A stretch of DNA of 64,000 nt, from contig NZ_CP017641.1 in the NCBI RefSeq assembly GCF_001983935.1, forward strand, positions 6,870,001 through 6,934,000. The letters are read 5' to 3'. Numbering within the stretch: the stretch's first letter is position 1; the number at the start of each line of letters is the position of its first letter. The stretch is from Fuerstiella marisgermanici (GTDB lineage Bacteria > Planctomycetota > Planctomycetia > Planctomycetales > Planctomycetaceae). The notes beneath the pieces were generated by a model. That model did no database searches and was not told the DNA's origin. It worked only from the letters and a program-made list of their open reading frames with translations. Shown piece after piece: positions 1 through 64,000 of this stretch. The position numbers and the translations under genes were made by a program.

Positions 1-204
1 TTCCTTCGACCGCTTTTTCTATGCGCCGATTTTGGAATGCTTTCGTCCCGCCAGAAGTTTGACCTCTCCAGGGTCGCGCCGAGCTGTTTGGCGGGCAGTG
101 CTATTGTTCGTTCGGAACGCCAGCGCCAAATCGGCCAGCGGGCGAACCCGCCCACTACTGCACTCTGTGTTTCTCCGTGGCCTCTGTGGTAAAGTCCGTT
201 CTTC
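1..204. other. Left-edge region without a convincing gene
   Basis: No reading frame here has plausible protein sequence. At 163-188 there are three degenerate units, CTCTGTG, CTCCGTG and CTCTGTG, spaced about 9-10 nt apart, immediately upstream of the small gene that begins near 205. Otherwise nothing is seen. Confidence 0.4.
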
Positions 205-504
205 TTGTCAGCGAGACGTTCAGCGACTGTTTTGCACATCGGGGGAAGTGCTGAAGCACTGCGGCCCCATCTTTCCGGATTCCTTGATTGGGTTGCCAAA
301 TCGTCCGGTGTTGTGATCATCAAGGAAGTCGAGATGTCGCCAGAAGAGCGTATTCATTTTAATTCTGTACTGGGGACTCGAATGGCCGGTGACGGTTCGG
401 CCGCGGAGCCACTCTTGAAAAGCGTGGGCGAGCAAACCGGTTTGACGTTGACGAAAGTAGGACAGCCACAGCTGATATTGCTTGTGGCAGAGGTTTCTAA
501 GTAA
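205..504 (+). CDS. Small hypothetical protein (about 99 aa)
   Basis: A short open frame with no family I recognise. The first usable start is TTG at 205, just after an in-frame TAA at 190-192; an internal ATG at 334 is preceded by AAGGAAG and could be the true start of a shorter 56-residue product. The predicted protein has an alternating hydrophobic/charged pattern and a hydrophobic C-terminal strand (QPQLILLVAEV), which looks more like a folded small domain than noise. It ends 33 nt before alanine dehydrogenase on the same strand. No signal peptide or membrane segment is visible. It may be a chance frame. Confidence 0.4.
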   Translation: MSARRSATVLHIGGSAEALRPHLSGFLDWVAKSSGVVIIKEVEMSPEERIHFNSVLGTRMAGDGSAAEPLLKSVGEQTGLTLTKVGQPQLILLVAEVSK

Positions 505-537
505 CCGATTAAAATCAATTTTGAAGAGCTTGCCGCA

Positions 538-1647
538 ATGATCCTTGGAGTCCCCCGAGAAATAAAATCGGACGAGTATCGACTCGCCATGTTACCCAGT
601 GGGGTTGAGGAGTTGGTGTCAGCTGGGCACCAGGTGCTGGTGGAACGCGGGGCCGGTCAGGGGAGCGGCATTCCTGCGGACGAGTACGCCGCCGCAGGCG
701 CGACGATCGTGGAGACTCATGAAGAAGTTTTTGCCAATGCGGATCTGATTGTCAAAGTCAAAGAGCCGCTGCCTTCCGAATGGCCGCTCCTTCGCCCAGG
801 GCAGATTCTGTTTACGTTCTTCCACTTCGCGGCTGATGAAGAGCTGACTCGCAATGTGCTGGAATCGAAGGCAACAGCAGTCGCGTATGAAACGCTGCGA
901 GGGCGCAAGGGGGACTTGCCGCTGTTGACGCCGATGAGTGAAGTGGCGGGGCGGATGAGCATTCAGGAAGGTGCCAGGTTTCTGGAGCGGCCTCAGGACG
1001 GTCGTGGTATTTTGCTCGGCGGCGTACCAGGAGTTCAGCCGGCTCATATAGCGATTCTGGGCGGTGGTGTTGTTGGCAAAAATGCGGCTCAAATCGCGGC
1101 CGGCTTTCAGGCGGACGTCGTCATTCTGGATATCAACGTGGATCGACTGCGTTATCTGGAAGACATCATGCCAGCGAACGTGAACACGATCTTTAGCGAT
1201 CGCCACAGCGTACGTGAACAGTTGCAGAAGGCGGACCTTGTGATTGGTGGCGTTCTGATCCCAGGGGCGCGAGCACCTCGGCTGGTGACGGCGGACGATT
1301 TGAAGTTGATGAAGCAGGGTGCCGTCATCATCGACGTGTGCATTGATCAGGGCGGCTGCACCGAAACGTCGCGACCGACGACTCATGCCGAACCAACTTT
1401 CATTGTAGACGGCATCGTTCACTATTGCGTGACCAACATGCCGGGGGCCGTCGGTCGGACCAGCACGTATGCGCTGTGCAACGTTACGTTTCCGCATGTC
1501 CTGAAGATCGCCAACAACGGGCTGCGGAAAGCTTCAGCCGCCGATGATGGACTGGCGGCCGCTGTGAATATGTATGGTGGGAAGGTGACCAATCGAGCAG
1601 TCGCGGAGACATTCGGCCTGCCATTCGTGAACTATTCGGATTGTTGA
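538..1647 (+). CDS. ald: Alanine dehydrogenase
   Basis: NAD-dependent L-alanine dehydrogenase (EC 1.4.1.1), a cytosolic enzyme interconverting L-alanine with pyruvate and ammonia. The 369-residue length is normal for the family. Residues matching the known catalytic and substrate-binding positions are all present: Arg15, Lys75, His96 and Asp270. The Rossmann nucleotide-binding glycine motif GGGVVG is at about 175-180. The N-terminus MILGVPREIKSDEYR is typical and fixes the ATG at 538, although no strong Shine-Dalgarno sequence precedes it. The next gene starts 12 nt downstream on the same strand, so co-transcription is likely. The fusion protein downstream has no obvious metabolic link to alanine. 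Confidence 0.96.
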   Translation: MILGVPREIKSDEYRLAMLPSGVEELVSAGHQVLVERGAGQGSGIPADEYAAAGATIVETHEEVFANADLIVKVKEPLPSEWPLLRPGQILFTFFHFAADEELTRNVLESKATAVAYETLRGRKGDLPLLTPMSEVAGRMSIQEGARFLERPQDGRGILLGGVPGVQPAHIAILGGGVVGKNAAQIAAGFQADVVILDINVDRLRYLEDIMPANVNTIFSDRHSVREQLQKADLVIGGVLIPGARAPRLVTADDLKLMKQGAVIIDVCIDQGGCTETSRPTTHAEPTFIVDGIVHYCVTNMPGAVGRTSTYALCNVTFPHVLKIANNGLRKASAADDGLAAAVNMYGGKVTNRAVAETFGLPFVNYSDC

Positions 1648-1659
1648 TTCGCTGTCGCC

Positions 1660-4600
1660 ATGAAAACTGTCATCTTGCCACCTGAAAATCTGCCCGACAG
1701 CGCTGGGTTTGTAGACGGAGGCTGGTGGCATTCTGCTGAGGAAGAAAATCGCATTGTTTGCGACTTGTGTCCTCGTGAATGCCACATGAAGCCGGGCGAT
1801 CGCGGTTTCTGTTTCGTCCGTCAGAACGTCGACGGCAAGATGAAGCTGACGACTTATGGTCGCAGCACAGGGTTTTGCATCGATCCGATCGAGAAGAAGC
1901 CGCTTAATCATTTCTATCCCGGTACGGCGGTGCTGTCGTTTGGTACGGCGGGCTGTAATCTCGGCTGCAGGTTTTGTCAGAACTGGGATATCTCCAAGTC
2001 GCGCGAAGTGGAAAAGTTGAGCGAGCTGGCGTTGCCGGAGATGATTGCGGCGGCGGCGAAGGACACCGGTTGTCGCAGTGTGGCTTACACCTACAACGAT
2101 CCGATTATCTGGGCGGAGTACGCTATCGACACGGCAAAGGCCTGTCGGGCTGCAGGCATCAAGTCGGTTGCTGTCACGGCGGGCTACATCATGCCGCAAG
2201 CTCGTCCAGCTTTCTTTCATGCCATGGATGCTGCCAATGTGGATCTGAAGGCATTCACTGAAGACTTCTACGAAAAGATTACATATTCGAAACTGGCTCC
2301 GGTGCTGGAAACGCTGCGGTGGCTGAAGCACGAAAGCGACGTTTGGTTCGAGGTGACGAACCTGATCATCCCTGAAGCCAATGATTCACCCGACGAATTG
2401 CGTCGCATGTGCGACTGGCTGTTGGACGCCGTTGGAGCTGACGTGCCGATTCATTTCACCGCGTTCCACCCGGATTTTCGCATGACGGATCGAGGCCGGA
2501 CGCCTCACGAAACGCTCTTGAAGGCGCGTGGAATTGCCCTGCGGCAGGGACTGAAGTTCGCGTACGTTGGTAACGTCAACGACGTCGCCAACCAAAGCAC
2601 TTACTGTCACAGTTGCGGAACTCTGCTGATCGAACGAGACTGGCACCAGCTGGGAAGCTACCAGTTAAATGGGAATCGGTGCAGCAAATGCGGTGAGGTC
2701 GTTGCCGGTCATTTTGATACGCAGCCAGGCACGTGGGGGCGACGGCGGTTACCCGTTAAGATCGGGCGTTACGGGGCAGCCCCCGAGAATTTGGTGTCGC
2801 TTGGCAGTGGCTCTGGAGTCAAATCCCCATCGGCCGAAGAGTCGACTAAGAGAAAGATGAACTCGATGGAGGCAATCAGCGAAAGTCCCTCATTGACGGA
2901 TGAGCAGGAGGACGCGATTCACGGTGCAGCCTGCGAAATTGTGGCGGCGACGGTGACAGGCCGCCCAATACAACTGCCGGATCGAAGTCTGGCGAATGCG
3001 GCGGACATCACCGTCATGGGAGTCTTCGCGACACTCAAACGCAACGGCCAGCTGCGCGGTTGCTGCGGATCTGTTGGGCAGCCGATGAACCTACTGCAGG
3101 CGTTGGCACAATCGGCCGCTCGAACGGCAAAAGACGATCATCGGTTCCCGCCGGTATCAGCGACCGAACTGCCGTATCTTACGCTGGACGTCACTTTGCT
3201 GTTTAACTTTGAGTCCGTGACGGAGCAGGGAGAAGACCGCGTCAATGCGGTTGAGGTGGGGCGACATGGTTTAAAGATTGTGCGAGGGGGTAAGTCTGGC
3301 TTACTGTTGCCGATTGTGGCCATAGAACGCGGCTGGGATTCGCGCACATTTCTGGACCAGGTGTGTCGCAAGGCTGGCCTGCCAATCACCGCGTGGCAGC
3401 AACCGGACGCTCAGCTTGTGCGTTTCGAAGGTCGGATGATTGAGCGGGAAATGGAGCCATCAGTTCTGGCTCGCAGCATTTCCGCGAAACCTCATCCTAT
3501 GAGCCAGTCGGAGGTCGAAACGTTGGCGGCCTTCGCGCGTGCGAACATCATGGCGACGCTGCAGGGGGCGGTCCCTGGTTGCTTTCCGGCGAACTGCTCA
3601 GACGGCACTGTCGACGGTATCGCTCTGCGCCTTACGTTTCGCGGCGTGGACGAACAGGCCGTGTTTTCGCAGTTGCAGTTCCGAGGCGGCGTTCCTTTGC
3701 AGACGACTCTATTGCAGCTGACGCAGTCTGCCGCCGGCTGGCTGCGAAACTCGCAATTCGATCCCGACCTGATTGCAAGGCTAAAGGTCGATCTAGTCGC
3801 GTTTGCCGATCCGGCGATGCATGGCGTTGTGAAATCGCCAGACGTAAACGGAATCGATCCAGCGAGTCGCGCTGTTCTGGTGACGGAAGGGCAGCGATCA
3901 GCGTGGATGTTTTGTCCTGAGTTGTCAGCTGAAGAACTGGTCGAACGATCGGCGAAGGCCGCTCAGGTGTCCATGCCGACGTCTGCATCCGTATTCAGTT
4001 TTGCGGCCGTCTCCAGTTCTTCAGATATCAGCAATACGAACGTGCCTCATCCTCGTCCCGGTGCTGAGGTTCGTCCTGCGGGCGTGGCGGGACGTTTCTA
4101 TCCGTCGAGTCCATCTGCATTGTCGGCCATCGTCCAGAGTTGCCTCGGCGAAGTGCCCGAAACCAAAGAGAAGTGGCCAGCCGTCATGGTGCCGCATGCC
4201 GGGCTGCAATTTTCCGGCCGCGTTGCCGGCGATGTCTTAAAGAAGATCGAAATCCCGGAAACAGCGATCGTGATCGGCCCCAAACACACTCGTAGCGGAG
4301 TCGATTGGGCTGTGGCGCCGCACAAAACGTGGCAATTGCCAGGCGGGGCAATGGCATCAGATCCGCAGTTGGCGGAACGACTTGCGGATCGAATCGACGG
4401 GCTGCAACTGGACGCGGCGGCCCATATGCACGAGCACTGCATCGAAGTGGAATTGCCATTGCTGCAGGAACTCGCACCGCAGGCGAAGGTTGTCGGCATT
4501 GCAGTTGGCGGCGGCAACCTGGATCGTTGTGTCAGGTTTGGGCAACAGTTGGCCGGTGTGATATCGGAGATGAAAACGGCGCCGCTGCTGATCATTTCCA

Positions 4601-4875
4601 GCGACATGAATCACTTTGCCAGCGACGAAGAAAACCGTCGCCTGGACGAGATGGCTTTGGCTGCGATGGAGTCGCTCGATGCTGCGATGCTATATGACAC
4701 GGTCACCTCCAACAGTATCTCGATGTGCGGCGTGCTGCCGGCCGTCATCGTGATGGAAGCGCTGCGGGCCATGGGCCAACTGTCACGTATTCAGCGAGTC
4801 AGCTACGCCACCAGCGGCGAAGTGTCTGGCGACCTGGATCGAGTGGTTGGATACGCTGGGATGTTATTGGGTTGA
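1660..4875 (+). CDS. AmmeMemoRadiSam triple fusion: radical SAM + AMMECR1 + MEMO1
   Basis: One 1071-residue protein carries all three parts of the AmmeMemoRadiSam system, which usually occurs as neighbouring genes. Residues 1-370 form a radical SAM enzyme: CX3CX2C at Cys99/103/106 for the 4Fe-4S cluster, an N-terminal cysteine group (34, 37, 41, 51) and a C-terminal zinc-ribbon-like CHSCG...CSKCG pair. Residues about 400-607 are an AMMECR1 domain with the hallmark LRGCCG. Residues about 800-1071 are a MEMO-like domain (VAGRFYP, VPHAG with His846, HMHEHCIEVELPLL, SSDMNHF). Residues about 610-790 are a further region, possibly a divergent second AMMECR1-like module. The system's reaction is not established; the fusion implies the parts work together on one substrate. 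No signal peptide is seen, so it is cytosolic. Confidence 0.9.
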   Translation: MKTVILPPENLPDSAGFVDGGWWHSAEEENRIVCDLCPRECHMKPGDRGFCFVRQNVDGKMKLTTYGRSTGFCIDPIEKKPLNHFYPGTAVLSFGTAGCNLGCRFCQNWDISKSREVEKLSELALPEMIAAAAKDTGCRSVAYTYNDPIIWAEYAIDTAKACRAAGIKSVAVTAGYIMPQARPAFFHAMDAANVDLKAFTEDFYEKITYSKLAPVLETLRWLKHESDVWFEVTNLIIPEANDSPDELRRMCDWLLDAVGADVPIHFTAFHPDFRMTDRGRTPHETLLKARGIALRQGLKFAYVGNVNDVANQSTYCHSCGTLLIERDWHQLGSYQLNGNRCSKCGEVVAGHFDTQPGTWGRRRLPVKIGRYGAAPENLVSLGSGSGVKSPSAEESTKRKMNSMEAISESPSLTDEQEDAIHGAACEIVAATVTGRPIQLPDRSLANAADITVMGVFATLKRNGQLRGCCGSVGQPMNLLQALAQSAARTAKDDHRFPPVSATELPYLTLDVTLLFNFESVTEQGEDRVNAVEVGRHGLKIVRGGKSGLLLPIVAIERGWDSRTFLDQVCRKAGLPITAWQQPDAQLVRFEGRMIEREMEPSVLARSISAKPHPMSQSEVETLAAFARANIMATLQGAVPGCFPANCSDGTVDGIALRLTFRGVDEQAVFSQLQFRGGVPLQTTLLQLTQSAAGWLRNSQFDPDLIARLKVDLVAFADPAMHGVVKSPDVNGIDPASRAVLVTEGQRSAWMFCPELSAEELVERSAKAAQVSMPTSASVFSFAAVSSSSDISNTNVPHPRPGAEVRPAGVAGRFYPSSPSALSAIVQSCLGEVPETKEKWPAVMVPHAGLQFSGRVAGDVLKKIEIPETAIVIGPKHTRSGVDWAVAPHKTWQLPGGAMASDPQLAERLADRIDGLQLDAAAHMHEHCIEVELPLLQELAPQAKVVGIAVGGGNLDRCVRFGQQLAGVISEMKTAPLLIISSDMNHFASDEENRRLDEMALAAMESLDAAMLYDTVTSNSISMCGVLPAVIVMEALRAMGQLSRIQRVSYATSGEVSGDLDRVVGYAGMLLG

Positions 4876-4893
4876 ACGAAAGTTCGAACACGT

Positions 4894-5808
4894 TCATGGT
4901 AGTTCCAGAACCACGGCGACTGATTCCCCCTGTTTAACGCGCGGGAATGTTCGCAACAGAATGACCAGGCCGCTGCCTTCCGAATGAACCGGTGTGGCTT
5001 CGCCGTCGTTGATTGGGAACACGGTGCCCAACGGATCGCCTTGCGTTACAAGATCTCCCAGAGCCACGTTGGGTTCGAAGACGCCCGTGACTGGTGACGG
5101 GTTGCAGACCTGAAGGTGTCCGGAGTCAGGCTTCGGGTCTTCGACCACGTGACGAACTCGGCAATGCGGCTGCGTTCTTGTCAGCATGCCGAGTTCTGCC
5201 ATGACGTTCAGGCAGCCGTCGACGCAGTCCCGAGTCCCGTTGGCAGTGCATGTGGCCGCACCGTGGTATTCGCTGTAGATGGCGGGAACAGCTGCATCGC
5301 GAGCCACCGACAGGGATCGCCCGTCCAGGTGCGGCGATGTCCCCCACACAACCGGCAGATTGAAGGCGCGAGCCATACGTCGCTGGGCCTCGAGAATTTC
5401 TGGATCGGCGTGCAGCATGTAGCCAGCGAGCGGATACAGCGAATACTCGGTGCCACCGGTGTGCAGGTCGATGTAGTAATCGGCCATTGCGATCAGCTGG
5501 CTGAGTTCAAACGCGGTCCGTTCCGTAATGCTGCCTGTTTCGCTCCCAGGGCAGGTGCGAGCCAGATCTAAACCGTCTTCGGCGCAACGGTGACCTCGGA
5601 GAAACGCGGCTTCGTTGACGCACGGGACGAGTGTGACTTTACCACGAAAGCCCGACACGTCTTCAGACTTGTTTTGAAACTGATTTAATAGCGTCTGCAC
5701 CGCACGGATCGGTTCGAATTCATCTCCATGGACACCGGCTGTGATGAGAAGGTGAGGGCCCGGTTCTGAGCCATTGAAGGTGTGAGAATTGATTATTGAG
5801 GTGACCAC
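4894..5808 (-). CDS. Succinylglutamate desuccinylase/aspartoacylase family hydrolase
   Basis: A zinc-dependent M14-like amidohydrolase of 304 residues, the usual size for the AstE/AspA group. GVHGDE supplies His27 and Glu30 as metal ligands, and DLHTGG supplies the third ligand, His116. A C-terminal beta domain follows (GVFEPNVALGDLVTQGDPLGTVFP), resembling the lipoyl-like barrel found in related deacylases. Family members cleave N-acyl amino acids or related amides; the substrate cannot be read from the sequence. It is convergent with the AmmeMemoRadiSam gene, only 18 nt apart. No signal peptide is present. Confidence 0.88.
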   Translation of the reverse strand: MVTSIINSHTFNGSEPGPHLLITAGVHGDEFEPIRAVQTLLNQFQNKSEDVSGFRGKVTLVPCVNEAAFLRGHRCAEDGLDLARTCPGSETGSITERTAFELSQLIAMADYYIDLHTGGTEYSLYPLAGYMLHADPEILEAQRRMARAFNLPVVWGTSPHLDGRSLSVARDAAVPAIYSEYHGAATCTANGTRDCVDGCLNVMAELGMLTRTQPHCRVRHVVEDPKPDSGHLQVCNPSPVTGVFEPNVALGDLVTQGDPLGTVFPINDGEATPVHSEGSGLVILLRTFPRVKQGESVAVVLELP

Positions 5809-5994
5809 GGGCTTTTTCTGTTAATGGAGACGCTGCCATTGGCCGTTAAACGGCACTGACAGATGTTTCTTCGCTGACGTCTATTGGTGCGGCCCGGCAG
5901 TGTGTTGTTCCGATCTGTTCTGGATGGTAACAATTCCTAAAACGATTATCTTGCTCCGATGCTCGCTTGCGTTTCTACATTTCAGGCTTCCGCT

Positions 5995-8172
5995 ATGCGT
6001 CGATTGTTTGCCACCTTACTATCGCTTTCGATTACTCTGACGCTGTTAACTCAGCCTGCGGCAGTCGCTCAACTTCCCGACAATAAGACAACTTCCGTGA
6101 ACTCAACGCCGCCAACTGCCGGGGACTTGTCCCCTGATAATCCCTTCGCTTCGCCCAGTAAGTTGCCTCTACAGGCACCTGCGTTCGATAAGATTAAAGT
6201 CGAGCATTTCCAGCCCGCGTTTAAGGCCGGCATGCAGCAGCAACTGGATGAGATCGAAGCGATCGCCAGTCAGCAAGCCGATCCAAAGTTCGAAAACACA
6301 ATCGTGGCGATTGAGAAATCGGGCACGCTGCTGGGGCGAGCTCGCCAGGTTTTCTCGAACTTGACGTCGTCGCACACCAGCGATGCATTGCAGAACATCC
6401 AAACAGAAATGGCTCCGCTGCTGGCCGCTCATTCGGATAACATCCTGTTGAACCAGAAGTTATTCAAGCGAGTGCAATCGCTGTACGAAGATCGTGATTC
6501 GCTTGACCTGACCGGCGAACAACAGGAAGTGTTGCGACAACACTACGAAGACTTCGTTCGTGCCGGTGCGAAACTCGCTGAAAAAGACCAGGACCGTATT
6601 CGCGCGCTGAACGAGCAGCTTTCAACTTTGCAAACGAAATTCGAAGACAACCTGCTGGCCGAAACGAAAGCGCGATCCATTCTTGTGGACGATGTTGCCG
6701 TGCTGGACGGCCTTTCCGAATCGGCAATCGCTGCCGCCGCCGAAACGGCCAAGGAGCGTGGTCACGCTGGCAAGTACGTACTGGAAATCACCAACACAAC
6801 TCGTGTGCCCGTGCTGTCGTCGCTGAATAATCGCGATCTCCGCGAGCGGGTGTGGAAAGCGTCTGCGAATCGAGCCCTGGGCGAAGATGGCGGCATTGAC
6901 AATCGTGGACTGATTCTGGAGATCGCTCAGTTGCGAGCCGAACGCGCTCAGCTGTTAGGCTACGACAATCACGCGGCCTATAAACTGGCCGATCAGATGG
7001 CGAAAAATCCGACGGCCGCACGCAAGATGTTGACCGATCTGGTGCCCGGCGTCGTGGCTCGCGTGCAGGAAGAAGCAGCGGATCTGAAAGCCATGATGAA
7101 ACAGTCAGGAGCCGATCACGAACTGGCTCCATGGGACTGGGAATACTATGCAGAGAAAGTGCGGGCCGAAAAATTCGACGTGAACGATGCAGCGGTGAAG
7201 CCGTATTTCGAGCTGAACAGCGTGCTCGAAAACGGTGTGTTCTTCACCATGAACAAGCTGTTTGGTGTCACCTTCAAAGAACGCAAAGATCTGCCCGTCT
7301 TCCATCCGGAAGTCCGCATGTTTGATGTGCTTGATGAAGATGGATCGCAGGTTGGTCTGTTCTACTTTGATCCGTTTAAGCGAGATTCGAAGCGGGGCGG
7401 CGCGTGGATGAGTTCTTTCGTTGACCAGTCGCAGCTGATGAATGAAAAGCCAGTGATCGTCAACACGCTGAACATTCCTCGACCTGCCAAAGGCGAGCCA
7501 GCATTGATCAGCTTTGACAACGTGACCACGCTGTTCCACGAGATGGGGCACGCGGTTCACGGCCTGTTTTCGGATGTGACGTATCCGTCCGTTTCGGGCA
7601 CGGCCACACCGCGAGACTTCGTGGAATTTCCGTCGACGTTTGAAGAGGACTGGGCCATTCAGCCAGAGATTCTGGCCAATTACGCTCGGCACTACAAAAC
7701 TGGCGAGCCGATTGAGAAAGAGCTTTTGGACAAAGTGATCGCGGCCAGTAAGTTCAATCAGGGCTTCGACACGTTGGAATACCTCGCGGCGGCGATCCTA
7801 GATCTGGGATGGCACACGCTGTCGCCTGACGAGATTCCGGGCGACGTTGCTGCTTTTGAGGCGGCTACGTTGAAAAAGTATGGCGTCGATGTGTCGGTCG
7901 TGCCGCCGCGTTATCGCACTGCGTATTTTGCTCATATTTGGGGAGGCGGCTATGCAGCCAGCTACTACGCTTACCTGTGGAGCGAAGTGTTGGCTGCCGA
8001 TGCGCACGCTCACATGATGGCCAATGGCGGAGCAACTCGGGATAACGGCGACACTTTGCGACGGGAAGTGCTTTCGCGCGGCAGCAGTCGTGATCCCATG
8101 GAAAGCTACAAGGCGTTTCGAGGGCAGGAGCCAACGGTTGATGCGTTGTTGAAACGTCGTGGGTTGAAGTGA
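5995..8172 (+). CDS. Exported M3-family metallopeptidase (Dcp/oligopeptidase A-like)
   Basis: A thimet-oligopeptidase-family zinc peptidase that cuts short peptides or releases dipeptides. The zinc motif HEMGH lies in LFHEMGHAVHGLF around nt 7537-7551, with the downstream glutamate in FVEFPSTFEEDW. I chose ATG 5995 because the product (725 aa) then begins with a clean signal peptide: MRRLFATLLSLSITLTLLTQ followed by a likely AVA-Q cleavage site. An in-frame ATG at 5959 would add 12 residues before the positively charged start. Length after cleavage, about 700 aa, matches bacterial Dcp and OpdA. Export suggests a role in periplasmic peptide turnover. It is transcribed alone, with divergent and unrelated neighbours. 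Confidence 0.92.
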   Translation: MRRLFATLLSLSITLTLLTQPAAVAQLPDNKTTSVNSTPPTAGDLSPDNPFASPSKLPLQAPAFDKIKVEHFQPAFKAGMQQQLDEIEAIASQQADPKFENTIVAIEKSGTLLGRARQVFSNLTSSHTSDALQNIQTEMAPLLAAHSDNILLNQKLFKRVQSLYEDRDSLDLTGEQQEVLRQHYEDFVRAGAKLAEKDQDRIRALNEQLSTLQTKFEDNLLAETKARSILVDDVAVLDGLSESAIAAAAETAKERGHAGKYVLEITNTTRVPVLSSLNNRDLRERVWKASANRALGEDGGIDNRGLILEIAQLRAERAQLLGYDNHAAYKLADQMAKNPTAARKMLTDLVPGVVARVQEEAADLKAMMKQSGADHELAPWDWEYYAEKVRAEKFDVNDAAVKPYFELNSVLENGVFFTMNKLFGVTFKERKDLPVFHPEVRMFDVLDEDGSQVGLFYFDPFKRDSKRGGAWMSSFVDQSQLMNEKPVIVNTLNIPRPAKGEPALISFDNVTTLFHEMGHAVHGLFSDVTYPSVSGTATPRDFVEFPSTFEEDWAIQPEILANYARHYKTGEPIEKELLDKVIAASKFNQGFDTLEYLAAAILDLGWHTLSPDEIPGDVAAFEAATLKKYGVDVSVVPPRYRTAYFAHIWGGGYAASYYAYLWSEVLAADAHAHMMANGGATRDNGDTLRREVLSRGSSRDPMESYKAFRGQEPTVDALLKRRGLK

Positions 8173-8273
8173 TCGAAGTCCCGCGTCGTTGAGCTGATAT
8201 TTATCAGTGGCCGGGTCTGTTACAGTCGATACAATTCAGCTTTTACATGAACGTTATCGTCGAGGTCTCAACA

Positions 8274-8543
8274 ATGCCGCGAGAAGAATTACGCAACACG
8301 CTTGCGAGTCTGCACGAAACGCTAAGTGGCACGGACGACGTCGATCCCGAAACCCGGGAGCTGCTGAAGAGTGTCACGTCTGACATTGAGCGAATTCTGG
8401 CGGACGAAGAATCTGCGACCGAAGTGGGGGATTCGCTCACCGAACGGATCGAAGATTCCATGCGAGCGTTCAAGGTCAGTCATCCGATTATCGGCGGTCT
8501 GCTTCAACGCCTGAGTGACGGACTGGCGAATATGGGGATCTGA
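8274..8543 (+). CDS. DUF4404 family protein
   Basis: A small acidic helical protein of 89 residues. The pattern LRNTLASLHETLSG...VDPETRELLKSVTSDIERIL, then a short HPIIGGLLQRLSDGLANMGI tail, matches what I know of DUF4404 proteins, whose function is unknown. ATG 8274 is preferred over ATG 8247 because GAGG lies about 9 nt upstream and the family usually begins MPxxxLRxxL. It precedes the STAS gene on the same strand by about 70 nt, so co-transcription is possible. Confidence 0.75.
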   Translation: MPREELRNTLASLHETLSGTDDVDPETRELLKSVTSDIERILADEESATEVGDSLTERIEDSMRAFKVSHPIIGGLLQRLSDGLANMGI

Positions 8544-8613
8544 CCTTTCGGGCAGTCTCCCGCAGTGACAGCAATTGCAGCATCTTAACTAACACCCTAG
8601 ACGGACTCGGCCC

Positions 8614-8964
8614 TTGATCGACTACAAGACACACAGACCAGACGCGTATCCCGAAGTTCTGGTCGTCGAACTGTCAGGGAAACTCGACGCCGAGACTTCT
8701 GACTACTTGATTCAGTGTATTCAGACTGAGATCGAAAGCGGAGCGCGAAAAGTGGTGTTGGACTGCAGCAAACTCGACTACATCTCCAGCCTCGGGCTGG
8801 GCACACTTGTCCGCGCGTCGCACCGGGTGAAGAAGCAGGACGGAGCGATTGCTCTGGCTGGTGTTCAGGGTATGGTTGCGGAGGTCCTCGCGATAGCTCA
8901 GCTTGGCCGCCTGCTGCATATGTATCCTGACGTTGATGCCGCCGCGACGTCATTCGCTGCCTGA
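8614..8964 (+). CDS. STAS-domain anti-sigma-factor antagonist-like protein
   Basis: A single STAS domain of 116 residues, related to SpoIIAA/RsbV proteins that bind and sequester anti-sigma-factor kinases when unphosphorylated. The core LVVELSGKLDAET...VVLDCSKLDYISSLGLGTLVRA is clear, and the conserved serine in the YISSLGLG loop is the expected phospho-switch site. TTG at 8614 is the only start giving the full domain. The partner kinase (RsbW-like) is not in this window, so the regulatory target is unknown. A composite hairpin followed by a T-run lies just downstream. Confidence 0.87.
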   Translation: MIDYKTHRPDAYPEVLVVELSGKLDAETSDYLIQCIQTEIESGARKVVLDCSKLDYISSLGLGTLVRASHRVKKQDGAIALAGVQGMVAEVLAIAQLGRLLHMYPDVDAAATSFAA

Positions 8965-8979
8965 ATAATCCCGCTCCGC

Positions 8980-9043
8980 CGCTCGCCCCAATGCAGGCGC
9001 GACGCATGCATCAGGGGCTTGCAGCTTGCGAGCGAGGTTTTTT
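8980..9043 (+). terminator. Possible terminator after the STAS gene
   Basis: CGCTCGC at 8980-8986 pairs with GCGAGCG at 9028-9034, with CCCC/GGGG pairing inside, and TTTTTT at 9038-9043. The loop is long, so the call is tentative. Confidence 0.35.
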
Positions 9044-9533
9044 ACATAACAAATGGTTTGTCGAGGCGGCGACGGATCGGCACGATCTGGCCGACGTGCA
9101 TCATGACGTGAGTTGAAATGAGTATGAACAGCGAACCCACGGTCGGACAGAAGTTTCGCATGCCTTCTGGTCCCGGCTTGTCGAGATCGTCATCGCTAAG
9201 GCTGTCCAATGCGGCGAATGTAGCCGCCTGCACTTTTTGAAACAGCTCAAGGTATTCTGCCTTCGTGCAGAACTGCGACGCATCATCACTGCCCGCGTTT
9301 TCTTTGGCGTGATTTTCGACGAATCCGTCCGGAAGTTCAGCCGCTGCATCCGGCACAGCCATGTTTAGCAAGTTGCCTTCTGAGCTGATCAGATGCCCAA
9401 GCTGCCATGCGATGTGATTACACCCTTCGCCCGGTCGCTGCATCAGATCCGCGTCTTCGAAGTCGCCGAGGTATCCGTTGAGGACCATCTGGCTGAATCC
9501 GTAGGTTTGTTTGATGGCGTCTTTCGTGTTCAT
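9042..9533 (-). CDS. DinB-family putative metal-dependent protein
   Basis: A 163-residue four-helix-bundle protein of the DinB/YfiT superfamily. The conserved histidines sit in CNHIAWQLGHLIS (His40/His47) and near the C-terminus in HVMMHVGQIVPIRR, which together form the family's usual metal site. Members include thiol transferases and damage-inducible proteins; the reaction here cannot be assigned. It is convergent with the STAS gene and stands alone. A second, divergent DinB-type gene occurs at 39656-40192. Confidence 0.83.
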   Translation of the reverse strand: MNTKDAIKQTYGFSQMVLNGYLGDFEDADLMQRPGEGCNHIAWQLGHLISSEGNLLNMAVPDAAAELPDGFVENHAKENAGSDDASQFCTKAEYLELFQKVQAATFAALDSLSDDDLDKPGPEGMRNFCPTVGSLFILISTHVMMHVGQIVPIRRRLDKPFVM

Positions 9534-9652
9534 TGGGGGCTTTCAAAAGTGTTGTGGATATCCTGCTGATCCATCCGAACAGGTGGCTGAGTATGCGACG
9601 GAGCATACCAGTTGCAGATCTAAGCATCCATTTGCCAGCCGCAGAAAGTCGC

Positions 9653-9671
9653 CATCACTTTCCAAGTGATG
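9653..9671. repeat. REP-like palindrome, copy 1
   Basis: CATCACTTTCCAAGTGATG: perfect 8-bp arms around TCC. It is identical to copy 3 and is followed by the same CAGCCCG. Confidence 0.85.
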
Positions 9672-9789
9672 CAGCCCGACGTTATGACGTTGCAGAAGTG
9701 CATGCGTTGCCTTTTGCTCCGGCTTTGTCGAATGCGGAATTAGCAGAACCGGGGGCAGCTGTCAGAGACCCGGCGGCCGCGTGGGCTTC

Positions 9790-9806
9790 GTCACTTGGAA
9801 AGTGAC
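9790..9806. repeat. REP-like palindrome, copy 2
   Basis: GTCACTTGGAAAGTGAC: perfect 7-bp arms around GGA, followed by GGCTACTTT. It is the inverted partner of copy 1, and its context (GGCGGCCGCGTGGGCTTC before it) is identical to that of copy 4. Confidence 0.85.
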
Positions 9807-9830
9807 GGCTACTTTGGGCATACTATTGAA

Positions 9831-10468
9831 ATGGATCTGCATTTCTTTGATCGAAACGAGCCGATTGCGATTCTGGACCGTCGCCTGCCGCATTGGTCGC
9901 AGCCGGGTGTTGTGTGTTTCATCACGTTTCGCACGGACGATTCCATGCCGCGTACTGTTGTGCAAAACTGGCATGTCGAACGCCGCATCTGGCTGCGACA
10001 GCATGGTATCAATCCTGACGACCAGCGTTGGAAAATGCTGCTGCGGAAACTGGAGCAGCCCATTCAGGAAGAATTCTACGCGACGTTTTCCAATAAGTGG
10101 CACGAAGAGCTCGACCGCTGCCATGGGGCGTGTGTGCTGAGAGATCCGGAGAACTCAAAGACCGTCGCGGACAGCCTGTTGAAGTTTGACGGGGACCGTT
10201 ACCTGATGACGGACTTTGTCGTGATGCCCAACCACATTCATCTTCAGGTGGCATTCAAGGATGATGATTCGATGCTGAATCATGGAAGCGATTCACTGGT
10301 CGCACGATCAACAAACGCATCCGAGCGTCCGGCCGATTCTGGCAGCAGGACGGCTTCGATCATCTGGTGCGATCCAAAGCTCAGTTCGAACACTTCCGTC
10401 GGTATATCGCCAAAAACCCACGCAAAGCGAGCCTCAAGAACGGTGAATACGTTCTGTACTCAACGTAG
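9831..10468 (+). pseudogene. REP-associated tyrosine transposase (RAYT), frameshifted
   Basis: RAYTs are single-copy Y1 HUH transposase relatives linked to REP palindromes. From ATG 9831 the frame encodes a typical N-terminal half ending in the HUH signature MPNHIHLQV near nt 10225-10250. At about 10278-10283 it shifts: the C-terminal half (WKRFTGRTINKRIRASGRFW ... FRRYIAKNPRKASLKNGEY, stop 10466-10468) continues in another frame. The catalytic Tyr helix is therefore separated from the HUH site. A loss of 10 nt (1 mod 3) would explain the join, but this is inferred. REP-like palindrome pairs lie on both sides, the expected arrangement for a RAYT and its substrate. Confidence 0.85.
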
Positions 10469-10469
10469 C

Positions 10470-10488
10470 CATCACTTTCCAAGTGATG
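10470..10488. repeat. REP-like palindrome, copy 3
   Basis: CATCACTTTCCAAGTGATG, identical to copy 1, preceded by GTAGC and beginning 2 nt after the RAYT stop codon. Confidence 0.85.
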
Positions 10489-10605
10489 CAGCCCGCTGTT
10501 GTGACGGCTTAAGAATTCAGTCGCTGGTTCTTGGTCGGCTTGATCGAAGGCTGGGTTAGTAATGCAGGGTGCCGCCGCCAGATGACCGGCGGCCGCGTGG
10601 GCTTC

Positions 10606-10622
10606 GTCACTTGGAAAGTGAC
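10606..10622. repeat. REP-like palindrome, copy 4
   Basis: GTCACTTGGAAAGTGAC, identical to copy 2 and followed by GGCTACTTTT. It lies just beyond the 3' end of purL and pairs with copy 3 as an inverted doublet. Confidence 0.85.
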
Positions 10623-10640
10623 GGCTACTTTTTTCGGCGG

Positions 10641-13589
10641 TCAGTAACCCAGTGGTTCCTGCCACGCAGTTTTCAGCTCGTTAAGATCGGCGTTCAACAG
10701 GGAGCCAACCTGAAGACGATCCGTGTCATTCGTGACGCCGACCAATGTCGCTTCAACTTTGGACGTAAACTGACTTGTGTTGCCTGGCTCAACTTCCACC
10801 AAAAACCGGCCATTGCTTTCAGCGAATAAGTCGGCCGCAGTGAGGTCTTCGTTCAGCGTCACTCCAATACCACCGGCAAACGCCATTTCGGCGGCTGCGA
10901 CTGCAAGGCCGCCTTCGCTTAGGTCGTGGCAGCTTCTTACAAGGCCGGCCTTGATGGCGGCGTGCAGGGCTTTGTAAGTAGCGAGGTTCCCGGCTGCGTT
11001 CAATTGCGGAACTTTTCCACCGTCGATGTTGTTAACTAAGTTGAAGTGGCTTCCGCCAAGTTCTTCCGGGTCGGTCTTGCCCACCAGGTACAACTTGTTG
11101 CCAGGAGCTTTCAGGTCCATGGTGACAGCTTGTTCCACGTGGTCGATCTGGCCCAGTGCTGTGATAAGCAGTGTGGATGGGATGGCAACTGTCTGGCGAT
11201 TACCGTCTTTGTCTTCGTAGCTGAATTCGTTGTTTAGGCTGTCTTTGCCACTGACGAACGGTGTGCTGTACGCCACCGCAATGTCCTGGCAAGCAAGGGC
11301 GGCTCGGACGAGTGTTCCCAAAGTTTCCGGACGTTCGGTGTTGCCCCAGCAGAAGTTGTCGAGGATCGCAATTTTGGATGGGTCCGCTCCGACGGCAACG
11401 CAGTTGCGAATGGCTTCGTCGATCGCTGCGGCAGCCATCCAGTAGGGATCTTCGTCGCCGAGATGAGGGTTCATACCGCAGCTGACCACGAGGCCTCGGT
11501 TGGAGGTTAGGTCAGGCCGCACCACGGCTGCGTCGGACGGGCCGTCGTTGTTGATACCGACCAGCGGTTTGACCACGCTGCCGGCCTGGACTTCGTGATC
11601 GTACTGGCGAATGATCCATTCTTTGCTCGCAACGTTCAGGCTGCCGAGGATTTTCTTGAGGTCTGCGGTGTAGTCTGATTTGTTGAGAGCGGCAACCAAA
11701 GTAGCAGGCACTTTCCAAGTGCCGCCCGCCTGTTGATCGACGTCTGCACTGCTGGCTTCATCACTCGGAGAGTGATGGCTACTTAGTTCATACGTCGCTT
11801 CGCGAATCACGGGCGGCCGTCCGTCATGCAGGAATTCCATCGTGACTCGGCCGACTTCGTTGTCCGCGTACTTCAGCACCAGTTCGTGAGTGTCTGTGAA
11901 CTGACCGATCACGCTGGCTTCCACGCCTTCGGATTCGCACAGCGCGGTGAATTCTGCGACGTTGCTTTCCGGGACAGCCAGCACCATGCGTTCCTGAGCT
12001 TCGCTGATCCAGATTTCGGTGTACGACAATCCGCTGTACTTCAGCGGAGCTTTATCGAGCCACACTTCGGCGCCGGTTTCTTCGCCCATTTCGCCGACGG
12101 CACTGCTGAATCCGCCAGCTCCACAATCGGTGATGGCGGTGTACAGATTGCGGTCGCGTGCTTCCAACAGCACATCCAGAACCATTTTTTCGGTGACCGG
12201 GTTGCCGATCTGTACGGCTCCACCACTGATGCTTTCGCTGTCTTCAGTGAGTTCTGCAGAGCTGAACGTCGCGCCGTGAATTCCGTCCCGACCGGTGCGT
12301 CCGCCGACAGCGACAATCAAATCGCCCGGCGAAACTTTACCTTCGCTTTTGTCGCGAGGGATCATGGCAATGTTGCCGCAGTAGACGAGCGGGTTGCCGA
12401 GATATCGGTCGTCGAAATAGACGGCTCCATTGACTGTGGGAATGCCCATTCGGTTTCCGTAGTCTCGCACGCCGCTGACGACGCCTTCCATCACGGCTTT
12501 CGGATGCAGAACACCGGGCGGTAGTTCGTCGGCGGGAAAGTCCGGGCGAGCAAAGCAGAAGACGTCGGTGTTGCAGACCGGGCGAGCTCCCAGGCCGGTT
12601 CCCATCGGGTCGCGGATGACTCCGCCGAGCCCCGTGTTGGCTCCGCCGTATGGTTCGATAGCGGACGGGTGGTTGTGAGTTTCGACCTTGATGCACACGT
12701 CCTGATTTTCATCGAACGTGACGATGCCGGCGTTGTCTTTGAAGACGCTCACGCACCAGTCGTCGTCGCCGAGGTTTTCGCGAATCTGCACCGTGGCGGC
12801 GAAGACTGTTTCCTTCAGCATGTTTTCGAACTGGATTTCGCGGATGGTTTCGCCGTCCTGCGTTTCCACATAGTGAATGCGGCCAGCCAGGGTCTTATGA
12901 GAACAGTGTTCGCTCCACGTTTGAGCGATCGTTTCCAGTTCGATGTCGGTGGGATCGCGGTCGAGCGATTTGAAGTAGTCGCGAATGGTCTGCATTTCAG
13001 CCAATTGCAGATACAACTGACCTTCGGCCGATAGTTTCATCAGTTCGTCGTCTGATGCCATGCCACGAATGGGGACGGTGCTGAGTTGAAAGTTGTAATC
13101 GCTGCCGACGTGCAGGTCGGTGAGTTGCAGCGGGCCGGTGACAACGTATTCAATCGCGTCGTTGGCGATGACTTTGGAAGACACTCGCGCGTGTTCGGCT
13201 TCGGATAGACTGCCTGTGAGCCAGTACTTGCGGCACGTGGCGACGGCAGAAACGTTCAGGTTTTGCTGAACGAGCGCTTTGGCAGCGTTGTCGGCCACGC
13301 TGTCGGTGACGCCAGGGTGCAGCAGGACGTTCAGGCACTCAGTTTTGTCAGCCGCATTTGAATCGGGCAGGGCGGTGACTCGGAACGTTTCCACAACGGG
13401 ATCGCACAGCAGTAGTTCGGCCGCTTTACTTGCGTCGGCTTCTGATAATTCGCCCTGCATCAGAAACGATCGCGCCGATCGAACGTCAGTGAGAGAATTA
13501 ATACCGAGGCTCTTCGCGTCGGCCAGAATTCGCTGGCCTTCGTGGTCGCGAGCGTCCTGGGACGGCAGAATTTCAACTTCCCAAAGCAT
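10641..13589 (-). CDS. purL: Phosphoribosylformylglycinamidine synthase, PurS-PurL type
   Basis: FGAM synthase, the ATP-dependent fourth step of purine biosynthesis (EC 6.3.5.3). The 982-residue protein starts with two PurS-like modules (about 1-75 and 82-155), followed by the two AIR-synthase-type halves. The signature [10 protein letters not shown] lies at about 225-234, and [17 protein letters not shown] and [13 protein letters not shown] are present. There is no C-terminal glutaminase domain, so a separate PurQ is expected elsewhere. Residues about 602-630, between the two catalytic halves, are encoded by a REP-like palindrome pair inserted in frame (see copies 5 and 6). The frame stays open, so the protein is probably functional. 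Confidence 0.95.
11707..11723. repeat. REP-like palindrome, copy 5 (inside purL)
   Basis: GGCACTTTCCAAGTGCC: 7-bp arms around TCC, preceded by AGTAGCA. The core CACTTTCCAAGTG is shared with copies 1 and 3. Confidence 0.8.
11759..11777. repeat. REP-like palindrome, copy 6 (inside purL)
   Basis: CATCACTCGGAGAGTGATG: 8-bp arms around GGA, followed by GGCTACTTA as in copies 2 and 4. Arm changes are compensated on both sides, preserving the hairpin. Confidence 0.8.
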
Positions 13590-13818
13590 TTTGACGGCAT
13601 TCTGATTGGTGTGAGCATCGAAAACGGACAGTGCTGCGGAAGTATTTCACGGGCTGGCGTTGGCGGCAACTCACCCAGCGATTCCTTCCCAATTCCGTGA
13701 AATGTCTCTCGTTGTCTTGCCGCAAAAGTGCCGGTGGAGCACGTTCTGGATTGAATCGCCGTTGGCAACGCATCATTATCGGCAACGTTTTCACCGCTTT
13801 CGCCTTTCGGTTTACTTC

Positions 13819-13824
13819 AGGAGA
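13819..13824 (+). promoter_or_regulatory. Shine-Dalgarno site that fixes the DUF1080 gene start
   Basis: AGGAGA lies 6 nt before GTG 13831. It supports that start over the in-frame upstream ATG at 13660. Confidence 0.7.
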
Positions 13825-13830
13825 TGTCCC

Positions 13831-14745
13831 GTGCTGCGTTATTCACGATCACTGTTCGCCATCGTTTTCGCATCGACATGCCTTCACGTGCACGCCCAGG
13901 AGTGGAAGAGCGGTGTGGAATGGCAGGAACCCCCAGTGGTGACGCCGGGGGCAACCGACAGTCAGCCTCCGTCGGATGCCGTTGTGTTGTTCGACGGGAA
14001 GGACTTGTCGGCGTTCAACGGCGGCGACAAGTGGCTGGTGCAGGACGGTGTCGCGATTCCGCAGGAGACTCAGATTACGAGCAAGCAACACTTCGGCGAC
14101 ATGCAGTTGCACGTGGAATGGTCGGCTCCGACTGAAATCAAAGGATCGGGGCAGGGCCGAGGCAACAGCGGCATTTTTCTGATGGGGCTGTACGAGGTTC
14201 AGGTGCTGGATTCGTTTCAGAACGAAACCTACTTCGACGGCCAGGCAGGATCGATCTACAAGCAGACGCCTCCGCTGGCCAACGCGATGCGGAAGCCGGG
14301 CGAGTGGAACACGTACGATATCATCTTCAACGCACCGGTTTTCAAAGTGAATGGCGACATCGAAAAGCCCGGCACGGTGACCCTGCTGCACAACGGAGTG
14401 CTGGCACTCAACCACTTCGAACTACTTGGGCCGTCAAGCTACATCGCACCACCACACTATGAACCTCACGCCGAAAAAGGGCCGATCGCGTTGCAATTCC
14501 ACGGCGACCCAGTGAGGTTCCGCAACATCTGGGTGCGAGAGCTTAAGCCAGCGGTTGGGGAGCGAACTTCGCCTGGGTTTACAGTGAAGAAGAATAAGCC
14601 AAAGGTGAAGATGGACACAAAAAAGAAATTGGATGACGCAAAGGTGCAGGGGGAGAGCGCAAAAGGTGCCGATCAGCCCGCGCGTGAGGGTGATCAGGGT
14701 TCAGGGCCCCCGAAGGCGGAACCGGAAAAGGCTGAAGACAAATGA
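13831..14745 (+). CDS. Exported DUF1080 (3-keto-disaccharide hydrolase-like) protein
   Basis: A secreted LamG-like beta-sandwich protein of 304 residues, a group common in planctomycetes and Bacteroidetes and linked to sugar or glycan breakdown. GTG 13831 follows an AGGAGA site and yields a signal peptide (LRYSRSLFAIVFASTCLHVHA, residues 2-22, then QEW). Family motifs include LFDGKDLSAFNG, GRGNSGIFLMGLYEVQVLDS and the C-terminal GPIALQFHGDPVRFRNIWVREL. A Lys/Glu/Pro-rich tail of about 50 residues after the domain is unusual and probably disordered. It is divergent from purL and converges with the PEP-CTERM gene, 23 nt away. Confidence 0.9.
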   Translation: MLRYSRSLFAIVFASTCLHVHAQEWKSGVEWQEPPVVTPGATDSQPPSDAVVLFDGKDLSAFNGGDKWLVQDGVAIPQETQITSKQHFGDMQLHVEWSAPTEIKGSGQGRGNSGIFLMGLYEVQVLDSFQNETYFDGQAGSIYKQTPPLANAMRKPGEWNTYDIIFNAPVFKVNGDIEKPGTVTLLHNGVLALNHFELLGPSSYIAPPHYEPHAEKGPIALQFHGDPVRFRNIWVRELKPAVGERTSPGFTVKKNKPKVKMDTKKKLDDAKVQGESAKGADQPAREGDQGSGPPKAEPEKAEDK

Positions 14746-14768
14746 TGCCCATTGTTGAGCAAGCGATG

Positions 14769-15485
14769 CTACTCGGCCTGTAGATTTCGGCGAGGTGAAC
14801 GGCATCGCACGGAGGCAAGTATCAATCCGCTGATCAGGCACCCCAACAGTGTTGATGGTTCCGGAACTGCGGAGATCGTGCCGGAAAACGTAATAGGCTG
14901 TGACGCACTTCGTTCGAAGTTCGTCACGCGAAAAGTGCCACCGCCGGAAGTTGTGCCGGTTCCGTCGGCCTGTGTGTTGCCGATTTCGATCAGGCGAAAT
15001 TCGACTGTTTGGTTTGTAAGTGTGCCAAGGCTGGATAAATCAATGATGGGGTCCAGCGGCGTAGTGCCACTTTGCGTGAACGTGTGCAGGCTGGCTGTGA
15101 AGTTGTCGAGGTTCGAGTAGAGCCCCAATGTTCCCGGCCCAGTATCGCTGCTGCGCGTTGAAATAGTCAGATCGCTGAGTACAACGCTGGTTGCGCCATC
15201 CACTGTGAAGCCAAAGCTAAAATACTCATCGGCGGCAGACGGCGAAATCGGCGGCGGTGAGTCCCAGCCATTGCTGTTAAAGGAGTCGGCAGCGCCTGTG
15301 CTTCCGAGCCCCGTGCCGCGCCTTAAATCGAGAGCGGCAATACCTCCGTCTGGCGCTATCCCCGCGACGGTGGCCTCTGATCCTAGCATTCCTTCTAGGT
15401 CATATTGAAGGACAACATCGGCATAGATTGGATGGCAAGCCAGGAATAGCGTTCCAATGGCAGCCCAAAGCGAAAGACACTTCAT
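14769..15485 (-). CDS. PEP-CTERM sorting-domain exported protein
   Basis: A 238-residue secreted protein with a C-terminal exosortase signal: AVPEPSTLLGCLISGLILAS, then an Arg-rich end (VRCRSPRRN), the classic PEP-CTERM arrangement of motif, membrane helix and basic tail. I chose ATG 15485 because it opens a signal peptide (MKCLSLWAAIGTLFLACHPI, then YADVV). The mature region is rich in Ser, Thr, Gly and Asp and looks like a beta-sandwich (GTGLGSTGAADSFNSNGWDS; FRLIEIGNTQADGTG). It is probably processed by an exosortase encoded elsewhere and may be attached to, or released into, an exopolysaccharide matrix. Its specific function is unknown. Confidence 0.87.
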   Translation of the reverse strand: MKCLSLWAAIGTLFLACHPIYADVVLQYDLEGMLGSEATVAGIAPDGGIAALDLRRGTGLGSTGAADSFNSNGWDSPPPISPSAADEYFSFGFTVDGATSVVLSDLTISTRSSDTGPGTLGLYSNLDNFTASLHTFTQSGTTPLDPIIDLSSLGTLTNQTVEFRLIEIGNTQADGTGTTSGGGTFRVTNFERSASQPITFSGTISAVPEPSTLLGCLISGLILASVRCRSPRRNLQAE

Positions 15486-15714
15486 GGCAAAGTTCTCGTC
15501 TTGATGTATTCGGCGGCCCGCTGATAAGGAAAGCTTACCGGGACGACAGCGATTGTTCAAACAACTGCGGCTACCAGAGGGTGCATCCGCTCATTGGGCT
15601 GTAGTGGATTTCGGCAGAAATCTTTGTCTCGGTATTTCTGGCGAATCCCACTACAGCGGATCGGCACATCCCAACCAGCGGACGCACCCGGCGCCAATTT
15701 TGCGTAGGCTTTAG
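15486..15714. other. Gene-free spacer dominated by an inverted repeat
   Basis: No gene is seen between the PEP-CTERM gene and the rRNA methyltransferase gene; the only structure is the imperfect inverted repeat at 15581-15687. Confidence 0.6.
15581..15687. repeat. Long imperfect inverted repeat, MITE-like
   Basis: Inner 24-nt arms at 15598-15621 and 15634-15657 pair with only a few mismatches around a 12-nt loop. Outer arms at 15581-15598 and 15670-15687 (GTGCATCCGCTCATTGGG against CCCAACCAGCGGACGCAC) extend the symmetry. There is no T-run, so a simple terminator is unlikely; a small non-autonomous element or a structured RNA is possible. Confidence 0.65.
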
Positions 15715-17058
15715 TCAGTCTTCCATAGAGTCGATCGCCTTCGCATCGAAGGCGATGTGCTGCTGTTCACCGGAACAGTCGGCTACGAATGTGCCAAACG
15801 GGTCAATCGGCTGGGGGTTTGGCTGGACTGGGGTTTGGGCAGGTGTTGGCGTTGGCTCTGCAGCGATGTGGCTCTGCACTTCAATGGCGGGTTCAGGGCG
15901 ACTGTCGACCGAGTCGCCCTCGGTCTCCCGCGGCGGCCGCGGGCCCTGATACTGGTAGTACTGGCACTCGAGCCGCCCGTTGTAGAGTTTGCGGCGTCGG
16001 TCGGCTCGGCGGCCGAAGAGGCGTTCGAAGCCTTTGTATGACGTCAGAATGTACTGACTCCACGCATCCAGCGACGCAAATGTCTGGCCCATCACTCGGT
16101 AAACGGCTTCGACTTCTTCGTTGTCGCCGAGGCGTTCGCCGTACGGCGGGTTCGTGATGAGGCAGCCGTATTTTAGCGGCGACCTCAATTCGCTGACTTC
16201 CTGGCAACCGAATCGAATGCTTCCGCCCACGCCAGCGTCTGTGGCGCCTCGTTGAGACAATCGGATCGCGCTGGGGTCGTGGTCGTAGGCCATGATGGGA
16301 GCAGGCAGGTCTCGTCTCCGCGTGTCGCGTGCTTCTGTGCGGACGTCCTTCCAGGTCTGGCGGTCAAACCATGGCCAGTCTTCGGCGGCGAAAGACCGCT
16401 GCAGTCCGGGAGCGATGTTGCGGCCGATCATGGCAGCTTCGATCGGAATTGTTCCGCTGCCGCAGAAGGGGTCGATCAGCGGACGGTCCGAACTCCAGTA
16501 GCTAAGCTGGATCAGCCCTGCGGCCATCGTTTCTCGCAGCGGGGCGGCACCCACAATGCTGCGGTAGCCTCGCTTGTGCAGTCCCGGTCCGGTCGTGTCG
16601 ATGGTTAGTGTCGCGATGTCTTTCAGTAGCGACACTTCGATCTGGAATTCAGCGCCTGATTCGTCGAATCGGAATCGGTTGTGCTTCTTTTTCAGGCTTT
16701 CGACGATGGCTTTCTTGGTGACTCCCTGGACCTTCGGCACCGCATGCAGTCGAGAACGAACGCTGCGGCCTTTGACGGGAAAGCTGGCGTCTACAGGTAG
16801 TAAGTCTGCCCAGGGCAGGGCCGTCGTTTGGTCGAACAACGCCCCGAAATCCGGAGCGGGAAATTCACCCACCCGAATCAGCACTCGATCAGAGGATCTC
16901 AGCCACAGATTGCAGCGAGCGATATCGCGTTCATCGCCTGAAAACAGCACGCGCCCGTCAGAAACGCGGCAATCCTCGTAGCCGAGTTGCTGCAGTTCGC
17001 GGGCCACGACATTTTCCAGACCGAAAGTGGCGGTGGCGATGAGATCAAAACGCGGCAT
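15715..17058 (-). CDS. THUMP-domain 23S rRNA guanine-N2 methyltransferase (RlmL-N/YpsC-like)
   Basis: A class I SAM-dependent RNA methyltransferase of 447 residues, expected to methylate guanine N2 in 23S rRNA. The N-terminal ferredoxin-like and THUMP region spans about 1-165 (MPRFDLIATATFGLENVVAR...). The catalytic domain has the SAM-binding motif DPFCGSGTIPIEAA at about 195 and the target-base motif NPPYGERLG at about 301. The last 70-80 residues are a Pro/Thr/Gln-rich extension (PTPTPAQTPVQPNPQPIDPF) not normal for the family and probably disordered. The methylated nucleotide cannot be named from the sequence alone. Confidence 0.88.
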   Translation of the reverse strand: MPRFDLIATATFGLENVVARELQQLGYEDCRVSDGRVLFSGDERDIARCNLWLRSSDRVLIRVGEFPAPDFGALFDQTTALPWADLLPVDASFPVKGRSVRSRLHAVPKVQGVTKKAIVESLKKKHNRFRFDESGAEFQIEVSLLKDIATLTIDTTGPGLHKRGYRSIVGAAPLRETMAAGLIQLSYWSSDRPLIDPFCGSGTIPIEAAMIGRNIAPGLQRSFAAEDWPWFDRQTWKDVRTEARDTRRRDLPAPIMAYDHDPSAIRLSQRGATDAGVGGSIRFGCQEVSELRSPLKYGCLITNPPYGERLGDNEEVEAVYRVMGQTFASLDAWSQYILTSYKGFERLFGRRADRRRKLYNGRLECQYYQYQGPRPPRETEGDSVDSRPEPAIEVQSHIAAEPTPTPAQTPVQPNPQPIDPFGTFVADCSGEQQHIAFDAKAIDSMED

Positions 17059-17361
17059 GGGAGATCAATTAGATGACAATGAGGTATTTCTGCGGTCAGT
17101 ATGGTCTCCGAATGAAGGCATTCAATCGACAAACTTCGCCTTCTTTCCTTCAGGAACACGTAATGGCCACTTTCTTTCCGAGAATCGCCGAACTAGAATC
17201 GCGGCGTGGTTTGGGGCAAAGCTTCGGTCAGTGCGTTGCCGATGCCAGCGTCAGTGAACATGACGTTTTCGTTTCCCGGCCGTCGTTGCGTTTGCCAACG
17301 GGCGGATCGCCAGTGTGTTCGGCCACATGCCGACCAATGATGACTCAGAAGGTTAAAAAGT
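17059..17361. other. Intergenic region upstream of hpf
   Basis: Divergent spacer of about 300 nt between the rRNA methyltransferase gene and hpf. Short open frames here have no recognisable protein character. It should contain promoters for both directions, but I could not identify reliable -35/-10 or -24/-12 elements. Confidence 0.4.
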
Positions 17362-17733
17362 ATGCAGGTTGCTATTACCTGTCGTCACGGCAGTATCAGT
17401 CAGGAACTGCGGGAGTACATTGCCCGAAAATCCGAGAAGGTCGTCCGATACCTCGGGGAAGTCAGCGAAATTGGTGTCACGCTGGAATTTGAGGGCGAGC
17501 GTTCCGACGTTGAAATGCTGGTCGAAATCGAGGGTTATCACACCATTGTGGCTCATGTGGAAGGCGAAGACGCCAAAGCCACATTCGACAGAACATTGGC
17601 CAAAATGGAAAAGCAGGTGCATCGCTATAAAGAAAAATCGCGAGACCACCGCAGAAGCAAGCCCGTCAGCGAAGTCGCTCGACTTCCGGAGGATGACGTT
17701 GATGCCGACAGCGACACTGAAGTCGCTGGCTAG
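17362..17733 (+). CDS. hpf: Ribosome hibernation-promoting factor, short form
   Basis: HPF/YfiA-family protein that binds the 30S decoding region of idle ribosomes and promotes inactive ribosome formation. At 123 residues it is the short type: the beta-alpha-beta core (MQVAITCRHGSISQELREYI ... KVVRYLGEVSEIGVTLEFEG ... KMEKQVHRYKEKSRDHRR) is present but the long-form C-terminal dimerisation domain is not. An acidic tail (EDDVDADSDTE) follows the core. Its position directly ahead of ptsN, ptsH and ptsI mirrors the hpf-ptsN gene order known near rpoN in proteobacteria, suggesting shared regulation by nutritional state. Confidence 0.93.
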   Translation: MQVAITCRHGSISQELREYIARKSEKVVRYLGEVSEIGVTLEFEGERSDVEMLVEIEGYHTIVAHVEGEDAKATFDRTLAKMEKQVHRYKEKSRDHRRSKPVSEVARLPEDDVDADSDTEVAG

Positions 17734-17856
17734 GCCCGTCACTTGCTATGGGGGCAAACGAAGCCGCTCAATGGTCGCTTCGTTTCGAGATCTGATATCC
17801 GAACATTCACAACTTTGATTTTGCAAAAAAACATGTCTTCGCAGGGTACTACTACA

Positions 17857-18339
17857 ATGAAGTTGACAGACTTTGTCGTTCAAAAGGCGATTATTCCCAA
17901 TTTGAAAGCGACCTCGAAAGAGGACGTGATTCGGGAAATGGTGGCTGGCCTGAAGGACGCAGGCAGCATCAAAGCAGAAGATGAAGAAGCAGTCGTTGCC
18001 GCCATTCTCAAACGAGAAGAGCTTGGTTCGACTGGAATCGGTAATGGCGTTGCAGTGCCTCACACTAAACACCCATCGGCCGAAGAGCTTGTGGCGACAG
18101 TCGCTGTGTCGCGTACGGGGGTGGATTTCTCCAGCCTTGATGGCGAAGAAGTATTCATTCTGTTCCTGTTGGTTTCGCCACCGGATCGTCCCGGAGACCA
18201 CCTGCGTGGCCTTGAGAATATCTCACGGCATCTTCGCGGGCAGGACTTCTGCAACTTCCTGAAGCAGTCCAGCACCGCAAAGGACGTTTGGGAACTGCTT
18301 TCTGAAGCAGACAACAGCGATGAGGAAGAGGAAGAATAG
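17857..18339 (+). CDS. ptsN: PTS EIIA domain protein, nitrogen/fructose type
   Basis: A phosphoacceptor protein of the EIIA-Ntr/EIIA-Fru fold, 160 residues from ATG 17857. The active site is His69 in [11 protein letters not shown], and [14 protein letters not shown] before it is typical. ATG 17857 has AGGG 10 nt upstream and gives the normal family length; an in-frame ATG at 17833 would add eight residues. The C-terminus ends in a poly-acidic stretch (DNSDEEEEE). With HPr and EI downstream and no membrane EIIB/EIIC component nearby, it most likely acts in a regulatory phosphorelay rather than sugar uptake. Confidence 0.92.
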
Positions 18340-18403
18340 ATCATTGCGTCGAATTCAGGTGCCAGGGCGCTAGGTCCTGCTGCGACTTCGTGGAGAAACG
18401 AGC

Positions 18404-18688
18404 ATGGGGGCTGACGAACCAACTCGGTGTCGAGTAACCTTGGCGCACCGAAATGGTCTGCATTTGTCGCCCATTACGATGTTGGTGAAGCAGGCGTCGC
18501 AATTTACGTCTGACATCAAAATCTCCTTCAACGGGAAGGCGGCGAGTGCCAAATCTGCGTTGGAGCTGATGCTCTTGGGGGCAACCCACGGCGCTGAGCT
18601 AACGATTGAAGCAGAAGGCAGTGATGCTGGCGCCGCCATTACGGCGGTTAGCCATATTCTGGAAACAGAACCGGAATCCACTCCGTAA
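18404..18688 (+). CDS. ptsH: HPr-family phosphocarrier
   Basis: A 94-residue HPr-like protein passing phosphate from EI to EIIA. The active histidine is His20 in HRNGLHLSP. In classical HPr the motif is GLHARPA; here the arginine that stabilises phospho-His is replaced by serine (Ser22), so phosphotransfer may be altered. Ser51 in SAKSALELMLLG matches the position of the HPr-kinase site, so serine phosphorylation remains possible. It lies 64 nt after ptsN and about 290 nt before ptsI on the same strand. Confidence 0.9.
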   Translation: MGADEPTRCRVTLAHRNGLHLSPITMLVKQASQFTSDIKISFNGKAASAKSALELMLLGATHGAELTIEAEGSDAGAAITAVSHILETEPESTP

Positions 18689-18974
18689 CGCTTGATGCTG
18701 ACATGGCCCGTCGCTGGCATCAAACGGCCTTAGTGTGGATCTGCAGGAGTCCCCTCCTGGCGTCTCGTAAGTGCCGGCAGGTTTGTTGACTTCCGGGGCC
18801 GCTGCTCAGACCGGTTCAGCTGGAGCTTTGATTGCTCGTTCGACATTCTGCATCCGATGTCGATACACTTTCCCGGCTTGAACGCTCGAAGCCATTCACT
18901 GTCGAGCAGGAAGCGAGCTCTTCTTGTTGTTCTTCATTCGTAGTCTGAACTTTATTTGAGGTCGCGATTCACCG
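18689..18974. other. Intergenic region between ptsH and ptsI
   Basis: 286 nt with no convincing gene. A short hairpin (CAGGAG TCCC CTCCTG, 18744-18759) has no T-run; it may be a processing or attenuating structure. A separate promoter for ptsI may lie here, but no clear elements were identified. Confidence 0.35.
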
Positions 18975-20723
18975 ATGCAGGTCCGAAGCGGAATTGCGGT
19001 ATCACCAGGAGTCGTTGTCGGACCAGCCCTTGTGCTCGGGGCCGATAGCTTCCGCATTCCCAATAACTTCGTAAACCGCGACGCTGTTGAAGATGAACTG
19101 GCTCGGTTTCAAGTCGCGTTGGATCACGTCTGTCGAGACATCGGCGAACACGAAGTTCTGGTCAGCGAACAGCTTGGCAGCCAATACGCTGCCATCTTCT
19201 CAGCCCACCTGCAGATGGCACGAGATCCGCGATTTGTCAGCGAAGTCGAATCTCTGATTCGCGAGCAACAATATTCGCCTGAATACGCTGTCAGTAAGAC
19301 TTTACGTGGCTTCGCCATGCAGATGCAGAATCTTGGCGACCAGTATCTGGCCGAACGCGCGCTCGACATCTTCGACCTGGAAAAACGTCTGCTGCGGGAA
19401 CTGTTGGGCGAACGACGCGAAGAATTGTCGAACCTGACTGAGCCTGTGATTATTCTGGCTCACGACCTGACGCCCGGTGAAACGGCGACGCTGAATACCA
19501 AATTCGTCATCGGCTTCGCCACCGAAGTGGGCGGTCACACCAGTCACACGGCCATTCTTGCGGGCGCTTTGGAAATCCCGGCTGTTGTTGGTCTGGGCCG
19601 GTGCCTGGCAGGCGTTTCAGGCGGCGAAACCGTGATTCTCGACGGCGATCACGGGCAGGTGATCATTGATCCTGACGAAGGTTCCATGAACCGCTTCCTT
19701 GACTCGCGGGCGAGGAATCAGCGAGTGACAGAGCGTTTGGAATCGCTGGAGCAAAGCGAATCGCAAACTCAGGATGGCGAACGCATCTTTACGCTGGGCA
19801 ACATCGAATTTCCGGAAGAAGTGCAGCAGTGCATCAAACGCGGTGCCGACGGTGTGGGGCTTTACCGCACAGAATTCCTGTACCTTGGCGGCAACCGCGA
19901 ACCGACTGAAGAAGATCACTACGATGCTTATACCCAGGTACTGAAAGCGTGTGGTGAATTGCCGGTCGTCATCCGGACCCTCGACATTGGTGCCGACAAG
20001 GTGCCCGCTCGAATTCGAGACCGGTTTGCTCAAAGCCAGAACCCGATGCTCGGTCTGCGCAGTATTCGCCTCAGTCTGCAGGGGACGCCTCTGTTCAAAG
20101 TGCAGTTGCGAGCCATCCTGCGAGCGGCAGTTCACGGCAATGCCAGAATCATGTTTCCGCTGGTTTCATCGCTGCTGGAATTTCGTCAGGCAAAGATGAT
20201 TCTGATGGATGTGATGGAGGATCTGGAAGACGAAGGGATCGCCTATTGCGGCGATATTCCGGTTGGCATGATGGTGGAAGTGCCATCCGCCGTGATTCTG
20301 GCAGAAGAATTTGCACGCGAGGTCGACTTCTTCTCAATTGGTACTAATGACCTCATTCAGTACACTTTGGCGTGCGACCGATCGGACCCTTCGGTTGCAA
20401 ATCTGTACCGTTCCGGCGATCCTTCCATTCTCCGCATGATTCAGATGGTGATGAAAGCGGCGAAAAAGCACGACAAACCCGTCACGGTTTGCGGCCAAAT
20501 GAGCTCCGATCCCAGATTTGTGCCGCTACTGCTTGGGCTTGGCCTGCGTCAATTGAGTGCCACTCCTCACGCGCTTTCGCGCCTGAAGGAGGTTATTAGA
20601 AACATTTCCATCCCCGAAGCAGAACGTATTGCGGCTCACGCACTTACGTTGGATCTGGCTCGGGACGTCGAACACTATCTGTTAGGAGAACTGGGCCGAA
20701 TCTGCCCGGATCTCGTTGTTTGA
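18975..20723 (+). CDS. ptsI: Phosphoenolpyruvate-protein phosphotransferase (Enzyme I)
   Basis: PTS Enzyme I, taking phosphate from PEP and giving it to HPr (EC 2.7.3.9). The 582-residue length is standard. The phospho-His domain contains GGHTSHTAILAGALEIPAVV with active His191. The PEP-binding TIM barrel follows with GLYRTEFLYLG, VIRTLDIGADK, NPMLGLRSIRLSL, EVPSAVILAEEFA, FFSIGTNDLIQYTLA and VCGQMSSDP. No N-terminal GAF domain is present, so it is the canonical rather than the EI-Ntr (PtsP) form. With hpf, ptsN and ptsH upstream it completes a phosphorelay lacking any visible sugar permease. Confidence 0.96.
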   Translation: MQVRSGIAVSPGVVVGPALVLGADSFRIPNNFVNRDAVEDELARFQVALDHVCRDIGEHEVLVSEQLGSQYAAIFSAHLQMARDPRFVSEVESLIREQQYSPEYAVSKTLRGFAMQMQNLGDQYLAERALDIFDLEKRLLRELLGERREELSNLTEPVIILAHDLTPGETATLNTKFVIGFATEVGGHTSHTAILAGALEIPAVVGLGRCLAGVSGGETVILDGDHGQVIIDPDEGSMNRFLDSRARNQRVTERLESLEQSESQTQDGERIFTLGNIEFPEEVQQCIKRGADGVGLYRTEFLYLGGNREPTEEDHYDAYTQVLKACGELPVVIRTLDIGADKVPARIRDRFAQSQNPMLGLRSIRLSLQGTPLFKVQLRAILRAAVHGNARIMFPLVSSLLEFRQAKMILMDVMEDLEDEGIAYCGDIPVGMMVEVPSAVILAEEFAREVDFFSIGTNDLIQYTLACDRSDPSVANLYRSGDPSILRMIQMVMKAAKKHDKPVTVCGQMSSDPRFVPLLLGLGLRQLSATPHALSRLKEVIRNISIPEAERIAAHALTLDLARDVEHYLLGELGRICPDLVV

Positions 20724-21138
20724 AATATCTTTACTGCCGCTTGCGGCGATTTTACGAAACACGAACGAACACGCGTCACAGCTTCAAATTCGGTTCAGCC
20801 GTTCCGGCAGATTCTCCGCATCACGCGACCTGCCGCAGGCCAACAGACCGAATCCGAATCCGTGTAACGGTGTTTCCTGACGGGAACGCCAAATGTCGAA
20901 AACTCAAGAGGAAAGAAAACATCAGTTTGGTTTGGTTAGCAATTCGTTCTTTTCTCCTCCGCGCACTCCTGCGTTTGGGGCGAGCAATGAATGGTCTGAC
21001 GTCACGTCGACTTTGCCGCTTGCAGGCCAGGTCCGTTGCGATGTCGCGAAACCGGAATTGAATTCCACTGAACCCATCTGTCCGTTCTTCACGCTTCGGC
21101 AACGCTCGGTGTTCGTTCCAACGAACGAAAGCTGAGTT
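20724..21138. other. Long leader region upstream of RNase E/G
   Basis: 415 nt without a convincing gene; one 80-codon frame (20893-21135) has no protein-like pattern. A 7-bp inverted repeat GTTCGTT-CC-AACGAAC (21111-21126) ends 12 nt before the RNase start. A long structured leader could mediate autoregulation, as known for E. coli rne, but this is inference. Confidence 0.4.
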
Positions 21139-22728
<1,590 letters not shown>

Positions 22729-22767
22729 ATGACAGTTTGCGATAGCGCTGTCGATTGATTCAAACGA

Positions 22768-22799
22768 AGCCCGGCCTTCTCAGGAAGGTCGGGCTTTTG
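22768..22799 (+). terminator. Intrinsic terminator after RNase E/G
   Basis: AGCCCGGCCTTC (22768-22779), loop TCAG, GAAGGTCGGGCT (22784-22795), then TTTT. A strong GC stem with a T-run, 40 nt after the stop codon. Confidence 0.85.
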
Positions 22800-22905
22800 C
22801 GTTTGAGCCCCGTTCAAGTCTTGCAAAGCTGCATTGAAACCTGCTTGAGACGCGTTGCAGCGACTACTGGCACCACGTGGCAGCGCAGGTTTTGCTCGGC
22901 CGCGT

Positions 22906-25900
22906 TTAGCGGCCAGGTGGCAACTGATCCAGCTTGGCCTTAGCTTTTTCAGCGAGCTCTGAGCCGGGGAATTCCTTGACCAGATCCTTGTAGCTTTTGC
23001 TTGCCGCTTCAGGACGCTGTAGCAGGACCTCACAGCCGGCTGCCTGAAACAGCCCGCGTGCACGCCAGTCGTCGAAGGCGTAGTTAAGATAAACGCGATA
23101 GTATTCCTTCACTGCGTTCTGATAGTTCTTTTCGAGCAGCCACGTTTCCGCGATCAGAAACTGACAACGCGCGGCCGTTTCTGTGCCTTTGCCGACTTCA
23201 TCAGAAACAACAGACGCAAAGTAGTCACGCGCTTTGGCAAAGTCGGGGTTCGGCTGAGTCTTCCAGCGGCGCCCTTGTACGTCTCGCATTTGAAACAGAA
23301 ACCGCGATTCTGCATTTCGCTGTTCCAGTTCCGCCGCGATCGGATCGATATCAGTGAACCGCTTTTCTGCCAGAGCCGTTTCGGCAAGGACGACCCAAAT
23401 TCGTTCCGTCCATGGTTCGGCCTTCAACTGGCCGTCGACAACCGCCGCTCGAAGTGTGGTCAGTGTGGTCTTTGCTTCTTTAGGTTGCTGTTGATCAAGC
23501 AGGCCTTCCGCGTAAAGCAAACCGACGTTCGGGGCCAGTGGGCTGTTTGCGTAGTTTTCGGCAAACTCCTTGCCAAATTTCAGCACGTCCTCCCACTGCC
23601 GTTTGGCTGCTTTGATATCCACCACGTGGTAGAGCGCGGCTTCTTTTTCAGCAGCGCGGTAATCTTCGTTCGCCGCGATTTCGATGAATTCTGCCAGCGC
23701 ATTGTCCAGTCGGTTTGCCTGCATGTCGCTTTCCGCCAACGACAATCGCGCCTGACCGGCGAACTTACCATTCGGAAACTTATCGAGCAGGCGACGGTAA
23801 ATTTCATCCGATCGATCATACCTGCCTGCCTGCAGATTGACGTAGGCCCATTCATCCAGAATGCCTTCCAGCTGTTCGGAATCACCGAACCGTTCAGCCA
23901 GCTTTTCCCATACGGCGTCTGCTGCTTTGGTGTCCTCACCAGCGAATTTCAATCGAGCATAGTTGCGTCCTGATTCCAGCAGGTAGCGATCCGCGTTCGG
24001 AGCTGACGATTCCTGTGCCGTTTTTTCCAGAGCTTCGTAGGTGGCAAGAAACGAGGCCGCAGCTTCATCTTTCTTGCCGGCGTCTCGCAGGCTTACGCCC
24101 CGCATGAAGGATGATTCGTGTGCGGCGTCGGATTCCGGATAGGTTTCGGCGATGTCCTGAAACACCGTGGCGGCCTGGTCGAATTCGTCAAGCCGATAGT
24201 GACACCACGCCAGCCCGGACAGCGCTGACAGATGCAGCTTTGGTTCGGATTTCCTTTGTACAGCAAGCTTGAAAAATCGAGCTGCAGCCGCGTATTCCTT
24301 TAGCTGCCACGCAATTTCCGCTGACTGCAGTGTCGTGGCCCAGGTTTGCGGATCGTCTGGAAAGTCTTTCATCAGTTGTGCCAGGTCGGCATCCGCTTGC
24401 TGAAACTGCTTCAACTGGCAGTTCGCAATCGCTCGGCCATACAACGCATCGGCAGCCTTTGCAGGGTTCTGTTCCAGTTTCAGAAATGTGTCCGCGAGCT
24501 GGATTGCTTCGTCATACTGTTCCAGTTCCAAACGAGAACGTGATGCGAGCGCGATGGCACCGAAATAAGCATTCCACTTCGGATCTTCGAATCGGTCCTG
24601 CAGTTTCTTGTACGCCGCCGCTGCGTCTTCATAACGCTCGCCTTTGTACAGGGCTCGGATGAGGTGATAGTTTCGCTGCATCGTTTTTCGTTCGCTGGAA
24701 GCATCTGCCTCAGCGACTTTCTGTAGCAGCAAAATTGCCTCGTCCGTCTTGCCGCTGTTTAGCAGCATGCGTCCCTGCAGCAGGCTTAGTTCAGGATCGT
24801 CTGCCAGTTCCGGGTGCTCCTTCTGAAGTCGTTCCATCAGCCGCGAAGCCATTGGCAGATCGCCGGCGTCCATCTTTAATTCGGCCGCATTAAACAGGCT
24901 TTCAGCAACTCGTGAATTGCCTGGCCATCGATCCGCCAGATCCATAAACATCTGGGCCGCAACGTCCTTTTTCTGATCCAGAACCTCGACCTGAGCTCGG
25001 TTGAACAGAATTTCGGCCGCCAGTGGTGTGTCTTTAGCGGCAGCGAATGCGGAAGCCAGTTCTTCACGGGCAATGTCGAGTTCGCCCAGTTCTCGCCGGC
25101 ACAATGCCTTCCACAACGAAGCCATTGTCGACGCACTGGAGTCGGCAGGCACGTTCTGCAGTGTCGTCAGGGCCTGTGCGTAGTTTTGTGACTGAAACTT
25201 TGCGATCCCTGAATTCAACGCCGACGATGCAGCCACCGGTGTTCCGGAGAATTCCGTCACCACACGATCGTAGATCTCGGCCGCTTTCACATAATCTTTC
25301 TGCGCCATGTGAACGGAGGCGACACCCGCCAAACCTCGAGGTGTATGAGCGGCCGACTTCAGGTCGACGACCTGCTGGAACAGATCGAGCGCTGGTTCCG
25401 TTTGATTTTGAGCCTGTTTGGATCCGGCCAGGGCGATCAATGCGTCGGCCAGAATACCAATGGGAGGTTTCTGTGCGATGAGTGGTTCAAGCACACGTTC
25501 GGCGTTGGCGTGATCGTCCAGTGCGTTGTAGCTTTTTCCCAGCAGCAGCGAGGCCCATTGGTTCAGGTTGTGTCCTGGGTGATCTTTCAAATACAGCGAA
25601 AGCTGTTCAACGGCAGGTTTGTAGTTTTTCAAGTAGTAGCTGCATTCGCCCAGCCCGTACTGTGCGTCGGCGAGGTTTCGGCTGTCGGGGTTTTCGGTGA
25701 TGAAGGTTTGAAAGTGGGTGCGAGCGGGGCCGTATTTTTCCAGGGAATTCAATGACAGTCCAAGGTACAGTCGCGCAAGGCTGGCGCGAGGGTGTTCCGG
25801 GTGCTGGTTGAGGAATCCTTCGAACGCATCTGCGGCGTACTGCCACCGTTGTTTCTTGAACAGGCCGGCCGCAAACATGAAATCAGAATCGGCGTCGAAT

Positions 25901-25980
25901 GCTGCGGCTGGCAACGGAGCTAAGCAGAGCATCACCAACAGAAGTGGCCGTTGGCAGGTTCGGGTGAATAGCGTGTTCAT
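22906..25980 (-). CDS. Exported TPR-repeat protein (1024 aa)
   Basis: A large secreted protein made almost entirely of tetratricopeptide-type helical repeats. The N-terminal signal peptide is MNTLFTRTCQRPLLLVMLCL followed by APLPAAA-FDAD. Repeats start near residue 35 (FAAGLFKKQRWQYAADAFEG; ASLARLYLGLSLNSLEKYGP) and run to the end (CQFLIAETWLLEKNYQNAVK; AKAKLDQLPPGR). Many units resemble the YbgF/BamD (YfiO) subtype. No enzyme domain is visible, so it is probably a periplasmic or outer-surface scaffold. It is the last of three consecutive exported giant proteins, 83 nt after the 2090-aa gene, suggesting co-transcription. Confidence 0.85.
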   Translation of the reverse strand: MNTLFTRTCQRPLLLVMLCLAPLPAAAFDADSDFMFAAGLFKKQRWQYAADAFEGFLNQHPEHPRASLARLYLGLSLNSLEKYGPARTHFQTFITENPDSRNLADAQYGLGECSYYLKNYKPAVEQLSLYLKDHPGHNLNQWASLLLGKSYNALDDHANAERVLEPLIAQKPPIGILADALIALAGSKQAQNQTEPALDLFQQVVDLKSAAHTPRGLAGVASVHMAQKDYVKAAEIYDRVVTEFSGTPVAASSALNSGIAKFQSQNYAQALTTLQNVPADSSASTMASLWKALCRRELGELDIAREELASAFAAAKDTPLAAEILFNRAQVEVLDQKKDVAAQMFMDLADRWPGNSRVAESLFNAAELKMDAGDLPMASRLMERLQKEHPELADDPELSLLQGRMLLNSGKTDEAILLLQKVAEADASSERKTMQRNYHLIRALYKGERYEDAAAAYKKLQDRFEDPKWNAYFGAIALASRSRLELEQYDEAIQLADTFLKLEQNPAKAADALYGRAIANCQLKQFQQADADLAQLMKDFPDDPQTWATTLQSAEIAWQLKEYAAAARFFKLAVQRKSEPKLHLSALSGLAWCHYRLDEFDQAATVFQDIAETYPESDAAHESSFMRGVSLRDAGKKDEAAASFLATYEALEKTAQESSAPNADRYLLESGRNYARLKFAGEDTKAADAVWEKLAERFGDSEQLEGILDEWAYVNLQAGRYDRSDEIYRRLLDKFPNGKFAGQARLSLAESDMQANRLDNALAEFIEIAANEDYRAAEKEAALYHVVDIKAAKRQWEDVLKFGKEFAENYANSPLAPNVGLLYAEGLLDQQQPKEAKTTLTTLRAAVVDGQLKAEPWTERIWVVLAETALAEKRFTDIDPIAAELEQRNAESRFLFQMRDVQGRRWKTQPNPDFAKARDYFASVVSDEVGKGTETAARCQFLIAETWLLEKNYQNAVKEYYRVYLNYAFDDWRARGLFQAAGCEVLLQRPEAASKSYKDLVKEFPGSELAEKAKAKLDQLPPGR

Positions 25981-26063
25981 CGATTCTTCAACGTGGCAAA
26001 ATTTCAGTGACCTCAGTCAGAAGTTTACGTGCGTTGACGCAGAAGCCGAAGCAGTTAGGCGTG

Positions 26064-29000
26064 TTATTGCGAAAATCCGGAGTCTGAATTCAAATCGGTT
26101 GAGCTCAGGATGTCAGACGACGTCAACGTAGGTTTGGTAATTGCCGTGTGATCCGTCGCGGTCCGTTGGTCGTCAACGGTTCGCTCGGGGACTCGAAACC
26201 ACCACGGTGCAATGATCAGCAACATTGCTGACAACAGCGAAGCACCGACAAGCGGCGACGGAAACGTCGGACTGGTGATAGTGATGTCTTCAGCTGCCTC
26301 GAGATCCACCAGCAAGGCTCCCTGGTCGAGTAAGACCTGCAGTCGTCGAGTCAGCAATTGAGCGGCTTCGGTCGCGCCGACGGATTCTGCTTTCATTGCC
26401 TGCCACATTCCATCCAGTGGCATATTCGTGTCTGAGCCTTCTGCGTCCTCGGCGAGCGATACCTCCAACAGTTGCAGGCCGCGTGACAGCGAATCATGCA
26501 CACCTGCCTGAAACGCCGATCGTGAGAGAGTTGCGTTTCGTAACTTCCACCAGCGACTGCGTGAACTTGCTGGAACGATGATGGCCTGCTGCGACAACTG
26601 AGCGGCCTGAAGCTGTGGCACCGAAACGCCATAGTCTGTTTGACTGATCTCACGATCAATTCGTCGTAGCCATTCAATTTCCACTGCAGCGATTCGTCCG
26701 GCCGGGCTGAGTTCGATCGTTTCGCCGCTGTTCCGAAAAGCTTGCGATGTCCCGTTCACGCTGACATCGGCAACGGCGCAATTTTCAGGAATTTGGACCG
26801 TAACCGGGCCACCTGCCTGAGCGCGAAAAACCAGGAATGCCGATTGGCCCGACACATCGCCGCCTTCAGAAAAATGCAGGACATGCTGGCCAAACGCAAA
26901 CGACACATCGAGCGATTCGGTGATCGTCGTGGTCTTTGTGACACTGGCTTCCGGGCGTAGAGTGACCTGACGAGAGTCTGCATCGAACCGGCACTCAGCA
27001 ACATCGGCGTTTGCGGGATCATCCAGTACGTCCACGTACACCGCCGCATCGGCAACCCACTGCGGTATTTTTGCGGCGCCTTCCAACGGAGTCTCATGAC
27101 TTCGCAAGTCGAACGCGCGACACGCCGTCACAACGATATCGGCATCGAAATTCGGAATCGGGAACACCAACTGGTCATCAGCAAGTGTCGACGAAACAGT
27201 GGGCAGCGCCAGAGTTACTCGTGTGTCGCGGGAAGTGCCGGAAACTCGAGGGATGAAAAAATGGCTGCCAGACACGCCGCATTTCTGCGCTTCACCGTTC
27301 CGGACCATGATCGGCGCTGAATCGCCGAATTCTGATTCCGGGCAGCGAAAGCGAATGTCGAAGGGCACATCGGGAGTCTGCAACGACAGGATCTGTGCGT
27401 AGCGGCTTTCGCCGTCTGCGTCGTAAAGCAGCATGACCAGTTCGGCCGCAATCTTCTTGGTTGGATTGCCTCGTACGACGATCGGTTTGGAGTCGTCTAC
27501 GACACTCAAGCTGATTGGGGTCGCGGTAAGAGGTGTGTTTTCGATGTCGACATGATCCACTGGCACGGCGGCGCCAAGGTCGGCGATGAATGTGTCGATT
27601 TCGGACTCTGCCGACACTTCAAGATCGGATTCTGTGATCTGAATTGACGCAGGCAGCAGCACAACGGGCAGCGGTAAGTCCTGACCGGAAGGGCGGGGCA
27701 ACGTGCCAGTCGCCACAATTTCGAGCAAGCCCTGAGTTTCTTCCGGAAGCGAAATGACCAGTTGATCACCGTGCCGCGTCCAAGACTGCAAACGGGAAAC
27801 TCCTTCGCTGCGTGCCGTTACGTCGTTAATGCGAACGTCGGCAGAAACCTGCAACGCCTGACGAAAAACGGGCTGCCCGGTAACCTCAACTTCGCACCGA
27901 CAGGTCCACTGTACGACGTTGTCTTTAATGACGGCTTTCTGCGAAAGTCGAGCCACTCGTGTTGCTTGAAGTTCAGCCAGTTCTATTGAAACCACATCGA
28001 TGGCGTTGGGCACATCTACCACCGTGTCGCCGGCCTGCACGATTTGGAAACTTTGTGGCTCCGCAGTAAGTGGCGCTTCGTCCAAAGTTGTGTCGCCGGC
28101 CATGACCGAGTTGATGACATACTGTTCGGACGTTCTGGGTATCAGGCGTGTGGAATCTGTTCGGATCCCGTTTACCTGAGACAGTACGTCTACGGGAATC
28201 TGGTGAGTCAAGCCGATCGGCGGGTCGAACAGCAGCTTCACAATTAACGCCTGCATACCGGACGCGTCTGGCGGGCAATCCACGACAAGGCTGCTTCCGG
28301 CCATCGTCCATGCCAGCGCTCCGCCGGTGACTGATTGCACGCCGGTGATGCGATAACGAGGATCAGTTTCGATGACGACTTTTTTCGCGCGTATGTCTGT
28401 GGGAACGACCTTATATTCGCAGGTCAGGCGTTGCTGAGTTGGCAACGTGTCGGCGACGCACATCAGTGAACTACGCTGCTGACTTTTCGCGTCTGTGGTG
28501 CCCGAGTTTCGGATCTTCAAAGACAGTTCGACGGATCGCGTATTGAAAACGACCGGAAAGCGATTGACACTTCCATTGACGACCAATGGTTGCGCATCTG
28601 GGACTGACGCAAGCGTGATCTGTTCAACGGATTTAGAAGCATCTTCGAACTCAATGATCGTTTCTGAAGATGGCGGATACGTTACCGTTAACCGGTAATC
28701 CTGCGGCGACCGACGCGGCACTGTGCGCGCTGAGTATTCAACGGAATGAACCTCCCAGCGCCCCAGCGAATCGGGGCCGGCTGAGGCGGGGGACTGCCGT
28801 TCCGAATCCAGTGGTCGGTCTGGAAGTACTTCTTCCCCCGAGATCGCCAGGTGAAATCCGCCTTTCGGATTGCGTTCGGGAAATACGGTTGCGCCATCAA
28901 CACGACATTCGACCAGCGTCATGCCCTCAAGTGGAATCGTTAGTTTCGCGGCTTTGCCAGGCAATGCAGCGACATCGCAGGTCACATGCGCTATGCACGA

Positions 29001-32000
29001 TCGCGGCGATTCCATTCGGACGTGGACGACGGACGAAACGACATAGCATTCCTGATCTGAGTTCGGTTGACCTGCCTTAAGAGTTTCAAGGTATCGGTTG
29101 TCCACGTACGCAAATGGAGCGGTCTGACGGTCGGTAGACGGGATCAGAATCGCAGGTCGGTCTCTGTTTTCCTGGCCATGTGCTGCTGGCCAACAGCAGA
29201 GGAACGGCAGCAGCAGGCTCGCGCGGACGATTGCAGTGCCGACCTTTGGTGTGCGGGTAACCCGTCGGCTGCGCCAGATCGTGCTCTGAAATCGGTACAC
29301 AGCGAACGCCATCGTTCCTGCCGCCACGCCAACAATTGTGGCGGACCTTGCCGGGGTATTAAGGATCAGCAATAGAGCTGCTGTCGTCAGCAGGACCGCG
29401 GCCGGAAACCAGACAGAGACTGGTCGCTGACGATCCACAAACAGCCATGCAAGACACACAACCGTAGCCCACAGGATAGAAGCCGTAAGATCGAACTGCC
29501 GATTCCTCACACGCAACTGAAGCGACGACTTACTGTCAGACATGTTGATGCTGACCACATCAGTTCGATCCATCGCCGCCAGTTTCCAGCGGGCCAGAAA
29601 TGCGCTAAGTGCCTCCACCGATTGCGCCTGAGTCGCATGGTCAACCGTACTCCGAATCAACTCCGTCGTTTCATCAACGGGGCGCAGATATGTCGGGCTG
29701 TTGACATCCAGCTGACGTTTTTGCGGCGGTAGCACGAAGACGAAACTCGTTGCCGACTGCGATTCAGGAAACGTGATCAATGAAACAGGCCAACGCCCGT
29801 CCTGTGTCAGTTGCGATGCGAACTCATACAGGAAAACGATCTCGGACTGTTCCGCTTCAATGTCGACGGGAACCTGCAGAGTGGCGCCGTCGCGGTCCGC
29901 AAAAACGCGCCTTCCGTTCACCAGGACGATCGGCGTTAACCTTGTTGGGCAGCGGCATATCAGCGTGGACCGAGTGCCACTTGCGCCGATCATCACACGT
30001 TGCAGGATTTCTGCTGCATACCCGTTGGGTTGTGGTCGAAACATGACGAAAGCTGAAGAGGACGATTCCAGCCGCGACACTGTCGACAGGCTCTTATACA
30101 GCATCCACGATCCTTCAAATGGTTTGTCAGGATATGGTTCCAGCTGCATCACGGGCGCTGTGTTGCTGAGGATGAGTTCGAAAATGCCTTCGGGCGGTCG
30201 GACAGACCCGCCGGAGTCTCGTGTGCCCAACACATCGATCATCGTGGCAGGCATCTGGTCCTGCTGTGGTCGTTGAGCTATCAGTGTGATGTCAACATCG
30301 TCTGCCACGGCGTCGGCCGGAATTTCCAGAATCCAGATATCGAACACCGGCCCCGTTGACTGCTTTGTCAGTCGCAACAGTGGCTCGCGCATCGAAGCTT
30401 CTGAAATCCGTATGTCGGAATTCGCTGTCACGCGAAGATTCAACCGCTGAGGAAGTTCCTGCTCAGCGCGGATTCGCAGCCGAGTTGATTCCGTGACGGT
30501 GCCTTGGTTCTCGCTGACGGAATATTCCAACATGGCGTCGTAGATGAGTCCGGGATCTTCCGCCAACTGAAGCGTGTCTTCCAGTTCTGACCGTTCGAAG
30601 AACGTATACGATTCGAAGTCGTCAGACGTCAGCCACGGTTCGATGTTCTGCAGCGTTTCCAATGTCAGCGGCGTTAAGCGACGGGATTCTGCATTCGACA
30701 GGACACTGGACAACTGAGCGGTCCGAAGGCACGCCAGATCGACTTGTCGACGATACTGTGCATTCACAAATTCCGGTACGGCTCCGGCGACCACATTTTC
30801 GCGGTCCGTGGACTGCAGGCGGATTTCAATTGCCTGTCCGGATTCTCCGGTGACTGGTGTTCGCAGAAACACTTCCACATCAGCCATGTCCGCGTCGTTG
30901 GCCGATTCCTGAATCAGAAACAATAGCGGCAGGTTTGAATTCATTTCGGTCACGCCGGTGACCTGCCACGTGGTCGGCACCTGCCAGTGGACTCGGCCAA
31001 GACTGCCAGTCTTCGCTTTGATGTAGATGAACGCGCTGGCCTGCCCGCTGTCGTCGTCAACCGCCGGACGCACAACGACCGATTCATCTACGACCGGTGT
31101 GGCAGGAGTCAGGAAAGCTGTGGCCGCGGCATCGGCCGAAAATTGACTCAGTTCCAATGTTTGAAAGCCGTCCGCCGCATACGCCACATCGCGTTCGAGC
31201 AGCCCGTCCAACTGCAGGCTTGAGACTGTCAGTTCAGGAGAGACCATCAACTGCAGTCGTCCCGACTTCAAACGCGTATTGCCGCCCGATTCGCCAAACC
31301 GCGAACGCCAGGAATCAGGGACCAGTAGCGGAACCCTGACTTCCTCAAGAGACGTGCGATCAATAGCGGCTTGAATAATCATTGTCGACGCCGTGGGGAT
31401 CTCCGGCACTTCGACAGACAAATGTTGGTCCTGCGTTTCTAGAATCCATTCCGGGCGGCTTTGAGTTCCAATTTGAACGTTCTGAATTCGGCACGGCTGG
31501 CTTACGTGAAACGTCAGGCGGGCTTCACTTAACACGGTTGGAATGCCCACTTCCCATTCGACCGTCGCCGCAAAACTGTCGACGCGCACTCGGGTGGCCA
31601 CTGCCAGATTCAGCTCGCCCTGGCCATTGGCGTTGTCGCGTCTGACGCAGCTGATAGTGAGTTCTGCGGGGTTGGCGGGGTACAGCACCCAGTCTGTGTG
31701 GCGTTCGGTTTTTTCAGCAGGCACAACCAGCGCGTTTGAGCTATCGACGGAAACGCCAGCGTCAGTCCGTAGTCGAAACAAGGCCACGGCAGAGGCGGGC
31801 AGGGTGAGTTGAAAGACGGCCGTCTTGCCCACCAGGCGGCTGTTCGCTTCCCATGTACCTGTGATCGTTTCAGATGCGGGTGGTATCAGTGGGATCAGGT
31901 GACCGTTGGAATCTGTTGCCAGCGTGAGCGGCAGGTCCTGCGAAAACAGCCGTAGATTGTTCAGGTTCGTCCGACCCAGTGAAACGGGATCTTGCGCAGA

Positions 32001-32336
32001 CACTTCTGACGTATCCAGTTCCAGCAACAGTTGCCCGCTTTGCAGTGACTCGTCTTTCAGCACTGCAGAATATTCCGATCGTTTAACGCTTGCCTCAGTC
32101 GGCTTGCGCGAATCCGCTCGCCGCTTCAGCAACTGCTCCAGTACGTCGGCTTCTACAAACGTGTAGCGATCTGAGTCCTGAAATCCCTTGAGCTCTTCGG
32201 GCGAGAGTGTGCGTACCGTAACGTCGTCCGGAATCGCGATGCCGTTAAGTGTTGAGCCCGGCGGGCGCGTGGGCTGCTGAGCATGCGCGGACGTTGCCGT
32301 CCATGCAGTCAAAATTGTCAGCAGAACTCGCAGCAT
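26064..32336 (-). CDS. Giant exported membrane-anchored protein (about 2090 aa), unknown family
   Basis: I do not recognise a family. ATG 32336 opens a signal peptide (MLRVLLTILTAWTATSAHAQ) and has AGAAGG upstream; a frame extending to 32591 would overlap the upstream gene and is unlikely. The protein has two halves of similar plan. The first has Ser/Thr/Val-rich, beta-strand-type sequence, then about three membrane segments around residues 945-1015. An internal signal-peptide-like stretch follows (LLLPFLCCWPAAHGQ, about 1040-1055). The second is another beta-rich exported region ending in a membrane helix (LVGASLLSAMLLIIAPWWF). Both halves start with a similar motif (YTFVEADVLEQLL and FAYVDNRYLETLK), so a fusion or duplication of an ancestral gene is likely. 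Confidence 0.75.
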   Translation of the reverse strand: MLRVLLTILTAWTATSAHAQQPTRPPGSTLNGIAIPDDVTVRTLSPEELKGFQDSDRYTFVEADVLEQLLKRRADSRKPTEASVKRSEYSAVLKDESLQSGQLLLELDTSEVSAQDPVSLGRTNLNNLRLFSQDLPLTLATDSNGHLIPLIPPASETITGTWEANSRLVGKTAVFQLTLPASAVALFRLRTDAGVSVDSSNALVVPAEKTERHTDWVLYPANPAELTISCVRRDNANGQGELNLAVATRVRVDSFAATVEWEVGIPTVLSEARLTFHVSQPCRIQNVQIGTQSRPEWILETQDQHLSVEVPEIPTASTMIIQAAIDRTSLEEVRVPLLVPDSWRSRFGESGGNTRLKSGRLQLMVSPELTVSSLQLDGLLERDVAYAADGFQTLELSQFSADAAATAFLTPATPVVDESVVVRPAVDDDSGQASAFIYIKAKTGSLGRVHWQVPTTWQVTGVTEMNSNLPLLFLIQESANDADMADVEVFLRTPVTGESGQAIEIRLQSTDRENVVAGAVPEFVNAQYRRQVDLACLRTAQLSSVLSNAESRRLTPLTLETLQNIEPWLTSDDFESYTFFERSELEDTLQLAEDPGLIYDAMLEYSVSENQGTVTESTRLRIRAEQELPQRLNLRVTANSDIRISEASMREPLLRLTKQSTGPVFDIWILEIPADAVADDVDITLIAQRPQQDQMPATMIDVLGTRDSGGSVRPPEGIFELILSNTAPVMQLEPYPDKPFEGSWMLYKSLSTVSRLESSSSAFVMFRPQPNGYAAEILQRVMIGASGTRSTLICRCPTRLTPIVLVNGRRVFADRDGATLQVPVDIEAEQSEIVFLYEFASQLTQDGRWPVSLITFPESQSATSFVFVLPPQKRQLDVNSPTYLRPVDETTELIRSTVDHATQAQSVEALSAFLARWKLAAMDRTDVVSINMSDSKSSLQLRVRNRQFDLTASILWATVVCLAWLFVDRQRPVSVWFPAAVLLTTAALLLILNTPARSATIVGVAAGTMAFAVYRFQSTIWRSRRVTRTPKVGTAIVRASLLLPFLCCWPAAHGQENRDRPAILIPSTDRQTAPFAYVDNRYLETLKAGQPNSDQECYVVSSVVHVRMESPRSCIAHVTCDVAALPGKAAKLTIPLEGMTLVECRVDGATVFPERNPKGGFHLAISGEEVLPDRPLDSERQSPASAGPDSLGRWEVHSVEYSARTVPRRSPQDYRLTVTYPPSSETIIEFEDASKSVEQITLASVPDAQPLVVNGSVNRFPVVFNTRSVELSLKIRNSGTTDAKSQQRSSLMCVADTLPTQQRLTCEYKVVPTDIRAKKVVIETDPRYRITGVQSVTGGALAWTMAGSSLVVDCPPDASGMQALIVKLLFDPPIGLTHQIPVDVLSQVNGIRTDSTRLIPRTSEQYVINSVMAGDTTLDEAPLTAEPQSFQIVQAGDTVVDVPNAIDVVSIELAELQATRVARLSQKAVIKDNVVQWTCRCEVEVTGQPVFRQALQVSADVRINDVTARSEGVSRLQSWTRHGDQLVISLPEETQGLLEIVATGTLPRPSGQDLPLPVVLLPASIQITESDLEVSAESEIDTFIADLGAAVPVDHVDIENTPLTATPISLSVVDDSKPIVVRGNPTKKIAAELVMLLYDADGESRYAQILSLQTPDVPFDIRFRCPESEFGDSAPIMVRNGEAQKCGVSGSHFFIPRVSGTSRDTRVTLALPTVSSTLADDQLVFPIPNFDADIVVTACRAFDLRSHETPLEGAAKIPQWVADAAVYVDVLDDPANADVAECRFDADSRQVTLRPEASVTKTTTITESLDVSFAFGQHVLHFSEGGDVSGQSAFLVFRAQAGGPVTVQIPENCAVADVSVNGTSQAFRNSGETIELSPAGRIAAVEIEWLRRIDREISQTDYGVSVPQLQAAQLSQQAIIVPASSRSRWWKLRNATLSRSAFQAGVHDSLSRGLQLLEVSLAEDAEGSDTNMPLDGMWQAMKAESVGATEAAQLLTRRLQVLLDQGALLVDLEAAEDITITSPTFPSPLVGASLLSAMLLIIAPWWFRVPERTVDDQRTATDHTAITKPTLTSSDILSSTDLNSDSGFSQ

Positions 32337-32391
32337 TCGGATGTGACCTTCTACAAACGTGATTTCACGCGTGGCATGTGCTGTTGCCTGG

Positions 32392-35300
32392 TTACGAAAC
32401 AGAGAGGCCGGAAGCTGCCGAAGGAATTGCACCTGAGGCCGTGCTGCCTTGTCGACCATCGCTGGTGATTGCTGGCTTCTCCACTGTAAAGATCGTGCTG
32501 TGATCGTATTCTTCCGGCGAGAGCGGTGTGATGTCTGCCCGCCGGTTAATCCCTCGCTGCAACAGCGCCGCAACCAGCGCGATGACGGCACCTGGCACTA
32601 ATCGAATCAGAATCAACTGAGCTGGCCCTGGGACAACAGCGACCAGTGCAGTGGCCGCTGCGGTTACGATGGCCGTTGAGGTCATGAGCGGGATTGGCGA
32701 CAGCTTTAGAAAAGAGAAGTAAACCAACAGCCCGACTGCCGCCGCCAGAAGAAGAGTGACACTGCGGGAAACGGAAATCAGGACCGGCGCGTCGCGCAGT
32801 AGCGGTCCAGCCAGAATTTGATTGTCACTGGTTGCGTCAGCTGCTGAGCCGATCAGTTCCATGACTGATGAGAAAATGTCTGTTTGGTAAGGTGAAAGCA
32901 GTGCAGTAACGGCCTCCTTCACGCCCGCGTTACTGTGGCCGAGCAGACGCACGTCCGTCAGAGTTGCCAAATCCGTCATGTGCCTGCCGTAATACATCGT
33001 CGATTCGGAAGGCGACTGGTTCAGTATCCAAATGACATTGCAGTCCTGGTTCATGCCCACGATTTCGGGGACTTGCGGGCGCCACAGCGACAGCATGGGC
33101 GATCGCCGTTGAAAAGGTTGTCTCACAATCAACGTGATCGTCCGCGGTTGTTCTGGCCGATGAGCGACTTCGGAACGCACCTGGATGACAGAGTTGCCAT
33201 CGTCGGATGGTGACACGTTGTCAATGAAAGCCTGTTCGCCGCCCAGAAACCCTTCTTCCGCGACAACGCCTTTCGGCAGCGAAAACAATGCACGTTTGAC
33301 GGGTTGTTGATAGACCCCCGTGATGGCCGTCACCAGTTCGGAACCTTGTACGGCACTTTTCAAAACCAAAAACCGAGGTTTGTTGTCATTCGAATTTTGC
33401 AGCGAATGACGCAGGTTGACGGCAACGGTGGCCTGTCGCGTATCGGACACCCACGCGGCTGAGAATTCTTCGGAATAGATGCGTCCCCAATCGGCGCTGC
33501 GATCAACAACAATTGATTCCGGTTCGTTTGTTCCAATGACAATCTCTGTCAGTTCCTGCTCCGTCGAAGACGGTAGCACCAGCGGCAGAAGAGCCGCCTT
33601 GGCCTGTAGAGAATCCGGTGGCCAGTAGTAGTCGATTTGTAAATGGAAGATGTCTCGGACCGGTTCCGGCAGCGCGTAAGTGATGTCGCTGCCTTCCACT
33701 GACAGACGTTGCAGCGTTTCTTCGGAATCGCCAAAACGGACGGACGGGTTAACTCCCGGCACTGACAGGCGAATTTCTGAAAGGTCTCGATGCCGGACGT
33801 CAAACGTCAGCTGCTGACGCACATACACGCTTTCCTGCCGCACCGAAATTGCTGCTTTGACGCTCACTTTGACTTCCGGTTTCTGCGGCGTTATCCGAAT
33901 CTGGACGGCCTGTTCGGTGGCGTCGACCAGTCGAGCAGTCAGCGGCACGTTGCGTTGCTTCAAAGATTCCGGCCAACGACTGGAAGGCAGCAGTGGGAAG
34001 GTCGACTGGCTGTCCTGTGGAGAAACCGACATCGAAAATTCGTCGGATTCAATTAAGGATACAATCGTTGTGTGAGGTGTTGGCGACACAATGTCGGGCA
34101 AGACGATGGAAAAACCTTCCGCGTCCTGAGTCGAATTGCGAGCGCGGAACGCCTGGATTTCGATTTCAAACTGACCGGAGATGCGTTCCGGCCCAAAGCT
34201 GACGGTATAGGTGTCGGGGACATCAGGAGACGGAAAGCCGGCCAGCGTTTCGGACGAATCCCCATCAATCAGCCGAGTATCGCCGGACAGGATCGTCCAG
34301 CGATCTTTGCTGTACCCTGGCCACACAATGTTCATTTCGTTTAGCGAACCACTCACCATGTTGATCGAAAACCGAGCCGTCATCAGAATGTTGCTGCCTT
34401 CGGTTTCGAAACTGATGTGTGGCACCACAATGAATGATGCCTCCGTTTCGCTGACTTTCATCCGCAGCACAGATTCGCTGGACAGCAGCCGATAACCAAA
34501 CACGGCGGTCCGCGGTCCGCGAGATGTTTCGACTCGCTTTTGCCGCACGTCGCGAGTCCCCGGCCGTTCGGGAACAACTTCCAGACCCAACGGGGCGTAG
34601 ATTTCGATGTCTCCGGATTCGTTTGCCACACGATCGATGTCCGGCAACTGAATCGACAACTCATCTGCCGACAGCACGTTATTCAGCGCCAAATCATAAT
34701 GCAGCACAATGGCGCCCGTGACTGGCGCAGTGAATTCAAGAACAACAGAACCTTCGTCCGGCTGGTCTACAGGCTTCGCAATTTCCTCGTCGTCCGCGTT
34801 GCGACCGTTGATGGCAACTGTGCCAAACCCGGGGGGCAGTTTAATCTTCAGGCGATCGATCGAACCGCCCGTGATGGAAAGCGGCTGGTCGATTACCAAA
34901 GAAGCGGTCGCCAGATCCAGTTCCATTTTCGCTGCGGCAGTGGCTTGCACGGTCACTGCCATGCCGGCGTCTCGTGGAGTCGGCGTCCATGAGATGTCAG
35001 TCGTTTCTGACAGGCCCCAGGTTTCGAACACGGATGTCCCGGTTTCCGGATCAGTCTTCAGTTGAGATGGTTGGTCAGACGAAAGTTCGGCGGCGTCTAC
35101 CTGATCGCTTAGATTAAGCAGCAAGTGACTGATCGTGGCCGAAGGCGCGTCCAACCGCAGGCGACGGCGCCCGTTGGATGACACTCGGACCGAACCAATC
35201 AAATTCAGTGTCAGGTGGTGAGTTCCCTTGCCGTAAAACATCCAGCTCTTGAACGGAAGTCGCGTTTTTTCCGGCTGAGCTTTGCCCTGAAAAATGTTGG

Positions 35301-35751
35301 GCGTGTATCTAATGTCAGTCAGTTGATAGCCGTTAAATCCGACGGGAACCTCGACCCACTCCTGGTCCTGCCGCACATCGACGCTCAGTTTGACCTGCAG
35401 CTCTACAAAATCGCCTTTGACGGTGCCTTCAATCTTTAGCTCCTGCAGCTCGTAAAGCTGAACCGCGTTTTGCAGCAGAGCGCGCTTCTGGACCTCCTTC
35501 AGGATTTCATCTGAAAAGCCGGGCAGGGCGATCACTTCACCGGACGTCGGGTCTTTATAAATGACGGTGGACGAACCCGGCTTCAGGCTTTCAATGAAAC
35601 CCGGCATCGGGGCGGCTGGTTCGTTGTCCGAATTCGCGTTTGGCGACTCCTGCGAAAGCGCAACGCGTCCGGAAAGAACGCCAGTGCAGACGAATATGAC
35701 GCACAGGGCTCCGGCAAAACGGCGGAGGAGATGATTCGACCAGAAGGGCAT
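32392..35751 (-). CDS. Exported membrane-anchored protein (about 1119 aa), unknown family
   Basis: No known family is recognised. ATG 35751 (MPFWSNHLLRRFAGALCVIF) opens a signal peptide ending near ALSQ; a TTG at 35766 would add five residues. The long middle is beta-strand-rich with repeated sandwich-like segments (LKIEGTVKGDFVELQVKLSV; LRLDAPSATISHLLLNLSD). The C-terminus carries about three hydrophobic segments (SVTLLLAAAVGLLVYFSFL; TAIVTAAATALVAVVPG; LVPGAVIALVAALL) and then a short cytoplasmic tail. This plan mirrors each half of the 2090-aa gene 55 nt downstream. With the TPR gene, the three form an apparent operon of envelope proteins. Confidence 0.75.
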   Translation of the reverse strand: MPFWSNHLLRRFAGALCVIFVCTGVLSGRVALSQESPNANSDNEPAAPMPGFIESLKPGSSTVIYKDPTSGEVIALPGFSDEILKEVQKRALLQNAVQLYELQELKIEGTVKGDFVELQVKLSVDVRQDQEWVEVPVGFNGYQLTDIRYTPNIFQGKAQPEKTRLPFKSWMFYGKGTHHLTLNLIGSVRVSSNGRRRLRLDAPSATISHLLLNLSDQVDAAELSSDQPSQLKTDPETGTSVFETWGLSETTDISWTPTPRDAGMAVTVQATAAAKMELDLATASLVIDQPLSITGGSIDRLKIKLPPGFGTVAINGRNADDEEIAKPVDQPDEGSVVLEFTAPVTGAIVLHYDLALNNVLSADELSIQLPDIDRVANESGDIEIYAPLGLEVVPERPGTRDVRQKRVETSRGPRTAVFGYRLLSSESVLRMKVSETEASFIVVPHISFETEGSNILMTARFSINMVSGSLNEMNIVWPGYSKDRWTILSGDTRLIDGDSSETLAGFPSPDVPDTYTVSFGPERISGQFEIEIQAFRARNSTQDAEGFSIVLPDIVSPTPHTTIVSLIESDEFSMSVSPQDSQSTFPLLPSSRWPESLKQRNVPLTARLVDATEQAVQIRITPQKPEVKVSVKAAISVRQESVYVRQQLTFDVRHRDLSEIRLSVPGVNPSVRFGDSEETLQRLSVEGSDITYALPEPVRDIFHLQIDYYWPPDSLQAKAALLPLVLPSSTEQELTEIVIGTNEPESIVVDRSADWGRIYSEEFSAAWVSDTRQATVAVNLRHSLQNSNDNKPRFLVLKSAVQGSELVTAITGVYQQPVKRALFSLPKGVVAEEGFLGGEQAFIDNVSPSDDGNSVIQVRSEVAHRPEQPRTITLIVRQPFQRRSPMLSLWRPQVPEIVGMNQDCNVIWILNQSPSESTMYYGRHMTDLATLTDVRLLGHSNAGVKEAVTALLSPYQTDIFSSVMELIGSAADATSDNQILAGPLLRDAPVLISVSRSVTLLLAAAVGLLVYFSFLKLSPIPLMTSTAIVTAAATALVAVVPGPAQLILIRLVPGAVIALVAALLQRGINRRADITPLSPEEYDHSTIFTVEKPAITSDGRQGSTASGAIPSAASGLSVS

Positions 35752-35865
35752 TACGACAGGTCGCAACAGGAATGGGATTCGCAGCGCGTAATTCCAGACG
35801 CGTTGCTCACTCCATCCTACGCCACGAATGCGCAGATGTGAAGACTTTACTGTCTTAGTGGTCGT

Positions 35866-36663
35866 TCAACTGAAGAGGGATGCAAGGGATTGAGCAATTG
35901 TGGGGCTGCTGGCGGCCAGCAGGCTTGGCACCATAATATCTATTGTATCACCCTTGATATCGGTCAGAGTTCCTCCGGCTTCCAGTACCAGCAACGCCCC
36001 GGCCGCCACATCCCATGGCTTCAGGCTGGTGGACCAGAACGCATCAATACGCCCCGACGCGACGCAGGCCAGATTCAATGCTGCCGATCCGCTTCGCTGT
36101 ACGGTTTGCATATGGCTCATCGAATTCAGGAACCGCTGAACAGCCGGATCGGTCGGATCGGCTCCAACCGGCAAGCTGGCCATGCCCATCGCCATTTGCA
36201 GATTGGTTTCGCCGCTGGTCGTAATTTTGGAACCATTCAATTGCGCTCCAGCTCCCTTCACTGCGGTAAATGTTTCGTCGCGGTTCGGGTCAAAGACGAC
36301 TCCGGCAATCAGGGTGTCACCCTTTTGAACGCCGATTGAAACCGCGTAGTATGGAAAGCCATGCACATAGTTAGAAGTTCCATCCAGCGGGTCAATGATC
36401 CAGCGATAGTCAGACGCTTCCGACGTCTGGTTCAGACCTTCCTCTCCCAAGTATCCGTGATCGGGGAATTCGGCCGAAATGATTTCGAAGATGGTTTTCT
36501 GCGACGCATGATCGGCCTCGGTCACGAGGTCCGCTCGTTTTTTTTCGCGCACCGAAAAACGCCCGACCCAGTCCTGCAGGATTGCACCGCCGGCATGAGC
36601 GGCCTTGATGGCTGCTGCCAAAAGTTGATTCGGGTCAATGGGTGGGGAAGACGGTTCAGACAT
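35866..36663 (-). CDS. Inositol monophosphatase family protein
   Basis: A Mg-dependent phosphatase of the IMPase/SuhB/FBPase-like fold, 265 residues from ATG 36663. Metal-binding motifs are complete: GEEG (Glu74/75), DPLDGTSNYVHGFP (Asp91, Asp94) and the distal PWDVAAG aspartate. The preceding VTEADHASQ is typical. An upstream in-frame start at 36726 would add 21 polar residues without family character, so it was not used. Likely substrates are inositol phosphates or related sugar phosphates; histidinol phosphate and PAP are alternatives that cannot be excluded. It is a separate unit 115 nt before the start of the giant-protein operon. Confidence 0.92.
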   Translation of the reverse strand: MSEPSSPPIDPNQLLAAAIKAAHAGGAILQDWVGRFSVREKKRADLVTEADHASQKTIFEIISAEFPDHGYLGEEGLNQTSEASDYRWIIDPLDGTSNYVHGFPYYAVSIGVQKGDTLIAGVVFDPNRDETFTAVKGAGAQLNGSKITTSGETNLQMAMGMASLPVGADPTDPAVQRFLNSMSHMQTVQRSGSAALNLACVASGRIDAFWSTSLKPWDVAAGALLVLEAGGTLTDIKGDTIDIMVPSLLAASSPTIAQSLASLFS

Positions 36664-36810
36664 GAATGTAGACAGATGGTGAAAGTTGCGTGACTGGTTG
36701 TTGATTGAGCGGTGCGTGTGCGACACAGGCTAGCACACTGGCCCTGTCGCCTGAACCGTGTAGCATAGGCGTACGTTTCGCACTTTCGATTGCGTGAGGA
36801 CTGACCTTTC

Positions 36811-37968
36811 ATGCCGATCAAGTTCCGTTGTCAGCATTGCCAGCAACTGCTTGGGATTTCCAGATCTCGCGCGAGTGCCGTTGTGGACTGTCCTCAGTGC
36901 GGCCGGTCGTTGCGAGTTCCTGATCTGGATGGCCGCACTCGGAAAATGCCTGACCCTCGATCTTCGGCCACCGGCGACGCAGCCCTGATGTCGGCCCTCA
37001 CAGAACTGTCGGAACTCGGCGATCCGAACATCCCGGACAAAGCGAGTACTGACGTTCCACACGAACCGGACCGCCGCATTGTGACGGTTGATGTTGATGC
37101 TGCGGCGTATTTCGAACCCATCGAAACTGTACCCGCTGCGCAGTCCTACGTGAGTGAAGTGGAAGAGTTGGGGGACGATCCTGTCGCCATCGAAGAATCG
37201 CTGGAAGAATTGGCGGCTTTGGGCGATGAGGAAACCGGAAGCCGCGTGTCCCCAGAACTGCTGCAGGAAATGCGGCAGGCTCGCAACGGTGGCGGGTCTT
37301 CGGCGACGGCGTTTTTGTTGGCGTGTGTTGCCCTGGCTGCTGGAGCCGCCGGGGGGTGGTTTGCTAAGGATGCTATCGACAAATCATCCAGCACGACCAA
37401 CCAATCCCAACCCGGTTTGGCGGGGGACAACGGAGGTTTGGCACAGCTTAATGGCAGGGAAGGCGTCGCCCAATCCGACACACTCGCGGTATTGCGCGGC
37501 ACGATTACGTGGGCTGAGTCGGTTAGCTCGACTGAATCGGGCGACTCTGATCAGTCACAAGACGCATCTATGCCTGATGGCGGAGCGACAGTGTTCATGC
37601 TGCCTTCTGAACGAACGGGCTCATTAAAACTCAGCGCTCGCAGTCTTTTGCTTGAGCCTGATCATCCCGACCGACGGGCCACATTAGCGGCGCTGCAGGC
37701 GATCGGTGGCAGCATCACGGAAGCAGATGCAGACGGACGTTTTCGCGCTTCTGTTGTGAAGGCACGGCCCGTCACCGTGATTGCGATTTCCAAACATGTC
37801 GAGCGACCAGCAGACGTTTCGCCGCCTGCCGAAACCGTTCAACTGTTGGACAGCTACTTCGACTCAACCAGCCACGTTGTGGGGCGGCGAAATCTGAAAT
37901 CGCTCACCATCCCGGCTCCCTCGGCCTCGACGCAGCCAGTCGATTTTCACTTCACCGGGGCACCGTGA
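36811..37968 (+). CDS. Zinc-ribbon membrane protein of unknown function
   Basis: A 385-residue protein with an N-terminal cytoplasmic zinc ribbon (Cys7, Cys10, Cys27, Cys30 in MPIKFRCQHCQQLLG...DCPQCGRSL), an acidic linker, one membrane helix at about 167-187 (FLLACVALAAGAAGGWFA) and an exported C-terminal region. The latter (LRGTITWAESV ... ATVFMLPSERTGSL ... TEADADGRFRASVV) resembles a carboxypeptidase-regulatory or CNA-B-like beta-sandwich. The same kind of zinc ribbon opens the kinases at 50369 and 61185, a recurrent planctomycete architecture. It starts about 150 nt from the divergent IMPase gene. Confidence 0.7.
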   Translation: MPIKFRCQHCQQLLGISRSRASAVVDCPQCGRSLRVPDLDGRTRKMPDPRSSATGDAALMSALTELSELGDPNIPDKASTDVPHEPDRRIVTVDVDAAAYFEPIETVPAAQSYVSEVEELGDDPVAIEESLEELAALGDEETGSRVSPELLQEMRQARNGGGSSATAFLLACVALAAGAAGGWFAKDAIDKSSSTTNQSQPGLAGDNGGLAQLNGREGVAQSDTLAVLRGTITWAESVSSTESGDSDQSQDASMPDGGATVFMLPSERTGSLKLSARSLLLEPDHPDRRATLAALQAIGGSITEADADGRFRASVVKARPVTVIAISKHVERPADVSPPAETVQLLDSYFDSTSHVVGRRNLKSLTIPAPSASTQPVDFHFTGAP

Positions 37969-38113
37969 GATCAGGTCGTGAATCTTGTTGCATCGACCCA
38001 CGCTGCTCCGTACGATCGCGAAAGTCGCCACGATCGATCTGACACCATCATGAAACAGGGACGTATATGACAGGTGTGCTTAACGGATTGTCAATTTCCC
38101 TGAACATCTGTTT

Positions 38114-39571
38114 GTGAGAAGCAACTTGAATTCCCCATCTCCGTCCGCTCGGTTGTCTTTATGTGCAGCAATCGTAGCGTGTTGTTTGTTCAACTCCCAC
38201 GAATCGCCTGCTGCTGGCAATTCGCACTTGTCAGGACCGTCTGCTCAATATCAAAGCCACCAGGGTTCACCTGTCTATGCTCAGACAAACCCTGTCGTGC
38301 TGCACGCTGCGTCGCCCGTGCAATATTCTGCGTCGTTTCCGGCCGCCGCTTCATCAAGCCACTTTGTTCCGCAGATTTCGTACGACGGATTCGTGTCGAA
38401 TCAACGAGCGATGTGCTATCCGCCTCTCGTCAGACGATCACAGGGGCGAAGCTTCGGTCCGCCGGCAGAAGCCATCACTTCAGCATCAAATCCACCAGTG
38501 ATCCACTATGCCTCGCCGCCTGTCGTCAACAGAGCAGCCCATGGCTCCGGACGCTGGTCGCAAGTAGGCGTTGGTTCCCCGGTGTTGTCTGGCGATGGGC
38601 TTCAGGTGCATCAGCAAGTTATTCCGGAACAGGCCCACAACCTCGCCGTTCCCCAAGGGCGCGCTGTCGAAGGAAGCGCCGACCTGACAATCCCGCTCAC
38701 GCCAGGCCCCAGTCCCGACGAGCCAGCGCCGAAACAATCGCCGGAGCCCAATGTGCCGCCGAAGGAGCAAGCTGGAGACGCGAAAGGCGCCGAGAAGATG
38801 GACGCCCGCGAGGCTAAGTCGGTAGGCCCCGATGAGTCAAAGGAGGCAGCTGACCCTCAGGAAACACCAAAACCCAAGCCGCAGCCGAAACCCCGGAAAC
38901 CTCGGAAAGAAAAGCCAGGCAAACGTAAACCGATCACGTTGTCGACTCCGGTGCTCGCGTGGAATGTTCCCGATTCATTGCATTCTCGCCACGACCACGA
39001 AATCGCATCTCACGAAATCGCGTCGCGTGACAAGATTCGCATCGATGCGCACAACGGACTGGACCTGCAGAGCGGTTGGGTGCAGTTTCCGGAATCGTCA
39101 AAGAACCTGCTCAGCGGCATCCAGAAGTCGAAGCAGTTCTTGATCGTGGCGAATGTCACATGTCGCAACGACGATCAGAAAGGTCCGGCTCGAATTTTAA
39201 GTTGCTCGAAAGACGTCAGTGCACGCAACTTCACGCTGGCTCAGGACGGACACAAATTCGTGATCCGAATTCGCAGCAGCGTGAAAGATCCAAACGGCAC
39301 CGAACACGAAACGTCGTTTGGGCGAGTTCTCCCGGGTAAGCCGCAGCAGGTGGCCGTTCGCTACGACGGGCGTGAGCTGGAATGCTACGTCGACGGCGAA
39401 CTGGTCACCGAACGGAAGTTCAAGACGGACTTCAAGTCGTGGGAACGGTTCCCGGTTGTCGCGGGCAATGAATTCAGTGCGGATCGACCGTGGTCCGGCA
39501 CGATCCATTCACTGGCCGTTCTGCCAACCGCCAATCGCGTTCAGTTGAAAGAATTCTTCAAGAAGAAGTAG
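38114..39571 (+). CDS. Exported protein with proline-rich linker and LamG-like domain
   Basis: The 485-residue product begins at GTG 38114 with a signal-like segment (SARLSLCAAIVACCLFNSHE). Residues about 30-190 are low-complexity and Ser/Pro/Gln-rich. Residues about 190-285 are a Pro/Glu/Lys-rich linker (KPKPQPKPRKPRKEKPGKRK). Residues about 290-485 form a concanavalin/LamG-type beta-sandwich (LSTPVLAWNVPDSL ... LVTERKFKTDFKSWERFPVV ... GTIHSLAVLPTANRVQL). This suggests a surface protein binding glycan or matrix. No strong Shine-Dalgarno sequence precedes the GTG, so the exact start is uncertain. A hairpin terminator lies just downstream. Confidence 0.65.
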   Translation: MRSNLNSPSPSARLSLCAAIVACCLFNSHESPAAGNSHLSGPSAQYQSHQGSPVYAQTNPVVLHAASPVQYSASFPAAASSSHFVPQISYDGFVSNQRAMCYPPLVRRSQGRSFGPPAEAITSASNPPVIHYASPPVVNRAAHGSGRWSQVGVGSPVLSGDGLQVHQQVIPEQAHNLAVPQGRAVEGSADLTIPLTPGPSPDEPAPKQSPEPNVPPKEQAGDAKGAEKMDAREAKSVGPDESKEAADPQETPKPKPQPKPRKPRKEKPGKRKPITLSTPVLAWNVPDSLHSRHDHEIASHEIASRDKIRIDAHNGLDLQSGWVQFPESSKNLLSGIQKSKQFLIVANVTCRNDDQKGPARILSCSKDVSARNFTLAQDGHKFVIRIRSSVKDPNGTEHETSFGRVLPGKPQQVAVRYDGRELECYVDGELVTERKFKTDFKSWERFPVVAGNEFSADRPWSGTIHSLAVLPTANRVQLKEFFKKK

Positions 39572-39601
39572 GCGGCTTTCGCACGAACTGATTTGCACCA
39601 A

Positions 39602-39634
39602 AGAAGCCCGGCTATGCGAAAAGGCCGGGCTTCT
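39602..39634. terminator. Bidirectional terminator between convergent genes
   Basis: AGAAGCCCGGC (39602-39612) pairs with GCCGGGCTTCT (39624-39634) around an 11-nt loop. It sits between the LamG-like gene and the convergent DinB gene; T-runs are weak on both sides. Confidence 0.65.
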
Positions 39635-39655
39635 GTTGTTGTGTGTTCCTGGAAC

Positions 39656-40192
39656 TCAGCGGACGGACGGCAAGCCGAGTGCTCTTCGCAGCAGGCCGAT
39701 TTGGCCGGCGTGAATATGTTCGTGCAGCGGGCAAAACAGGATGGCTCCCAGTTTGATCGGGTACGCGGCGTATGGCATGTCGACCGGTTCCAGCAGCACA
39801 GCGGGATCAACGTTAGCAAGTTCTGCCGTCGCCAGTTCATGAACGCGATTCAGCCGTTCCAGCAACTCGTCGGCGGACGGTTGACTGGCCGGGTCGGCAT
39901 TTGGCACGGATTCGCGAGTAAACGCCTTGCGAAACGTGCCCGGGATCAGTTCCAGGTCCTCGGGCCTTCGGCCTCTGACGCGAAACATCAGCAATCCGTA
40001 CTGGCTGACGGCCAGGTGTCCAACCTGCCAGGCCACATGAGTCGGCAGGTCGGAAGGCATCTGAAACCACAATTCGCGAGGCGTCGCTTCAAGCAGTTCC
40101 AGAACGTACTGGCGTGCGAATTCGATTTGTCCAATGGTGCCCTCCAGAATTCTGGCGGCCGCGTCACTGGTTGGGATTTCCTGGTTACTCAT
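39656..40192 (-). CDS. DinB-family putative metal-dependent protein
   Basis: A 178-residue DinB_2/YfiT-type four-helix bundle. Metal-ligand histidines lie in PTHVAWQVGHLAVSQYGLL and in HEHIHAGQIGLLRRALG near the C-terminus, the family pattern. ATG 40192 (MSNQEIPTSDAAARILEG) is preferred; the frame extends upstream to 40285, but those residues look non-coding. Reaction and substrate are unknown. It shares the family, though little sequence, with the gene at 9042-9533. Confidence 0.82.
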   Translation of the reverse strand: MSNQEIPTSDAAARILEGTIGQIEFARQYVLELLEATPRELWFQMPSDLPTHVAWQVGHLAVSQYGLLMFRVRGRRPEDLELIPGTFRKAFTRESVPNADPASQPSADELLERLNRVHELATAELANVDPAVLLEPVDMPYAAYPIKLGAILFCPLHEHIHAGQIGLLRRALGLPSVR

Positions 40193-40392
40193 GTGCCGCA
40201 GGTTAGCAGGAATCGGAGGCACTCCAATGTCGGCCCGCAGCAAATTTTCGCGAAGTTTCAGCAACCCGAGAGAATTCGCAAACACCGGGCCTTGATACTC
40301 GGAATTGCCTGTGTTGGCGTTAAACTGGCGGTCTTGAATCGCATGGCCACGGAGGTGCTGCTGTTATTTCGTGCAGAAGCTTCAGGTAATTC

Positions 40393-41871
40393 GTGGTGGA
40401 CGAACCTCCGGTTGATGATAGGCCGTTTCTTCCCGGCCAGTTACTGTTTCCGTGGGAATCGGATGACGCACCCGCTGCGCCAAAACAATCGCCGCCCCAG
40501 AGTGATTCCGTGTCGACAGCAACCGAGCCCGAGCCGAAGTTGGAGCCCGAGTTGGTCGGCGAAGGGCTTGATGCTCCGCAGCCACCGGCAGGCAGCGACT
40601 CTCCGGCAGGCGACGACTCTGCGGCCGAATCGGACGCGACTGCCGAGCGTTCGAAGCCAGTGAAAAAAAAACCGAACAAGGCAAGCTCGCAAACCGATGT
40701 CAGCCAAACAGCGGAGTCGGCGAAAGCGGAGAGCACATCACCGCCGCCCGCCGCAAAGGTCAAAGCCACATCTAAACGGCGAGCTACGAAACGCAGGCCG
40801 AAGAAGGCTGCAAAGCGGCGTCGTGCGTCAGCAAAGTCGACACGTCCCAGTCCCAATAACAGTCAACAACCTTTAAAAAGTTATCACGACGCTATGGAAT
40901 ATATTCCGCTAAAATGGGGCGCGCAACTGCCTAAAGTTGGGTTCGGATTCTGGAAGGTCGATAAAGACCAGACGGCGGACGTTTGCCGTTCTGTGATCGA
41001 AGTCGGCTATCGTCATCTCGACTGTGCCTGCGACTATGGCAATGAAGTCGAAGTGGGGCAGGGCATCAAAGCTGCGATCAGCGACGGGCTTTGCGATCGC
41101 GAGGACCTGTGGGTCACATCTAAGCTGTGGAATACCTACCACGCTCCCGAACATGTCCACCAGGCCTGCCAGCGATCACTCGATGACCTTGGGCTGGATT
41201 ATCTCGATCTGTATCTGATTCACTTTCCAATCGCTCAGCGCTTCGTGCCGTTCGAAAAGAACTATCCGCCCGGTTGGTTTTTCGATCCGGATGCAACGAA
41301 CCCGGTTGTGGAAGAGGCGCGAGTTCCCATGCACGAAACGTGGCAGGCGATGGAAGAACTGGCCACATCGGGACTCGTGCGAAACATCGGCATTTGTAAC
41401 TTCGGGACCAGTCAGATTCGTGACCTTCTGAGCTACGCTCGAATCAGGCCGGCCGTGCTTCAGGTTGAAACTCATCCGTATCTGACTCAGGAAAAGCTGC
41501 TTCGCTACTGCGACCAGGAAAAGATCGCCTACACCGCGTTCTCGCCACTGGGGGCTCAAAGTTACTTCAGCCTTGGCATGGCTGATTCTTCTGAAGCCGT
41601 GATGGAAAGCGACGTCGTCAGGAACATCGCCACCGCCTGCGGCAAGTCGCCCGCTCAGGTCCTGCTGCGTTGGGGCGTGCAACGAGGCACCGCTGTTATC
41701 CCCAAGACGTCTAAACGCGAACGCATGGAAGAGAACATCAACGTGTTCGATTTCGAACTCACGGACGAGCAGATGACAGCAATCTCGGGACTTAACCAGG
41801 GCCGTCGCTTTAACGATCCCGGCGACTTCGGCGAAGCGGCCTTCAATACTTTCCTCCCAATCTACGAATAG
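40393..41871 (+). CDS. Aldo/keto reductase with histone-tail-like N-terminal extension
   Basis: Residues 168-492 are a complete aldo/keto reductase, an NAD(P)H-dependent carbonyl reductase, with catalytic Asp210, Tyr215, Lys244 and His277 (HLDCACDYGNE, TSKLWN, LIHFP) and the nucleotide site IPKTSKRERMEEN. Residues 1-167 are unusual: a Pro/Ala/Glu/Ser-rich segment, then a very basic stretch (KRRATKRRPKKAAKRRRASA) like histone H1 or AlgP tails. GTG 40393 is preceded by AGG at 40384-40386, supporting translation of the extension. An internal ATG at 40894 (MEYIPLKWG) gives a normal 324-residue enzyme but lacks a Shine-Dalgarno sequence. Either an in-frame fusion or two products is possible. Confidence 0.8.
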   Translation: MVDEPPVDDRPFLPGQLLFPWESDDAPAAPKQSPPQSDSVSTATEPEPKLEPELVGEGLDAPQPPAGSDSPAGDDSAAESDATAERSKPVKKKPNKASSQTDVSQTAESAKAESTSPPPAAKVKATSKRRATKRRPKKAAKRRRASAKSTRPSPNNSQQPLKSYHDAMEYIPLKWGAQLPKVGFGFWKVDKDQTADVCRSVIEVGYRHLDCACDYGNEVEVGQGIKAAISDGLCDREDLWVTSKLWNTYHAPEHVHQACQRSLDDLGLDYLDLYLIHFPIAQRFVPFEKNYPPGWFFDPDATNPVVEEARVPMHETWQAMEELATSGLVRNIGICNFGTSQIRDLLSYARIRPAVLQVETHPYLTQEKLLRYCDQEKIAYTAFSPLGAQSYFSLGMADSSEAVMESDVVRNIATACGKSPAQVLLRWGVQRGTAVIPKTSKRERMEENINVFDFELTDEQMTAISGLNQGRRFNDPGDFGEAAFNTFLPIYE

Positions 41872-42102
41872 GTCGGGATGCCCCGGCGGGCTGTGGCGTG
41901 GTAGCATGAGGCTTTGCGAATCGTGTCGGAATCGTCAAAGTAGGTGAACGCTAAGCCTGCGGCGCGGATGCTGCGTGTTCAGGTGTCCTCCTGTTGCACT
42001 CAAGGCAGTTGTCCTGTGAGTCCGATCATCCTTCCAGCCGGTGCCAACCGTTCGCTCACTCATCACGCTCAATCAGTGGTCTCCCTTTCTTCCGGAAAGC
42101 CA

Positions 42103-43080
42103 ATGCAAGTCTCACCTCTCAACCTCGACACTCTTCGCAGCGACGACGGCAGTACAACCTTCCCGTTGGTCCTCGCCTGCGAAACTTCCGACGCAACACT
42201 GGACGACACCGCCACCTGGATTGAGCAAAACCGTGACGATCTCAATGCCCAGGCATCGGCTCATGGAGCGATCCTGTTTCGGGGCTTCCCGCTCGCCACA
42301 GATCAGGACTTCGACCGCTTTATCGCCGCCTTCGATTTCCCCAACTTCACGTATAAGGATTCGCTGTCCAATGCGGTGCGTACCAATCGCACAGAACGAG
42401 TGTTCACCGCCAACGAAGCGCCGCCCGATGTGAGCATCTTTTTGCATCATGAGATGGCTCAAACGCCGATGTACCCATCCAAGCTGTTCTTCTTCTGCGA
42501 AAAAGCGGCGGAAGAAGGCGGGGCGACTCCCCTGTGTCGCAGCGACGTGTTGTTCGCGCGTATGCAGAAAGAAGTGCCCGACTTTGCCGCCGACTGTATC
42601 AACAAAGGCTTGCTGTATTCGCACGTCATGCCTGCCGTTGACGACGCCGCCTCCGGCATGGGACGAAGCTGGCAGAGTACGTGGAAGGCGACGACGCCTG
42701 AGGAAGCCGAAACCCGCATGACGGGACTTGGCTACACGTGGGAATGGCAGGACGATGGTTGCCTGAAGGTCACGACGCCAAAACTGCAGGCTGTACGAGA
42801 TCTCGGCGATGGGCGCACGTCGTTCTTCAATCAGTTGATCGCTGCCTTTAAAGGCTGGAAGGACGCTCGCAACGATCCTTCCAAATCCATCACGTTCGGC
42901 GATGGCTCGCCACTGGATCCGGGCTTGATGAATCGAGTGATCGATATGGCAGAAGAGATCACGTTTGATGTGCCCTGGCAAACGGGCGACGTGGCTTTGG
43001 TTGATAACTACGTCACCATGCACGGCCGCCGTACGTTTCAGGGAACTCGCAAGGTGCTGGCTTCGCTGGTGGCATCATGA
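42103..43080 (+). CDS. TauD/TfdA-family Fe(II)/2-oxoglutarate dioxygenase
   Basis: A non-haem iron oxygenase of 325 residues from ATG 42103, which has GGAAAG just upstream. The iron facial triad is His115-x-Glu117 (LHHEMAQTP) and the distal His307 (VTMHGRRTFQG), followed by an Arg that would hold 2-oxoglutarate. GAILFRGFPL and GGATPLCRSDVL are typical of the SyrP/TauD branch. It probably hydroxylates or oxidatively cleaves a small molecule; the substrate is unknown. The stop overlaps the start of the next gene by 4 nt (ATGA), implying translational coupling and a shared pathway with the oxidoreductase. Confidence 0.87.
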   Translation: MQVSPLNLDTLRSDDGSTTFPLVLACETSDATLDDTATWIEQNRDDLNAQASAHGAILFRGFPLATDQDFDRFIAAFDFPNFTYKDSLSNAVRTNRTERVFTANEAPPDVSIFLHHEMAQTPMYPSKLFFFCEKAAEEGGATPLCRSDVLFARMQKEVPDFAADCINKGLLYSHVMPAVDDAASGMGRSWQSTWKATTPEEAETRMTGLGYTWEWQDDGCLKVTTPKLQAVRDLGDGRTSFFNQLIAAFKGWKDARNDPSKSITFGDGSPLDPGLMNRVIDMAEEITFDVPWQTGDVALVDNYVTMHGRRTFQGTRKVLASLVAS

Positions 43081-44132
43081 GCTGCATCAACATCGGACTC
43101 CTTGGAGCTGGCTGGTTCGGCCGGGAAGCCCACCTGAAAAATCTGCTGCGTGTGTCAGACGTCAACGTCACGGCGGTCAGTAGCCGCAGTACCGAAAGCC
43201 GAGACGCCGCCAAGGAACTCATCGGCGATCACCTGCAAACGTTCGACAACTGGCGGGACGTGCTGAAGGTTGCAGAACTCGACGCGGTAATTGTCGCTCT
43301 GACCAACGATCAGCATCACGCCGCCGCGATGGCGTCCTTCGACGCTGGTAAGCACGTGCTGTGTGAAAAACCGCTGGGCCTGACGATCGCCGAATGCGAC
43401 GAAATCATCGCCGCGGCCCAAACGGCTGGCAAGGTGTTGCAAGTCGGTCACGAGATGCGGCACCAGGCGTTGTATCAGCGCATGAATACGATGGTCGAAG
43501 CGGGCGACGTCGGCGATCCTCGCATCATGTGGTGCCGGGAATACCGAGGCCCCATGCGGCCGGGCTGGCGTTCCAGCGAGCAACTTACGGGCGGTCTGTT
43601 GCTGGAAAAAAACTGCCATCACTTCGACCTCTTCAACTGGATGCTGGACACGCCGCCTGTGCGAGTTTCTGCCTTTGGTGGCAAAGACGTGCTGACGGAT
43701 CGCGAGCTACTCGACAACGCTCAGGTGTTGGTTGAATACGAAGGTGGTCGCCGCGCTGTCCTGGAAATTTGCCTGTTTGCTCCGACCGGCGGCGATTGCG
43801 AAATCGGAATCGTTGGTAGCGGTGGCCGCATCGATACGAAGAACCAGGCCATTCACCTGGAATATCACCGTTTTGATCCGCAGGAGCACTTTGCAGAACA
43901 GGTGGCCGATCCGGACGATGATGCCGGCTTCAAAGATGCATCCGGCCGAGTCGATCGCGGCATAAAAGCAGAACTGGCTCACTTCCTTGATTGCTGTCGC
44001 ACGGGGAACACACCGCTGAATGACGGAGCAGCCGCAAGAATGAATGTGGCTGTATGCCTGGCGGCGCAGAAAGCGATCGCGACGGGGCGAGTGGTCACGA
44101 TCGACGAAGTGCTGAACGAATCAACTTCCTGA
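43077..44132 (+). CDS. Gfo/Idh/MocA-family oxidoreductase
   Basis: An NAD(P)-dependent sugar or cyclitol dehydrogenase-like protein of 351 residues. The Rossmann start is GLLGAGWFGREAHLKN, the signature EKPLG begins at Glu97, and a conserved HHFDLFNWM segment follows. The start ATG overlaps the dioxygenase stop (ATGA), so the two are translated together. Family members act on sugars, inositols or amino-sugar derivatives. The neighbouring oxygenase suggests one pathway modifying a small organic substrate, not identifiable here. No signal peptide is present. Confidence 0.9.
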   Translation: MSCINIGLLGAGWFGREAHLKNLLRVSDVNVTAVSSRSTESRDAAKELIGDHLQTFDNWRDVLKVAELDAVIVALTNDQHHAAAMASFDAGKHVLCEKPLGLTIAECDEIIAAAQTAGKVLQVGHEMRHQALYQRMNTMVEAGDVGDPRIMWCREYRGPMRPGWRSSEQLTGGLLLEKNCHHFDLFNWMLDTPPVRVSAFGGKDVLTDRELLDNAQVLVEYEGGRRAVLEICLFAPTGGDCEIGIVGSGGRIDTKNQAIHLEYHRFDPQEHFAEQVADPDDDAGFKDASGRVDRGIKAELAHFLDCCRTGNTPLNDGAAARMNVAVCLAAQKAIATGRVVTIDEVLNESTS

Positions 44133-44263
44133 TAAGGCTGCAGGCCGCTCTCATTTCTCAGGCGGTCGGGTATTTGGCACAATGTGGTGCCTGGCCTCGG
44201 CAAAACAATCAAGCCTTGCCCTCAATCATATCAACCCGCCTACGTCTGGCTGCCACGGCCACC

Positions 44264-44269
44264 AAAGGA
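44264..44269 (+). promoter_or_regulatory. Shine-Dalgarno site for the lactonase gene
   Basis: AAAGGA 9 nt before ATG 44279, the start that opens a signal peptide. Confidence 0.55.
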
Positions 44270-44278
44270 CATCGTCTC

Positions 44279-45538
44279 ATGCCAATGTGCACCACATTCC
44301 ACCGTTCCTTTCTGCTGCCAGTGGTTGTCGTTGCGATCGCGATGACAGCAACGAATGTTCCAGCTCAGAACAACAGTCCAGAAGCGCCGCTGATGGCTTA
44401 CGTCGGCACTTTCAGTTCGCCGTTGAAGGACATGCTGCCCACTCAGGTTGATCTTCCGCCAGGCAACGGACTCGGCATTCACCTGTTTCACGTGGACAGA
44501 AAAACGGGAGCGATGACGCCCGCCGGAGTTCATCGCATGGGCACCAGTCCCAGTTGCCTGGCACTCAGTGCCGACGGCACTCGCATGTATTCGACCAATG
44601 AAACCGATCGCGTCGGAGGAACAAAGGAAGGTTCCGTCACGGCGTTTGAAGTCGATTCGAAAGACGGAAAACTTAAGCCGCTGAACACCGTACCATCGGG
44701 CGGAGCTGGCCCGACTTACGCCAGCATTCATCCGTCTGGGCGCTTTCTGCTGGTCGCCAATTATTTCGGCGGCACCGTCTCCGTACTGCCCATTCAGCCG
44801 AACGGAAGCCTCGGTGAAGCGACCGATATTAAAATTGACGCGGGAAAGATCGGGCCGACAACAGCCACCAACGCGCCACCGGGCAGCTTTGCCTTTAGCG
44901 GACACGATCGCACTCATGCCCACATGATCGAAGCGGATCCGTCGGGGCAATTTGTACTGCACGCTGATCTGGGGCTTGACCAGATTCTGATTTGGAAATT
45001 CGACGACAAAACAGGCAAGCTATCGCCCAATGATCCGCCATTCGTCTCGCTGCCTCCGGGCGACGGGCCGCGACACTTTCATTTTCATCCGAACGGAAAG
45101 TGGTTCTATTCGATTCAGGAAGAAGGCTCGACGCTTGTGTTGTTCGACTTTGACGCGAAGACCGGAAGCCTTACCGAACGGCAGACTATTTCCACGCTGC
45201 CACCGGATTTTAAAGGCAGTAATTTCTGCTCCGAGATCCTAGTGTCGTCGGACGGAAAGTTCGTCTACGCCGGCAACCGTCTGCACGACAGCATTGGGAT
45301 TTTCGCAGTGGGAGCCAACGGCGAACTTTCGCACGTCGATGACGAATGGACTCGAGGCAACTATCCTCGCAGTTTTAACTTCGATCCAACCGGGCAATTT
45401 CTGTATTCGTGCAACCAGCGAGCCGACAATATTGCCATCTTCAAAGTCGATCGCAGCACCGGGCGATTGAACTTCACCGGAAAGTACGCTGCTGTTGGAA
45501 ACCCGTCGATCATCGTCTTCCGGGATCTGGCAAAGTAA
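44279..45538 (+). CDS. Exported lactonase, seven-bladed beta-propeller (Pgl/YbhE type)
   Basis: A 419-residue member of the YbhE lactonase/6-phosphogluconolactonase fold. ATG 44279, after AAAGGA, opens a signal peptide (MCTTFHRSFLLPVVVVAIAM then TATNVPAQ). Propeller motifs are clear: PLMAYVGTFSS, GTSPSCLALSADGTRMYSTN, YASIHPSGRFLLVANYFGG, DGPRHFHFHPNGKWFYSIQE, SSDGKFVYAGNRLHDSIGIF. Being exported, it is unlikely to act in the cytosolic pentose phosphate pathway; an extracellular lactone or carbohydrate role is more plausible. It follows the oxidoreductase gene by about 145 nt and may belong to the same unit. Confidence 0.88.
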   Translation: MPMCTTFHRSFLLPVVVVAIAMTATNVPAQNNSPEAPLMAYVGTFSSPLKDMLPTQVDLPPGNGLGIHLFHVDRKTGAMTPAGVHRMGTSPSCLALSADGTRMYSTNETDRVGGTKEGSVTAFEVDSKDGKLKPLNTVPSGGAGPTYASIHPSGRFLLVANYFGGTVSVLPIQPNGSLGEATDIKIDAGKIGPTTATNAPPGSFAFSGHDRTHAHMIEADPSGQFVLHADLGLDQILIWKFDDKTGKLSPNDPPFVSLPPGDGPRHFHFHPNGKWFYSIQEEGSTLVLFDFDAKTGSLTERQTISTLPPDFKGSNFCSEILVSSDGKFVYAGNRLHDSIGIFAVGANGELSHVDDEWTRGNYPRSFNFDPTGQFLYSCNQRADNIAIFKVDRSTGRLNFTGKYAAVGNPSIIVFRDLAK

Positions 45539-45563
45539 AAACGGCATCCGCCCATGGCCGTTT
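45539..45563. terminator. Possible bidirectional terminator
   Basis: AAACGGC (45539-45545) and GCCGTTT (45557-45563) form a 7-bp stem in the 36-nt gap between the convergent lactonase and polA genes. Confidence 0.4.
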
Positions 45564-45574
45564 CGCAGGCTGGC

Positions 45575-48415
45575 TCAATGAGCTTCAAGCCAGTTTTCGC
45601 CCACTCCCATTTCTACAAGAATTGGAACCTTCATCGGCAGCGCGGTGCGCATGGCTGCTTCGATGACCGGCTTGACGGATTCTTCCTCCGACTTCAGCAT
45701 GTCAAACACGATTTCGTCATGCACTGTCAGCAGCATCTTTGTCTGGAAGTTGCCGGCTCGCAAAGCGGCGTGCACTTTGATCATCGCCAGCTTCAGCATG
45801 TCGGCAGCCGTACCCTGAATCGGACTGTTCATCGCCAGGCGTTCGGCGGCATTCGCCAGAGTCTTGTTGCGGGACGTGATGTCTCGCAAGTAACGGCGAC
45901 GGCCTGTCTGAGTCTGCACGTAGCCGTGCTCTTTGGCCTGTTCGATCGTTGAATCGATCCAGCGCTGGACCCCGGGATATTCTTTTTTGTAGTTCGTGAT
46001 GAGGTCGTTGGCTTCAGCGCGAGGAATGTTCAAACGTTGTTGCAGGCCGAAGCCGGAAATGCCGTAGATGATGCCGAAGTTGACCATCTTGGCTTTGTCG
46101 CGCATTTCGCGTGTCACGTCTTCAAGATCAACCCCGTACACCTTCGACGCCGTCACGTTGTGAATGTCTGTGCCGTCGGTGAAGGCCTGCAGCATGGCTT
46201 CGTCGCCGCTTAGTTCCGCCATGATGCGCAGTTCGATCTGCGAATAGTCCGCGGACAGCAGCAAGTGATCGTCGTCCCGCGGCACAAAGGCGGCTCGGAT
46301 TTCACGACCACGCTGCTTGCGAACCGGGATCGTCTGCAGATTTGGATCGTTGCTCTGCATGCGCCCCGTGGCCGTCCATGTTTGGCTGTAATGAGTGTGC
46401 AGGCGACCGGTTTTGGGATTCACGTGCGATGGCAGTTGATCCACGTAGACCGACTTCAGCTTGGCGGCATTGCGGTAGTCCAGCACGTCGGCCACGATCT
46501 GATGTTTGCCCGAAAGTCGCTGCAGCTCGGATTCTCGAGTCGACCATTGTCCGGTCGCGGTTTTCTTCGGGTTCTTTTCCAGTTCCAGTTCTTCATACAA
46601 CACGACGCCCAACTGTTTGGGCGAATCGATGTTGAATTCGTGTTCGGCTGCCTGATAAATCATGTCGCGCAGCTGATCGATTTCGGTGGTCAGTTGCTGC
46701 GAATAGGCGGCCAGAGCGTCTGTGTCGAGGCGGATGCCTTCGTACTCCATGTCCACCAGCACCGGCACCAGCGGGCATTCGACTTCGTAGCACACCTGAG
46801 CGACGCCTTGCTTTTCGATATCCGGTGCAATCGCCTTCGCGACCTGCAACGTGATGTCGGCATCTTCGCCTGCGTACTCGGCCAGGCTATCAAGCGGCAC
46901 GTCGGCCATGTTTTTCTGATCGTCGCCTTTGGGGCCGATCAAGGTCGTAATCGAAACGGGTTTGTACGCCAGATACAACTCGGCAAGGTAGTCCAGGCCG
47001 TGTCGCATTTCTGGTTCTTTCATGGAATGAGCCAGCATGGTGTCCATGAGCTCACCACGCGTTTCGATGCCGTTCCACTTTAAGAGCGTGATGTCGTATT
47101 TCAGATTGTGGCCGACTTTGCGAATCGATTCGTTTTCGAAGAACGGCCGAAATTCTTCAACTACCGGCGAGCCGGGTACATCAGTGCCCGGTTCTGTGTT
47201 TTGTTCCCCAGCTCGCTGTTCGGTGTCGCAGACCACGTACCATGCCTCATGCGGCTTGATGCTGAATGAGATTCCCAGGGGCAGGGCGGTTCGGGGATCC
47301 AGCCCCGTTGTTTCAGTGTCGAAGCACACCTCCTTCTGCTTTAACAGCTTCTTCAGCAGGGCTGCTCGTTCCGCCGCCGTTTGCACGACGTGATATGTGT
47401 GCTTCACGTCTTTGATGGTTTTGATTTCGACGTCGTCTGCGTCGTCAAACAAAGTGGCCTGAATCTGGCCTTCCCGTTTCTCGCGAATTTTTTCCGTGCG
47501 GCTGGCGGAAGAAGAAAATTTCTTACCGAAAATCTTTTTGCCGATCGTGTCGAATTCCAGTTCTTCGAACAGCTCCTGCAACGCATCGTCATTCTGTGGC
47601 TGCACTTTTAACGCGTCCAGGTCGACCGTGTGCGGCACGTCCAGTTGAATGGTGACCAGTCGCTTTGACAGCAGAGCCTGTTCCGCATTTTCTTCGACTC
47701 GTTCCTTTTGCTTGCCTTTCAGCTTTGACGTGTTCTGCAGCAGGTTTTCGATGGTGTCGTATTCAGCGATCAGCTTTTGAGCCGTCTTGGGGCCGATGCC
47801 AGGGACGCCGGGGATGTTGTCGCTGGCGTCGCCCATCAATCCCAGAATATCAATCACCTGATCGACTCGTTCAATATCCCAGTGAGCCAGCACTTCCGGC
47901 ACGCCCAGAGTTTCATAGGCCGCTCCTTTGCGGCCTGGCCGAAAAATTACCGTGTCTTCGCCGACCAGTTGATGATAGTCCTTGTCCGGTGTGACCATCA
48001 GCGTACGGAAGCCCTGCTGTGCTGCTTCGTGAGCGAGCGTGCCGATGATGTCGTCTGCTTCGTAGCCCGGCATGCGGATCACGGTGATGTTGAAGGCATT
48101 CAACAGCTTGTCGATGTAAGGAAGCTGAGCTGCAATGTCTTCCGGCAGAGCGTCTCGTTGAGCTTTGTATTCCGGAAAAACCTTGTGGCGTTCGGTGGGC
48201 TCCGTGGTGTCGAACGCGGCGGCGATATGAGTCGGTTTCTCCTTCTTCAGGATGTCCAGCACAGTGTTTGTCATGCCAAACACGCCGGACGTCGCCAGTC
48301 CCCCGGACGTTTGCCGAGGACTGCGAATGAGCGCAAAGTGAGCTCGATAAACAAGCGCCATGCCATCCAGCAGGACTAGTTTTTTTTGATCGGGGAACAG
48401 GTCAGGTTCGGGCAT
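45575..48415 (-). CDS. polA: DNA polymerase I
   Basis: Family A DNA polymerase (EC 2.7.7.7) for repair and Okazaki-fragment processing, 946 residues. Residues 1 to about 310 are the 5'-3' nuclease (LVLLDGMALVYRAHFAL; MPGYEADDIIGTLA; GDASDNIPGVPGIGPKTA). Residues about 345-530 are a 3'-5' exonuclease that keeps the DxE motif (CFDTETTGLD, Asp366), so proofreading is probably active. The polymerase domain has DYSQIELR (Asp723) and HDEIVFD (Asp900). A charged linker of about 30 residues separates the first two domains. It is transcribed alone and convergent with the lactonase gene. Confidence 0.97.
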   Translation of the reverse strand: MPEPDLFPDQKKLVLLDGMALVYRAHFALIRSPRQTSGGLATSGVFGMTNTVLDILKKEKPTHIAAAFDTTEPTERHKVFPEYKAQRDALPEDIAAQLPYIDKLLNAFNITVIRMPGYEADDIIGTLAHEAAQQGFRTLMVTPDKDYHQLVGEDTVIFRPGRKGAAYETLGVPEVLAHWDIERVDQVIDILGLMGDASDNIPGVPGIGPKTAQKLIAEYDTIENLLQNTSKLKGKQKERVEENAEQALLSKRLVTIQLDVPHTVDLDALKVQPQNDDALQELFEELEFDTIGKKIFGKKFSSSASRTEKIREKREGQIQATLFDDADDVEIKTIKDVKHTYHVVQTAAERAALLKKLLKQKEVCFDTETTGLDPRTALPLGISFSIKPHEAWYVVCDTEQRAGEQNTEPGTDVPGSPVVEEFRPFFENESIRKVGHNLKYDITLLKWNGIETRGELMDTMLAHSMKEPEMRHGLDYLAELYLAYKPVSITTLIGPKGDDQKNMADVPLDSLAEYAGEDADITLQVAKAIAPDIEKQGVAQVCYEVECPLVPVLVDMEYEGIRLDTDALAAYSQQLTTEIDQLRDMIYQAAEHEFNIDSPKQLGVVLYEELELEKNPKKTATGQWSTRESELQRLSGKHQIVADVLDYRNAAKLKSVYVDQLPSHVNPKTGRLHTHYSQTWTATGRMQSNDPNLQTIPVRKQRGREIRAAFVPRDDDHLLLSADYSQIELRIMAELSGDEAMLQAFTDGTDIHNVTASKVYGVDLEDVTREMRDKAKMVNFGIIYGISGFGLQQRLNIPRAEANDLITNYKKEYPGVQRWIDSTIEQAKEHGYVQTQTGRRRYLRDITSRNKTLANAAERLAMNSPIQGTAADMLKLAMIKVHAALRAGNFQTKMLLTVHDEIVFDMLKSEEESVKPVIEAAMRTALPMKVPILVEMGVGENWLEAH

Positions 48416-48543
48416 GAAGTTCTACATCGCGGGATGTCGGGAAGTGGTGCGGAGGTGGCAGTATAGAAGAATGGCGGATGGCGCTAAGTCGCCGGAATTG
48501 CGATCGCCTCATGCACCGGAGATCCATCCTCAATCATAAGCCA

Positions 48544-50007
48544 CTACGCCATCACGTCCTGAATCGCCTTGCCGTCGCAGAGTGTCAGCGGGCGATCCAG
48601 CCGGTCACGAATTTCGTGGGCCGGATCGATACCCAGCAGCGTGTAGATTGTCGCGGCCAGGTCAGCCGGTGGTGTGGGGTTGCTTTCGGGGAAGGCGGCC
48701 AGTCGGTCGCTGGCTCCGTAAACCGTTCCGCCGCGAACGCCGCCGCCGGCCAGTACGCTGCTGAAGACGTTGCCCCAGTGGTCTCGACCATCGCGCCCGG
48801 CACCCGCTCCGCCGACAACGCTTTGTCCGACTTTCGGAGTTCGTCCCATCTCCCCCGTCCACACGACCAGCGTATCCTCCAGCATGCCACGGTCCTGCAG
48901 GTCGTCGAGCAACGCAGAAAATGCCTGGTCGGTCACCGGGCACAGTCGATCCTTCAGGTCAATGAAGTTGCGGCTGTGCGTGTCCCAATAGACGCTGACA
49001 TTCGTGATTCCATCGTTCGGCCAGAATACCGTCACCAGCGGCACGCCCGCTTCCACCAGACGCCGCGCCTGGAGAACAGACTGCCCGTGCATGTTCATTC
49101 CATAACGCTGACGCAGTTCGGGCGATTCGTCCGCCAGATCGAACGCCTTCCGCACGGTGGGATCGGCAAGGATCTGAAATGCTCGTTCTGTTTGAGCCGT
49201 CACAGCCGCCCCTTCGCGATACTGATCGAGAAACTGCATCTGCTGGTTCAGGCTGCCCAGCAGGTCTCGACGCTGATCGATGCGTTTGTCGGGAAGGTTG
49301 GCTCGCAATGAGAAGCTGGACAGGTAATCAGCCTTTGTCGCGTCATCATCAATGCGAAGAGGTTCATACTGCGGCCCAAGCCAGCCGGCGCCGGAACCGT
49401 GTGACTGTTCTACAAACCGCGGACTGCCGTTGATCACTTCCGGCATCATCGACACAAACGGCGGCAACGGACCACGCCCTCGCTGCAGCTGCGAAATAAT
49501 GGCTCCATAACCGGGCCAGTCTTCGTAAAGTGGCTGACCACGCCGAGCAACATCGCGCCCGGTTAACAGGTAGTGCGTGGCGTGAGTGTGATCGACGCTG
49601 TCATGAGTCATGGAACGAATGACAGCTAATTGGTCCATTCGCTGAGCCAGCTTTGGGAGATGCTCGCAGATTTGAATCCCCGGCACGCTTGTGGAAATCG
49701 GCCGGAACTCACCGCGATAATCCGGAGGTGCGTCTGGTTTGGGATCCCACGTATCCTGCTGGGCTGGCCCGCCCCACATAAACAGCAAAATGCAGTTACG
49801 CGGCTTCTTCTTTCGGCCTGAACCAGCGTTGCCGGTCACCGCCGCCGGAGCAGTCTTCATGGCCGAGGCCAGCTTGTCCGCCTCGCGTGCTTCGACAAGC
49901 TGCGACAGAGTCAGCCCGAACAGCCCCAAAGAACCGGCTCGCAAAAATTCCCGACGCCCCTTCCGGACCGACGGCATTTGCAGAATGCTCATTCGCGAAT
50001 TCATCAC
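48544..50007 (-). CDS. Tat-exported DUF1501 protein
   Basis: A 487-residue DUF1501 protein of the alkaline-phosphatase/sulfatase-like superfamily, typical of planctomycetes. A twin-arginine signal is present at residues 18-36 (RREFLRAGSLGLFGLTLSQ). Family features include CILLFMWGGPAQQDTWDPKP, VDHTHATHYLLTGRD and VVWTGEMGRTPKVG; the last resembles the metal-binding region of the fold. Many relatives are paired with DUF1549/DUF1553 cytochrome-like proteins, but no such partner is adjacent. Function is unproven; a periplasmic hydrolase role in breakdown of complex organic matter is an inference. Confidence 0.9.
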   Translation of the reverse strand: MMNSRMSILQMPSVRKGRREFLRAGSLGLFGLTLSQLVEAREADKLASAMKTAPAAVTGNAGSGRKKKPRNCILLFMWGGPAQQDTWDPKPDAPPDYRGEFRPISTSVPGIQICEHLPKLAQRMDQLAVIRSMTHDSVDHTHATHYLLTGRDVARRGQPLYEDWPGYGAIISQLQRGRGPLPPFVSMMPEVINGSPRFVEQSHGSGAGWLGPQYEPLRIDDDATKADYLSSFSLRANLPDKRIDQRRDLLGSLNQQMQFLDQYREGAAVTAQTERAFQILADPTVRKAFDLADESPELRQRYGMNMHGQSVLQARRLVEAGVPLVTVFWPNDGITNVSVYWDTHSRNFIDLKDRLCPVTDQAFSALLDDLQDRGMLEDTLVVWTGEMGRTPKVGQSVVGGAGAGRDGRDHWGNVFSSVLAGGGVRGGTVYGASDRLAAFPESNPTPPADLAATIYTLLGIDPAHEIRDRLDRPLTLCDGKAIQDVMA

Positions 50008-50082
50008 GCACCTCCAGCCCTGATGATACTCGCAGAGAACGTTGACAAGAAGCCTCTTTTCGCGCGCAATTGCCCAACAAAT

Positions 50083-50372
50083 TCACGTCGTGCCAAACGT
50101 CCACTGCGGCGTTGCGGGGACGGGAAACCGCCCCATCTTCACGTGGCAATATGCCCACGACCGCGCATCAATGATCCGCGTCGGAGCGTTCGGCAGCACC
50201 TCTCGCAATTCGCCGTCGCTCACGTGCGAGCGAATGACCTGCATGTCCGGATGAGTCGCGTAAGCCATTGCATAGGCCAGAAACCGCAATGGATCACTCA
50301 ACGCCTGCTGCAGTTCTTCGAACCAAATAACGCGGCGAGCGATCTCCTGGATTTCCGGAGTGTGATGATCAT
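50083..50372 (-). pseudogene. Small conserved-looking gene with a +2 frameshift near its start
   Basis: The frame ending at TGA 50083-50085 encodes a protein-like sequence (TPEIQEIARRVIWFEELQQA ... RIIDARSWAYCHVKMGRFPV ...) but has no ATG or GTG start; an in-frame TAA lies at 50383-50385. ATG 50372 overlaps the kinase stop as ATGA, like other junctions in this operon, but is in a different frame. Removing one AC from the ACAC at 50360-50364 joins them and gives M-I-I-T-P-E-I-Q-E-I. I recall about 100-residue bacterial proteins of this kind (HTPE..., RSWAYWN-like end), but cannot assign a function. An unrecognised alternative start (TTG 50301) would give only 72 residues. Confidence 0.55.
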
Positions 50373-53300
50373 TCGTTGCGTATTAGCGGCGCGGCTGTCA
50401 CGCGATCTCTGAAATCTCCCCATTCGAGTTTGCATCTGTGTTGGGGCAAACGCAGCGTCAGGGTCTCCCCACTTATCATCAATGATCCACCATTGCCGTT
50501 GCATTCCGCAATCGCATCACTAACACGAATTCTGAGCAATTCCACACCACTATCGGCGTCCCAGATGCGTACAGTCAAATCTTCACTGAACGTGACCACT
50601 CTCCGATAGTCCGGACTCAGGCTGGCCGCGATAATCGGTTTCACATGCCCGCTCAAAGAGAGCGTCGGAATCGGAAATTCAGTGTCAGCATCGGGATTTA
50701 TGATTACCTTATGTCCATCGTCACTGAAAACCAGCCATTTCCCTCGTTCCTGACTGTACCACAATGGCTCCATGTCTTTAGATGAATCAGTTGGTGAAGC
50801 CATCGGCCGAGGAACTGATGTTCCCGACGCTGAGGAGTTACGCACGCTACGGCGGTTGTTTATATCAACCTGGAATACCTCATTCTTGTCGGTCACCGCG
50901 AACAGCCAGTCGGGAAGTTTGTCTTTGCGGCGGTTGCCCACAAATTGTAGCCTGGTGATGCGGCAACCATGGTTTACGCAGCGAAACAGGTCACGGGCCG
51001 CGTTGGAGTGGATCACTAATTGCGAATCAGACGCAAAAGCCAACTCGAAATCGAAAACTGTGCCTTTCCCCCCGAAGACGCCGGCGGTGATCGGGTGGCC
51101 ATCCCCTTTATAGACCGCGAATCGCTTCGCTTTGTCCAATTTGTACGAATAGACACTGACGTCACCATTTTCAAGGCCGCACATCACAGTGCTCCCAGAT
51201 GGCGATGCGGTTGCAAAAGTTGGGCTGTCCGATTGCCTGATCTGTTTGACCAATTTCCTTTCAGTCCCTCGTCGAATCTGCAGCATTCGGCCATCTGAAT
51301 CGAGATCTAAGTATCCGGTCGTTGCCCATCTGTTTGGGAATGTGAGTCTTGCCATACTCGGAACGGGCGAAGCATAAGAATGCTTGCCACCCTCCATGCG
51401 CACACTCGGCCAATCTCGTTCTGAATAGCGAGTGAAAACAGGGTAGGGATCTGAGGCGACTTGGCTTTCATTAGTACCTTTTTCGTTCAATGGACGGACT
51501 GTCAGCGGCGACAGTCGCGTGTTGCAGTAAAACGGTTGGATACGACCGCTGATGGTCTGCACACTGACGACAAGCCACTTTTCACCGTAGAACACAACGC
51601 GACTATCACGGGCGTCCCACCTCTCGTTAGGAATCAGAGAGCCGATATCGGCGTGTCTGGCAGAACTGTGAACTTCGAGCCGGCCCGAACTTGTAAGGAA
51701 CGCAAGTTGTGACTGATTCGGTGAAACGGCCAGCGAACTTATCACGTCACCCTTGTCGGTCCGATACTCAAATGGCCCGAGAAACGGTGACGCCAGCGCT
51801 GTCAAGTAGTTGAATTCGAAGTGCCTTTGTTCTTCTGGCGTCTGCTGCAGCGTTGCCTGAGCGTCGACAAATCGTCCGCCTTTGATTTGAACACGTGCTT
51901 TCTCAAGTTGCCGCTGATATCGTCCGCTCCGCTCCTTCGCCTCAGAGAGCGTACGCAGTTCCTGTTCCGCGACGACTCGTGAATCAGAACTCTGAAGGGC
52001 CTTCCTCAGCCGTTCCGATTCTGCAAGTTGCGACTTCAGTTCATTCTTTGCATCCAACGCTTCCTGCGTCTGCAGTTCAGCCAGTTCCTTTTCTTTTTGC
52101 AAGTTCCGATTCAGCCGATTGGCCCGTTCTTCGGCGACCTGAGCGTCCTTTTCGGCGGCCACAGCGGCCAGCCGTTGCTGGTCGAAGGCGTCTCGGTCTT
52201 CGATAGCCCTTGAACGCGATATCGAAGCAACGACAGTCACGGCAATTAGCAGCAGTCCGACAAGGGCTCCGAGAGCCGATGGCACTGGATTGCGTTTGAT
52301 GATGCGTAGACCTCGCTGCACAATAGCCAAGGGACGAGCAACCACTGGTTCGCCTTCCAACCATCGATCCAGATCATCGCTGAACTTCTCACAGTCGGCG
52401 TACCGCCAGTCTGCGACTTTATTCATCGCCTTTTCACAGATCGCCGCAAGGTCACTCGATACTGAATCATCGATCTGACGAACATGCGTCGGATCATTAT
52501 CGCCAGCTACGGCGGCGACGACCAAGTAGGTGGAACCTGTGAACGGCGGCTTGCCGGTAAGACATTGGTAAAGCACGGCACCCAGACTGTATTGGTCGCT
52601 GTGCGGCCCAACTTCTGACAGCGTGCCGCGAGCCTGTTCCGGCGACATGAAGGCGGGCGTTCCCAGGATTCCGTCCTGAGTCTGTTGCGGCCCTTCTGCG
52701 TCAGTCGATTGATCATCAAGCACTTTGGCCAATCCAAAGTCTGCGATCTTGGCTCGACTGGTCGCACGATCGATCAGTATGTTTTCCGGCTTGATGTCGC
52801 GATGAATAATTCCTTCGGAATGCGCGTAGTGGAGGGCTGATGCGAGATCGCGGACCCATTCGACTCTTTGATTCAGCGTTGGCTGCTCTTCCAGCAACAC
52901 TTCCTTCAATGTACATCCGGCGACGAATTCCGTGGCAATATACAGTCGACCATCGTTTGTCTGGCCGTTCTCATAGACCGTCACGATATTCGGGTGATGC
53001 AGCTTTGCGGCACTGCGAGCCTCTGTCACGAAGCGCCGCCTGCGTCGCTTGTCGCCGGGGCCGAACGTCGGAACCTTTATCGCCACGAAGCGTTCCAGTT
53101 GAGGATCGTACGCACGATACACCTTGCCAAAACCACCTGCCCCCAGCACGGATTTCAATTCAAACCGTCCCAGCTTCCGCAGCGTTTGTTCTTCGCTGTT
53201 TTGAGCCGCCGGACTCACAAGATCACTCAGTGTTTGACTCTTAGCCAGCTGAGTGGTGTCCACAGAAACCGCGGCTTCTGTGGTATCCATCGTCATCTGC

Positions 53301-53434
53301 GACGCTTCCGACACGTCGCTCGCAACGAAGGTTTCACGGCACGCGGGACACCGCACCGTCTTATCGCGATTGGCTTCGTTGATCCGGAGTCGCTTGCCGC
53401 AGGACGGACAGGATGTTTTTAGAGTCGTTGTCAT
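50369..53434 (-). CDS. Zinc-ribbon Ser/Thr protein kinase with WD40 repeats
   Basis: A 1021-residue signalling protein. Order: zinc ribbon (Cys9, 12, 29, 32); Hanks-type kinase at about 91-360 with glycine loop GAGGFG, Lys120, HRDIKPEN (211-218) and DFG (232-234), all intact; a membrane helix at about 386-405 (SALGALVGLLLIAVTVVASI); a coiled coil at about 410-520; then a beta-propeller-like region ending in a clear WD40 blade (RRVVTFSEDLTVRIWDADSG). The kinase is cytoplasmic and the WD40 part probably periplasmic, suggesting an external sensor. The start overlaps the upstream gene by 4 nt (ATGA). It is a close paralogue of the broken kinase at 56812-61185. Confidence 0.92.
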   Translation of the reverse strand: MTTTLKTSCPSCGKRLRINEANRDKTVRCPACRETFVASDVSEASQMTMDTTEAAVSVDTTQLAKSQTLSDLVSPAAQNSEEQTLRKLGRFELKSVLGAGGFGKVYRAYDPQLERFVAIKVPTFGPGDKRRRRRFVTEARSAAKLHHPNIVTVYENGQTNDGRLYIATEFVAGCTLKEVLLEEQPTLNQRVEWVRDLASALHYAHSEGIIHRDIKPENILIDRATSRAKIADFGLAKVLDDQSTDAEGPQQTQDGILGTPAFMSPEQARGTLSEVGPHSDQYSLGAVLYQCLTGKPPFTGSTYLVVAAVAGDNDPTHVRQIDDSVSSDLAAICEKAMNKVADWRYADCEKFSDDLDRWLEGEPVVARPLAIVQRGLRIIKRNPVPSALGALVGLLLIAVTVVASISRSRAIEDRDAFDQQRLAAVAAEKDAQVAEERANRLNRNLQKEKELAELQTQEALDAKNELKSQLAESERLRKALQSSDSRVVAEQELRTLSEAKERSGRYQRQLEKARVQIKGGRFVDAQATLQQTPEEQRHFEFNYLTALASPFLGPFEYRTDKGDVISSLAVSPNQSQLAFLTSSGRLEVHSSARHADIGSLIPNERWDARDSRVVFYGEKWLVVSVQTISGRIQPFYCNTRLSPLTVRPLNEKGTNESQVASDPYPVFTRYSERDWPSVRMEGGKHSYASPVPSMARLTFPNRWATTGYLDLDSDGRMLQIRRGTERKLVKQIRQSDSPTFATASPSGSTVMCGLENGDVSVYSYKLDKAKRFAVYKGDGHPITAGVFGGKGTVFDFELAFASDSQLVIHSNAARDLFRCVNHGCRITRLQFVGNRRKDKLPDWLFAVTDKNEVFQVDINNRRSVRNSSASGTSVPRPMASPTDSSKDMEPLWYSQERGKWLVFSDDGHKVIINPDADTEFPIPTLSLSGHVKPIIAASLSPDYRRVVTFSEDLTVRIWDADSGVELLRIRVSDAIAECNGNGGSLMISGETLTLRLPQHRCKLEWGDFRDRVTAAPLIRNE

Positions 53435-54576
53435 TGTTCTTCCGGAGGCAACAACCGTTCTTTTTGCGGAGACGTTTTAGACTCACGCTCCGTTGCCTCT
53501 CTTGCTTGGTCGCGAATACTTTGAACGCGTGTCGATTCGTCGCTGTCTTCGACAGTTAGATACAGAGCTCGCATCAGCGTGAACATGCTGTAATGCGCAG
53601 CCTCGTTACCCGGTTTGGCTCGACCAAATTGAAGACCGTTTCGATTCATGAAACTCAGGAAGTTGATCAGGTGGTCGCCATCCTCTTCCGGGGCGTAACT
53701 GTCGCGACTCTGGAAAGGTCGAAGATCTCCCGTTGTTTCCAATCGCTTCATTTCACGGTTCAGGTCACGAAAAAAATCTCGGCATTGGATGTATTGTAGA
53801 GTCCTGCCGTTATTGATCGCCCAGCTCTTAGCTTTGCTGGATGCAAACGCTTTTCTGAATTTTTGCAGCGACTGTTCCATAGCCATGACACTGCCAACCG
53901 AAGCCTGTCCGTTCTGCTCGGCTTCCTTAACCACACGTTGCCGTGCCTGTTCGTAGTCAGTTTTGTAGCGTGAAAATTCGTCCCACCGCAGGATATATGG
54001 CCAATAGTTGATCTCAGCCGTTTTCAGCGAAGTTGCTGCGAAGTCGACGTTTCTTTGCTGCAACGTCAGTTGCTCAAAAACTTGAGGTTCGATTTTCAGT
54101 TCAGACAGTACACCGCTGCTGTAGCGAGTGTCGTTCGGGTCGAACCGATACGGTAACGCAGTCACGGCAAGTCGAGTCAACAGAAAGTTTAAGGCTCGTC
54201 CACTACGAATCGCGCCTTCGCTCATATCGGGATTGTCGCGCAATTGTTGCCACGTTCGGTGGTTTCGCCAGCTTCGGCTGCTGAGATGCCGCAGGTTTCG
54301 GATCTGCCGAAGATCGTGTTCCTCGATTTCCAGCTCCATCACGTTCATCTTGGCCATCCGGCGAAAGCCGAGCACCCGGTTTCTCTGAGCCTCCATCAAA
54401 GCCGCTTGAGCCTGGACACGGGCGACGACGGCGGCCACGGGATCATGATCCGCCCAAGTTACTGTGCCTGCGTCATTTTTTGACGGGGCGGGATAGCCTG
54501 TGCCTTCGTCGGCTGTTGAGGAACTGATGGCAATCGGGAAAATTGCAACAGTGAGTATCGCTGCGTGATTCATCAT
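53431..54576 (-). CDS. Exported helical protein of unknown function
   Basis: No family is recognised. The 381 residues begin with a likely signal peptide (MMNHAAILTVAIFPIAISSS then TADEG). Long charged helices follow (VVARVQAQAALMEAQRNRVL; RWDEFSRYKTDYEQARQRVV; KEAEQNGQASVGSVMAMEQS). There is no membrane segment after the signal. The gene overlaps by 4 nt both upstream (FHA-pseudoprotease) and downstream (kinase-WD40), so it is translationally coupled and almost certainly part of the same system, perhaps as the extracytoplasmic partner of the WD40 or pseudoprotease domains. Confidence 0.75.
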   Translation of the reverse strand: MMNHAAILTVAIFPIAISSSTADEGTGYPAPSKNDAGTVTWADHDPVAAVVARVQAQAALMEAQRNRVLGFRRMAKMNVMELEIEEHDLRQIRNLRHLSSRSWRNHRTWQQLRDNPDMSEGAIRSGRALNFLLTRLAVTALPYRFDPNDTRYSSGVLSELKIEPQVFEQLTLQQRNVDFAATSLKTAEINYWPYILRWDEFSRYKTDYEQARQRVVKEAEQNGQASVGSVMAMEQSLQKFRKAFASSKAKSWAINNGRTLQYIQCRDFFRDLNREMKRLETTGDLRPFQSRDSYAPEEDGDHLINFLSFMNRNGLQFGRAKPGNEAAHYSMFTLMRALYLTVEDSDESTRVQSIRDQAREATERESKTSPQKERLLPPEEQ

Positions 54577-55904
54577 TTTGAAAATTCCTCCGCAAGCTGG
54601 CTGACGAGACTACCATCGAAAGCGTCGATATTCTGGTTTTCGGGCGTTGGCCGAACGTAGAGACCAATCACCAGATCACTGGCATCGAGGATCGGACTGC
54701 CGATGAAAGCCAGATTCGTTTGGTCAGTCTGATGATCGTCAACCCGAGCGGACAGCGAAGCCGCTGCAACTCCGTTTGAAAACTGCAGCGAATCGGCTCG
54801 AACGGTTAGTTGTTCCACTTTGATGGGGATCGACGCATCGAAAAAAGGATCGTTGACGTCGAAGGGATAACCGATGACCCGCAGTTTTTGACCCGGCCGC
54901 AGATTTTCGTCCCGCAACGACAGACCAACCTGAAGCTTTTCATCAATGTCAAAATACCCGACGTCAAATGCTGTTCTGAGTTTCAAGAGTGCGACCATTG
55001 TCTTCTGATTCTCAGTCGTTACGGGCAGCGCATCAACTTGTGTCGTGATTTCTTCGAATTTCGGATGCACGCGCATCTGACTGATGGCGATCCAACGCTT
55101 TCGAGTGGGGGAGTACAAGGTTGGGTCAGTGAACGAACTTTTCATCAATTTTCTGAGAGAGTATATCACGGAAGCAGACGTGACGACGCGGCCGTCATTG
55201 ATGACGAACGCCGTCCCAACGCGAAATGGTGTTCTGCTTTCGGATTCACGGCAAAACACGACGAATATGGCTTCTGCGGCGTCAAACCTGGCGGCGGTAT
55301 TGTCCTCACCGTTTCCTGAGGGGCTGGATTCGGTTGGGCCGGAGACTGTCTGACTCTCTTCACTGGTTGGACCGGATTCTGGCCTTTCCTGTTTCGATTC
55401 GTCCATTCCCGCGACCGCTGTTTCCAAAATGGCCTCCGGCGCTGTTTCCCTCGATTCGATGGTCGTCGCTGCAGCCGTGTCGGCAGGGGCTTCGCCACCT
55501 TTGGGGAAGGCCAGCCATAACACTGCGACGGTAATGGCTGTCGCACAAACCGCAATGGTCGCGTTTGGAAACTCCGAAGCATGAGTCACCTCGGGCGTGA
55601 CAGTTGATACGGGCGTTTGAGATGGCGGTGTCGTGGACTGTTCTGCCAATTGCAGGATCTCAGCGACGCTGTATTCCGCTGAGCCGAAAAAAATGGAGTC
55701 CCCGGGAGTCACGATCGCGCGCATCGTCTTGTTTTCCACTGTGCGAATGCTGGTGCCATTCGTGGACTTGAGATCTTCGAGGATGATGCGGTTCGGCGAC
55801 ACCGTCAGACGTGCGTGGTGGGCCGAAACATTCGCAGTCTCCAGCATCACAGTGTTGTCCGACGCTCTGCCGATCGTAATCACTTTAGAATCAACGTTTG
55901 ACAT
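54573..55904 (-). CDS. FHA-domain membrane protein with trypsin-like pseudoprotease domain
   Basis: 443 residues. An N-terminal FHA domain (about 1-80: IGRASDN with Arg13, SAHHARL, STNGTS) would read phosphothreonine in the cytoplasm. A membrane helix lies at about 114-133 (NATIAVCATAITVAVLWLAF), followed by a Ser/Glu/Pro-rich linker. The C-terminal region (about 208-443) has the trypsin/DegP-like pattern GTAFVINDGRVVTSASV, but the catalytic His is replaced (TSAS, Ser245, for the usual TAAH), and the Ser region reads FIGSPILD instead of GNSGGP. It is probably an inactive protease that binds peptides or proteins. It starts 2 nt after the double-FHA gene and overlaps the next by 4 nt. Confidence 0.8.
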   Translation of the reverse strand: MSNVDSKVITIGRASDNTVMLETANVSAHHARLTVSPNRIILEDLKSTNGTSIRTVENKTMRAIVTPGDSIFFGSAEYSVAEILQLAEQSTTPPSQTPVSTVTPEVTHASEFPNATIAVCATAITVAVLWLAFPKGGEAPADTAAATTIESRETAPEAILETAVAGMDESKQERPESGPTSEESQTVSGPTESSPSGNGEDNTAARFDAAEAIFVVFCRESESRTPFRVGTAFVINDGRVVTSASVIYSLRKLMKSSFTDPTLYSPTRKRWIAISQMRVHPKFEEITTQVDALPVTTENQKTMVALLKLRTAFDVGYFDIDEKLQVGLSLRDENLRPGQKLRVIGYPFDVNDPFFDASIPIKVEQLTVRADSLQFSNGVAAASLSARVDDHQTDQTNLAFIGSPILDASDLVIGLYVRPTPENQNIDAFDGSLVSQLAEEFSK

Positions 55905-55906
55905 GT

Positions 55907-56743
55907 CTATCGCACCTCAAATACGAAACGCTGTTGGCCCAACTGGAATTCCGCCTGATGAGCCAGAGCAATGCGGTTGATACGAATCCAGACTCCGTTG
56001 ACGCTCTTCTGATCTTCAAGCAGCCAGCGTTGTTGCGGTTCCTTTGTCAATTTTGCATGCAATGGTGAGACGTACGGATCGTTTTCGATCCGCACGTCGC
56101 ATCCAGCATCCTGCCCGATCTCTACAATGTCTTGATCAAGTGTGAAACTCCGCCCCGGGCAATCGGTACCTGTCACTTCAACGAGGCGTGGAATGGCCAA
56201 GAGGGCTTCATCCGAAGAAGATTTGATGTAAGTAATGGTCTGCTCCGGATCTGCTTTCACAGGATTGTGGGCGGACGTTGACGTTCGAAATTCGTATCGT
56301 CGGCTGCCGATCATCAGTTCGGCGCCATGTTTGGGCCTCGCCTTGTAGGCTCGTAGAAACGTACCGTTTGTGCTGGCCTGATCGACCAGAAACCAGCGAT
56401 ATTCGCCACGTTTGTGGACACATTCCAGCGTTGCATGCACACTCGAAAGGTCCGGATCAAACGGGATGTTGACATCACAGCCCACGCGACCCAGAGTGAA
56501 CTTAGTGGTGCGAATCCGAGTTAATTGACCTTCGGTATCGCTGCCATCGTCGAGGATCGTCAGTAAAGCCGTAGGCGGACGGCGTGATGGACGAAAACGC
56601 ATAGGCTGATCGGCAGGCCGAGAGAGGTTGTCAATGCCTTGCACGTCGGCCCCATTGTTCGCCTGAAGTTTTAGGAGTTGCTGCAGCGGCTCAGACACCG
56701 TTTGCTGAATGGGATTTTCATCTTCGTTAAGAGTATGTTTCAT
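55907..56743 (-). CDS. Double FHA-domain protein
   Basis: A soluble protein of about 278 residues with two FHA domains: the first around FTLGRVGCDVNIPFDPDLSS, HATLECV and STNGTFL; the second around EIGQDAGCDVRIENDPYVSP, HAKLTKE and SVNGVWI. The second lacks the usual Arg (EIGQDAG rather than GR), so it may not bind phosphothreonine. ATG 56743 (MKHTLNEDENPIQQ) is chosen; a TTG at 56815 would overlap the WD40 frame stop as TTGA, but those 24 residues look non-coding. It probably acts as an adaptor bringing phosphorylated partners together. Confidence 0.85.
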   Translation of the reverse strand: MKHTLNEDENPIQQTVSEPLQQLLKLQANNGADVQGIDNLSRPADQPMRFRPSRRPPTALLTILDDGSDTEGQLTRIRTTKFTLGRVGCDVNIPFDPDLSSVHATLECVHKRGEYRWFLVDQASTNGTFLRAYKARPKHGAELMIGSRRYEFRTSTSAHNPVKADPEQTITYIKSSSDEALLAIPRLVEVTGTDCPGRSFTLDQDIVEIGQDAGCDVRIENDPYVSPLHAKLTKEPQQRWLLEDQKSVNGVWIRINRIALAHQAEFQLGQQRFVFEVR

Positions 56744-57714
56744 AATTGTCCCAAAGTTTAAAGTGGATTCCATTTGGCGGCCAAAAAGCAAGGGGGACTG
56801 AGGGACCGCTTTCAATCAAAGTGCGTAAGAGCTTTAGGTACAATTCCCTGACGAAAGTCGCCCCACTGGACAACAGTATGGCTGGAAACACGGTAGTTAG
56901 CGTTTTCAGCTGCGTCGGGAAGTCTCAATACTTCTTCGCGGCTCAAAGTCCTTGTCCTGGACGCAGTCAACAGCAATTCAATCTTTGATTCATTGATTGA
57001 CATTCCTTGCGGTTCTGGTCGCCTTGAACGCGTGTAGCCGATTGGCAGTGAAAGCAATTCGATCCCTGTCCTGACGTCCCAAATTCGAATGGTCCGATCT
57101 GCCGATGATGTGACGGCACGACGTAAATCAGGGCTTATCGCTCCTGAGTAAATTGCGTCCGTATGCCCCAGAAAAGTCGTTGCATTTACAGGCGTGTTGT
57201 CCTCTGGTCCATGATTCAGGATTACGGAGTAGTTTTCGCCAGCAGCCAATGTATGTTTTTCGCTTGGATCAAAACCAATCCGGCTATCGTTACTGACACC
57301 TGATTTTCCGACGGCGTCCGCATCTGTTGATGTTAAGTCACGTTCCAGCATTCGTCTGAATCGTTGAGATTCAATATCGATCTGCAGCAGTTGCCCGTCG
57401 GAAGTAGCTGCCAGGACCGCGTCAGTACGCCGCCGATCTGTCGGGCAAGTTAGAAATTGTACATACGCCAGATAACTCGCCATTTGCCGGTGCTGAAAAG
57501 TCAACTCGCCGCCTTTGGTGTTACGCACTACAAGCTGGCGCCCAGCAGATACCGCCAATAGATCCAAGCCGAATGCAGCAAATGCAGCAAATGTGACGGG
57601 CTCATTGAAGTCATGAAAGGAATTCAGAACTTTCATTTTACTGTCCATTAGTACAACGGTGCCGTCCGAGTGACCGATCATCGATATGGACGACGATCCG
57701 CGGCGAGCAAATGA

Positions 57715-57724
57715 TGGCACAACC
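57715..57724. repeat. Target-site duplication, left copy
   Basis: TGGCACAACC, immediately outside the left end of the IS; identical to 59016-59025. Confidence 0.9.
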
Positions 57725-59015
57725 CAGGGCCAGCGCATACTAAGTTGTTTTGCCGGTAAGGATTTGCATCAAATAGTCAATGTTCCATCCGGCCATTCTT
57801 CTTTTCATGACGTTGCTTTGTTTGCCAGGATGTTTCTTGATGAGGCTGAGTGTGAGTCGTCTGAGCCATGACAAATTGTTCGCGAAGATTCGGTTTCGGA
57901 CTCGACTCTCATCCTCGCGGTAGGTCATGTCGAGACTCCAGTGCAGCGTGTTTTCTATGGCCCAGTGACCACGAACCGTTGTTGCGAACAGCTCGCCTTT
58001 GCGACGCAGACTGCTGATGTAGTAGCGAACGTCAGAATGATGAATGCCGTCCTGCTCGTACATTCGGATCGCCGTTCCGATGGTCTTGAGTCCGGCCCAT
58101 TTGTGGCCCACGTCAAAATCGACAGGCACGGTCGCCTGATAGTAGATTCTCTGTTCCTGCCGACCGTGTCCCTTCTCTGTTTCTTCATAGCGACTGACGG
58201 GACAGCGAGCGAAGTCATCCTCCAGGTGATCGAGAAAAAACTTCTGCACGACCTCATAGAGTTTCGGTTGGTTGCCTTTCAGGGCTAACACATAGTCTGC
58301 ATTGCCAGACACGATCTGCTGCGCAATGTTTTTTTGACAACCCGCTGCGTCAATCGTAATGATCGCCTCATCGATATTGATTTCGTTCAGTAATTTCGGG
58401 ATCGCGGTGATCTCGTTCGACTTCTCTTCCGTCGCCACCTGTCCCAGAGAAATCCCCTGATCAGAAGCCCACGCACTCACGATGAACAACGCACCCAGCC
58501 CATTCTTTTTGTCATGTGATCGACGGAGTGCTTTGCCATCAATCGCAATCTGTTTTCTGTAGCCTTCTTTCTGTTCGTCGGAAAGTCCTTCCAGCGATTC
58601 AATCCATTGCACGAAGCACGCTTGAAAGTCGTTCGGCTTCAGGAGAGAAAGGACGCGCCGGTACGTATCTTTTTTCGGAATGCCATGCGGAAGTGCCAGG
58701 TGTTTCTGCAGGCCATCGGCATTCAGTCGCGCCCATTCCGCAATCGCACTGGGGCCGTCGGCGTTGGCCAGCACTCCGCAAATGGCGATCACAATCACAT
58801 CACCAAGCAGATGCAGACGATTGATGTTGGAACGCGGGTCTTTCAATTGATCAAAGTAATGAACAATGTTTCCTGTCAGCTCCTGGGTGACCGCCAGTTC
58901 AACTGTCGACATCTCTTGTCCTCTCCTCGTGAAGTCCGATGTTACGACACGAAAAGACTAACCAATACTCACTTGTCGCGCCAGCCTAAATTGCCCAAAG
59001 TGCGCGCTGGCCCTG
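57725..59015. mobile_element. ISAs1-family insertion sequence (1291 bp)
   Basis: Left end CAGGGCCAGCGCATACT (57725-57741) and right end, read outward, CAGGGCCAGCGCGCACT (59015-58999) form 17-bp terminal inverted repeats with two mismatches. A perfect 10-bp duplication flanks the element, within the 8-10 bp typical of the ISAs1 family. It contains one intact transposase gene whose stop codon lies inside the left terminal repeat. The perfect duplication and intact transposase suggest a recent insertion. Confidence 0.93.
57740..58912 (-). CDS. ISAs1-family transposase
   Basis: DDE-type transposase of 390 residues, normal for the ISAs1/H-repeat family. The N-terminus (IVHYFDQLKDPRSNINRLHL) and the acidic catalytic positions IAIDGKALR, ITIDAAGCQ and the C-terminal MTYREDESRVR region are present. 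The frame is intact from ATG 58912 to the stop at 57740, which falls within the element's left terminal repeat. It is transcribed in the same direction as the interrupted kinase gene. Confidence 0.95.
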   Translation of the reverse strand: MSTVELAVTQELTGNIVHYFDQLKDPRSNINRLHLLGDVIVIAICGVLANADGPSAIAEWARLNADGLQKHLALPHGIPKKDTYRRVLSLLKPNDFQACFVQWIESLEGLSDEQKEGYRKQIAIDGKALRRSHDKKNGLGALFIVSAWASDQGISLGQVATEEKSNEITAIPKLLNEINIDEAIITIDAAGCQKNIAQQIVSGNADYVLALKGNQPKLYEVVQKFFLDHLEDDFARCPVSRYEETEKGHGRQEQRIYYQATVPVDFDVGHKWAGLKTIGTAIRMYEQDGIHHSDVRYYISSLRRKGELFATTVRGHWAIENTLHWSLDMTYREDESRVRNRIFANNLSWLRRLTLSLIKKHPGKQSNVMKRRMAGWNIDYLMQILTGKTT

Positions 59016-59025
59016 TGGCACAACC
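59016..59025. repeat. Target-site duplication, right copy
   Basis: TGGCACAACC, immediately outside the right end of the IS; identical to 57715-57724. Confidence 0.9.
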
Positions 59026-61196
59026 CCTTCTCGTAACTGGATCGGTGTCAGTGAGTCTTTCGCAATCTCGCCTTTGACAGCCCACTCATCCCAATACGAT
59101 GAAGAGAGAAAAGTACTTTGGCGCCGTTGTTTGGTTCTATCAGCGAGCTTCGGAGCGATCTGCAGCTGACTTCCACCGGAGGCCACGGTGATGCTTTCAT
59201 CCGGTGCAATCCATACCTTGCCCTGTCGTGATTTACTCATACTTTCGAAGTCGATAGTTGTCATCGCCGGTTTTTCAGCGTCGGTATCGCAAACCCATGC
59301 TTTCTTAATGGCATCACGACGGTTTTCACGTGCGCGCATGACCAGCCACCGGCCGTCGTGAGAGAAAGCCATTCGACAGCTGCGATAATCCTCCGAGCTC
59401 AACCCCATGCCGTCTGAAAGGGCTAGAGAAATAATCTTTCCGCGGCGCAAATAGTGAAGTGACATATCCGATGTCATGAACCCAACTTTTGAATAATCGT
59501 TGGAAAACGCGAAGTTTCCAGGTTGCGATTTGCTTCCTGAACTTAGTGAACTGGTATCAAAGAGCGGCACGACCGAGCTTGCCATTGCCATGAGCACTTT
59601 ATATTCAACGTGCCTTTGCCGCTCGGATGTACTCTCCAGCGTTTCTCTTGCCTTTTCGAAATGGCCGGAGTTGATTGACTCTCGTGCACGGCCCAACTTG
59701 CTGGCATAAGCGGTGGTGTCTTCGATCGCAGTTGCCAGGGAGTTTTCCTCTGTTGACAAAGTGAGGTCTGTCTTCAGTTTTTTCGCGATAGCAATTTGGT
59801 TTTGCAGTTTCTCAGTAAGCTCTTCGGCAGACTTTTGTGCGGCTTGGGCCTGCTTGGTACGAGTATTGGCTTCCTCCGTTTTTTGAACAAGTTGATGGTT
59901 AAGGTCCAATGCCTTTTTTTTCGCCGCCGTTGCGGCGTCTTTCGCTTCGATGGCTGCCATCCGCTCATGGTCGAAGCGTTCCTTATCATCGATCGCTCTC
60001 TGCCTCGAGAGGAAGGCTAGAACGGCGACGGCGATCAAAAGAGCCGCGGCTAGTGTGGACGTGGCTGCCGGCACAGGGTGACGACGAATCATCATCATTG
60101 TCCTGGCAGGGGGCGAAAGGGGGCGGGCTGTTACCGGCTCGCCTGATAACCAGCGATCGAGATCGTCAGCAAGTTCCTCGCAAGCCTTGTACCGCCACTT
60201 GACGGATTTGCTCATCGCCATTTTCGCAAATGGCTACCAAGTCCAGCGGAACTGACGGTGAGATATTTCGAATAGAGATCGGCTCTGTATCTCCAGCGAC
60301 GGCAGCCACGACAACATATGTTGAGCCGAAAAATGGGGGCTGGCCGGTCAGGCATTGGTAGAGCACAGCACCAAGACTGTATTGATCGCTATGTGGACCC
60401 ACTTCATTGAGCTTTCCTCGAGCCTGTTCAGGTGCCATAAACGCAGGAGTTCCCAGAATGCCATCCTGCGTCTTCAGCTCTGCTTTCTCACTGCTGCCTT
60501 GTTCGTCCAGAACCTTTGCGAGGCCGAAATCAGCAACTTTGGCTCGTGTGGCTGTATCATCAATAAGCACGTTTTCTGGTTTAATGTCACGATGTACGAT
60601 GCCTTCCGAGTGTGCATAGTGAAGAGCCTCTGCCAGGTCCCGGACCCAGGTGACTCGCTGAGTCAACACAGATTCTGAAGTCTTTAATACCTCCTTCAAC
60701 GTTTTTCCGGCCACGAATTCAGACGCAATATAGAGTTGCCCATCCTCTGTCTCGCCATTTTCGTAAACCGTTACAATGTTGGGGTGATGCAGTTTGGCGG
60801 CGCTCCTAGCCTCGGTCACGAACCGTCGCCGCCGCCGGAGGTCTCCCGGGGCAAATGTCGGAACTTTTATCGCAACAGTGCGTTCGAGCTGCAAATCATG
60901 AGCCTTATAGACAGCGCCGAACGCTCCCTCACCCAGCTTATCCTTGATTAGGAACCGTCCGATTGTCTTCCGCGACTCTGTAGGCGAAGGCAACAATTCC
61001 GAAACGCGGTCGTTGGAAATGATTGTCTGCTGCAATTCGTGACCGGACCGAGTTGTATTCGCTGCCGTTTGCGGGACAAATCGTTGCTTACATTTCGGGC
61101 AGCAAACCTGCAGCGTCAGCTTTTCCTCGGAAACACGCAGCTTTTGATCGCAACTCGGACAATTGATTTTCAATTTGGTGGTCATATCAAGAATGC

Positions 61197-62537
61197 CTAA
61201 GTCGACCTCCGAGTGCGTTTCGTAAATGGCAGCAGAGCTTCTCTCATTTCACCGGCTGTTGCGTATCGATCGGCGACTTCTCGTTCAATTGCTCGGACAA
61301 TTATGTTCGCGATGCCTTTCGGGATATCTGGCACATGTTGCGTGATCGAAATCGCTTCAGTATTCAGAATCATGGAAATCTGTTGAGCGACCATGTCGGC
61401 CTCGAAGGGCAGCCGACCGCTGATCATGTTGTACAGACACACTCCTGCGGCGTAGATGTCACACGTCGGTTTGGCGTGACGGCAGTCGATAATCTGTTCC
61501 GGCGGCATGTAGGCCAGTGTGCCGCAGATTTCGTTGCTGGTGCTGCAGTCGCTGAACCCGGCGTCAATGAAGTTTTTGGCCAAACCGAAGTCGGCCAGCT
61601 TCACCTGCAGCTTGCGGCCCGCTTTGTAGACCAGCAGATTGGTTGGCTTGACGTCGCGATGCACGATTTCCAGCTTATGAGCGTACTGCAGTCCCTCCAG
61701 AACTCGCACCATAATGCCAGCAGCCATGCGACAACGATCCGGTAAAGTGGCAGCTGCCAGCAGTTCGCGAAAGTCAACCTCGTCGATGTACTCCATCACC
61801 AGATAAGGCAACAGGTCCTCGGTCAGTCGAAAGTCGAGCGACTTCACGATTCGTTTGTGTTGCAGCCTTAAAACGATCGCAGCTTCTCTCCGGAACTTTT
61901 CGATAGCCTTCTTGTGAGTGCAGACAAGCGGTCGCACAATTTTGATGGCCACTTTCTCGTTGGTGGCGTTGCGTCGAGCGACATACACAACGCCCATGCT
62001 GCCAAAGCCAATCTGACGTTCGACTGTGTAGCCGGGAATTTGCGGAACGGGTTCGTCAAAGGAATCGTGATCGGTGTGACGCTTCATGGCGACTCCAATC
62101 ACGGTGGCGTCATGGCTGCTGGAACTTGGTTCCGGGCTGTGTTGAATTGTGACTGTGAATTTTGTGTCTCCGACGGTGACTTCATCGCCGGTCGCCAACA
62201 TGGCGGTTTCGATTCGTTGTCCATTCACCTTCGTCCCATTGGTGCTGCCCAGATCGACGACAGCCACTTCCGGCGGACTTATTTCAAGGCGACAATGAAA
62301 TCGTGAAAACTGGCGGTTGGGCGACAACCGAAGTTGGGCTTCTTTTGACCGTCCCAGGATACATGTTTGGTGGTTGGTGTACTGAAGGACCCTTCCCGCA
62401 CTCGGGCCTTCTGTGACTTTCAGAGTCACGGCTGCTGTGTTGGGAGGCTTCGACTTCAAGGGTGGCAGATCCGGCAATCTTGCGGAACGGAATTTAATCG
62501 AGTCCGCCGCGTCTTCATTGTTGGAATGAATCCGCAA
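61197..62537 (-). CDS. FHA-domain Ser/Thr protein kinase
   Basis: 446 residues, first gene of the signalling operon. The N-terminal FHA domain (about 36-130) has the ligand-binding Arg63 (CILGRSKEAQ), SRFHCRLE and GSTNGTKV. The kinase domain (about 170-440) is complete: GFGSMG loop, Lys199, HRDVKPTN (293-300) and DFG (316-318). There is no membrane segment, so it is cytosolic, unlike the two kinase-WD40 proteins. It may autophosphorylate and recruit its own products or the other kinases through FHA binding. The next gene starts 11 nt downstream. ATG 62537 is the first start giving the FHA domain. Confidence 0.93.
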   Translation of the reverse strand: MRIHSNNEDAADSIKFRSARLPDLPPLKSKPPNTAAVTLKVTEGPSAGRVLQYTNHQTCILGRSKEAQLRLSPNRQFSRFHCRLEISPPEVAVVDLGSTNGTKVNGQRIETAMLATGDEVTVGDTKFTVTIQHSPEPSSSSHDATVIGVAMKRHTDHDSFDEPVPQIPGYTVERQIGFGSMGVVYVARRNATNEKVAIKIVRPLVCTHKKAIEKFRREAAIVLRLQHKRIVKSLDFRLTEDLLPYLVMEYIDEVDFRELLAAATLPDRCRMAAGIMVRVLEGLQYAHKLEIVHRDVKPTNLLVYKAGRKLQVKLADFGLAKNFIDAGFSDCSTSNEICGTLAYMPPEQIIDCRHAKPTCDIYAAGVCLYNMISGRLPFEADMVAQQISMILNTEAISITQHVPDIPKGIANIIVRAIEREVADRYATAGEMREALLPFTKRTRRST

Positions 62538-63040
62538 GTGACCCCATGGTCGGCCCTAGGGCGGGATACGGAAGTCTGTTCTTTACTGATTTTTCGCCCC
62601 AAATGGAAGGCACTTGCTGGGAACGTTCCGGTTGGGTGCCGATTTTGGGGCGAGTCCAATGGCGACAGGGCGCAGCAGGGCAGTGTGCTAAAAAGGTTTG
62701 TGACGGTTATTCGGCGCACGGCGAGGTGGGACTTAGCTGTCAGCCGGCAATGCCACCGTGGAACGACAAATTTTCGAATAATAAGAACTCGATGTTGCAA
62801 GTCGGCACCATTCATTCGCACACGGTGGGGGCTTTGCGCGTCGAATTGCAGAGACTGTATTCACCGTAAAAGCCAGCGTATTCCGCTGCCTCTTTGCCCC
62901 ATCGTTACAACCGGCAAGGTCGCTGTCTCCCTTTTGCGTGAAGCCGCCCACATGCTGAAAAATGAACGCCCGCGTTGTCAATCGGAAACTAGCGTTGCCT
63001 CGAACACCGGCCGTAACCGTTACGGCTTTCGTAATCGACA
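62538..63040. other. Intergenic region upstream of the signalling operon
   Basis: 503 nt between divergent genes. Open frames occur but have no recognisable protein character. The promoter of the kinase/FHA operon and that of the deacetylase gene should lie here; no reliable promoter elements were identified. Confidence 0.45.
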
Positions 63041-64000
63041 ATGTTTCTTTTTGACACCACGATGGTCACCCAGGCTACGCAACAAGAACGCTTTTCGCCG
63101 GAAGACGCTTCGTCTGTTCGGGGCGAAACCACGCGTCGTCATTTGTTGACCGTCAACGTGGAAGACTACTTCCAGGTCGGAGTCTTCCAGAAATTCATCA
63201 GCACCGAAAATTGGTATCGCTTCGAAAGTCGCCTGCAGCAGAACGTCGAACAGGTTCTGGAGCTTCTGGAACAGCGAAACACCAAGGCCACATTCTTCGT
63301 GTTGGGCTGGACAGCGGAGAAGGACCCGAAGCTGGTTCGAATGATCGCCGACGCCGGCCACGAAGTCGCCAGTCGAGGGCTCGTGCATCAACCATTGCTG
63401 ACACTGTCGAAGGCACAGATTCGTGAAGATCTGGTCAAGTCGAAGGCTTTGCTGGAGGACACAACAGGGCAAAGCGTCGACGGATTTCGATTATCCGACG
63501 GCTGGTTAAGTAAGCAGACACTTTGGCTACTGGACGAAGTGGCGGCAGCTGGCTACCGCTACGATTCCAGCCTGATGCCCAAACAACGCGACTTCGCCGA
63601 CGATCCGAAGTGGCGAAGCATTCAGCAGGTGCAAACGGCCAATGGTCCGCTGTTGGAAGTGCCATTGTCAACGATGGAAACCCCGGGCGGCTGGTTGCCG
63701 ATCGCTGGCGGAAACTATCAGCGGCAGGTGCCAAACTTCGTGATGCGAAGGTTGGTTGACCGAGCAATGGAGTCAGCCACTGACCCATTCGTTATGTACT
63801 TCCAGGTCTGGGAACTCGACACTGAGCAGCCGCGTCTAAGCGTCGCAGATCGCATCACCAAGGTTCGCCACTACCGAAAACTCGGCAAGTATCGCCGCAT
63901 TCTGCCTCAGTATTTGGACCGCTATCAGTTCACGTCGATTCGTGATCATGGCACGCTGGAAAACAGTCCTCTGAAACTCTTGGCGAATCCCGCAGCCGAT
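63041..64000 (+). CDS. XrtA/DUF3473-type polysaccharide deacetylase, degenerate motifs (partial)
   Basis: Runs off the right edge; at least 320 residues. Overall pattern matches the exosortase-linked polysaccharide deacetylases (LLTVNVEDYFQV, NTKATFFVLGWTAEKDPKLV, YDSSLMPKQRDFADDPKWRS, FVMYFQVWELDTEQPRL). Three catalytic motifs differ from the norm: the first Asp is Asn39 (TVNVED rather than TVDVED), the zinc-ligand His is Arg112 (ASRGLVH rather than ASHGYDH), and RAPS is RLSD (from Arg150). It may be catalytically inactive or altered. The start could be ATG 63041 or 63062. The PEP-CTERM protein at 14769 fits an exosortase/exopolysaccharide system in this genome. Confidence 0.82.
   Translation, partial: MFLFDTTMVTQATQQERFSPEDASSVRGETTRRHLLTVNVEDYFQVGVFQKFISTENWYRFESRLQQNVEQVLELLEQRNTKATFFVLGWTAEKDPKLVRMIADAGHEVASRGLVHQPLLTLSKAQIREDLVKSKALLEDTTGQSVDGFRLSDGWLSKQTLWLLDEVAAAGYRYDSSLMPKQRDFADDPKWRSIQQVQTANGPLLEVPLSTMETPGGWLPIAGGNYQRQVPNFVMRRLVDRAMESATDPFVMYFQVWELDTEQPRLSVADRITKVRHYRKLGKYRRILPQYLDRYQFTSIRDHGTLENSPLKLLANPAAD

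Follow-up and report, generated by a model that had tools for sequence, protein, structure and literature searches.

Several described systems come close to the proteins studied here. Ost1 resembles the M1 aminopeptidases, ribophorin I places tandem M1 N-domain folds ahead of a C-terminal transmembrane helix, and inter-alpha-inhibitor heavy chain 1 combines a VIT domain with a vWA domain. The proteins that we compare with them come from a 64,000-nucleotide stretch of the Fuerstiella marisgermanici genome (the window), in which two neighboring giant genes, A and B, appear to encode strings of beta-rich domains followed by membrane segments. Passages of a paper on Fuerstia portray the Planctomycetota as bacteria whose periplasm is enlarged and whose many giant genes have no known role; for Fuerstia itself, they describe an unusual enlargement of the periplasm and count 45 giant genes longer than 5 kb (PMC5177795).

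Architecture of the two giant proteins

The first-pass annotation listed three minus-strand open reading frames of 1119, 2090, and 1024 residues, and the coordinates bear this out. Gene A (32392-35751, minus strand, ATG start, 1119 aa) encodes a signal peptide, five beta domains, three transmembrane segments, and a tail of ~55 residues. Gene B (26064-32336, minus strand, ATG start, 2090 aa) encodes a fusion of two A-like units, termed B1 and B2. The TPR gene (22906-25980, minus strand, 1024 aa) adjoins B here but is not conserved together with A and B. Mechanical open reading frames began at TTG 35766 for A, 5 codons before the ATG that we chose, and at GTG 32591, within A, for B, where an ATG was likewise chosen. 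The intergenic gaps are 55 bp between A and B and 83 bp between B and the TPR gene, and an inositol-monophosphatase family gene (35866..36726, minus strand; PF00459, 7.9e-67) lies directly upstream of A. Promoter and terminator scans gave no excess over shuffled sequences (1 vs. a mean of 5.0 and 14 vs. 16.3, respectively).

The third protein was correctly recognized as a TPR protein, with its repeats present in the Pfam scan (PF13174, 7.6e-45). Window A and B had no match in Pfam or NCBIfam at E up to 1. Sequence searches of the PDB returned nothing better than E 0.49 for A and nothing for B, and the A alignment, run as a profile against the PDB, found nothing at E up to 10. Weak Pfam matches in A orthologues were set aside because they were scattered over 20 families, each in 1-3 of 28 proteins; TgpA_N was among them (2 of 28, best 2.7e-5).

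That A and B follow one plan had been recognized before and holds true; the two are homologous to each other. This homology and the internal repeats had been overlooked and emerged from profile comparison, in which A matches B twice (B residues 54-968 and 1065-1921, both at 99.7%). A, B1, and B2 are three homologous units. The A profile also matches itself at an offset of ~167 aa (98.5%), and each unit has an apparent layout of five related domains of ~170 aa and then transmembrane helices. The A array (32872..35481, minus strand; residues 91-960) comprises five tandem domains, with cuts that we set at 91-262, 260-430, 426-612, 612-785, and 782-960. The B1 array (29628..32120, minus strand; B residues 73-903) and the B2 array (26424..29069, minus strand; B residues 1090-1971) were each assigned five domains by position, B2 through profile homology alone. 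In the matrix of domain profiles, 45 of 105 pairs reached 50%, compared to 0 of 45 reversed controls, and the other 60 pairs fell below 50%. Same-position domains matched best at positions 1 and 5 only, while domain B1.4 and the first domains matched few others.

Signal peptides were called by eye and from hydropathy. The earlier claim of signal peptides stands for A, where the N-terminal hydrophobic segment at residues 8-26 is read as one, but in window B both the N-terminal segment and an internal one at ~residue 1040 are signal-like by reading and lie below the hydropathy threshold. Hydropathy and helices in the AlphaFold (AF2) model place three hydrophobic segments at A residues 997-1064 (32560..32763, minus strand). 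The middle of B (29202..29492, minus strand; residues 949-1045) contains transmembrane segments and then the internal signal-like segment. Two of its segments, at 949-991, exceed the hydropathy threshold, a call also based on orthologue hydropathy; the B1 model has helices at 931-1000, and one relative (L095) has four hydrophobic segments in this region. By hydropathy, the last transmembrane segment of B lies at residues 2029-2047 (26196..26252, minus strand).

Predicted fold of the domains

A and B1 were modeled separately with AF2; a joint A/B1/B2 alignment for folding was dropped because MAFFT only partly matched the profile alignment. The A model is mediocre (mean pLDDT 64.8, pTM 0.34), with domains 2 and 3 poorly modeled, and the B1 model reached a mean pLDDT of 76.6 and a pTM of 0.34. 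The fold search, which covered part of each model, matched both to M1-aminopeptidase N-domains, Ost1, and inter-alpha-inhibitor at Z of ~11-13. Matches fell on A residues 57-219, 586-744, and 751-955 and on B1 residues 220-395, with 734-925 in one listed row as well. Among the M1 N-domain rows listed by VIA-align for the two models, Z was 10.7-12.4 and rmsd 2.7-5.0 over 139-159 residues, a range that omits one row at rmsd 17.7 (5ab0_C). The first domain of A ties with these rows in its match to inter-alpha-inhibitor heavy chain 1 (6fpy_B; Z 10.8, rmsd 3.1, 155 residues). On these models, several A and B domains are predicted to belong to an M1-N-like beta-saddle fold class. The statement that no known family is visible therefore holds at the sequence level (Pfam/NCBIfam) but not at the level of predicted fold, where M1 N-domains, Ost1/ribophorin I, and inter-alpha-inhibitor are all matched.

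Conservation and genomic context of the pair

A and B are same-strand neighbors in 28 of 30 family loci, and their order is kept in 33 of 39 further loci. The 30 A loci represent 29 genomes, because G003, which is divided between two contigs, was counted twice; they exclude the paralogous A' loci and an A match on a 5.7-kb contig in G026. In 22 of the 30, A is preceded on its own strand by the inositol-monophosphatase gene. A second, paralogous pair, A'-B', is present elsewhere in the same genome, and A'-type matches occur in 25 of the 27 window-family genomes, the window's own included. A pair of this type is thus nearly constant in the family, yet no Pfam or NCBIfam model matches either window protein. 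By the same matches, relatives of the pair are found in at least 65 of 244 Planctomycetota genomes, and no relatives of A' were found in viral contigs. The proposal of an exported, membrane-anchored, beta-rich pair conserved in Planctomycetota is borne out by this adjacency and spread.

Outside the genus, A is very divergent, at ~14-19% identity. Two loci (L188 and L189) have three consecutive genes of single-unit size, which we counted as split B; at L185, L186, and L187, frames of 1173-1226 aa resembled split B genes but were discounted because they run into contig ends. Apart from the gene F1 (8 loci by BLAST), no neighbor common to A'-B' and the deep loci occurred in more than four loci. 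No published description of the pair appeared among the titles and openings of abstracts listed, which is weak evidence of absence.

In some distant relatives, the gene order is sigma factor, vWA-YfbK protein (F1), A, and B. In 9 of 25 phylum loci from outside the class, F1 lies ahead of A/B on the same strand, and a stress-type ECF sigma gene precedes F1 in six of those nine; the other three stretches end first. All four F1 proteins scanned contain VWA and YfbK_C, and three of the four contain zf-HC2, one below the Pfam cut-off. We take this zinc finger to be of the anti-sigma type and F1 to be, presumably, a membrane anti-sigma factor. Candidate starts would allow 4-base overlaps between the sigma gene and F1 (L185, L187, L197, L204, and L217), between F1 and A (L185, L187, and L204), and between A and B (L185, L187, L192, and L204). 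F1 was not seen in the fetched stretch of 16 of the 25 distant loci, and the fetched window-family stretches yielded neither a sigma gene nor F1 (profiles F1 at 40 bits and F7 at 30 bits). The window's own genome has no YfbK_C match; regardless of the pair, YfbK_C is common in the phylum (120 of 244 genomes).

Possible roles and comparison with known systems

The anatomy of A and B is well supported; their function we infer. Our leading reading, offered tentatively, is that they are inner-membrane-anchored periplasmic scaffold or receptor arrays whose ancestral role was that of the outside arm in a sigma switch. In the periplasm, each of the three units would string together about five beta-saddle domains of the M1-N-like type and would presumably be fixed to the inner membrane by helices on its C-terminal side, with the short tail of A probably in the cytoplasm. 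Together, A and B would set about fifteen domains in the periplasm, and these arrays may act as elongated rods, either scaffolds or receptors, for ligands that are secreted or belong to the envelope. In the ancestral switch, the ECF sigma factor would be held by a membrane protein whose N-terminus is a zinc-finger anti-sigma domain and whose vWA domain lies outside, and contact between this vWA domain and the arrays would report the state of the envelope. In the window family, the pair is probably a scaffold or receptor with other partners, because the sigma and vWA genes are not at the locus. The predicted fold class, the structure of three arrays with about five domains each, and the distant sigma/anti-sigma context turn two anonymous giants into a testable envelope system. 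Of the suggested undescribed envelope complex, the exported, membrane-anchored A-B pair, which has no family entry, is supported, but the TPR protein as a member is not.

A purely structural role is plausible but on the unlikely side. Here, A and B would act as spacers or tethers within the enlarged periplasm of planctomycetes, maintaining it and anchoring the outer layer to the inner membrane, and the sigma/vWA linkage of some lineages would only regulate A/B expression. The architecture of repeat array plus transmembrane segments is consistent with this, as are the window-family loci without sigma and vWA genes in their fetched stretches. The passages that report the large periplasm and the giant-gene census also give a structural role as one of two scenarios (PMC5177795). 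However, no Pfam domain of any kind, and hence none that binds the wall or outer membrane, was recognized in window A and B, and a rod anchored at one end says nothing about what its far end holds. The pair's family also occurs in distant lineages.

We regard it as unlikely that A, B1, and B2 form the extracytoplasmic part of a planctomycete signaling system not described before, namely a split vWA/VIT-like receptor. The giant beta-array proteins would then act on the outside vWA domain of the membrane anti-sigma factor, such that contact with the envelope or surroundings controls the ECF sigma factor, and the window lineage would have retained the array pair in two copies that work with other partners.

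A ribophorin I-like module that binds substrates or chaperones secreted proteins or glycoconjugates seems improbable. Ost1 gave the best VIA-align matches of B1 (7oci_A, Z 13.3, 276 residues, rmsd 12.2; 6ezn_A, Z 13.1, rmsd 3.3 over 161 residues), and Ost1/ribophorin I headed the Foldseek list for A at E 1.6e-8, but with TM-scores of only 0.12/0.26 and an rmsd of 23. For B1, Foldseek ranked integrin-alpha chains above Ost1 (E 2.6e-9); we set these top rows aside as an effect of long beta arrays because in nearly all of them TM-scores were ~0.1 and rmsd was 25-41. Moreover, Ribophorin_I is absent from the Pfam matches of the 28 A proteins, and a fold in common proves no function.

It is very doubtful that A, B, and the TPR protein form one three-part envelope complex, as the first-pass annotation held: the genes adjoin on one strand in the window, but the TPR gene is absent from all 31 fetched A/B stretches of relatives (up to 20 kb each). 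In four closed genomes (G008, G011, G020, and G025), ~0.4 to 2 Mb also separate A from the TPR gene, and on these grounds a three-gene operon was rejected for the relatives; gene order is conserved for A-B and not for the TPR gene. What follows the TPR gene instead, in 13 of its 20 loci, is one conserved gene, of MotA/TolQ/ExbB type in the two scanned. No such gene follows it in the window, and its closest counterpart in the same genome (84%) lies ~42 kb away. The TPR protein itself scores 223.9 bits against TIGR02795 (Tol-Pal YbgF/CpoB; cut-off 90.1), spread as 11 stretches over its 1024 aa.

Set against known systems, B (6.3 kb) exceeds the 5-kb threshold of the giant-gene census in Fuerstia marisgermanicae, probably the organism studied here, and other Planctomycetes; the relevant passages treat genes >20 kb and one 8.7-kb gene, and the A-B pair is not described in them (PMC5177795). 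With the M1 aminopeptidases (aminopeptidase N, LTA4 hydrolase, and ERAP1), several A/B domains appear to share the N-terminal beta-saddle. However, the M1 family has no Pfam match in window A/B and is not among the 20 families of the 28 A orthologues. HExxH occurs in only 1 of 66 A/B proteins (a lone match, at L113) and in neither window protein, and the A/B units carry about five tandem copies of the domain. The ribophorin I/Ost1 plan of M1-N-type domains in tandem and then a transmembrane segment may recur in A and B: single domains match well, but there are about five domains per unit and the tandem superposition is poor (rmsd 12-23), and Ribophorin_I is missing from the Pfam matches of window A/B as well. 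The first A domain is predicted to match the VIT-type fold of inter-alpha-inhibitor heavy chain 1, and 9 of 25 distant loci have a vWA gene as the neighbor. Unlike VIT-vWA proteins, A and B have no vWA on the same polypeptide (no Pfam domain) and no VIT Pfam match; the vWA domain belongs to another membrane protein, which also has YfbK_C and, in most cases, a zinc finger. Finally, ECF sigma/zinc-finger anti-sigma pairs have no counterpart at the window locus, but their arrangement is echoed in 6 of 25 distant loci, where a sigma gene precedes a vWA-YfbK gene; there, the anti-sigma-like protein differs in having vWA and YfbK_C, and giant beta-array genes follow.

Gene order around the A-B pair

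The genome holding the window is one contig of 8.92 Mb, in line with the single 8.9-Mb chromosome (55.9% GC) described for Fuerstia marisgermanicae (PMC5177795). The three minus-strand genes that the first-pass annotation had reported, encoding proteins of 1119, 2090 and 1024 residues, were all located: the neighbouring giant genes A (32392-35751) and B (26064-32336), and a third gene (22906-25980) whose product Pfam bore out as a TPR protein. Because the giant-gene census in PMC5177795 takes in genes over 5 kb, B was probably counted there; the passages covered here do not describe it. Likewise, no description of the A-B pair was found among the papers that the literature searches listed.

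We searched 58 genomes, including this one, for relatives of each protein. At the thresholds used, A matched in 29, B in 25 and the TPR protein in 51. From the window's family, 31 stretches of up to 20 kb each were fetched. A was present in 30, from 29 genomes, as one genome (G003) is split over two contigs; in L126, B lies at the contig start and A is absent. B adjoined A on the same strand in 28 of the 30 A loci, the exceptions being L100, which stops at a contig edge, and L114, with no visible B. In 22 of the 30, A was immediately preceded by an inositol-monophosphatase gene. Outside the genus, A is divergent (14-19% identity).

The first-pass annotation had proposed an operon of three, but none of the 31 A/B stretches contained a TPR orthologue. 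Moreover, in four closed genomes the A and TPR genes lie far apart (3.28 and 5.33 Mb in G008, 3.50 and 3.12 Mb in G011, 3.16 and 3.85 Mb in G020, 1.81 and 0.66 Mb in G025). The same conserved protein gene directly follows TPR in 13 of 20 TPR loci, and is of the MotA/TolQ/ExbB type in both of the two scanned; in the window's genome, its counterpart (84% identity over residues 63-296) sits ~42 kb away from TPR. Together, these results indicate that the TPR gene was probably a local, later addition to the A-B locus. Judged by ORF sizes, the ExbB-glycosyltransferase order of relatives (L132, 11238-13209) seems to be kept in this genome (L174, 8929-11215) without the TPR gene alongside, which suggests that this gene moved.

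Elsewhere in the window, radical SAM, AMMECR1 and Memo domains are fused in a single 1071-aa protein (1660-4875). Minus-strand genes with 4-bp overlaps (50369-55904) encode a WD40-repeat Ser/Thr kinase, a 381-aa protein that matched no Pfam family at 1e-5, and a protein with FHA and trypsin-like parts.

Unit architecture of A and B

Profile comparison matched A to B twice, at residues 54-968 (unit B1) and 1065-1921 (unit B2), both at 99.7% probability, and matched A to itself at an offset of ~167 residues (98.5%); reversed profiles reached at most 25%, in a TM segment. We cut A, B1 and B2 into fifteen domains and compared all 105 pairs, of which 45 reached at least 50% and 22 at least 90%, compared with none of 45 pairs involving three reversed domains at 50% or above (maximum 43.7). 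At positions 1, 2, 3 and 5, all 12 same-position pairs scored at least 87%, as expected from the collinear full-length matches. At position 4, only A.4 and B2.4 were comparably similar (86.5), and B1.4 reached 50% with just two domains, B1.2 and B2.3. Domains at positions 2 and 3, together with A.4, matched one another about as well as their same-position counterparts, and first domains had fewer links to the rest. Two distant loci (L188 and L189) carry three consecutive genes of single-unit size in place of the A-B arrangement.

Signal peptides and topology were judged from sequence and hydropathy. By hydropathy, A has three TM segments towards its end; B has two above threshold midway (four in L095) and a last one at its end. 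Both arrays would stay outside if the mid-B number is even. The anatomy overall supports A and B being membrane-anchored periplasmic arrays. Several A proteins carry a short motif with threonine after the last TM segment (window 32395-32559 and the same place in orthologues), for example GSEDPT then L/V-R, or STIFT in the genus; we can only guess at a phosphorylation or FHA-binding site.

Distant loci and a possible sigma switch

A paralogous pair, A'-B', lies at 2.147-2.159 Mb in the same genome, followed (L173, 6759-9452) by what by eye is a B12-type radical-SAM-like gene and a gene for a 457-aa membrane protein. The A' profile matched at least 65 of 244 phylum genomes, a lower bound since scoring was limited to two candidates per genome, and 25 of 27 in the window's family, this one included. 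Among 39 further loci fetched on the basis of such matches, A preceded B in 33, the order differed in three (L198, L199, L214) and a single gene was present in three (L202, L203, L220).

Outside the class are 25 of these 39 loci, representing 25 of 35 such genomes with an A' match. In nine of the 25, a gene we call F1 (945-1294 aa where complete) precedes the A/B genes on the same strand. All four F1 proteins scanned carried VWA and YfbK_C, and three carried zf-HC2, one below Pfam's cut-off. A sigma gene precedes F1 in six of the nine, the stretch ending earlier in the other three, and all three sigma proteins scanned had sigma-70 regions 2 and 4. Candidate start codons allow four-base overlaps between sigma and F1 (L185, L187, L197, L204, L217), F1 and A (L185, L187, L204), and A and B (L185, L187, L192, L204); remaining junctions are gaps, the largest exceeding 800 bases between F1 and a B-like frame in L220. 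Because the F1 and sigma profiles were made from seven of the nine and four of the six loci, only the rest are independent finds. At the thresholds used, neither gene was found in the other 14 of the 39 loci or in window-family A-B stretches. YfbK_C is widespread anyway: it occurs in 120 of 244 genomes of the phylum and in 8 of 27 of the window's family, with no match in this genome.

Clusters of this kind suggest an earlier role for the arrays as the outside arm of a sigma switch, still in place in some lineages and exerted perhaps via the vWA domain. Since the sigma/vWA link is not at the locus in the window's lineage, we assume that the pair there is a scaffold or receptor with other partners. 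A purely structural role for A and B comes close behind. After it follow a ribophorin-like chaperone role and then a three-part complex of A, B and the TPR protein, whose genes adjoin in the window, with the TPR gene missing from the A/B stretches fetched from relatives.

Predicted fold and likeness to known families

Neither A nor B matched a Pfam or NCBIfam model at E up to 1; against PDB sequences, B had no match and A reached only E 0.49 or worse. The earlier view that neither shows a known family held by sequence but not by fold. The AF2 model of mature A (8 sequences in the alignment; mean pLDDT 64.8, pTM 0.34) was good at 57-219 and roughly 580-890, with two domains poorly modelled; that of B1 had mean pLDDT 76.6 and pTM 0.34. 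VIA-align, whose results concern the matched parts of these models and barely test the others, placed M1 aminopeptidase N-domains (Z 10.7-11.4) on A at 57-219 and 586-744, with a smaller number of rows at 751-955; inter-alpha-inhibitor heavy chain 1 fell at 57-222 (Z 10.8, rmsd 3.1). On B1, residues 220-395 matched Ost1 (Z 13.1, rmsd 3.3, 161 residues), with many M1 rows in the same region (Z 11-12), and 734-925 had one M1 row (Z 11.5, rmsd 3.3).

For A, Foldseek ranks Ost1/ribophorin I first (E 1.6e-8), although the TM-scores are 0.12/0.26 and the rmsd is 23; for B1, integrins come ahead (E 2.6e-9, TM 0.1, rmsd 28), with Ost1 next. The HExxH motif occurs in one of 66 A/B proteins and in neither A nor B of the window. 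That all fifteen domains would share the M1-N type of fold rests on profile homology. M1 aminopeptidases, Ost1 and inter-alpha-inhibitor are not families to which A and B belong by sequence; what they appear to have in common is the predicted fold of several A and B1 domains.
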